This document shows positions 1 to 32,120 of a DNA stretch of 32,120 bases, one piece after another. Made by a program: the position numbers and the translations under genes. Source of the DNA: Hoeflea sp. BRH_c9 (lineage in GTDB: Bacteria > Pseudomonadota > Alphaproteobacteria > Rhizobiales > Rhizobiaceae). The first letter of the stretch is position 1; every line of letters starts with the position of its first letter. Below the pieces are notes generated by a model. That model was not told the origin of the DNA. It did not search any database and saw nothing but the letters and a program-made list of their open reading frames with translations. The stretch spans positions 1-32,120 of the forward strand of contig LADQ01000017.1 in the NCBI GenBank assembly GCA_000961635.1, given 5' to 3'.

Positions 1-1
1 C

Positions 2-634
2 AACGGGCTGGCGGCAAGCTACGAGGTCGGCGGGGCGCGCGATCCGGCGCTCGCCACCGAGGCCCAGTTTCATTGCGACCGGGCGCTGGCGCTCGATTCC
101 AACGATCCCGCGGTGCTGATATGGGCGGCCAATGCGCTCAACATGATAACACGGCCGCCCAAGGGGCTGGAGCTTGCCAAACGCGCGGTCGAGCTGGCGC
201 CGACAAACCCGATCGCCCATCTCTATCTGGCGCGGCACTATCTCTATCTCGGCCAGCCGGAGGAGGCGATGGCCTGCCTGAACGAGCATGAGCGGGTGGC
301 GCCGCTGTTTCCCTGGCAATACTACATCGCCTTCAACAAGGCGTTCGCCCATTTCATGGCGGGCCGCCTGGACCAGGCGACATGCGAGATCGACAAGGCT
401 GCCCTGCTCAATCCCGGCTACCCCTATACCTGGATCGCCAAGACCATCCTCGCCACGATGACCGGACAGCAGGAGGAGGCGCTGGATGCGATCGCCCGCC
501 TGCGCCAGCTGGAAGGCGCCGATTCGCTCGACCTGCAACTCGCCCGCATCGCCCACAGCTATCCCGAAGGCCCGGCGCGGGCGGCCTTGCAGGGGATGAT
601 TGCCGATGCGTGGCGTCGTTTGCCGGCGACCTAG
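2..634 (+). CDS. TPR-repeat protein, C-terminal part (partial)
   Basis: The frame is open from the left edge and stops with TAG at 632-634, so about 210 C-terminal residues are present and the start lies outside the window. An internal GTG at 113 is in frame, but coding sense continues upstream of it. The protein is a run of helical pairs with tetratricopeptide spacing: alanine at turn positions, Leu/Tyr patterns, and phrases such as ALALDSNDP, AVELAPTNP and AALLNPGYP about 34-37 residues apart. TPR scaffolds bind other proteins. In alphaproteobacteria such tails often end adenylate-cyclase-like or OmpR-type regulators, but the N-terminal domain that would decide this is not visible. No signal peptide can be judged. 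It is probably unrelated to the catabolic genes to its right. Confidence 0.75.
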   Translation, partial: NGLAASYEVGGARDPALATEAQFHCDRALALDSNDPAVLIWAANALNMITRPPKGLELAKRAVELAPTNPIAHLYLARHYLYLGQPEEAMACLNEHERVAPLFPWQYYIAFNKAFAHFMAGRLDQATCEIDKAALLNPGYPYTWIAKTILATMTGQQEEALDAIARLRQLEGADSLDLQLARIAHSYPEGPARAALQGMIADAWRRLPAT

Positions 635-697
635 CTCGGCACCCATTGCGCGCACCCTACCTGCTTAGCGGGACACTTCATCTGGCTGGTCAGCGGA

Positions 698-1372
698 TCA
701 CTTCTGCTCGATCGAAAACAGCAGCTTGAGACGACCGTTCAGCGCATTCCGGATATGTGTTGAGGCCGCCGTTTCGGCGCTGACCGGATCGCGTTTCTCG
801 ATCGCATCCAGGATCGCGCGATGTTCGGTCTTCGCCGCATCGGCGCGTCCGGGAACCGAAAAGGTGGTGTCGGGCAGAAGCGCCAGGGAATCATTGAGGT
901 CCTCGAGCATGCGCATCAGATAACGGTTGTGCGCCGCCTCATAGATTGCCTCATGAAACAGCGTGTTGGCGCGCGCAAAGTCCCCGGGTGATCCGGTCTG
1001 GACGTCGAACAGGGACGCCGCGTGCCTCAGGCTGACGATCTCGCCAGGAGATGCATTCTCGGCGGCAAAAGCGGCCGCCGCCGCCTCAAGCTTCGCCCGC
1101 ATCGCATAAAGCTCCATGACCTGCGGTCGGCTGAGTTTGGCGACCGTCAGGCCGGCACTTGAATTGTCCAGCAGCCCCCTCTCCTGCAACCGTGCAAAGG
1201 CCTCGCGCACGGGGGTCCGGCTGACACCCAGGGATGCAGCGATTTCCTCCTCGCGCATACGCGCTCCCGGCTCGATCTCACCAGACCGTATCCGATTTGC
1301 CAGCGCACGATAGACCTTGCTGCCGCGCGATCCGCCGCCGCTGCCGCGTGTGAGGTGCTCATGATCAGCCAT
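698..1372 (-). CDS. GntR-family regulator with FCD domain, next to tcuAB
   Basis: A 224-aa protein. A winged helix-turn-helix lies at about residues 18-80 (RALANRIRSGEI, then MREEEIAASLGVSRTPVREA, the typical GntR recognition helix). A C-terminal all-helical FCD domain follows at about 88-215, with the metal-binding pattern FHEAIYEAAHN and a later His in EHRAILDAI. FCD-type GntR proteins bind small organic acids and usually repress the divergent catabolic operon. The start ATG is preceded by GGAG at a 5-nt gap. The gene is divergent from tcuA across about 150 bp that contains a TGTATACA palindrome, so tricarballylate or a related acid is the likely inducer. In Salmonella the tcu genes are controlled by a LysR protein, TcuR, so a GntR regulator here is a different arrangement. 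The ligand assignment is inference from position. Confidence 0.9.
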   Translation of the reverse strand: MADHEHLTRGSGGGSRGSKVYRALANRIRSGEIEPGARMREEEIAASLGVSRTPVREAFARLQERGLLDNSSAGLTVAKLSRPQVMELYAMRAKLEAAAAAFAAENASPGEIVSLRHAASLFDVQTGSPGDFARANTLFHEAIYEAAHNRYLMRMLEDLNDSLALLPDTTFSVPGRADAAKTEHRAILDAIEKRDPVSAETAASTHIRNALNGRLKLLFSIEQK

Positions 1373-1414
1373 ATGCGCTCCATTGTTGCCCGGTTCGTCG
1401 ATTTGCTGAAGCCA

Positions 1415-1493
1415 TTGTCAACATTTTATCAGGAAAATACAGTTGGAGACTGTTGTATCCGTTTGTGTGCAATTGTATACATTGATTTCCAAC
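1415..1493. promoter_or_regulatory. Divergent gntR/tcuA promoter region with GntR-type operator
   Basis: The gap contains a perfect palindrome TGTATACA at 1474-1481, of the kind bound by FCD-type GntR proteins (core GTATAC). A second TTGTAT half-site at 1452-1457 lies 21 bp upstream of the matching TTGTAT at 1473-1478, about two helical turns, so two dimers could bind the same face. A possible sigma-70 promoter for tcuA is TTGTCA (1415-1420), 17 nt, TACAGT (1438-1443), which places the operator downstream of the -10 box. An outer inverted repeat GTTGGA (1442-1447) / TCCAAC (1488-1493) brackets the site and may be chance. The link to the adjacent GntR protein is inferred. Confidence 0.55.
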
Positions 1494-1519
1494 AGACCGG
1501 AACGACCAGGGAGATGTGC

Positions 1520-2917
1520 GTGCAGGTTCCGCCGAAAGAAGTGGATGTTCTGGTGATAGGCGGCGGAAACGCGGCGCTCTGCGCAGCAATCACGGCGCGG
1601 CGCGGTGGCGCCACGGTTCTGGTTGTCGAGGCGGCGCCCAAATTCTATCGGGGCGGCAATACCCGCCACACAAGGAACATGCGCTGCGCTCACGACACCG
1701 CGACCGATCACTTGACCGGGCCCTATGGGGAAGACGAGTTCTGGAACGATTTGCATCGGGTAACCGAAGGCCACACCGACGAAGACCTGGCGCGGTACAT
1801 GATCGCCCAATCCAAGGACATCCTGCCATGGATTGCACAACAGGGCGTGCGCTTCCAGCCGTCGCTGGGCGGCACGCTCAGCCTGGGGCGAACCAACTCC
1901 TTCTTCCTTGGCGGCGGGCGGGCAATGCTCAATGCGCTCTACCTCACCGCCGAGAGACTTGGCGTGCAGGTGATCTACGAAGCACCGGCTGTCAGTGTCG
2001 AGATCGACAATGGTGCATTCCGCTCTGCTACCCTTCGCAGCAACGGGACCGATTACACCGTTCGGGCCAAGTCTCTGGTGGCGGCTGCCGGCGGGTACGA
2101 AGCCAATATTGACTGGCTCAAGCAAGGCTGGGGCGAGCGCGCCGACAATTTCCTCATTCGCGGCACTCCCTACAATCGCGGCGACGTCTTGAAGATGCTG
2201 CTCGACAATGGGGTGTTGCCGATCGGCGACCCAACCCAGTGCCATGCGGTCGCCATCGATGCGCGCGCGCCCAAATTCGACGGTGGCATCATCACCCGTC
2301 TTGACTGCGTCGTGTTCGGGATCGTCGTTAACCGGGATGCCGAACGTTTCTACGATGAAGGCGAAGACTTCTGGCCCAGGCGTTACGCCATCTGGGGGCG
2401 GCTTGTCGCCGCACAGCCTGGCCAGATCGCCTACATCGTGTTTGATGCCAAGTCGCTCAAGATGTTCATGCCTTCGCTGTTCCCGCCGGTTGAGGCGAAC
2501 AGCCTCGCCGAACTCGCCGCAAAGCTCGAACTGCCGGCCGAGGCATTCCTGAAGACGCTGACCGAATTCAATGACGCAGTCCGTCCGGGGACATTCGATC
2601 ACACGGAACTCGATGATTGCCGCACCGAAGGTCTCGCCCTGCAGAAAAGCCATTGGGCGCGGCGCATCGACGAAGCCCCCTTCTACGCCTATCCGGTGCG
2701 GCCGGGGATCACCTTCACCTATCTCGGCACCCGCGTTGACCGGGACGCAAGAATGCAGATGGCCAATGGCGGCAAGGCCGAAAACATGTTCGCAGCCGGA
2801 GAGATCATGGCGGGCAACGTGCTCGGCCGTGGCTATGCGGCCGGTATCGGAATGACGATCGGCAGCGTCTTCGGACGCATTGCCGGAGAAAGAGCGGCTC
2901 AAAATGCACGCGGTTGA
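1520..2917 (+). CDS. tcuA: TcuA-like FAD-dependent tricarballylate dehydrogenase
   Basis: A flavoprotein of the fumarate reductase/succinate dehydrogenase/KsdD superfamily. In the TcuA family it oxidises tricarballylate to cis-aconitate, feeding the TCA cycle. With the start used here it is 465 aa, about the length of Salmonella TcuA. The N-terminal FAD-binding fold is plain (DVLVIGGGNAALCAA, then acidic VVEAAP), followed by the GGNTRHTRNMRCAH segment and a C-terminal flavin-contacting motif (NMFAAGEIMAGNVLGRGYAAG). Start choice: GTG at 1520 has AGGGAG at 1508-1513 with a 6-nt gap, while ATG at 1514 abuts that sequence and is less likely. The frame also stays open far upstream, but that part crosses the promoter and lacks family likeness. 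It overlaps tcuB by 14 nt, pointing to coupled translation. The exact tricarboxylate substrate is inferred from family. Confidence 0.85.
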   Translation: MQVPPKEVDVLVIGGGNAALCAAITARRGGATVLVVEAAPKFYRGGNTRHTRNMRCAHDTATDHLTGPYGEDEFWNDLHRVTEGHTDEDLARYMIAQSKDILPWIAQQGVRFQPSLGGTLSLGRTNSFFLGGGRAMLNALYLTAERLGVQVIYEAPAVSVEIDNGAFRSATLRSNGTDYTVRAKSLVAAAGGYEANIDWLKQGWGERADNFLIRGTPYNRGDVLKMLLDNGVLPIGDPTQCHAVAIDARAPKFDGGIITRLDCVVFGIVVNRDAERFYDEGEDFWPRRYAIWGRLVAAQPGQIAYIVFDAKSLKMFMPSLFPPVEANSLAELAAKLELPAEAFLKTLTEFNDAVRPGTFDHTELDDCRTEGLALQKSHWARRIDEAPFYAYPVRPGITFTYLGTRVDRDARMQMANGGKAENMFAAGEIMAGNVLGRGYAAGIGMTIGSVFGRIAGERAAQNARG

Positions 2918-4019
2918 CAATCTCAAGGAAGCCGAGCGGCTGATGACGGTCTGCAACTCCTGCCGATACTGCGAAGGATTGTGCGCAGTCTTCCCGGCGA
3001 TGGAGTTGCGGCGCGACTTCGGAGACGGCGATCTCAATTATCTCGCCAATCTGTGTCACGGATGCGGCGCCTGCTACGTCGACTGCCAGTTCTCCCCGCC
3101 TCATGAATTCAACGTCAATGTGCCGCAGACCCTGGCAAAGGTGCGCGCCGACTCGTATCGGTCCTATGCCTGGCCAAAGGCCTTCCAGCCGATGTTCGAC
3201 CGCAACGGCACGGCAATCGCCGCGGTCACGGCCATCAGCATCGCGGCGTTCATCCTGGGCTTTGCGCTCTGGCATGATCCGGCGGTGCTGGCATCGAATT
3301 CAGGACAATTCTACCGTTTGATGCCGCATAACGCGATGGCCGGGCTTTTCGGGGCCATCACGCTTTATGCCTTGCTGGCCATCATCATGGGGTTCCGGGC
3401 GTTCTGGAAGGACATCGGCGCGAGCAGTGTTTCGGCCGGCTCCGGCCTGACCCTGTGGCAGGCGACCAAGGATGCGGCAGGCCTGCGCTATCTCGATGGC
3501 GGAGGCGTCGGCTGTTACAATAAGGACGAGAAACCGACGGACAACCGCCGCCTCTTCCATCATCTGACCTTCTACGGATTCATGCTGTGCTTCGCGGCCA
3601 CGACGACCGGCACGATCTACCATTACATGTTTGACTGGCCTGCGCCCTATGGCTGGACGGAGTTGCCCAAACTCTTCGGCATACCTGGCGGCATCGGGCT
3701 GGTCATAGGACCAGCGGGTCTGATGCACGCGAAGCTGAAACGGCATCCCGACATGCTTGATCCCGCCCGGTTCGGCATGGACACGGCATTCCTCGCCATG
3801 ATGTTCATGACCGGTTTGACGGGGCTGGCGCTGATGCTTGTTCGCGAGACGGCGGCGATGGGGATCACTCTCGCCATCCATCTCGGCGTTGTCTTCGCGC
3901 TCTTCGCGACCATGCCGTATGGCAAGTTTGTGCACGGTTTCTACCGTTTCGGAGCGCTGGCGCTCTACGCAGCCGAGCGCAGGGCCGACCGCCCCGCCAA
4001 AACCATCAGGAAGACCTGA
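2904..4019 (+). CDS. tcuB: TcuB-like Fe-S/membrane electron-transfer protein
   Basis: A 371-aa partner of TcuA. The N-terminus holds two CxxCxxCxxxC clusters, Cys 17-20-23-27 (CNSCRYCEGLC) and Cys 51-54-57-61 (CHGCGACYVDC), typical ligands for 4Fe-4S centres. About six hydrophobic segments follow from roughly residue 103 onward, several with His near the membrane faces. In the TcuB/CitB family this protein takes electrons from reduced FAD of TcuA to the membrane. The start ATG is inside the 3' end of tcuA (14-nt overlap), with GGAG/AGAG upstream. A TTG at 2880 would add eight residues and is less likely. No tcuC-like MFS transporter follows: the next gene converges from the other strand 19 nt away, so uptake must come from elsewhere, perhaps the TRAP system. 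Confidence 0.85.
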   Translation: MHAVDNLKEAERLMTVCNSCRYCEGLCAVFPAMELRRDFGDGDLNYLANLCHGCGACYVDCQFSPPHEFNVNVPQTLAKVRADSYRSYAWPKAFQPMFDRNGTAIAAVTAISIAAFILGFALWHDPAVLASNSGQFYRLMPHNAMAGLFGAITLYALLAIIMGFRAFWKDIGASSVSAGSGLTLWQATKDAAGLRYLDGGGVGCYNKDEKPTDNRRLFHHLTFYGFMLCFAATTTGTIYHYMFDWPAPYGWTELPKLFGIPGGIGLVIGPAGLMHAKLKRHPDMLDPARFGMDTAFLAMMFMTGLTGLALMLVRETAAMGITLAIHLGVVFALFATMPYGKFVHGFYRFGALALYAAERRADRPAKTIRKT

Positions 4020-4038
4020 CGGCAATTCGTACAAGCGA

Positions 4039-6144
4039 TCAGCACCGCCGGATCAGTGAATCCAGCATGACGACGCCGCTGCCTTCCGCCTTGACGAGGA
4101 TCGGGTTGATCTCGGCTTCGGCAACCCTGTCCGACAGGGCGAGGCAGGAGATATCGGCAACAGCCTGGGCCAAGGCCTCAAGGTCGCCTTTCTCTTTTCC
4201 CCGGAACCCGCGCAGCAGCTCCAATCCCTTGATCTCATTGAGCGCTTCGCGTGCCTCTTCGACCGATATCGGGGCAATCCGGACTGCCGTGTCACGATAG
4301 ATTTCGGTCATCACGCCGCCCTTGGCGACAGTGATCACCGGACCGACAATCGGATCACGCGTCAGCCCGACCAACACTTCCCCCAGGCCCTCGCACATTT
4401 CCTGCACAAGAATGCCGTTTAGCCGGTATCCCGGTTCGAATCGTTCCGCAGACTGCCGCATTCTGGCGATCGCGGCCACGAGTCCGTCGTGATCGCGCAC
4501 ATTCAAGGAGATTGCCCCAGCATCGGTCTTGTGCGGCAGGTCAGGAGAGACCAGCTTGACGACAACCGGAAACGTCAAGGGCAATTCATCAGGGATATTC
4601 GCGTCCGGCGCGATCAGGATCTGGTTGGGACGGCGGATACCGACAGCCTCGAAAACCGCTCCCGACTGCACCTCGTCCAGCGGACCGGGCATAAAACCCG
4701 CCAAGAGCCTGTGAACAGCATCTGACAGGAACGGCACGGATGCCTCAGCTTGTTTGACGGGAGCCATATACAGGCGCAGTGCCTCGGCGCAGCCCTCGAC
4801 GTTTCTGAAAGCCGGGACGCCGCCAGTCTCGAGCATCTTCAAGCTCTCAGGCGCCTCCGGCAAGATAAAAGCCATGACCGGAGCGCGTCCTTCCACGTCC
4901 TCGGCGACAACGTCGATGATGGGACTAACCGCCTTGCCCGGATCGAACTGGGCCGAAGATCCGATCACGACAAGGAGCACGCCTGTCTCAGGATCGTCAG
5001 TGAGCGTGGAGACGACTTCCTTCATCGTCTCATACTGGGTGCCGGCAAGCGTGACGTCGACCAGTTTGCCGTGTCCCAGCTTGATGCCCCGCGCCTCAAG
5101 TTTAGCACGTGAGGCCCCGCCGCAGCCCGATATTGACACACCGCTGACGCTGATCCGGTCGATCACCATCGCACCGCCGCCGCCCGTCGTCGAAACCACC
5201 GTGACGGTTGCGGGCCTGCCTGATGGTGCGGCCCGCCGGTTCAGGATCCGTGGCGCATCGATCAAGCTCTCAAAGAATTCAACCTGGCGGATGCCGATCT
5301 GGCGAAGATAGGCCGAAACAGCCTCTCTTGAGCCGGTCAGCGCCCCGGTATGGGTGACCGAAAGCGCCTGCCCTTCTTCAGATTGGCCAATCATGTAGGC
5401 CACCACCGGTTTGCCGGCCCGAACAGCGGCGCGGGCAAAGCTGGCCAGGGCGTCTGGCTCCCTAATCGTCTCCAGAAACAGCGCGAACCCATCCGTATCC
5501 GGATCGTCAAGCAGCAGGCTTCCGAGAGCGCCGATGCTGGTGGACGCCTCGTTTCCCACCGAGATAAGCGTAGAGAAGCCGATGCCTCGCGCACTTCCCC
5601 GGGAAAACAATGTTCCGATCACGCTGCCGCTTTGCGACAGGGCCGCAATCCGCCCGGACCCGAGCTGCTCTCCCCGAAACGCCGCATTCGTGGTGCATGC
5701 GAAACCCGATTTCGTTGCCACCACCCCGGTCGAATTTGGCCCAATCAACAGGATCCCGGCGTTACGCGCTATGCGCGCCAGCTTGGCCTGGCGCGCGCGC
5801 CCCACCTCCCCGGCCTCGGCAAACCCGTCCGCCAGCACGGAAACGACTTTCACTCCGGCAGCCGCACAGTCCTCAAGCGCGGCAATGGCCGCGTCGGCAT
5901 CAAGCAGAATATAGGCATGCTCGACCTGGTCCGGGATGCTCGCCACATCCTTGTAGGCCCTCAGTCCCATCACTTCGGTGCGTGCCGGATTCACCGGGTA
6001 CAGCCTTCCGGCAAAGCCATGCTGGCGCAGAAAGGTCAACGGGCGCGCCGTCAGTTTACCCGGCGTCGCCGACGCGCCGATCACGGCAACGCTCTGCGGC
6101 GCAATCAACGCGCGCAACAAATCGATCGAGGACACAGCACTCAT
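4039..6144 (-). CDS. NDP-forming acyl-CoA synthetase (acetate--CoA ligase family)
   Basis: A 701-aa single-chain protein with the order of ADP-forming acyl-CoA synthetases. An N-terminal CoA-binding Rossmann domain (SVAVIGASATPGK, residues 18-30) is followed by succinyl-CoA-ligase-like domains (ALSQSGSVIGT near 168-178). The motif VTHTGALTGS places His265 where the family carries its phosphorylated histidine. A C-terminal ATP-grasp domain spans about 480-700 (FPVVVKLVSPDLPHKTDAG and an ILVQEM segment). The enzyme couples an organic acid, CoA and ATP (or the reverse). Its ATG overlaps the stop of the upstream acyl-CoA dehydrogenase gene by ATGA, so the two are one operon and probably act on the same acyl group. 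The substrate cannot be read from sequence. The gene ends 19 nt from tcuB, tail to tail. Confidence 0.88.
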   Translation of the reverse strand: MSAVSSIDLLRALIAPQSVAVIGASATPGKLTARPLTFLRQHGFAGRLYPVNPARTEVMGLRAYKDVASIPDQVEHAYILLDADAAIAALEDCAAAGVKVVSVLADGFAEAGEVGRARQAKLARIARNAGILLIGPNSTGVVATKSGFACTTNAAFRGEQLGSGRIAALSQSGSVIGTLFSRGSARGIGFSTLISVGNEASTSIGALGSLLLDDPDTDGFALFLETIREPDALASFARAAVRAGKPVVAYMIGQSEEGQALSVTHTGALTGSREAVSAYLRQIGIRQVEFFESLIDAPRILNRRAAPSGRPATVTVVSTTGGGGAMVIDRISVSGVSISGCGGASRAKLEARGIKLGHGKLVDVTLAGTQYETMKEVVSTLTDDPETGVLLVVIGSSAQFDPGKAVSPIIDVVAEDVEGRAPVMAFILPEAPESLKMLETGGVPAFRNVEGCAEALRLYMAPVKQAEASVPFLSDAVHRLLAGFMPGPLDEVQSGAVFEAVGIRRPNQILIAPDANIPDELPLTFPVVVKLVSPDLPHKTDAGAISLNVRDHDGLVAAIARMRQSAERFEPGYRLNGILVQEMCEGLGEVLVGLTRDPIVGPVITVAKGGVMTEIYRDTAVRIAPISVEEAREALNEIKGLELLRGFRGKEKGDLEALAQAVADISCLALSDRVAEAEINPILVKAEGSGVVMLDSLIRRC

Positions 6145-7307
6145 GACGCCACCGGCCGGCTTTCCGCCCGCTGCGAAAAGCGGCGTTCAAAAACGCCTTC
6201 CGCAATCCGGTTCTTCAGAATTTCGATCGAGCCGCCCGCAATCATCCAGCCCCGGGTACGGCGCAGGCAATATTGAGCGGTGCTCTCCTCGGAAAACCCC
6301 AGGCCACCCATGATCTGGACCGCTTCATTGGCTGCAAAATAGCCGGCTTCGTTGCAGGCGAGTTTCGCCATCGCGGTCTCCTGCGCCGACGGTAAGCCGT
6401 TCCCCGCACTGACGGCCGCCCGCATCAGCAACAGTTGCGCGCCTTCAAGCCGTACCGCCATGTCCGCAAATTTCCACTGCAATCCCTGGAACTCGCAGAG
6501 CGGCCTACCAAACTGCTTTCGCGTCATTGCATGCTCTCTGGCCAGATTGAAGGCATGACGACCGACCGCCACTGCGCGCGCCGAATTGCCCAGCCGTTCA
6601 ATGTTGAAACCCGCAATCTGCCGCTTGAAGCCGCCACGACCAAGCAGCAGATTTTTCCGCGGTATGCGGCAATTGTCCAGAAACAGCGGCGACCATTCCT
6701 CCCCGTTCATGAACCTTGAGGATTTACCCACGGTGAGACCGGGCGTTCCCTTCTCGACCAGCACCGATCCGATTCCATCGACGCCGGAGCCAAACCGGAC
6801 ATAGACAAGAAACAGACGGGCTTCGCTGCTGTGTGTCCCGAAAATCTTCGATCCGTTGATGATCAGATCGTCGCCGTCTTCGGTGACCGAAGTGGCCAGT
6901 TCAGTGACGGCGGAACCTGCATCCGGCTCCGTCATGCCGAGCGATATCAATTCCTTTCCGGCGAGAAGACCGGGGAGAAACCGTGCCTTCTGCTCTTCTG
7001 TCGCAAATTCCGAGAATGTGCGGATCGGACCGAAGTTTCCCGCCTGAACGATATCGCCGCTCCGCGGGCAGGCTTCCGCCACCGCCTGGATGGCCAGGAT
7101 GGCGTCGACCAAGGTGCCGCCGACGCCACCGTCCTTTTCCGGCACGGTAATGCCCAGGAGACCGGCCTGCGCGCATTTCTCTGCCACATCCCACGGAAAC
7201 TGATGCGAAATCGCGCGTTCCGCGGCGCCACCGGCCAACTCCTTGCGCGCAAATTTCTGCACGGATTCATAAAACATCCGCTGTTCGTCAGTCAGGGTGA
7301 AATCCAT
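6141..7307 (-). CDS. Acyl-CoA dehydrogenase family protein
   Basis: A 388-aa FAD-dependent acyl-CoA dehydrogenase. It opens with MDFTLTDEQRMFYESVQ and has the FAD/substrate motif GMTEPDAGSAVT, the LAREHAMTRKQFGRPL helix and a C-terminal GGSIEILKNRIAEG segment. At the position where medium-chain enzymes have the base Glu before Gly-Thr, this protein has Gly (IAGGS). Any catalytic base would have to be elsewhere, for example the Glu of NIERLGN, as in the isovaleryl-CoA dehydrogenase type. It is the first gene of a two-gene operon with the NDP-forming synthetase (4-nt overlap) and is divergent from a LysR regulator. The ribosome site is weak, and the start is chosen by the family-typical N-terminus. 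It could oxidise a branched or unusual acyl-CoA, but the substrate is unknown. Confidence 0.88.
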   Translation of the reverse strand: MDFTLTDEQRMFYESVQKFARKELAGGAAERAISHQFPWDVAEKCAQAGLLGITVPEKDGGVGGTLVDAILAIQAVAEACPRSGDIVQAGNFGPIRTFSEFATEEQKARFLPGLLAGKELISLGMTEPDAGSAVTELATSVTEDGDDLIINGSKIFGTHSSEARLFLVYVRFGSGVDGIGSVLVEKGTPGLTVGKSSRFMNGEEWSPLFLDNCRIPRKNLLLGRGGFKRQIAGFNIERLGNSARAVAVGRHAFNLAREHAMTRKQFGRPLCEFQGLQWKFADMAVRLEGAQLLLMRAAVSAGNGLPSAQETAMAKLACNEAGYFAANEAVQIMGGLGFSEESTAQYCLRRTRGWMIAGGSIEILKNRIAEGVFERRFSQRAESRPVAS

Positions 7308-7340
7308 TGTGGGCCGGCTTTCTGTGTTGGTGATTTGTGC

Positions 7341-7355
7341 AGATTAGCCTAATCT
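7341..7355. promoter_or_regulatory. Perfect palindrome in acyl-CoA dehydrogenase/lysR gap, likely LysR operator
   Basis: AGATTAGCCTAATCT is a 15-bp perfect palindrome in the 96-bp divergent gap. Both arms contain CTAAT, the core recognised by GcvA in E. coli, and the neighbouring LysR protein is of the GcvA-like subgroup. A separate 8-nt direct repeat, TATGGATA, occurs at 7361-7368 and again across the lysR start codon. Binding by the adjacent regulator is inference. Confidence 0.6.
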
Positions 7356-7403
7356 CCAACTATGGATACTGGACAGAAAGTCAGTAAGTGATAACCAACA
7401 GTT

Positions 7404-8312
7404 ATGGATAAGAGATACCGCAATCTGCCGCTAAACCAGTTGAGGACATTCTCGATTGCCGCACGGCACCGCACTTTCACGGCCGCTGCGACCGATATGG
7501 GGGTCAGTCAGGTGGCCATAAGCCGCCAGATCAGTGCCCTGGAAACCTATCTCGGCATCAAGCTTTTTGAACGGGGGCCACGATCAGTCAGGCTGACCGA
7601 AGCGGGCCGCGCATTCGGGCGCGAGATTTCAGAAGCCTTCGACCGACTGGAAGAAGCCACGCACCGCACGCTTTCCGACGAAAGCTCCACCACAATCAAC
7701 ATCCGCATTTATCCGACCCTGGCCCATCACTGGCTGCTGCCGAAACTCGCGGATTTCACCGAACGCCATCCCGGCTACCGCATCCGTCTCGATACAGTCG
7801 TCGAGCCTCTTGATTTTCGCAGCACCAACCTGGACCTGGCGGTTCAGCTCGGTCACGGAGACTGGAGCAACGCGAAGTCGCGGAAGCTCTTTGACGAGCA
7901 GGTCGATGTCGTCTGCAGTCCCGGCTATGCGCAACGGTTTGGCAACTTCACCACCCGGGACAGTTTCGATCAGGCGGAATTGCTACACGCAAAATACCGG
8001 CGCCGGGAATGGGAGGTGTGGGCAAGCGGTGCGGATATCGAAATAAACCACCAGCGTGGAATGGAGTTCGATTCCTCAGTTCTGGCCTACTGCGCCGCCC
8101 GAAAGGGTTTCGGCCTGGCGCTCGGCCAGATAGACCTCCTTCAGGATGAGCTTGAAAAAGGTGAACTGATCTGTCCGGTTGACCGGCCTGTCAGGACCGG
8201 ATCGGCATTTTACGTTATCTGGCCCACGATGAAGTCCACATCCGTGAGAACCCGGCACCTTATTGACTGGCTGCTGGATATCTCGAGGGAGAAGCCTGAG
8301 TTCTTCAGATGA
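7404..8312 (+). CDS. LysR-family regulator, GcvA-like
   Basis: A 302-aa LysR protein. A winged helix-turn-helix lies at about residues 10-68 (LNQLRTFSIAARHRTFTAAATDMGVSQVAISRQI shows the usual Ala-rich HTH and recognition helix, continued by LETYLGIKLFERG). The C-terminal effector domain from about residue 93 contains LDLAVQLGHGDW, which resembles the GcvA/AmpR branch. LysR proteins of this type usually activate the divergent gene when a metabolite is bound and repress themselves. Here the divergent target is the acyl-CoA dehydrogenase/NDP-CoA synthetase operon, and a CTAAT palindrome lies between them. The start is ATG at 7404 with no strong Shine-Dalgarno. The effector is unknown, though an acyl-CoA or free acid is plausible. 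Confidence 0.9.
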   Translation: MDKRYRNLPLNQLRTFSIAARHRTFTAAATDMGVSQVAISRQISALETYLGIKLFERGPRSVRLTEAGRAFGREISEAFDRLEEATHRTLSDESSTTINIRIYPTLAHHWLLPKLADFTERHPGYRIRLDTVVEPLDFRSTNLDLAVQLGHGDWSNAKSRKLFDEQVDVVCSPGYAQRFGNFTTRDSFDQAELLHAKYRRREWEVWASGADIEINHQRGMEFDSSVLAYCAARKGFGLALGQIDLLQDELEKGELICPVDRPVRTGSAFYVIWPTMKSTSVRTRHLIDWLLDISREKPEFFR

Positions 8313-8368
8313 GCGTCAATGCATGGCCGGCACATGTCCAGCCAACTGCGATTGAATTGCTCACAACC

Positions 8369-8392
8369 AATTCCAACCCATGCAATGGAATT
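8369..8392. promoter_or_regulatory. Inverted repeat upstream of iclR
   Basis: AATTCCA (8369-8375) and TGGAATT (8386-8392) form a perfect 7-bp inverted repeat separated by 10 bp in the 167-bp gap before the IclR-type gene. TGGAA/TTCCA half-sites recall those of E. coli IclR, but the order and spacing differ, so autoregulation is only a suggestion. Confidence 0.4.
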
Positions 8393-8479
8393 TCGCGCGT
8401 CTACGGTTTATGAAGAAAAAGAGAATGCCGGTCTAATCCGCCACTATGCGATATTGAAAATGCAAGGGAACGCCTGGGT

Positions 8480-9220
8480 ATGAACTCAAAATCAAATTTG
8501 ACGCTGGATTCATCCAGGGTGGCCACCCTGGAAAGAGCACTCGCCATTCTCTCGGTGTTCGAAACGAGCAAGACACCGGTAACGCTGGCGCAGATTTCCC
8601 AAGCGACCGGACTGTACAAGAGCACGATCCTGCGTTTGATCGCCTCCTTCGAGGACCATGGTTACATTCAGAGAAGCACCGACGGCTTGACCTACACTGT
8701 CGGCCCCACCGCATACCGGCTTGGCATGACTTACAAAAAGTCATTCGAACTGGACAAGGCGGTGGAAAACACACTTGAAGAGCTGGTCAGCAAAGGCACC
8801 GAAAGCGCTTCCTTCCACGTCATCGATCGCGACCATCGCATGTGCGTGCTGCGGGTGGACTCCAACCACCCCACCCTTGACCGGGTGGCGGCAGGCGACC
8901 GGCTGCCGTTGGACAGGGGGGCGGCCGGCAAGATCCTGAGGGCCTTTACCGGCGAAAGCACTCCGGAAATGCAATCCGTGCGCGACAATGGCATCGCTGT
9001 TTCCCAGGGTGAAGTCGACCCTTCGTGCGCCGCAATTTCAGTCCCGGTTTTCGGATTGTCCAACGAATTGATTGGCGCCATTTCGGTTTCCGGACCGAAG
9101 GAACGGTTCACCAAAGAAAGCGTCGAAAGCATGAGCCAGCTGCTTTTCGAGGCATCGCGCAAACTGTCCAAACTTGCTGTTGCTGAAAGGCGCGTGCGGA
9201 CACTCCCTCTTCGCGCCTGA
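8480..9220 (+). CDS. IclR-family transcriptional regulator
   Basis: A 246-aa protein. An N-terminal winged HTH spans about residues 13-75 (TLERALAILSVFE, then TLAQISQATGLYKSTILRLIASFEDHGYIQ). A GAF-like effector domain lies at about 85-240 (DRLPLDRGAAGKILRAF, AISVPVFGLSNELIGAISVSGP), the classic IclR signature. Such proteins sense small carbon compounds and control catabolic or transport operons. The gene converges on dctM, with 41 nt between the stops. It may control the TRAP operon or genes outside the window, but nothing in the sequence fixes the target. The start ATG lies about 11 nt downstream of AAGGGA, a somewhat long spacing. Confidence 0.9.
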   Translation: MNSKSNLTLDSSRVATLERALAILSVFETSKTPVTLAQISQATGLYKSTILRLIASFEDHGYIQRSTDGLTYTVGPTAYRLGMTYKKSFELDKAVENTLEELVSKGTESASFHVIDRDHRMCVLRVDSNHPTLDRVAAGDRLPLDRGAAGKILRAFTGESTPEMQSVRDNGIAVSQGEVDPSCAAISVPVFGLSNELIGAISVSGPKERFTKESVESMSQLLFEASRKLSKLAVAERRVRTLPLRA

Positions 9221-9261
9221 CCGGAAACGCGTCCCGGATCAAACGCGAAGAGGATCGACGC

Positions 9262-10587
9262 CTATTTCAACAGCGACGGCAGAAAAGTTGAAATCGCCGG
9301 AAACGCGATGAGAAGTGACAGCATCACGAGATCCGCCAACACGAACCAGATCACCTGCTTGATAATCTGCTCCAGCGGCGTATCCGGCATGGCCGACTTG
9401 ATGACGAACAGATTCATCCCGACCGGCGGCGTGATCAAGCCGAGCTCAAGAAGCTTGACCACGATGATGCCCATCCAGATCATGTCGACATTCAGGTTGA
9501 GCAGGATCGGATAGAGCAGCGGCAATGTCAGCAGCATGATGCCGATCGGATCAATGAACATTCCAAGGATCAGATACAGGATCGACACGCCGATGATGAA
9601 CAGGATGGGATCGCCGGTCAGATTGACGATGACAGCTGTAAGATGATCGGACACGCCGGAAAGGGCGAGGAAACGTGTGAACAGGATGGCGCCGATTCCA
9701 ATCAGGAATATCGAGGCGGTGGTCTGAAGGGTGGCAAGAATCGAATTTCCAAATGCCGCAAGATTGAAATCGCGCCGGGACCAGGCAATGAGAAGAGCTA
9801 CAAAAGCGCCAACGGCACCGGCTTCCGCTGCTGAAAAAAGTCCCGCGAACAATCCACCCATAATCGAAACAAACAGGACAACGATTGGCCACACGTCCAG
9901 CCATGAACCGGATTCTGCCGATGCAACTGCCTCCTCTCCGACTGGCGCATTCCGCTTGGCGTATCCAGTATCGACCAAGCCGGGATTTGCTCTAATGCGT
10001 AGACTAATGGTCAGGCTGTACATCAGCGCGGTCAACAGACCGGGCACTATCCCTGCGATGAAGAGTTTGCCAATCGATGTCTCGGTGAAGATACCGTAGA
10101 TGATCATGATGATGCTGGGCGGGATCATCGTTCCCAAAGTTCCGCCGGCGGCAACGATCGCTCCCGCGAACCCGGGATTGTAGCCATTCCGGATCATTTC
10201 CGGGATGGCGATCCGGCCCATGGCCGCAGCGGTTGCGAGGCTGGAGCCGCTGACGGCCGAAAACGCCGCGCATCCGCCAATTGAGGCGACGCCAAGCCCC
10301 CCGCTAAAGCGCCGGAATGCACGGTCGACGGCACGAAACAGGCTCTCTGTTATGCCGGCGTAATAGCAAATATATCCCATGAAAACGAACATCGGGATCG
10401 AACTCAGCGACCAACTTGCAGTGAACTCGTAAGGTCCGCTGGTCAGAATGCCGAGCGCTGTTCTTGTCCCGTACATCATGACGATGCCGCCGAACGAAAC
10501 AACCCCCATGGCGATCGCGATGGGCAACCTGAGAAGCATCAGCAGAATAAGGACTGCCAGTCCTCCAAACCCGATTTCAAGGTTCAT
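9262..10587 (-). CDS. dctM: TRAP transporter large permease DctM
   Basis: A 441-aa membrane protein with about 12 hydrophobic segments and the conserved TRAP-M signatures. These include FMGYICYYAG, GCAAFSAVSGSSLATAAAMG, ATAGATLGT-like AAGGTLGTMIPPS, GLFSAAEAGAVGAF, and LILGMFIDPIGIMLLTLPLLYPI followed by LGLITPPVGMNLFVI. DctM carries out sodium-coupled import of organic acids delivered by a periplasmic protein. Start choice: the ATG at 10587 overlaps the dctQ stop as ATGA. A GTG 15 nt upstream is less likely. It is the last gene of the operon HIBADH-dctQ-dctM. No dctP lies beside it. The only TRAP binding protein in the window is at 26316-27470, about 15 kb away, under a promoter with the same palindrome. 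Confidence 0.95.
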   Translation of the reverse strand: MNLEIGFGGLAVLILLMLLRLPIAIAMGVVSFGGIVMMYGTRTALGILTSGPYEFTASWSLSSIPMFVFMGYICYYAGITESLFRAVDRAFRRFSGGLGVASIGGCAAFSAVSGSSLATAAAMGRIAIPEMIRNGYNPGFAGAIVAAGGTLGTMIPPSIIMIIYGIFTETSIGKLFIAGIVPGLLTALMYSLTISLRIRANPGLVDTGYAKRNAPVGEEAVASAESGSWLDVWPIVVLFVSIMGGLFAGLFSAAEAGAVGAFVALLIAWSRRDFNLAAFGNSILATLQTTASIFLIGIGAILFTRFLALSGVSDHLTAVIVNLTGDPILFIIGVSILYLILGMFIDPIGIMLLTLPLLYPILLNLNVDMIWMGIIVVKLLELGLITPPVGMNLFVIKSAMPDTPLEQIIKQVIWFVLADLVMLSLLIAFPAISTFLPSLLK

Positions 10588-11114
10588 TGAGTGAACCCCC
10601 ACTCGCCGTTTGAATCGCGCTTGGCAAACAGATCATGGCCGTATCGCAGAAATCCGATGGTCTTGATGACAACAACGATGGTGAAAAGCGCCACGCCGAG
10701 CACGAAAATCACGCGTCCCGGCCAGATGACGATCGGATATTCGCCAAACATGAATTCGCCGATCAGGAACTTCCGCCAAGCCTCCCTTGCGGCAAGCCAG
10801 GTCAGGGTCCCGAGAAATCCGACTGTGATCAGTCCATTGACAAACAGGTTCCAGCGCCGCACCGGTGCTGGAAACAAGTCATGGATCATCTCGACGGCAA
10901 CATGGCCGTTCTTCATCTCCACGAAGGCCAATGGCAACGCCACAACCGCCGGCATGTAGTAGTACGCCACGATTTCCAGCGTGGCCGGTATGGGCACCGA
11001 AAACAGATACTTGCCGATCGCGTCGAGTGTGACATGAACGGACATCAGCATCAGGCCGATGCCGCCCGCGATCATGTAGATCTTGTTGAGTCTCGCCAGT
11101 CCGCTAAAAGTCAT
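10584..11114 (-). CDS. dctQ: TRAP transporter small permease DctQ
   Basis: A 176-aa protein with four hydrophobic segments and the DctQ core (SVPIPATLEIVAYYYMPAVVALPLAF, then NGHVAVEM, where a His in this region is conserved in the family). It forms the membrane complex with DctM. Start choice: ATG at 11114 is preceded by GGAGG with an ideal gap. An upstream ATG would add eleven Gly-rich residues without family support. It is 42 nt after the HIBADH-family gene and is joined to dctM by a 4-nt overlap, so the three genes are one transcript running leftward from the promoter at about 12150. Confidence 0.93.
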   Translation of the reverse strand: MTFSGLARLNKIYMIAGGIGLMLMSVHVTLDAIGKYLFSVPIPATLEIVAYYYMPAVVALPLAFVEMKNGHVAVEMIHDLFPAPVRRWNLFVNGLITVGFLGTLTWLAAREAWRKFLIGEFMFGEYPIVIWPGRVIFVLGVALFTIVVVIKTIGFLRYGHDLFAKRDSNGEWGFTQ

Positions 11115-11156
11115 AACGCCTCCTCCCATTCCCAACCCGTGAATCAATTGCGCGGA

Positions 11157-12095
11157 TCATATTCCTACGGGCAATCGCAGCGAACCGCGCATATTGGTTT
11201 TCGCCCAGTAATCGGTCAGCGCCGAGGTGTCCTGGCCCGCATACCCGTCATCAATCGCCTTTTGAAACATGTCGCGGGCCAGCCCGCCCATCGGGACAGA
11301 GACCCCGGCGCTTTCGGCGGCCTGGCAGGCAAGGGTCAAATCCTTGTGACCAAGCACGATGTCAAAGCCCGGACTCGTATCTCCGCGTAGCACCTTGGCC
11401 GGCCATTTGTCTCGAAGCTGACCGTTCGACGCCGTTGTCTCGAGCAGGACATCGAGGGTTCCCGAGAGATCCAGACCCAGCGCATCACTGAGAACGAGAG
11501 CCTCGGAGTTCAACTGACAATATGAGAGCACAAGGAAGTTGTTGACCAGCTTCGTGCGTGTTCCATCTCCCGCGGATCCACAGTGATAAACCGTTGTGCC
11601 CATTGCCAGAAGCAAGGGGTGAATGGTCGAGAAAACACTGTCATCGGCCCCGACCATAAAAAGCGATTGGCCCTTGTCCGCATGTGCGGCCAGCCTGCCG
11701 ACTGGTGCATCGGCAAACGACAGGCCACGATCGCTCGCGACGGCAGACAAGCGGTCAACCGTGCCGATATCAACGGTGCTCATGTCAACGATCGTCGCGC
11801 CCGGGCGGGCATGGGCAAAAACACCATCGGGATCCAATGCCACCTGCAAGACTTCCTTCGGTCCCGGCAACATCATGAAGATGACATCGGCCTCGCCGGC
11901 CAGTTCGGCCACATTCTTTGCCTGGGTGACGCGCTCGCCCGTCAGTTCTTTCGCCCGTACGTCGGAGATATCGTAGACGCGAAGCGCAAAACCCTTTCGC
12001 GCCAGGTTTGATGCAAGTGCGAAGCCCATTCTTCCCAGACCGATAAATCCGACCTTCGTTTTGCATGAGTCGGAGACCCGCGGCTCATCTTCCAT
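11157..12095 (-). CDS. 3-hydroxyisobutyrate dehydrogenase family protein (first copy)
   Basis: A 312-aa beta-hydroxyacid dehydrogenase. The N-terminal NAD(P)-binding motif is GFIGLGRMG (residues 16-24). The catalytic lysine is Lys182, with Asn185/Asn186 nearby (TKLVNNF), followed by GHKDLTLA. The family oxidises or reduces short hydroxy acids and semialdehydes. In the substrate loop, where typical members read DAPVSGG, this protein reads DAPVGR, giving Arg134. The same Pro-x-x-Arg pattern is known from the sulfolactaldehyde reductase YihU, where the Arg binds the anionic end of the substrate. Arg134 therefore suggests a substrate with a second negative group, such as a dicarboxylic semialdehyde or a sulfonate. 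It leads the operon with dctQM, so it probably handles the imported compound. AGGGA lies 9 nt before the ATG. Confidence 0.9.
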   Translation of the reverse strand: MEDEPRVSDSCKTKVGFIGLGRMGFALASNLARKGFALRVYDISDVRAKELTGERVTQAKNVAELAGEADVIFMMLPGPKEVLQVALDPDGVFAHARPGATIVDMSTVDIGTVDRLSAVASDRGLSFADAPVGRLAAHADKGQSLFMVGADDSVFSTIHPLLLAMGTTVYHCGSAGDGTRTKLVNNFLVLSYCQLNSEALVLSDALGLDLSGTLDVLLETTASNGQLRDKWPAKVLRGDTSPGFDIVLGHKDLTLACQAAESAGVSVPMGGLARDMFQKAIDDGYAGQDTSALTDYWAKTNMRGSLRLPVGI

Positions 12096-12127
12096 ATCGA
12101 ATTTTCCCTGTTTTTATCGGCTTGCAA

Positions 12128-12171
12128 TTGACAACGAAACGGTGACTCGCAATTAATAGAACACTGTTCTA
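12128..12171. promoter_or_regulatory. Divergent promoter with AGAAC-N3-GTTCT operator (site A)
   Basis: On the plus strand TTGACA (12128-12133) is followed after 17 nt by AATTAAT. The perfect 15-bp palindrome TAGAACACTGTTCTA (12157-12171) follows directly, so the operator would cover the transcription start of the ALDH operon. On the minus strand the same palindrome sits between TTGATT and TATTAA, inside the promoter of the HIBADH-dctQM operon. Such placement fits a repressor. A near copy occurs at 25562-25603 (site B). TetR-family binding is inferred from the short, symmetrical form and the nearby tandem-TetR gene. Confidence 0.7.
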
Positions 12172-12287
12172 AAAATCAACCTCTTTCGGCGAATTGCCAG
12201 AAAGTCGGGGAAAACAGGCAATTGCGTCGAGCAGCCGCCACCCCGCGGTACGTGCTTGATGCCCAAATCAGAAGAAGGACGTTCAAC

Positions 12288-13727
12288 GTGGCAATGAAAT
12301 TCCCGGCCTCGGGTCGCTGGATCACCGGTGCTGGTCCGGTACTGCAGTCAACGAATCCCGCCACCGGTTTGGTGCATGCGGAAATTGGCACCCCATCCAG
12401 TGAGGAAATCGCACAGGCCTGCGCTTTTGCTGCTGAAAGTGCTGCCGCCAAGTCCTGGCGGGACCTGAAGCCGCACCAGCGCGCCGATTACCTGCACCGC
12501 ATTGCCAACGGCATCAGTCACGGCCTTGACGATCTTGCCCAGGCGCAAATGATCGAGAACGGCAAAACACTCAAGGAATGCCGGCAGCAAGCCGCCAGTG
12601 CGGCAGCCACCTTCAGGTACTACGCCGCAGTTTGCGAAACGATGGAATCAGCAGTCCCTCCCAGTCGCGGCGACTATCTGGTCGTCACCACATTCGAGCC
12701 TTACGGCGTCGTCGCGGCGATCACGCCCTGGAACTCGCCACTGACAATGGAGGCGCAGAAGGTTGCGCCAGCGCTGGCGGCAGGAAACACGGTGGTTCTG
12801 AAGCCATCGGAAGTCACCACCCTGCCCAGCCTTTCCCTCGCCAGGATATGCGAAGAAGCGGGCCTGCCTTCGGGAATCCTGTCCGTATTGCCGGGCTATG
12901 GGCGCGATGTCGGGACAAGCCTCCTGGCGCAGCGCGAAGTGCGCATGGTCTCCTTTACCGGCGGCACGGAAACCGGACGGGCGATCGCGCAGACCGCAGC
13001 CAAACGCCTGATTCCCGCAGCCCTCGAGCTTGGCGGAAAATCACCCCATATTATCTTGGAGGATGCCGATATCGACGCGGCCTGCGCTGGCGTCGTTGAC
13101 GGTATATTTGAAGGGATGGGCCAGTCGTGCGTTGCCGGATCACGGCTCTTTGTCCCCCGCGCCAGACACGACGAGATCGTGGACATCCTTGTTCGTAAGG
13201 CCGAATCTATCCGTCTCGGCCAGCCAACCGGTCCAGACACAGAGCTCGGGCCGCTTTCCTCTCATCACCATCGCGACAAAGTGGCCGACTATGTCGATCT
13301 GGCGAGGAAGGAAGGCGCCAGCATCGCCACAGGCGGGAGCCGCCCCTCCGGGTCGGAGTTCGACAACGGCGCATTTTACCAGCCGACGATCATCACGGGC
13401 CTGACCAATGCAGCGAGGGTCTGCCAGGAAGAGATCTTCGGCCCAGTCCTCTGTGTGCTTCCTTTCGACAATGAACAGGACCTGGTGGAACAAGCCAACG
13501 ATACCGCCTTTGGATTGGCGTGCGGCATCTGGACCTCGGACTACCGCAGGGCCTGGAGGATCTCGCGCGCGATCGACGCCGGCACGGTGTGGGTTAACAC
13601 CTACAAGCAGCTGAGCATTTCGGCGCCTTTCGGCGGCTTCAAGGACAGCGGCATTGGCCGCGAGAAAGGCCTGTCCGGCATGCGCCTCTATCAGCAGGCG
13701 AAAAGCACCTACTTCTCAATGAAGTGA
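12288..13727 (+). CDS. Aldehyde dehydrogenase (NAD(P)-dependent, ALDH superfamily)
   Basis: A soluble enzyme of about 479 aa that oxidises an aldehyde to its acid. Visible motifs are the cofactor-binding ITPWNSPL and VVLKPSE, the Rossmann SFTGGTETG, the general base Glu247 in LELGGKSP and the nucleophile Cys281 in GQSCVAGS, followed by QEEIFGPV. Start choice: GTG at 12288 has AGAAGGA at 12273-12279 with an 8-nt gap. ATG at 12294 (two codons later) is possible but sits 14 nt from that sequence. The longer frame back to 12222 lacks support. It is 32 nt ahead of a second HIBADH-family gene in one operon, so the pair could run hydroxy acid to semialdehyde to acid. The actual aldehyde is not determinable. 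Confidence 0.92.
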   Translation: MAMKFPASGRWITGAGPVLQSTNPATGLVHAEIGTPSSEEIAQACAFAAESAAAKSWRDLKPHQRADYLHRIANGISHGLDDLAQAQMIENGKTLKECRQQAASAAATFRYYAAVCETMESAVPPSRGDYLVVTTFEPYGVVAAITPWNSPLTMEAQKVAPALAAGNTVVLKPSEVTTLPSLSLARICEEAGLPSGILSVLPGYGRDVGTSLLAQREVRMVSFTGGTETGRAIAQTAAKRLIPAALELGGKSPHIILEDADIDAACAGVVDGIFEGMGQSCVAGSRLFVPRARHDEIVDILVRKAESIRLGQPTGPDTELGPLSSHHHRDKVADYVDLARKEGASIATGGSRPSGSEFDNGAFYQPTIITGLTNAARVCQEEIFGPVLCVLPFDNEQDLVEQANDTAFGLACGIWTSDYRRAWRISRAIDAGTVWVNTYKQLSISAPFGGFKDSGIGREKGLSGMRLYQQAKSTYFSMK

Positions 13728-13759
13728 CACCCCACGCGGTAAATTTACGGCAGGACATC

Positions 13760-14644
13760 ATGAACTCAAGCATACATGCCGCAATCGGCTTCATCGGACT
13801 GGGCGTCATGGGAAGCCCCATGTGCCGAAATCTGATCCGCAAGGCGCCGAACTCGCGGATCACCGTTTTCGACCGGTCTGCGGATGCAACCAACCGGATT
13901 GCAGACGAAGGCGCCGAAAGCGCGGCCAACGCCACCGAACTGGTTGGAAAGGCGGACATCGTTATCTTGTCCTTGCCCAATGGCGAGGCCGTCGAAAGCA
14001 TTATCTCGGAAGTCAGTGCGAACATAAAGCCCGGGCAGGTCATCATCGACACGTCAACCACCCCGGTTGCCCTCACCAAGGAAATGGCTGCCCGCGTTCG
14101 GGCAGCCGGAGCCGACTATCTGGATGCTCCGATTGCCCGGACCCGGCAGGCCGCGGAGGACGGAACGCTGAGCATCATGGTTGGCGGCGATATTTCGGCC
14201 TTCGAGCGCGTACGTCCAATTCTGGAGTGCATGGGTTCGGACGTCACCCATTGCGGCCCTGTCGGCGCGGGCCAGATCGTCAAGATCCTGAACAACATGG
14301 TTCTGTTCCAGACCGTACACGCCCTTTCGGAAGCACTGGCAATCGCGGTCCGTGCCGGGATAGACGGAGACATGCTTTTCGATGTGTTCTCGAAAGGCTC
14401 AGCCGACAGTTTCGCCTTGAGAAATCATGGCAGAAAAGCGCTGCTCAAGAATGATTTCCCGCCGCGGGCTTTCTCCACCGACTATGCCCGCAAGGACAAC
14501 ACCTATGCGATCGCTCTGGCAGAATCGGTCGGCGTGACCGCAAGAGGAGCCAATCTACTCGATGGCGTCTTCGCGCAAGCGCAGGAACAAGCCATGAGCG
14601 ACTGCTACTTTCCGGTCTTTCACAAACTCCACGATTCGAATTGA
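13760..14644 (+). CDS. 3-hydroxyisobutyrate dehydrogenase family protein (second copy)
   Basis: A 294-aa paralogue of the enzyme at 11157-12095. The dinucleotide motif is GFIGLGVMG (residues 10-18). The catalytic Lys175 with Asn178/Asn179 lies in KILNNM. In the substrate loop it reads DAPIARTR, which again puts an Arg (127) where common members have Gly. Both copies therefore seem built for an anionic substrate. The C-terminal part is divergent from the first copy, so this is an old duplication or separate recruitment rather than a recent copy. AGGA lies 4-5 nt before the chosen ATG. A GTG at 13724 overlaps the ALDH stop and would add 12 non-family residues. It forms an operon with the ALDH. 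Confidence 0.9.
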   Translation: MNSSIHAAIGFIGLGVMGSPMCRNLIRKAPNSRITVFDRSADATNRIADEGAESAANATELVGKADIVILSLPNGEAVESIISEVSANIKPGQVIIDTSTTPVALTKEMAARVRAAGADYLDAPIARTRQAAEDGTLSIMVGGDISAFERVRPILECMGSDVTHCGPVGAGQIVKILNNMVLFQTVHALSEALAIAVRAGIDGDMLFDVFSKGSADSFALRNHGRKALLKNDFPPRAFSTDYARKDNTYAIALAESVGVTARGANLLDGVFAQAQEQAMSDCYFPVFHKLHDSN

Positions 14645-14772
14645 CCTGTGGTCGCATCTCGCGACACTGATCCGGGCTGAATGCAGGAAGTGGGCTTGGG
14701 AGGAGGATCCCGGCCAGGGTCTCTCTGGAGCATCGGCGATCCAGCCTCTTCACCGGTTGTAACAGACGGGCC

Positions 14773-14795
14773 TCAGACGCTAGAAGATGGTCTGA
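14773..14795. promoter_or_regulatory. Inverted repeat upstream of the tandem TetR gene
   Basis: TCAGAC (14773-14778) and GTCTGA (14790-14795) are perfect inverted half-sites 11 bp apart, about 60 bp before the regulator start. The 212-bp gap shows no other clear signal and no copy of the AGAAC-N3-GTTCT palindrome. A role in autoregulation is possible but unproven. Confidence 0.3.
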
Positions 14796-14856
14796 AGAAC
14801 TCCTACTGTCGGGTGGGGTGAAGCAATTCACCAGCACCGAACCAGGGTGGCACTGC

Positions 14857-16083
14857 ATGCAGGCGCGGGAAACAAAGCGCTCCGCGAAAAAGCGCGAGAT
14901 CATTCTCGATGCCGCGGCTTCACACTTCAACCGGAAGGGCGTGCGCGGCGCGACCTTGACCGAGATCGCTGCAAGCGTTGGCCTCGTCACCAACAGCATC
15001 ACATATTATTATCGCAAGAAGGAAGATCTGGCGGCGGCCTGCCTCGTGCGAACCATCGATGTGGTCAAACAACTGATCGCCGAAGCTGTCCTGGAAGCAA
15101 CGCCGGAAGACAGGCTCAGGACCTTGTTGCGGCTCTACGCCAACCGCCTTGCCGCGGGCGCTTCGGGATCCCTCTCCTCGATCATGAGCTTCAACGATAT
15201 TCGCGCACTGGCAAGCCCTCATGCGGAAACGGTTTTCGAAGAATACAATCTGATGTTTCGCCAACTCCGCGAACTTTTCAGGGACCTACCGCATGAGCTC
15301 AGCCGCCCCGAACAAAATGCGCGAACACACCTTTTGCTTTCTATACTCCATGCCGCGCAGGAATGGCTGAATTACTACGAAACAGAAGACTATTTGCACA
15401 CCGCGGAGAGAATTGGCGACGTTGTGATTCGAGGGCTGGGCGGGGTCGGATTGAAGTGGGACGCGGCCCGGGATATCGTACTGCTTCCGGAAGCTGAAGG
15501 CGACCCCGCACGGGCGGCATTCCTGCGCGCCTCGACGCGGCTCATCAATGACCAGGGTTACCGCGGCGCATCCGTGGAAAAAATCTCCGCCGAACTGAAT
15601 GTGACCAAGGGCTCCTTCTACCATCACATCGAGAGCAAGGATGAGCTGATCGTCGACTGCTTTGAGCGCAGTTTCCATGTGCTGCGAAGCGCACAGAACG
15701 CAGCCTTTTCGTCTCCTGGAACAGGCCTCGACCGGCTGGTATCGGTCACCGGGAGGCTTATCGCCTATCAGCTGTCCGCGGACGGCCCGCTTCTGCGCAT
15801 ATCGGCTTTCAACGCCCTGCCGGAAAACCTGCGTGAAGAGATGAAGCATACGATGGAGCGATTGTCGCGCCGGTTCAGCGAATTCGTGGTTGACGGAATG
15901 ATCGACGGGTCCATCCGTATTATGGACCCCGCAGTGGCTGCCTTCCTGCTCAACAGCATGATAAACGCGACAATCGAGGTCGAATGGTGGGTTGCCGGCG
16001 CCTCCCCCGAAGAGATAACCGGCTTCTACGCCACCCCGCTTTTCACCGGCATCTTCGCGAATCCGGCGATCAGTCCGCGTTGA
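14857..16083 (+). CDS. Tandem (double) TetR-family regulator
   Basis: A 408-aa protein, twice the usual TetR length, containing two complete TetR units. The first DNA-binding domain is at about residues 12-60 (REIILDAAASHF, then TLTEIAASVGLVTNSITYYYRKKEDL). The second is at about 220-268 (RAAFLRASTRLI, then SVEKISAELNVTKGSFYHHIESKDEL). Each is followed by a helical ligand/dimerisation region. The recognition helices differ (VTNSITYYY against TKGSFYHHI), so the halves may read different half-sites, or one chain may act as a built-in dimer. Start choice: ATG 14857 has AGGGTGG at a proper gap. GTG 14818 would add 13 residues. It lies between the two operator-bearing divergent promoters, making it the best candidate for their regulator. 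Its 3' end overlaps the oppositely oriented hydratase/dehydrogenase gene by 14 nt. Its ligand is perhaps an acyl-CoA. Confidence 0.88.
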   Translation: MQARETKRSAKKREIILDAAASHFNRKGVRGATLTEIAASVGLVTNSITYYYRKKEDLAAACLVRTIDVVKQLIAEAVLEATPEDRLRTLLRLYANRLAAGASGSLSSIMSFNDIRALASPHAETVFEEYNLMFRQLRELFRDLPHELSRPEQNARTHLLLSILHAAQEWLNYYETEDYLHTAERIGDVVIRGLGGVGLKWDAARDIVLLPEAEGDPARAAFLRASTRLINDQGYRGASVEKISAELNVTKGSFYHHIESKDELIVDCFERSFHVLRSAQNAAFSSPGTGLDRLVSVTGRLIAYQLSADGPLLRISAFNALPENLREEMKHTMERLSRRFSEFVVDGMIDGSIRIMDPAVAAFLLNSMINATIEVEWWVAGASPEEITGFYATPLFTGIFANPAISPR

Positions 16084-18169
16084 CTGCGCCAGGGATATAA
16101 TCGCTGAATTTCTGGCCCTTGGCGGCAAGTTGTTCCAGAAGCGCCGATGGCTTGAAGCGTGCACCATACTCGGCCTCAAGGGCGCGAAGGCGGTCAACGA
16201 TGACCTGCAGTCCGGTTTGGTCCGCATAATACATCGGACCGCCGCGATAGGCCGGCCAGCCATAGCCGTTAATCCAGATCACATCGATATCGGATGCGCG
16301 TAGAGCCTTGCCCTGGCGAAGGATCTCGGCGCCCTCATTGATCATCGGGAGCAGCAGTCGCTGCAATATTGCGTCATCGGACATCACCTGTTGTGCGATC
16401 CCGTCCCTGACGGCGACATCGCGAATGAGGTCTTCGACCAGGGCCGACGGTTTGGCCTTTCGGTCACCGTCATAATCGTAGTAACCGGCCCCGGTTTTCT
16501 GGCCCCGCCGATCGATTTCACACAGCCTGTCGCGGACCGTTGCTCCCTGCGAGGTCTTGCGCGTCCATCCGAGGTCAAGGCCGGCAAGGTCGGCCATCGC
16601 GAAAGGCCCCATCGGCAATCCGAAATCGACCAGAACCCTGTCCACATCCGACGGGCTAGCGCCCTCCAGGATCAGGCGGTCCGCTTCATCCTGGCGTTGC
16701 GCCAGCATACGGTTTCCGACAAAGCCATGGCAGACCCCGACAACCACACCGACTTTTCCAAGGTCCCGCGCAAGCGCCATGGCCTGCGCGATCACCGCAG
16801 CATCGGTCTTGTCTCCGCGCACAATCTCGACAAGCCGCATGATATTGGCTGGCGAAAAGAAATGCATTCCCACCACGGATTCCGGACGGCCGGTCACCGC
16901 CGCGATCTGATCGACGTCCAGATAGGACGTATTGGTGGCCAGAATGGCTCCAGGCTTCGCTACCCGGTCGAGTTCGGTGAAGATCGCTCTCTTTACCGCC
17001 ATTTCCTCATAGGCGGCCTCAATGATCAGGTCGCACTCCGCAAGAGCCGACATATCGAGGTGGCCTGATATCAGATCCACCCGCTGTTTCATCGAATTCG
17101 GGCTGATTCGGCCCTTCTTCGCGGAACGCTCGTAGGTCTGACGGATATTGGCCAGACCGCGTTCGATCGCAGCTTGCTCCGCTTCGACGATCTTCACGCG
17201 AAAGCCTGCATTGGCGAAACTCATGGCGATGCCGGTGCCCATGGTGCCCGCGCCAATAACGCCGACGGTTTCGATCGGCTTTGGCCGCTCCTGGTGTGAA
17301 AGTCCCGGAATCTTGCCGGCTTCACGCTCGGCGAAAAACGCATAACGCATCGCCGCCGACTGGGGATCGGCCATAAGTTCATCAAACAGCGCACGCTCGA
17401 TCTTCAATCCATCGTCAAAGGGCAATGCCATGGCTGCTTCCACGCACCGGATGATGTATTCCGGCGCCTTCAATCCGCGGAATTTGCGGGCGTTGGTTCT
17501 CCGGTAATCCTCGAAGAACGCGCCAAGACCGTCCATCCCCTGTTTGTTGGCTTCCATCTCGCAAATTCTGCGCAAGGGCGGCGCTTCGGAAACGATCTTT
17601 TCCGCAAAGGCCAAAGCACTGGCCTGAAGCGCCGCCTCGTCAACGAATGCGTCGATGATGCCCGCATTCAGTGCCTCATTCGCGTCGATCTGATCACCGG
17701 ATATCATCAAATCGAGGGCGGCTTTCGGCCCGACAAGGCGGGGCAGCCGCTGCGTTCCGCTCGCGCCAGGAAGCAGACCGAGTTTCACCTCCGGCAGTCC
17801 GAACCGCGCCGAGGCGGCGGCAACACGATAGTGACAGGCAAGGGCCAGTTCCAGACCGCCGCCCAGAGCCGTCCCGTGGATCGCTGCGATCACCGGATAT
17901 GGCATCTGCTCGATCGCCACCAAAACCTCCGGCAGGTCTGGCGATAACGGCGCATTTCCGAATTCCTTGATGTCCGCTCCGGGAAAAAAGGTCCGGCCCG
18001 CGCACATTATGACAATTGCCTTGATCGTCTTGCCCAGGGACACCTCTGCCAAGGCCTGCACAAGGCCGAGGCGAACCTGCACCGAAAGCGCGTTGACCGG
18101 CGGTGAGTCGGCCGTCACCACCGCGATCTGGCCGAAGCGGCTTACTTTCACAACTGAACTATCGGACAC
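16070..18169 (-). CDS. Bifunctional enoyl-CoA hydratase/3-hydroxyacyl-CoA dehydrogenase (PimF/FadJ-like)
   Basis: A 699-aa beta-oxidation protein. The N-terminal crotonase domain (about 1-190) has [21 protein letters not shown] and [19 protein letters not shown], which carry the two conserved hydratase glutamates. The central NAD-binding domain from about residue 297 has [14 protein letters not shown]. The 3-hydroxyacyl-CoA dehydrogenase part has the catalytic-His segment [17 protein letters not shown] and GFVGNRML, then a C-terminal helical domain with [10 protein letters not shown]. It hydrates 2-enoyl-CoA and oxidises the 3-hydroxyacyl-CoA. The start is GTG with GGGAGGG 7 nt upstream. It lies 76 nt downstream of the thiolase in the same orientation and next to pimC/pimD-like genes, so a dicarboxylyl-CoA substrate is favoured. 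Its last 14 nt overlap the TetR gene tail to tail. Confidence 0.93.
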
Positions 18170-18217
18170 CTTGAAGCCCTCCCCCTGGTAGAAGCTCTAA
18201 ACTGATTGTGTTTGCGC

Positions 18218-18230
18218 GCCCGAACCGGGC
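18218..18230. other. Small stem-loop between thiolase and hydratase genes
   Basis: GCCCG-AAC-CGGGC makes a 5-bp GC stem with a 3-nt loop in the 76-nt gap. No T-run follows on the minus strand, so it may trim or protect mRNA rather than terminate. Confidence 0.3.
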
Positions 18231-18245
18231 ATCAACTGGCATGGG

Positions 18246-19448
18246 TCAGTAGATTTCGAACAATCCGGCGGCTCCCATGCCTCCGCCTATGCACATGCTG
18301 ACAACTCCATAGCGGGCGCCGCGACGCTTGCCTTCGATCAGAACGTGCCCGGTCATGCGCGCTCCGGACATGCCGTAGGGGTGGCCGATGGAAATCGCGC
18401 CGCCGCTGACATTCAGCAGTTCGCCATCAATGCCGAGCCTGTCCCGGCAATAGACGACCTGGCAGGCGAAGGCCTCGTTGATCTCCCAGATCCCGATGTC
18501 GTCAACAGTGAGGCCAGCCTGGGCCAGCAGTTTCGGAATTGCGAATACCGGTCCGATGCCCATTTCCTCGGGCCCGCATCCGGCGACGGCCAGTCCGCGA
18601 TAGGCGCCGAGTGGCTGCAGGCCGCGGCGTTCGGCGGATTTCGCCTCCATCAGAACGCAAGCAGAGGCTCCGTCCGAAAGCTGCGACGCATTGCCCGCCG
18701 TCACGTAGCGCCCTTCCGCTATCCGCTCACCACCGGAAAACACCGGTTTGAGCGATCGGAGATCCTCAATCCTGGTTTGCGGCCGGTTCCCCTCGTCCTG
18801 AGACAAGATGATCTGGCGTTCGCTCACCTCTCCGGTCACCTTGTCCTTCTGATGCATGACCGTGGCGTAAGGCACGATTTCTGCGTCGAAACGTCCGTCC
18901 TGCTGTGCCCGCGCCGTACGCATTTGCGATTGCAGCGCATAGTCATCCTGCGCGTCGCGCGAGATCCCGTAGCGCTCGGACACGATCTCGGCCGTTTCCA
19001 GCATCGACATGTACAGCGCGGGAATTTTCGCGACGAGGGCCGGATCCTGCGCCCGAAAGAAATTGGCCTTATCGTTCTGGACCAGCGAGATCGATTCCAA
19101 CCCGCCACCGATCGCCACGTCCATTTCGCCCAGCATGATCCCCTTGGCCGCCGAGGCGATCGCCACCAGGCCGGATGAACATTGCCGGTCGAGGGTCATT
19201 GCCGCAACCGATACAGGAAGCCCGGCGCTCAACGCCGCCTGCCGCGCGACATTGAATCCGGTCGCCCCCTGCTGCCAGGCAGCCCCCATCACCACATCAC
19301 CAATCTCATCGGGGGCAACCCCGGCCCTTGCCACGGCATGAGCGATGACATGCCCTCCCAGCGCTTGAGGCTGGGTGGAGTTGAATGCGCCTCGATACGC
19401 CTTCCCGATCGGCGTCCGGGCAGTGGATACAATCACGGCTTCACGCAT
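18246..19448 (-). CDS. Thiolase (acetyl-CoA C-acyltransferase)
   Basis: A 400-aa thiolase that cleaves 3-oxoacyl-CoA with CoA into acetyl-CoA and a shortened acyl-CoA. The acylated cysteine is Cys90 in LDRQCSSG. The other active-site blocks are present: [23 protein letters not shown] (His) and the final [10 protein letters not shown] (Cys). It is family-typical in length. Start choice: ATG at 19448 gives the standard [16 protein letters not shown] opening. The frame is open for a further 34 codons upstream, but that part crosses the promoter and is not thiolase-like. It is the first gene of the leftward beta-oxidation operon with the hydratase/dehydrogenase, and is divergent from the pimC/pimD-like pair. 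This neighbourhood resembles the pimFABCDE cluster of Rhodopseudomonas, where pimB is the thiolase. Confidence 0.93.
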
Positions 19449-19535
19449 TCTGCATTCGCTCTTCTGTTCGATGGCTGAATAACCTGTGGCGGCGCGGCAG
19501 GACGAAGATCCGCCGCAACCCTGAATTCCACAAAA

Positions 19536-19557
19536 ACCGATATTTTGCAATACCGGT
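19536..19557. promoter_or_regulatory. Inverted repeat in the thiolase/acyl-CoA dehydrogenase divergent gap
   Basis: ACCGATATT (19536-19544) and AATACCGGT (19549-19557) form an imperfect inverted repeat (one mismatch) around TTGC. The right arm lies within the perfect 10-bp palindrome ATACCGGTAT (19550-19559). It lies between the two beta-oxidation operons and upstream of the candidate promoter at 19591-19618. It does not match the AGAAC-N3-GTTCT sites, so a different regulator, for example an acyl-CoA-responsive one, probably acts here. Confidence 0.5.
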
Positions 19558-19590
19558 ATGTTTTTGAATGGATCAATTTCCCTTTGTATG

Positions 19591-19618
19591 TTGACTTTGA
19601 AACAGGCATCGATATTTT
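19591..19618 (+). promoter_or_regulatory. Candidate sigma-70 promoter of the pimCD-like operon
   Basis: TTGACT (19591-19596), 16-nt spacer, TATTTT (19613-19618). The start of transcription would fall near 19625, giving a leader of about 90 nt that includes a short reading frame at 19638. Confidence 0.5.
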
Positions 19619-19637
19619 TTCGAAAAGGAAGACTAAT

Positions 19638-19721
19638 ATGTGGAAGTGCGGCATTCGCTGCTTTCGCTTATCCGGCCGGGTCTTCACTCTCTGTCATCAA
19701 GCTGGAAGGATGCCGACGTGA
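19638..19721 (+). CDS. Possible 27-codon leader peptide overlapping the pimC-like start
   Basis: An ATG at 19638 has AGGAA (19626-19630) with a 7-nt gap, a good ribosome site. The frame runs 27 codons and ends with TGA at 19719-19721, which overlaps the GTG start (19718) of the acyl-CoA dehydrogenase as GTGA. The peptide is rich in Arg and contains three Cys (begins MWKCGIRCF). The arrangement would couple translation of the enzyme to that of the leader. The same ribosome site could instead serve a GTG at 19640 in the enzyme's own frame, which would lengthen the enzyme by 26 residues, so the leader is a hypothesis. Confidence 0.4.
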
Positions 19722-20911
19722 ACCTGGATTTCACCCGCGAGGAGCAGGAATTCCGCGAAGATGTGCGGTGTTTTTTTCAGACCGCCCTGCCCGATTCCAT
19801 CCGCCGCAAGATACGCCTGAACCGCGACCTTTCCAGGCAGGAGCTGGTCGACTGGACACGCATCCTCAACCGCAAGGGATGGGCCGTGCCACACTGGCCC
19901 ATAGAATGGGGTGGAACAGGATGGGGCCCGGTCAAGCAGGCTATTTTCCTGGACACGCTTCAACAGGAAAACGCACCGGAAACGCTCTCTTTCGGGACGA
20001 GCATGGTCGGGCCGATTATCTATACATTCGGCAATGAGGAGCAGAAGCGCAGATTCCTTCCACGTATTGCCAATCTCGATGACTGGTGGTGCCAGGGATT
20101 TTCCGAACCTGGGGCCGGATCGGATCTTGCGTCCCTCGCAACGACGGCGATACGCGACGGCGATCACTACATCGTCAACGGCCAAAAAACCTGGACAACG
20201 CTTGCCCAGCACGCCAACTGGATTTTCTGCCTGGTCCGGACCAATCGGGAGGTCCGCAAGCAGGCAGGCATTTCCTTCCTGCTGATCGACATGGCGACGC
20301 CCGGTGTCGCTGTCCGGCCCATTCAAACCATCGACGGCGGCCACGAGATCAATGACGTCTTCCTAGACAATGTCCGGGTTCCCGTGGAAAACCTGGTTGG
20401 CGAAGAGAACCTGGGCTGGTCCTACGCCAAGTTTCTGCTCGGGAATGAGAGAACGGGCATTGCCCGGGTGGGGGCATCCAAAGCGCTGTTGCGGCAGGTC
20501 AGAGAGCTGCTTGATACAGACAGCGGCCCCGGATCGGTGGCGGGCGACATTTTGCGGTTCCGGGAGCGGCTGGCGGCGCTTGAGGTTGAGCTGAAGGCGC
20601 TGGAGATCACGCAGTATCGTGTTCTGGCGAGGCAGGCCGAACAGGGCGATACCCGGCAGAATCCCGCAGCCAGCATTCTGAAAGTGAAAGGCACCGAAAT
20701 CCAGCAGGCAATTTCCGAATTGATACTGGATATGGCCGGCGCCCGCGCCCTGGCGGTGCACGACCCGGAGGAGAATGGCGGCCACTTTGCGGATCCGGAT
20801 TCTTGGACGCAAACCGTGGCGGCGACCTATGCGAACTGGCGCAAAATTTCGATCTATGGCGGCTCGAACGAGATCCAGCGCAACATCATCGCCAAACAGA
20901 TCCTCTCCTGA
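19718..20911 (+). CDS. pimC: Acyl-CoA dehydrogenase, pimeloyl-CoA dehydrogenase large-subunit type
   Basis: A 397-aa flavoprotein. It closely recalls the large subunit PimC of Rhodopseudomonas and rhizobia: GWAVPHWPIEWGGTGW, DDWWCQGFSEPGAGSDLAS, QKTWTTLAQHANWIFCL, RPIQTIDGGHE and LLGNERTGIARVG are visible. It ends in IYGGSNEIQRNIIAKQIL. The Glu of GNERTG is the likely catalytic base, because the C-terminal position of the medium-chain-type base is Gly. PimC pairs with PimD to dehydrogenate dicarboxylyl-CoA esters such as pimeloyl-CoA. Start choice: GTG 19718 has GGAAGGA with a 7-nt gap and gives the standard [10 protein letters not shown] opening. The small-subunit gene follows 48 nt later. 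The family assignment is from memory of sequence motifs, and the chain length of the substrate is unknown. Confidence 0.88.
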   Translation: MNLDFTREEQEFREDVRCFFQTALPDSIRRKIRLNRDLSRQELVDWTRILNRKGWAVPHWPIEWGGTGWGPVKQAIFLDTLQQENAPETLSFGTSMVGPIIYTFGNEEQKRRFLPRIANLDDWWCQGFSEPGAGSDLASLATTAIRDGDHYIVNGQKTWTTLAQHANWIFCLVRTNREVRKQAGISFLLIDMATPGVAVRPIQTIDGGHEINDVFLDNVRVPVENLVGEENLGWSYAKFLLGNERTGIARVGASKALLRQVRELLDTDSGPGSVAGDILRFRERLAALEVELKALEITQYRVLARQAEQGDTRQNPAASILKVKGTEIQQAISELILDMAGARALAVHDPEENGGHFADPDSWTQTVAATYANWRKISIYGGSNEIQRNIIAKQILS

Positions 20912-20959
20912 GAGTGCCTGTAGCACCTACAAACCCATCCATTATTCTGAGAACAGGCC

Positions 20960-22135
20960 ATGATTTTTGAACTGACAGACCAGCAACGCCTGGTCAAGGA
21001 CAGCGTGGATCGCCTGATGAGCGACCGCTACACGTTCGAGGCACGTGAAACCATCCGCAAAGGAACCGAAAACTGGAGCCGGGAGCGCTGGAAGGATTAT
21101 GCCGGTCTCGGCCTGCTCGCACTTCGGGTAGACGAAGCTGATGGTGGTTTTGGATGCGGTCCTTTCGACACCATGATCGTCATGGAAGCCTTTGGCCGCG
21201 CGCTGGCGCTTGAACCCTATGTATCGACGGTTTTGCTCGGCGCCGGATTGATCCGCCTCGCGGCCAATGCGGAACAGAGAGCACGTTTGCTGCCTCCCCT
21301 GTGCGAGGGCAGGCTGCTGCTTGCGTTTGCCCATTCCGAAGAGCAATCGGGAAACGATCTCCGCCATGTCGCGGCAACCGCCGCTCCGGCCGAGGGTGGA
21401 TTTGTCCTCAATGGCAAGAAGACCCTGGTGCTTCACGGAGACAGCGCTGACTATCTCATTGTGTCGGCCCGGTCCTCCGGTGCCACGCTTGATCCGTCCG
21501 GCATCGGCCTCTTTCTCGTCGCGGCCGAGGCCTCCGGGCTAAGCCGGCGGAGCTACCGGATGATCGACGGACAGCGTGCGGCCGATATCGAGCTCAATGG
21601 TGTAAGGGTGTCCCCGGACAACGTGATCGACGCGTCGGGCCAGTCTCTGCCGATCATTCAACAGGTCGTCGAGGAGACGATCGCAGCGCTCGCCGCGGAG
21701 GCGGTCGGCGTGATGGATGAAATGCTGCGATTGACCTCGGACTACCTTCGGGTCCGCAAACAGTTCGGCGTCGAGATTGCGTCATTTCAAGCGATCCAGC
21801 ATCGTCTGGCGGATATGTTTATCGCACTGGAACAAGCGCGCAGCATGGCCATGTTCGCAGCCAATGCCTGCCAATCGGATGACGCCTCGCATCGTTCAAC
21901 CTGTATTGCCGCGGCAAAGGTCCAGATCAGCCGATCGATCCGCTTCGTCAGTCAGCAGGCCATTCAGCTTCACGGCGGGATCGGCATGACGATGGAATAC
22001 AAGATCGGCCACCTGTTCCAGCGCGCGACCATGATCGACACGCTGTTCGGCAATGGCGACCATCACCTTTCAAGGCTCGCTGCGGGCAGCGGCCTGTTCG
22101 CCGCGTTAGACGGATGTGCCTCCGATTCGAGATGA
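20960..22135 (+). CDS. pimD: Acyl-CoA dehydrogenase, pimeloyl-CoA dehydrogenase small-subunit type
   Basis: A 391-aa partner of the preceding large subunit. It opens MIFELTDQQRLVKDSVDRL and has AFAHSEEQSGNDL, GKKTLVLHGDSADYLIVSAR, DGQRAADIEL, KQFGVEIASFQAIQHRLADM and QLHGGIGMTMEYKIGHLFQRATMIDTLFG. All of these fit PimD-type subunits. These proteins lack the usual EGT/GGT C-terminal catalytic segment (here MIDTLFGNGDHH), so the pair probably forms a heteromeric enzyme in which the large subunit supplies catalysis. It shares an operon with the large subunit and ends 128 nt from the oppositely oriented glycerol-dehydrogenase-like gene. The ATG start is certain by family. The Shine-Dalgarno is modest (GAGAACAGG region). 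Confidence 0.88.
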   Translation: MIFELTDQQRLVKDSVDRLMSDRYTFEARETIRKGTENWSRERWKDYAGLGLLALRVDEADGGFGCGPFDTMIVMEAFGRALALEPYVSTVLLGAGLIRLAANAEQRARLLPPLCEGRLLLAFAHSEEQSGNDLRHVAATAAPAEGGFVLNGKKTLVLHGDSADYLIVSARSSGATLDPSGIGLFLVAAEASGLSRRSYRMIDGQRAADIELNGVRVSPDNVIDASGQSLPIIQQVVEETIAALAAEAVGVMDEMLRLTSDYLRVRKQFGVEIASFQAIQHRLADMFIALEQARSMAMFAANACQSDDASHRSTCIAAAKVQISRSIRFVSQQAIQLHGGIGMTMEYKIGHLFQRATMIDTLFGNGDHHLSRLAAGSGLFAALDGCASDSR

Positions 22136-22195
22136 ATGCGGCATAGTCTACTGCTACCGGCGTGGCTGCAGTACTGTAAGGGATCCCGGCAAACA

Positions 22196-22211
22196 CGGCA
22201 GCGTTCTGCCG
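22196..22211. terminator. Weak stem-loop between convergent genes
   Basis: CGGCAG-CGTT-CTGCCG is a 6-bp stem with a 4-nt loop midway between the stops of the pimD-like gene and the glycerol-dehydrogenase-like gene. There is no clear T-run on either strand, so it would be a weak or Rho-assisted bidirectional terminator. Confidence 0.35.
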
Positions 22212-22263
22212 CATCGGTTCAAAACGGGGTGATTGCTGCTACCAGCCTGCCTTGTGGAGATAC

Positions 22264-23352
22264 TCATGCACCCAGCGCTTCGATCCTGGCAATGGCTGCA
22301 ACGAGGCCCTCGGGCGATATCCGCGAACGGCGCGCGGCGACATAGGGCGCCTCGAATGTCAGTTCGGCTATCCTGGCCACATCGACTTCCGGCAAATCCC
22401 CCAGTCCAATATCGGCAAGGCAAGTGGGCAATCCAATGCCGGAAAGGAATTGTTTCAGATCGAGCAGAAAGGACTGCGGCTGGTCGGCCAAGGCGAGCTG
22501 CACCAGCAATCCGTAGGCGACAAGCTCTCCGTGAAGTGACTTGGCGGTTTGCGGAAAGGCGGTGAATCCGCGCAGCATGCCATGTGCGATGGAGAGGCCG
22601 CCGCCTTCGAAAGCCAGCCCGGAGTACAGGACGGTCGCCTCGATCACGCGCTCGAACGCGGCGTTGGGGGTGCCTCGGTCTATCGCCGACAGGGCCGCTT
22701 CCGTATCCTTGCGCAGAATGTCGTAGCAACTGTTGGCGAGGAAAGACGCCAGCATGGTTTGCGATCCATCAAAGAAATTGGGAATGCCGGCGCTTCCGGC
22801 GTCGGCGACCTCGAATTTCTTGGTGATTGCATCGCCGATTCCGGCCACGAAAAAGCGGCGGGGCGCGGACAGGATGATGGATGTATCAACAATAACGGCA
22901 TCGGGGTTACGGCGCATGCGCGGTACGGCGACGATTTTGTGATTCTCGTCGTAGATCGCAGCGATCCGGCTTGTTGGCGCATCGCTGGACGCCACGGTCG
23001 GGACAATCACCAGCGGCACGTCAAGAGCCGATGCGACCGCCTTGGCGGTATCCAGCGCCTTGCCCCCGCCTGCCCCGATCACCACACCGCACTCATCAAC
23101 GCCGATCTTGGCCACGAGCCGGTTGATTTCCGAATGCGTGCATTCGCCTGAAAACGCATGGAGCACCATTTCGGACCCTCCAGCCTTTTTCATGTCGGCT
23201 TTGACCTGGTCGAACAGCGGGAGCACGAACGGGTCGACAATCGCTGCAATCCCGGGCTTGCGGGTGAGGTTTTTCACCCATTCGGGGATGCTTGCCAAAG
23301 CACCAGGGCCCTGAACATAGATTGAAGGGAAGCCGATAGCTTTCAGATCCAT
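22264..23352 (-). CDS. Iron-containing alcohol dehydrogenase, glycerol dehydrogenase-like
   Basis: A 362-aa GldA-type enzyme with an NAD-binding GAGGGKALDTAKA (residues 94-106). Three metal ligands fit the zinc-dependent glycerol dehydrogenases: Asp174 (GIGDAITKK), His257 (LSIAHGML) and His274 (KSLHGELV). Members oxidise glycerol or other vicinal diols and hydroxyketones, but many are misnamed, and a diol or hydroxy acid from the local pathway is equally possible. GGAGAAAG precedes the ATG at a good gap. It is the last gene of the operon acyl-CoA ligase, thioesterase, dehydrogenase, 39 nt after the thioesterase. Its membership in a CoA-ligase operon is unusual for a glycerol enzyme and argues for another substrate. 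Confidence 0.85.
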   Translation of the reverse strand: MDLKAIGFPSIYVQGPGALASIPEWVKNLTRKPGIAAIVDPFVLPLFDQVKADMKKAGGSEMVLHAFSGECTHSEINRLVAKIGVDECGVVIGAGGGKALDTAKAVASALDVPLVIVPTVASSDAPTSRIAAIYDENHKIVAVPRMRRNPDAVIVDTSIILSAPRRFFVAGIGDAITKKFEVADAGSAGIPNFFDGSQTMLASFLANSCYDILRKDTEAALSAIDRGTPNAAFERVIEATVLYSGLAFEGGGLSIAHGMLRGFTAFPQTAKSLHGELVAYGLLVQLALADQPQSFLLDLKQFLSGIGLPTCLADIGLGDLPEVDVARIAELTFEAPYVAARRSRISPEGLVAAIARIEALGA

Positions 23353-23391
23353 TGCTTTCTCCGTCTCGTGTGCCGCCTCCGTATGAACGGA

Positions 23392-23919
23392 TCAGCGACG
23401 ATGCTTTTTCAAAACAATCTGGCGGCCCACGTAGCGCGGTGGCGGCAGGTTTTCATGATTCCTGGCCACGTCCTGAAATCGTTCAGAAGCGGCCTTGGGA
23501 AAGTCTGACGGGCGCCGCGTTGTCATATCGACACACACCAGCAACTGCTCGTTGGCGGCCGCGAGGCAGTCGTTCTTTTCATCATGCAGCGACATATGGA
23601 CATGAGCCCGTTCAGCGGTCAGGCCCAACACCTGCAAGGAGATGCGTATTGGCGCCCCGCGTATCAGCTCGCGTTTGAAAACGAGATTTGCCTGAGCCAC
23701 GAAGATCGATTTGTCGGTCTGCGCGATCTGATCCGGACCGATGGCCATGCCCGTGCAGAAGGTACAAATCGCTGCATCGAAGGCAGTCAGATATGAGGCG
23801 ACATTCATATGGCCATTGTGATCCACCCACGCGTCGCGAACTGTTTCCCGGCTGATCAGCAGACTGCCATCCTGGTCGTGTTCGAACCCGTAAAGCGCTG
23901 TGGAGGCGAGTTGGTTCAT
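23392..23919 (-). CDS. Hot-dog acyl-CoA thioesterase (4HBT-like)
   Basis: A 175-aa hot-dog-fold protein with the hallmark VDHNGHMNVASYLTAFD at about residues 32-48, where the Asp and the NGHMN helix form the active site in the 4-hydroxybenzoyl-CoA/carnitine-operon thioesterase group. It hydrolyses an acyl-CoA to release CoA, perhaps to prevent CoA trapping or to free the end product. Start choice: ATG at 23919 overlaps the stop of the CoA ligase as ATGA. The frame extends 32 codons further but lies inside the ligase gene. The basic tail (LKKHRR) is unremarkable. Its substrate is unknown, and operon placement suggests the same acyl group as the ligase. Confidence 0.85.
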   Translation of the reverse strand: MNQLASTALYGFEHDQDGSLLISRETVRDAWVDHNGHMNVASYLTAFDAAICTFCTGMAIGPDQIAQTDKSIFVAQANLVFKRELIRGAPIRISLQVLGLTAERAHVHMSLHDEKNDCLAAANEQLLVCVDMTTRRPSDFPKAASERFQDVARNHENLPPPRYVGRQIVLKKHRR

Positions 23920-25532
23920 GCCGGGAAAGCCTTTCGCAGTTCGGATTTCAGGATCTTGCCGGTAGCGGAGACCGGCATCTGCTCCACGATTTCCACCCGC
24001 GCCGGCATCCACCATTTCACGACTTGCGATTCGATATGGGATAAAAGCGCGTCGGGGTCGAACCTGTCCGCGCCAGCCTCAAGCTGTATGATGAGGAGCG
24101 GTCGCTCCTGCCATTTGGGATGCGGGATGCCGATCACCGCTGCATATTTGACGCCTGGGTGCGTCAGCGCAAAGGATTCCAGTTCCGAGGTGGATATCCA
24201 TTCGCCACCGGACTTGATGATGTCCTTGGCGCGATCCTTGATGTCGAGATAACCCTGCCCGTCAAGCGTCGCCATGTCGCCGGTTACGAGCCAGCCGTCA
24301 TCGGTCAGCGGGCTGGTGTCCTCGTTGAAGTAGCCGTTGGCGGTCCAGGGGCCGCGCGCATGGAGATGCCCGACCGACTTTCCATCATGGGGAAGAATAT
24401 CGCCGGCGTCGCTGACGATGCGCAACCGTGTGCCCCAACTCGCCCGCGCCGTCTTCTTCTTGGAAGCCAACTGGTCAGCCTTCGCAAGCCTGTCGAGCCC
24501 CGGTTTCAGCGATCCCTTGCTGGAACAAAGCGATTCGGTCATCCCCCAGGTCTGGACAATGCTGACGCCGTGATCGCGTTCCCACCGCTCGATCAGCAAC
24601 TGCGGCACGGCGCTGCCGCTGGTCAGAAAAGATTGCAGGCTGGCAATGGTCGAGCCATGCTCGTCGAGCCAGTCGCACAATCCCAGCAACACCGTCGGCA
24701 CGGCGCCAGCGATGGTGACACCTTCCTCGTTCATCAATTGACACAGGGCCTGGGGAGAATGCTGGCGGCCGGGCAGGACAAGCTTGCCGCCACTTATCGG
24801 CGCCGTGTGCGGGAAACTCCAGCCGGTGGCGTGGAACATGCCAGCGATCGGCATGTAGACATCCAATGCGCCATTGCGATAACCGCCGAAGAAATCCTTG
24901 GCGATGCTTGCAAGCGCGATCAGAACCAGCGACCGGTGCGAGTAGAGCACTCCCTTGGGGTTTCCGGTCGTTCCGGAAGTATAGCACAGCACTGCACCCG
25001 CCCGCTCGTCGAATTCGGGGAAGCCTTTGAGCGGCGGTGCATCGGCGACAAGCGTCTCGTATCGAAGATAGCTGCGATCCAGATCGGGGAGCTTTTCACC
25101 GTCATCAATTAGAATGAGCGTTTTGATGCGCGTGAGCCTTGGCAGTGCCTGGGCCACGATTTCCGCGCAGCCGGTATCGAAAATAAGCACCTCCGCTCCA
25201 CCGTGGTTGATGATATAGGCGACATGTTCTGCGGAAAGGCGCGGATTGACGGTGTGCAGAATACCGCCGGCGCCGGGGACCGCGTAGAACAACTCGAAAT
25301 GCTGCCGGGTGTTCCAGCACAGCGTTGCCACGCGATCAGATTGGCGCAGGCCCAGACCGGTCAGCGCCGCGGCGATCCGCAACGTCCGGTCATAGGCATC
25401 GGCATAGCCGTAGCGCAGTGTCTTATCCGTCATGGTTCGGGAAACAACCTGCGTGTCACCATGATACTCGGCGGCGTACTCGATGATGGACGACAACAGC
25501 AGCGGCGCATCCATCATTAATCCGTTGATCAT
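23916..25532 (-). CDS. AMP-forming acyl-CoA ligase (fatty-acid/dicarboxylate CoA ligase family)
   Basis: A 538-aa member of the ANL superfamily that activates a carboxylic acid to acyl-CoA through an acyl-AMP. The P-loop YTSGTTGNPKG lies at about residues 184-194. QTWGMTE is the A5 motif. GWLVTGDMATLDGQGYLDIKDRAKD is the hinge region, and ATGKILK carries the catalytic lysine. The sequence resembles medium/long-chain ligases of the AlkK type. In a pim-like pathway it would play the role of PimA, but the substrate pocket cannot be read. AGGAGG lies 6 nt before the ATG. It is the first gene of a leftward operon with the thioesterase and the glycerol-dehydrogenase-like enzyme, and its promoter contains the site B palindrome. 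Confidence 0.93.
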   Translation of the reverse strand: MINGLMMDAPLLLSSIIEYAAEYHGDTQVVSRTMTDKTLRYGYADAYDRTLRIAAALTGLGLRQSDRVATLCWNTRQHFELFYAVPGAGGILHTVNPRLSAEHVAYIINHGGAEVLIFDTGCAEIVAQALPRLTRIKTLILIDDGEKLPDLDRSYLRYETLVADAPPLKGFPEFDERAGAVLCYTSGTTGNPKGVLYSHRSLVLIALASIAKDFFGGYRNGALDVYMPIAGMFHATGWSFPHTAPISGGKLVLPGRQHSPQALCQLMNEEGVTIAGAVPTVLLGLCDWLDEHGSTIASLQSFLTSGSAVPQLLIERWERDHGVSIVQTWGMTESLCSSKGSLKPGLDRLAKADQLASKKKTARASWGTRLRIVSDAGDILPHDGKSVGHLHARGPWTANGYFNEDTSPLTDDGWLVTGDMATLDGQGYLDIKDRAKDIIKSGGEWISTSELESFALTHPGVKYAAVIGIPHPKWQERPLLIIQLEAGADRFDPDALLSHIESQVVKWWMPARVEIVEQMPVSATGKILKSELRKAFPA

Positions 25533-25561
25533 TCATTTCCTCCTGGTGGTCAGAAATGCGC

Positions 25562-25603
25562 TTGACGCCTTCCGATCAATATCCAATAATAGAACGACGT
25601 TCT
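25562..25603. promoter_or_regulatory. Divergent promoter with AGAAC-N3-GTTCT operator (site B)
   Basis: On the plus strand TTGACG (25562-25567), 17 nt, AATAAT, then directly the perfect palindrome AGAACGACGTTCT (25591-25603). This copies the layout of site A (12128-12171): the distance from TTGAC to AGAAC is 29 bp here and 30 bp there, and both palindromes are followed by an A-rich run. On the minus strand TATTAT next to the palindrome can serve as the -10 of the acyl-CoA ligase operon. The shared design implies one repressor for both loci. Confidence 0.7.
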
Positions 25604-25714
25604 GAAAACAAGGTCTCAATCCATCGGGACCCATCAAAGGCTTCAGTCAAGTCACGCATCATAAGCAATGCCGCGTTAGAGCATTGGAAGTCAGAACCGA
25701 AAGGGAAGAAGCGA

Positions 25715-26224
25715 ATGACAGTTTTTCCTAACCCCGTGCCACCGGAACGGCAGCCGGCCGAAATGTCGCAGGACATCGTGCTCAAGGCCGAACCCGATGA
25801 CGAACGGGTATGGGTTCCCATGGGCGACAATGTCTGGTTTCGCCCATTGCTGCTGCACACGGTCGAGGGCTACTGGACCAGTCTGCTGCGGGTGCGGGCG
25901 TCCGGCGTCGTAAGCTGCCATCGTCATCCGGCCCCGGTGCACGGATACGTCATCAAGGGAAGCTGGCGCTATCTCGAGCACGACTGGATTGCGACCGCAG
26001 GCAGCTACGTGTTTGAGCCTCCGGGTGAAACGCACACTCTCGTTGTCGATGAAGATGTCGACGAGATGATCACCTGGTTCCTGGTCAACGGGGCTATGCT
26101 CTATGTCGATCAGGACGGCAAACTCACCGGCTTCGCGGATGTTTTCCAGCGCATCGAAATGTGCCGGCAACACTACACCAAGGTCGGCCTCGGCGTCGAT
26201 TATGTCAATCAGTTCATCCGGTAG
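25715..26224 (+). CDS. Cupin protein, 2,4'-dihydroxyacetophenone dioxygenase-like
   Basis: A 169-aa single-domain cupin. Metal-binding candidates are His69 and His71 (SCHRHPAP), His76, Glu88 (RYLEHDW) and His107 (GETHTLVV), arranged as the two conserved cupin motifs. The overall look (RPLLLHTVEGYW, HGYVIKGSWRYLEHDW, GSYVFEPPGETHTL) resembles the family named after 2,4'-dihydroxyacetophenone dioxygenase, a carbon-carbon bond-cleaving iron enzyme. Many members have unknown activity. Start choice: ATG 25715 has AAGGGAAG upstream. The frame back to 25556 crosses the promoter. It is the first gene before the TRAP binding protein, under site B, so it may act on the imported compound or its product. 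Confidence 0.8.
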   Translation: MTVFPNPVPPERQPAEMSQDIVLKAEPDDERVWVPMGDNVWFRPLLLHTVEGYWTSLLRVRASGVVSCHRHPAPVHGYVIKGSWRYLEHDWIATAGSYVFEPPGETHTLVVDEDVDEMITWFLVNGAMLYVDQDGKLTGFADVFQRIEMCRQHYTKVGLGVDYVNQFIR

Positions 26225-26240
26225 ACCGGTTTGAATCGAT

Positions 26241-26267
26241 CCGGCATCGGCGCGTCGCCGATGCCGG
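26241..26267. other. Perfect 12-bp stem-loop between cupin and dctP
   Basis: CCGGCATCGGCG, loop CGT, CGCCGATGCCGG. The stem is very stable, but no T-run follows, so full termination is unlikely. In TRAP and ABC operons such a hairpin ahead of the binding-protein gene often sets the amount of that message, and a role in attenuating or stabilising dctP mRNA is inferred. Confidence 0.55.
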
Positions 26268-26315
26268 TGACAAGCACTCGAATATCAAAGTTCATTTAGG
26301 GAGGAGACTATCGAA

Positions 26316-27470
26316 ATGCGTATACTCAACAAGGCGGCGCGCACTGCGCTGATGTCAACGGCGCTTGCGCTCGGACTGATGGCAGGCAGCGGAAGTGCTG
26401 CTCGGTCGGCCGAGGCAAAGCTGAATTCCTGGCTCGGACCAACGCACCCGCTCAACACCGGCGGCTATGTCCCGTTCATTGAAGCGGTGAAGACGGCCAG
26501 CAACGGTGAAATCGACTTCCGTCTGTTCCTTGGCGGCTCCCTTCTGGACAGCCGCGGCACATTGCCGGGGATCCGCGACAATGTCGTTGAAGGCGGTTTT
26601 GTCGTTCTGTCCTTCCACCCCGCCGAATTTCCGGCAATGACCACGTTTTCCGATCTTTCCATGGTCGGAACCGATTCGCTGACAGCTGCGGCCGCTGTCA
26701 CGGAAACGATCCTGTTGCATTGCAAGCCGTGCGAAGCGGAAGCGAAGGCCCAGAATTTCCTGTTCTTCGGCGCCTATGCAACGACGGCCTACAACATCAT
26801 GTCGAGCAAGGCGGTGAATTCGCTTGGCGATATGCAGGGCAAGAAAGTGCGTTCCTTTGGCGGCGCCATTGACCGCTGGCTCAGCAGCCTCGGCGCAGTT
26901 GCCGTTAACGTGGATGCGACGCTGGCCTATGAAGGATTGTCCAAGAATACGCTGGATGCCGTCATGCTCCCGGTGGCCGATCTTTCGGCCTATAATCTCT
27001 GGGACGTCGCGCCTTTTGTTACCCTGCTCAATGTCGGCTCGTTCAAGGCGGACAGTTCGGTTGGCTTCAGCCGCGATTTCTGGAAGGGGCTCACAAAGGA
27101 GCAGCGGGAATTGTTGCTCAAGCACGCCCCGATGATGGCGATCGGACCCGGCCTCGACTACATCAAGAACGACACGAAAGTCGTTGCTGAGGCAGCAGAT
27201 AAGGGCGTCACCCTGATCCAGCCGACCGAGGAAATGAAGAAGGGACTCGCCGATTTCTTTGAAGTCGACAAGACCGCCATTACAGAAGCCGGCACCAAAC
27301 GTGGCGTCGCGGAGTCCGACACGGCGGCGATTGTCGCCACCTATGTCGAACTTCTCGACAAGTACGAGAAGCTCTTCGAGGGCAAGCGCGACGATCCGCA
27401 GGCGCTCTACGACATCCTCTACCAGGAAGTCTACGCAAAGCTTGACCCGGAAACCTTCGGTCTCGACTGA
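26316..27470 (+). CDS. dctP: TRAP transporter substrate-binding protein DctP
   Basis: A 384-aa periplasmic protein. The first 32 or so residues are a signal peptide (basic MRILNKAAR, hydrophobic core LMSTALALGLMAG, Ala-rich cleavage zone before AEAKLNSW). The mature part has TRAP-P features: GTRSF-like KVRSFGGAIDRWLSSLGA, whose Arg usually grips the substrate carboxylate, and ATLAYEGLSKNTLDAVMLP. A pair of cysteines in HCKPCEAEA is less common and could form a disulfide. It would hand an organic acid to DctQM, whose genes are 15 kb away under the same type of operator. AGGGAGGAG lies 9 nt before the ATG. It follows the cupin with a strong hairpin between. The ligand is unknown. Confidence 0.92.
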   Translation: MRILNKAARTALMSTALALGLMAGSGSAARSAEAKLNSWLGPTHPLNTGGYVPFIEAVKTASNGEIDFRLFLGGSLLDSRGTLPGIRDNVVEGGFVVLSFHPAEFPAMTTFSDLSMVGTDSLTAAAAVTETILLHCKPCEAEAKAQNFLFFGAYATTAYNIMSSKAVNSLGDMQGKKVRSFGGAIDRWLSSLGAVAVNVDATLAYEGLSKNTLDAVMLPVADLSAYNLWDVAPFVTLLNVGSFKADSSVGFSRDFWKGLTKEQRELLLKHAPMMAIGPGLDYIKNDTKVVAEAADKGVTLIQPTEEMKKGLADFFEVDKTAITEAGTKRGVAESDTAAIVATYVELLDKYEKLFEGKRDDPQALYDILYQEVYAKLDPETFGLD

Positions 27471-27500
27471 CCAACTGGCTTTCCTGATACCAGGTGAAGA

Positions 27501-27520
27501 GTGCGATTAGAACATCGCAC
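27501..27520 (+). terminator. Stem-loop after dctP
   Basis: GTGCGAT, loop TAGAAC, ATCGCAC: a perfect 7-bp stem 30 nt after the dctP stop, followed by GTCCTTCC rather than a clean T-run. It is a plausible 3' end for the operon transcript. Confidence 0.45.
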
Positions 27521-27524
27521 GTCC

Positions 27525-27597
27525 TTCCTGCGCCGGCTTAGACCGTTTGCCAATGCCGCATAGCAAGGTTTGTCAAAACCAAATGCCGGCGCAGGAA
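27525..27597. repeat. 73-bp element bounded by a perfect 13-bp inverted repeat
   Basis: TTCCTGCGCCGGC (27525-27537) is repeated inverted as GCCGGCGCAGGAA (27585-27597) around 47 bp that contain a further small hairpin (GGTTT-GTCA-AAACC). No open frame is present. It may be a REP-like or miniature inverted-repeat element, or a strong structured 3' end of the dctP message. It is not followed by a T-run. Confidence 0.5.
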
Positions 27598-28015
27598 TCC
27601 GCAAGGTGATCCAACTGTTGGAATTGACCGGAAACATCAGGCCTAACAGTATGACCTGCTGCTGTAACTACGGCCAGGGTTAGCTCTTTCAGCGTGCAAG
27701 CCCAGCCGCAGGGATCAATGCGGCAAACCTCCCCAGAATTCTGAGAACGGCGATGCAAATTGGTCCACGGCAGGGGCGGGATTGCCCCGCTTCGGGCGGC
27801 ATGAAAGTCGGCCACCTATTTTCCATCTGCAACATATGCAGGAAGTTGAGGGATCTATACCGTGGGACTTTATCCGTGGGTCCGTCTGACTTGCTCGGAA
27901 GAAATGAGTAGACGTCAGGCTGCAAGGAATTTCAGCCATATCTCGCAACAGCGTAGCTGAGATGATGGCGTATTCGACAACGCCGAGTTAGCAGCGTCAG
28001 TCACTGTTCCGGCAG
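27598..28015. other. Gene-free stretch in decayed mobile DNA
   Basis: Only short frames of no recognisable family are present on either strand, with no convincing ribosome site. It lies between the dctP operon and clear transposase remnants, so it is probably part of the same eroded insertion zone. I cannot assign it to a named element. Confidence 0.5.
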
Positions 28016-28144
28016 CCTGGGCTGGATGCGTTCGTTTCGACGATCTGTCACTGGCTTGATGTGGACATAAAGGTGCCGCGGAAGCAGCGCCATACGGGAC
28101 CTCGTCCGCTTAGCGCAACTGAATTCTCCCACAGGCTCGAAGCA
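28016..28144 (+). pseudogene. Remnant of IS21-family IstA transposase
   Basis: The reading frame gives PGLDAFVSTICHWLDVDIKVP followed by RKQRHTGPR. This fits the central part of IstA proteins, which read like LDPF...I..WL..D...PRKQRHTA.R. Only about 40 codons are recognisable, there is no start, and similarity fades after the RKQRHT motif. The fragment is inactive. The assignment is from motif memory. Confidence 0.55.
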
Positions 28145-28214
28145 GCATTGTCCCGAATGCTCGCAGCATACCCTGATCCGAAAATCAGAGCCAGATATTG
28201 GCACCAGGATCTAC

Positions 28215-28427
28215 ATGCCGGTTACCAACTCCATCCAACGGCTCAACAGCAAAATCAAGCGACGCTGCATCGTGGTGCGGTTGTTCCCTAACGACGACGC
28301 CATCGTGCGCCTCGTCGGTTCTCTTAACGATTAACGGGCCGTACAACGCGCCCGATACGTGACGCGGGAAACCTTCGGACAAATGAACGGTGATCCGCTC
28401 ATCACCTTGCCCGCAGTGGCAAGCTGA
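28215..28427 (+). pseudogene. 3' remnant of IS256-family transposase
   Basis: The frame starting at 28215 reads TNSIQRLNSKIKRR, VVRLFPNDDAIVRLVGSL, a stop (TAA, 28332-28334) and then RAVQRARYVTRETFGQMN to a final TGA. This is the C-terminal end of IS256-family transposases (pattern TN.IERLN.EIKRR...FPN..AIVRLVGA...EW...RRYM). The in-frame stop and loss of residues around it show decay. The rest of the gene is missing, replaced upstream by the IS21-type remnant. Confidence 0.75.
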
Positions 28428-28700
28428 TGCGCCCCCCGACCAGGCCCGGAAAACGCCGCGGATATCAGAAACTTACACCATACTATGGGACACGATCCGC
28501 CACTGGGATCGCTATTTCGCTTTTGCTTCAGATCGATTTATTCACTCAATGCAGATTCTAACTTTTGAGGCAAAAAGGAAAACCTGTGCTCCAGGCAAAT
28601 TTGACGCCGTGCATAGACCTCTCTCCCATAGTGCACACGGAAATGCGCTCCGAACACCACGCAGAAACTATTCTCTTATTTTACAAAGAGTTAGGGATGA
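28428..28700. other. Gene-free stretch with a possible IS256 end
   Basis: No coding sequence is evident. The segment 28472-28497 (cttacacca, then tatgggacacga) resembles the terminal inverted repeats of rhizobial IS256-group elements and lies at the right distance after the transposase remnant. The following 200 bp are AT-richer than the neighbouring genes and end at the tRNA-Ser 3' end. Confidence 0.4.
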
Positions 28701-28705
28701 AAGAG

Positions 28706-28795
<90 letters not shown>

Positions 28796-28858
28796 GCGTC
28801 TGGTCGGCGCAGTATCAGTGCGCGGGCGCTTCCATAACCGGCGTGAGCTTCTTGCACA

Positions 28859-28876
28859 AGCGCAAAGTTTTGCGCT
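28859..28876. other. Near-perfect 18-bp palindrome in the tRNA/rplU gap
   Basis: AGCGCAAA-GT-TTTGCGCT, between the divergent tRNA-Ser and rplU genes. It lies upstream of both, so it may be an operator or a cruciform. No regulator can be named. Confidence 0.35.
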
Positions 28877-28910
28877 GCCGCCGGCAGACCGGCCGGATAG
28901 CCAATTTGGC

Positions 28911-28939
28911 TTGACTCTTGACCCCGCCTCACGTATCTC
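28911..28939 (+). promoter_or_regulatory. Candidate promoter of rplU-rpmA
   Basis: TTGACT (28911-28916), 17 nt, TATCTC (28934-28939). This is the best sigma-70 match in the 325-bp gap before rplU and leaves a leader of about 175 nt. No attenuator hairpin with a T-run is clear in the leader. Confidence 0.5.
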
Positions 28940-29120
28940 GCGACCCGAATGCGGCGTGGGAGTTCCTGCGCCGTTGGCCTTTGCTTGAACGTCCGCCATC
29001 CGGACCTCACCCAGGCTTCACCCGGTCGCGTCCCCCAACGGACCCGGCCGATCCGTTCCGACTGGCAAAAAGACGGCCCGCCTTTTAGGCGAGAGCCGGA
29101 CGAACACGAAAGGACAAAAG

Positions 29121-29735
29121 ATGTTCGCAGTCATTAAAACCGGCGGTAAGCAGTACCGCGTCGCCGCCAATGACGTTCTGACGATCGAGAAGCTTGAGGG
29201 CGCCGCTGGCGACACCGTCGAGTTCAACGAAATCCTGATGGTCGGCGAAGGCGCCGGCGCAACCGTCGGCGCGCCGCTTGTCGAAGGCGCCATGGTGGTG
29301 GCCGAAGTTGTCGAGCAGGGCCGCGCCCGCAAGGTCATCGCCTTCAAGAAGCGCCGCCGGCAGAACTCCAAGCGCATGCGCGGACACCGCCAGCATCAGA
29401 CGGTCGTCAAGATCATCGACATCCTGACCGGCGGCGCAAAGCCGTCCAAGAAGGCTGCCGCGAAGAAGGAAGCCGCGCCCAAGGTTGAAGCCCCCAAGGC
29501 TGAAACTGCGGCGGCAACCCTGTTCAAGGCGCCAAAGGGCGAACCGGACGATCTGACCACGATCAAGGGCATCGGCCCGGTCGCAGCCGGTCAGCTCAAC
29601 GAGCAGGGCATCACCACCTTTGCCCAGATCGCCAAGCTGAGCGACAAGGATATCACCCGCATCGACGAAGCCATGCCGTTCAGCACCGATCAGATTTCCG
29701 ATTGGCGCGATCAGGCCAAGGCCCTCGTCAAGTAA
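29121..29735 (+). CDS. rplU: 50S ribosomal protein L21 with C-terminal extension
   Basis: A 204-aa protein. Residues 1-103 are a standard L21 ([20 protein letters not shown]..., [17 protein letters not shown]). L21 binds 23S rRNA in the large subunit. The last 100 residues are an added Lys/Ala/Glu-rich linker (about 108-135) and a helix-hairpin-helix-like module ([31 protein letters not shown]...). Such a tail is common in Rhizobiales L21 and absent from E. coli L21, which has 103 residues. AAAGGA precedes the ATG. It is co-transcribed with rpmA. Confidence 0.97.
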
Positions 29736-29780
29736 ATCAATCGCCCGTTCGGGCCCTGGCGGCGCAGGCCGCACAGACAA

Positions 29781-29796
29781 TCGCCCTTGAGGGCGA
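29781..29796 (+). other. Stem-loop between rplU and rpmA
   Basis: TCGCCC-TTGA-GGGCGA, a 6-bp stem with a tetraloop just before the rpmA ribosome site. There is no T-run, so it may be a processing or stability element balancing L21 and L27 output. Confidence 0.35.
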
Positions 29797-29812
29797 AAAC
29801 AGGAGCAGACCC

Positions 29813-30082
<270 letters not shown>

Positions 30083-30158
30083 GCCGGATCCTTCATGCAG
30101 GCCGGCGTCTCATCGACCCGGCCTTCACAGGCATCCTCCGGAACACCGGATAAAGGCA

Positions 30159-30190
30159 GGGGAGATGGGACACCATCTCCCCTTTCCTTT
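30159..30190 (+). terminator. Rho-independent terminator after rpmA
   Basis: GGGGAGATGG, loop GACA, CCATCTCCCC (perfect 10-bp stem), then TTTCCTTT. It separates the ribosomal operon from the acetyltransferase gene. Confidence 0.85.
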
Positions 30191-30211
30191 GTCCAAAACC
30201 GGAGAATGACC

Positions 30212-30901
30212 ATGAGACACGACCCTGACAGCAGCCCGAGCGCACATGCGCCCAGAGACGAATTAAGAGACAGCTCAAGCGGAATATTGAGCGGCCCGGA
30301 GGCTCGCCCGCCGGCCGAACAGGTCTTCGACTGCCCCATCCTTCTGACCGAAGACCTGGTCCTGCGCGCACCCCACGCCGAGGACATCGACGCAATTGCC
30401 ATTCTCGCCGACAATCCGGCCATCGCCACCATGGTGTCGCGCATTCCGCACCCCTATGGCCGCGATGACGCCGAAGCCTTCGTGCGCGCCTCCGCCACCC
30501 GCGGGAATGGCAATTGCGTCTACGCCATCACCGAGGCCGACACCGGCAGGCTGCTTGGATGTTGCTCGCTGGAAACCGCCGCGGACGGAAAGGCGCTCGA
30601 ACTGGGCTATTGGGTGGGCGAGCCGTTCTGGCGCCGCGGCATCGCCACCCAGGCCGTCCATGCGCTGGTCGACATGGCGTTCCGCACAAGCGAGATCAGC
30701 CATATCGACGCCCGCTGCCGGGTCATCAACCCCGCCTCCCGCCGGGTGCTGCAGAAAAGCGGCTTCCAGTTCCAGGGCACCGGCATGATCAACGTGCTGG
30801 CGATCAACGCCAGCGCTGCGGTCGAATGGTACCGGCTCGACCGCAAGACCTGGATCTCGCTGATCGGCTGGTCCAGCGAGAACAAGGCCGCCGCCTCCTG
30901 A
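30212..30901 (+). CDS. GNAT-family N-acetyltransferase (RimJ/RimL-like)
   Basis: A 229-aa protein. The first 45 residues are polar and probably disordered. The GNAT fold then starts at LTEDLVLRAPHAEDIDAIA. The acetyl-CoA loop is WRRGIATQAVHALVDMAF, preceded by ELGYWVGEPF, the usual layout of RimJ/RimL-type enzymes. A late motif, NPASRRVLQKSGFQFQG, is typical of the family's C-terminal part. It would transfer acetyl to an amine, such as a protein N-terminus, but the target is unknown. Start choice: GGAG sits 7 nt before ATG 30212 and only 1 nt before the ATG at 30206. A frame back to 30095 crosses the terminator. A gene of this type between rpmA and obgE is common in rhizobia. Confidence 0.88.
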   Translation: MRHDPDSSPSAHAPRDELRDSSSGILSGPEARPPAEQVFDCPILLTEDLVLRAPHAEDIDAIAILADNPAIATMVSRIPHPYGRDDAEAFVRASATRGNGNCVYAITEADTGRLLGCCSLETAADGKALELGYWVGEPFWRRGIATQAVHALVDMAFRTSEISHIDARCRVINPASRRVLQKSGFQFQGTGMINVLAINASAAVEWYRLDRKTWISLIGWSSENKAAAS

Positions 30902-30911
30902 TCCTGCCGGT

Positions 30912-30936
30912 GGCGCGGGACCATTCGCCCCGCGCC
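30912..30936 (+). terminator. GC-rich stem-loop after the acetyltransferase gene
   Basis: GGCGCGGG (30912-30919) pairs with CCCGCGCC (30929-30936) around a 9-nt loop, 10 nt after the stop. There is no T-run, so it is at best a weak or Rho-assisted terminator before obgE. Confidence 0.4.
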
Positions 30937-31088
30937 GCATGGTCAGTCAACAGCGGCGCTCCCGGCCCCCGGCAGCGCGCATTCAGCAATAGGCTTTGAC
31001 CTCGCCGCCTCAGGCGTTTATCGATGCGGCCAAAGCCGGAGGCGCCAGCGCCGCCCGGTCGCCTCGCGTTCAAAGCCCGGATCGGTAA

Positions 31089-32120
<1,032 letters not shown>

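Follow-up and report, generated by a model that had tools for sequence, protein, structure and literature searches.

Two conserved AGAAC-N3-GTTCT sites look like operators of a small catabolic regulon, most likely under an IclR-family protein, in Hoeflea sp. BRH_c9

Among IclR-family regulators, a "group 2" binding motif, TGRAACAN1-2TGTTYCA, has been described (Suvorova and Gelfand, 2021; PMC8222616), and most published IclR sites lie in the range from -20 to -80 according to the same source. Operators composed of three boxes are cited there for PcaU, PobR, and HmgR. The locus considered here is a stretch of 32,120 nucleotides from Hoeflea sp. BRH_c9 (the window), which carries an uncharacterized catabolic cluster whose TRAP transporter is split. 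The original prediction described twin AGAAC-N3-GTTCT palindromes in this stretch, 13 kb apart and each in a divergent gap, and direct reading of the sequence confirms them. The features are as follows.

698-1372: GntR, local regulator gene, conserved in Oricola
7404-8312: LysR, local regulator gene, conserved in Oricola
8480-9220, plus strand: IclR-family regulator, putative binder of A and B (Pfam domains, homolog-locus enrichment, tree)
9262-11147, minus strand: dctM (TIGR00786) and dctQ (PF04290), TRAP membrane subunits, predicted leftward operon of A
11157-12095, minus strand: HIBADH-family dehydrogenase 1 (HIBADH1), first gene left of A; NCBIfam matches all below cut-off
12128-12157, plus strand: promoter-like element TTGACA-N17-AATTAAT, ending at operator A; second box weak
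12157-12171, no strand: operator A, TAGAACACTGTTCTA, in the divergent gap between HIBADH1 (minus) and ALDH (plus), read from the sequence
12288-13727, plus strand: aldehyde dehydrogenase (ALDH), first gene right of A (alignment; NCBIfam matches below cut-off); the GTG start at 12288 was chosen in this analysis and is kept in Oricola
13724-14644, plus strand: HIBADH-family dehydrogenase 2 (HIBADH2); NCBIfam matches below cut-off
14857-16083, plus strand: tandem TetR protein with two TetR_N stretches (Pfam)
22264-25532, minus strand: GldA-like dehydrogenase, thioesterase, and acyl-CoA ligase (NCBIfam; Pfam 4HBT_2 for the thioesterase), predicted leftward operon of B
25562-25590, plus strand: sigma-70-like promoter TTGACG-N17-AATAAT, abutting operator B
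25590-25604, no strand: operator B, TAGAACGACGTTCTG, in the divergent gap between the CoA ligase (minus) and the cupin (plus), read from the sequence
25715-27470, plus strand: cupin and dctP, rightward operon of B; the closest solved relatives of the cupin are 2,4'-dihydroxyacetophenone dioxygenase

The exact cores are situated at 12158-12170 (A) and 25591-25603 (B), two in a window where base composition predicts 0.017. When one mismatch is allowed, three cores are found against a shuffle mean of 0.42, and three or more were reached in 2 of 100 shuffles. Both sites fall within the 1,734 bp of total non-coding sequence between 698 and 27470, a figure that depends on the gene starts chosen in this analysis, and, counted from the leftward start codons, the palindrome centers lie at about -69 for A and -65 for B. 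A genome-wide motif search, as the original prediction proposed, matches the exact 15-bp form TAGAACNNNGTTCTR to A and B only in the host assembly (3.86 Mb, 77% complete); because of this completeness, further sites of the regulon may be missing. The 13-bp core occurs three times in the host genome, the third copy (C200:3676) being inside a 1,263-base open frame. One-mismatch sites were also considered: one (L006) was rejected since it is inside a long open frame, and two (L007 and L009) are outside the eight longest frames listed per locus. A wider regulon beyond A and B is neither claimed nor excluded from these three sites.

The frequency of the motif in other genomes bears on whether A and B might be palindromes that resemble each other by chance. 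Each of 18 genomes of the genus contains 2-13 copies of the bare 13-bp core, and the 15-bp form is not enriched across the family, where the reversed control is commoner; these counts favor chance. Against it stand the excess in the window and the 26 places at which the 15-bp form occurs across 198 other family genomes, and chance becomes very unlikely because the sites are conserved. In Oricola nitratireducens both sites are kept, spacer letters included, in the same gene order as in the window (all 15 letters of its site A, L076:14484, are identical to operator A), although much of the remaining gap sequence has diverged. In Microvirga both are kept with the B block inverted; the core of its site A (L110:11816) is the same and the spacer different. 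The exact core is also present in the corresponding ligase/cupin gap (site B) of Oricola, Rhodopseudomonas, Bradyrhizobium, and Microvirga. The sites are therefore conserved in four other genera, and the exact 15-bp form is rare elsewhere in these genomes: it is found twice in Oricola (both sites), once in Rhodopseudomonas (site B), once in the 9.2-Mb Bradyrhizobium genome (site B), and three times in Microvirga, where two copies are the sites.

In Bradyrhizobium, the cupin, an ABC transporter, ALDH, HIBADH, and iclR, the last gene, form one run behind a single site, so that genes that are split in the window are contiguous behind one site. Together with the conservation of the sites in Oricola and Microvirga, this run supports the proposal that the flanking catabolic operons and both parts of the split TRAP transporter belong to one regulon. 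Sites A and B thus have the appearance of conserved operators that serve a single small regulon.

The promoter-like elements are arranged alike at the two sites. Recomputed distances place TTGAC (start 12128) 30 bp before AGAAC at A and TTGAC (start 25562) 29 bp before it at B, with 17 nt to AATTAAT and AATAAT, respectively, which agrees with the prediction. The distance is 29-30 bp at seven of the eight sites of the clade that is formed by the window and the four other genera, the window's two included: 30 bp (Oricola) and 29 bp (Microvirga) at site A, and 29-30 bp in Oricola, Rhodopseudomonas, and Microvirga at site B, where Bradyrhizobium has 25 bp. At the two sites, an automatic promoter scan made a single sigma-70-like call, on the plus strand at B (25562-25590, 10 of 12 matches); it found no sigma-70 promoter at A, where the 12128-12157 element was not called, and no leftward one on the minus strand at either site. 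The prediction that each site governs two operons is consistent with the divergent gaps as far as position goes; since the scan gives no minus-strand promoter at A or B, control of the leftward operons is suggested by position.

Which protein would bind these sites? The protein encoded at 8480-9220 belongs to the IclR family, with HTH_IclR (PF09339) at 52.4 bits (cut-off 22) and IclR_C (PF01614) at 80.8 bits (cut-off 24), and the motif is statistically tied to its lineage. In the best 80 of 381 IclR-homolog loci (1.49 Mb), AGAAC-N3-GTTCT occurs 18 times, a few of these matches looking coding, and 19 other letter orders occur 0-6 times each. Over spacers of 0 to 12 in the same 80 loci, N3 gives 18 matches, N4 gives 22, and every other length at most 4. 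In the tree, the window IclR falls together with the IclR proteins of Oricola, Rhodopseudomonas, Bradyrhizobium, and Microvirga (SH-aLRT 99), and all five genomes of this clade have a site at A and/or B. As a control, neither an N3 nor an N4 site lies within about 1.5 kb of any of 29 cupin relatives without an adjoining ligase match. No exact site was found upstream of iclR itself in the window or Oricola. In a class-wide search, the host was the only genome among 385 with close IclR orthologs at E 1e-55 or better.

The original prediction named the tandem TetR as the first-candidate regulator, and this is not supported. In the window, Oricola, and Microvirga the gene is part of the cluster and is accompanied by the sites; in Bradyrhizobium an ortholog lies on a different contig. 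However, the 15-bp site is absent from all three other family genomes with a full-length ortholog (199 searched). Around the orthologs in these genomes (G133, G159, and G070, the latter with two copies), none of the four neighborhoods has an exact core and three have a one-mismatch match. In Bradyrhizobium, no exact N3 or N4 site lies in the 20 kb read around the ortholog. Conversely, Rhodopseudomonas has site B and IclR without a full-length tandem TetR; because this genome is a MAG, the absence is not certain. Furthermore, the gap between thiolase and acyl-CoA dehydrogenase carries a different conserved element, which could be the target of the tandem TetR. The palindrome TACCGGTA at 19551, considered as a tandem-TetR operator, is not kept in the same gap of Oricola or Microvirga. 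The wider TTGCAATAYNGGTATG persists there, yet is absent from G133, G159, and Bradyrhizobium, all of which have tandem-TetR orthologs. A and B do not behave as tandem-TetR operators, binding by this protein is quite improbable, and IclR fits much better as the regulator.

GntR proteins recognize TNGTNNNACNA and LysR proteins T-N11-A, motifs unlike the AGAAC-N3-GTTCT palindrome. Both local genes are conserved in Oricola, which would suit binding of A and B by GntR (698-1372), LysR (7404-8312), or a regulator encoded outside the window, but the motif is tied statistically to IclR-homolog loci. In the 42 kb around the Microvirga sites, GntR has no match and LysR has a single one, of 38% identity and about 8.5 kb away from site B; the stretches read in Rhodopseudomonas and Bradyrhizobium gave no match to either regulator. 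Another regulator is thus unlikely. From these comparisons, A and B are in all likelihood two operators of a local catabolic regulon under the IclR-family protein at 8480-9220.

We infer that a dimer (or tetramer) of IclR would bind the AGAAC-N3-GTTCT palindrome. The palindrome directly adjoins the second box of the rightward promoter, and its center is some 65-69 bp upstream of the start codons of the leftward genes. A protein bound at this place would, in the simplest case, keep ALDH-HIBADH2 and cupin-dctP repressed, and probably HIBADH1-dctQM and ligase-thioesterase-dehydrogenase as well, as long as no pathway compound is bound. The weak promoter box at A means that IclR could act as an activator at that site. 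If correct, this model gives an uncharacterized cluster its likely regulator and operators, moves that regulator from the TetR to the IclR family, and would explain joint expression of genes 13 kb apart by paired operators. A common kind of regulator, encoded nearby, is most likely the owner of the sites.

Operator arrangement differs within the IclR lineage. An operator type was given to 37 of 81 tree rows, many of them close relatives, and two exact sites (L124 and L151), judged coding-like and without a third box, were left out of the typing. A third AGAAC box (at most one mismatch, fixed distance) is present in 31 of the 37. In the sister group of the window clade (35 rows, 20 typed), the spacer is 4 nt in 20 of 20 and the third box is found in 19 of 20. 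The window clade itself has two boxes and a 3-nt spacer, and the third box is absent on both sides at all eight sites (2-5 mismatches of 5 downstream, 3-5 upstream). An HTH core of about TG[LF]YKSTILRL is common to the lineage; its constancy in the 80 loci is partly built in, because they were found by a peptide pattern from that core, and 15 rows found by protein similarity also keep it. There is roughly an even chance that the operator was rebuilt within one IclR lineage while the HTH core stayed the same. If so, the DNA-reading part would have stayed constant under a changed dimer or tetramer geometry, and the various arrangements of one half-site would offer a natural series in which the alternative dimerization modes proposed for IclR proteins could be tested in close relatives.

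Literature searches found no paper linking IclR, AGAAC, and operator, none joining at least three of IclR, TRAP transporter, HIBADH, and cupin, and none on IclR with dihydroxyacetophenone dioxygenase; word searches for the cluster's genes, genera, and motif matched nothing in the main text of PMC8222616. The regulon is thus new, as predicted, as far as these searches reach, while the type of its motif belongs to a published IclR class (PMC8222616). PcaR/PcaU/PobR (TIGR02431; 109.4 bits, cut-off 284.75) and BhcR (NF045644; 96.4 bits, cut-off 350) are the best NCBIfam matches of the window IclR, which scores far below both cut-offs and is a member of neither. With arms 3 nt apart, A and B share the GAAC-N3/N4-GTTC core of the group 2 motif (PMC8222616), and their centers lie inside the published -20 to -80 range. 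Beyond the core, the full consensus given there is matched in part, with A sharing 12 of its 14 letters and B sharing 9: both sites have A and T next to the ends where the consensus has G and C, and B alone departs from it in the inner A/T pair and in the last letter as well. The three-box type of PcaU, PobR, and HmgR has its counterpart in the 31 typed rows with AGAAC-N3/N4-GTTCT-N7-AGAAC, boxes of alternating direction, whereas the window's clade of five differs from the PcaU type in having two boxes only.

Both AGAAC-N3-GTTCT palindromes described in the original prediction are seen on direct reading of the sequence, one in each of two divergent gaps:

12157-12171: site A, TAGAACACTGTTCTA, between the HIBADH1 (-) and ALDH (+) genes
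25590-25604: site B, TAGAACGACGTTCTG, between the CoA ligase (-) and cupin (+) genes

The distance from TTGAC to AGAAC is 30 bp at site A and 29 bp at site B. The 13-bp core AGAACNNNGTTCT is present in two exact copies in the window, against 0.017 predicted from base composition. The assembly of the same genome contains three copies against about 2 expected, the third being located within a 1,263-base open frame, and the 15-bp form TAGAACNNNGTTCTR occurs there at A and B only. A one-mismatch relative, TAGAATGCTGTTCTG, at G000:C24:9055-9069 (locus L007 of this genome), is not within any of the eight longest open frames there and may also belong to the regulon.

A search of 394 family genomes for the IclR protein of the window (8480-9220, + strand) found matches at E 1e-40 or below in 17, the genome under study included, and led to Oricola nitratireducens. 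In this organism the cluster is complete and its gene order unchanged, and A and B are both identical down to the spacer letters; in the alignments the TTGAC and operator block is kept and much of the rest of the gaps is changed. Among 80 IclR-homolog loci, the exact core is found in the ligase-cupin gap of Rhodopseudomonas sp. Cfx3-05 and Bradyrhizobium sp. NAS80.1, and Microvirga pakistanensis has it both in the HIBADH-ALDH gap and in its inverted cupin-ligase gap. Counting the window, site A is present in all three genomes where this cluster's HIBADH1-ALDH gap was found and site B in all five with the ligase-cupin gap. TTGAC lies 29-30 bp ahead of AGAAC at seven of these eight sites (25 bp in Bradyrhizobium). 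As a control, cupin relatives were taken regardless of whether their genome has the IclR (the best 30 loci of 76 places, the window's own included); none of the 29 others, which are 61-69% identical and have no adjoining ligase match, has an exact N3 or N4 site (boxes spaced by three or four bases) within about 1.5 kb.

Elsewhere in the family, TAGAACNNNGTTCTR is present in 22 of 198 other genomes examined (26 places among the matches listed). Its reversed control pattern is commoner (~52 forward-strand matches versus 12), so these family-wide matches resemble chance background. The core is less specific than the 15-bp form, with 2-13 copies per genome in 18 genus genomes, the window's included; its reversed pattern has 0-3 in the same genomes, and the core is thus several times commoner. 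This excess could be due to other IclR operators or to codon effects.

The regulator first proposed for these sites was the tandem TetR:

14857-16083 (+): tandem TetR, one polypeptide with two TetR_N stretches

Full-length matches with 36-48% identity exist in three other genomes of 199, namely G133, G159 and G070 (two copies). The exact core is in none of the four neighbourhoods (32-36 kb each; a one-mismatch match is in three), and the 15-bp site is absent from all three genomes. Conversely, site B and the IclR are both present in the Rhodopseudomonas genome (a MAG), where the best match to the tandem TetR spans about half of the protein at 25% identity. On this co-occurrence the candidate is not supported. 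In the best 80 of 381 IclR-homolog loci (1.49 Mb), there are 18 copies of the N3 palindrome, spread over 17 loci, against 0-6 for each of the 19 other arrangements of its letters. A few of these 18 copies are apparently coding, and six belong to Pseudomonas species. Scanning spacers of 0-12 in these loci gave 18 matches for N3, 22 for N4 and at most 4 for any other. A third box (AGAAC-N4-GTTCT-N7-AGAAC, within one mismatch) accompanies 21 of the 22 N4 loci. The richness of IclR-homolog loci in the motif, together with tandem-TetR orthologs that lack the site, suggests that the IclR protein is most likely the binder of A and B.

The exact N4 loci (L097-L137, L168, L173; 22 of 80) often also contain TcuA/TcuB- and HIBADH-like genes. 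Six Pseudomonas homologs (L139, L141, L148, L154, L156, L172) have in common an exact N3 site, accompanied by a third box and lying some 3.7-3.8 kb upstream of the iclR gene.

In a quick tree of 81 IclR rows (built by a brief search, its branches long and close relatives counted singly), the window's protein clusters with those of Oricola, Rhodopseudomonas, Bradyrhizobium and Microvirga (SH-aLRT 99), and the N3 sites of all five genomes have no third box on either side. After 42 rows without an exact site and two dropped by judgement, 37 were typed: N4 with third box 21, N4 without 1, N3 with third box 10 and N3 without 5. All 20 typed rows of a 35-row sister group are N4, 19 with the third box. 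At minimum, the tree requires 2 changes of spacing and 4 of combined type. An HTH core of about TG[LF]YKST[IA]LR[LI] is common to all operator types, with a few exceptions at the second and last positions; this constancy is partly built in, because the homolog scan's pattern was drawn from the same stretch, and 15 rows obtained by protein similarity also keep it.

Two further elements were recorded:

19545-19560: TTGCAATACCGGTATG, in the thiolase-acyl-CoA dehydrogenase gap
28706-28795 (-): tRNA-Ser (cga)

With up to one mismatch allowed, a search for TTGCAATAYNGGTATG gives a single match, exact and in this same thiolase-acyl-CoA dehydrogenase gap, in each of three genomes (the window's own, Oricola and Microvirga); G133, G159 and Bradyrhizobium have none. 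The 19545-19560 element is perhaps a second, different operator, and one that the tandem TetR may recognize. Orthologs of that protein are near pimC/pimD-like genes in G133, G159 and one G070 copy (not the other), and near fadJ and thiolase in G133 and G159. A 174-aa open frame (28390-28914) overlaps the tRNA gene and is probably not a gene.

At A and B the operator adjoins the + strand promoter at its second box. For our chosen gene starts, the operator centre is ~65-69 bp upstream of the start codons on the left and 118-124 bp upstream of those on the right. Steric block of the rightward promoters by the bound regulator would be the simplest model. The leftward operons would also be controlled, judging from the operator position, which falls within the range of most IclR sites in the main text of PMC8222616; a promoter scan found no leftward promoter at A or B. 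The closest solved relatives of the cupin are 2,4'-dihydroxyacetophenone dioxygenases, from which an aromatic-ketone-like pathway substrate may be guessed.

In Bradyrhizobium (L096), genes for the cupin, an extracellular binding protein, an ABC permease, an ABC ATPase, ALDH, HIBADH2 and iclR are all oriented alike and follow, in this order, one copy of site B, and we infer one transcript. The ABC transporter (L096:3079-7353) occupies the place of the TRAP dctP, and genes split between A and B in the window are neighbours here. On its gene order, this arrangement offers a natural test of the proposed co-regulation of A- and B-side genes.

Three-box sites for 32 orthologous groups, tandem sites and an IclR group 2 motif have been described (PMC8222616). 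As far as the main text of that study goes, the regulon here appears to be a new addition to the group 2 kind, which its supplement may list. Site A agrees with the group 2 consensus given there at 12 of 14 letters, and site B at 9 of 14.
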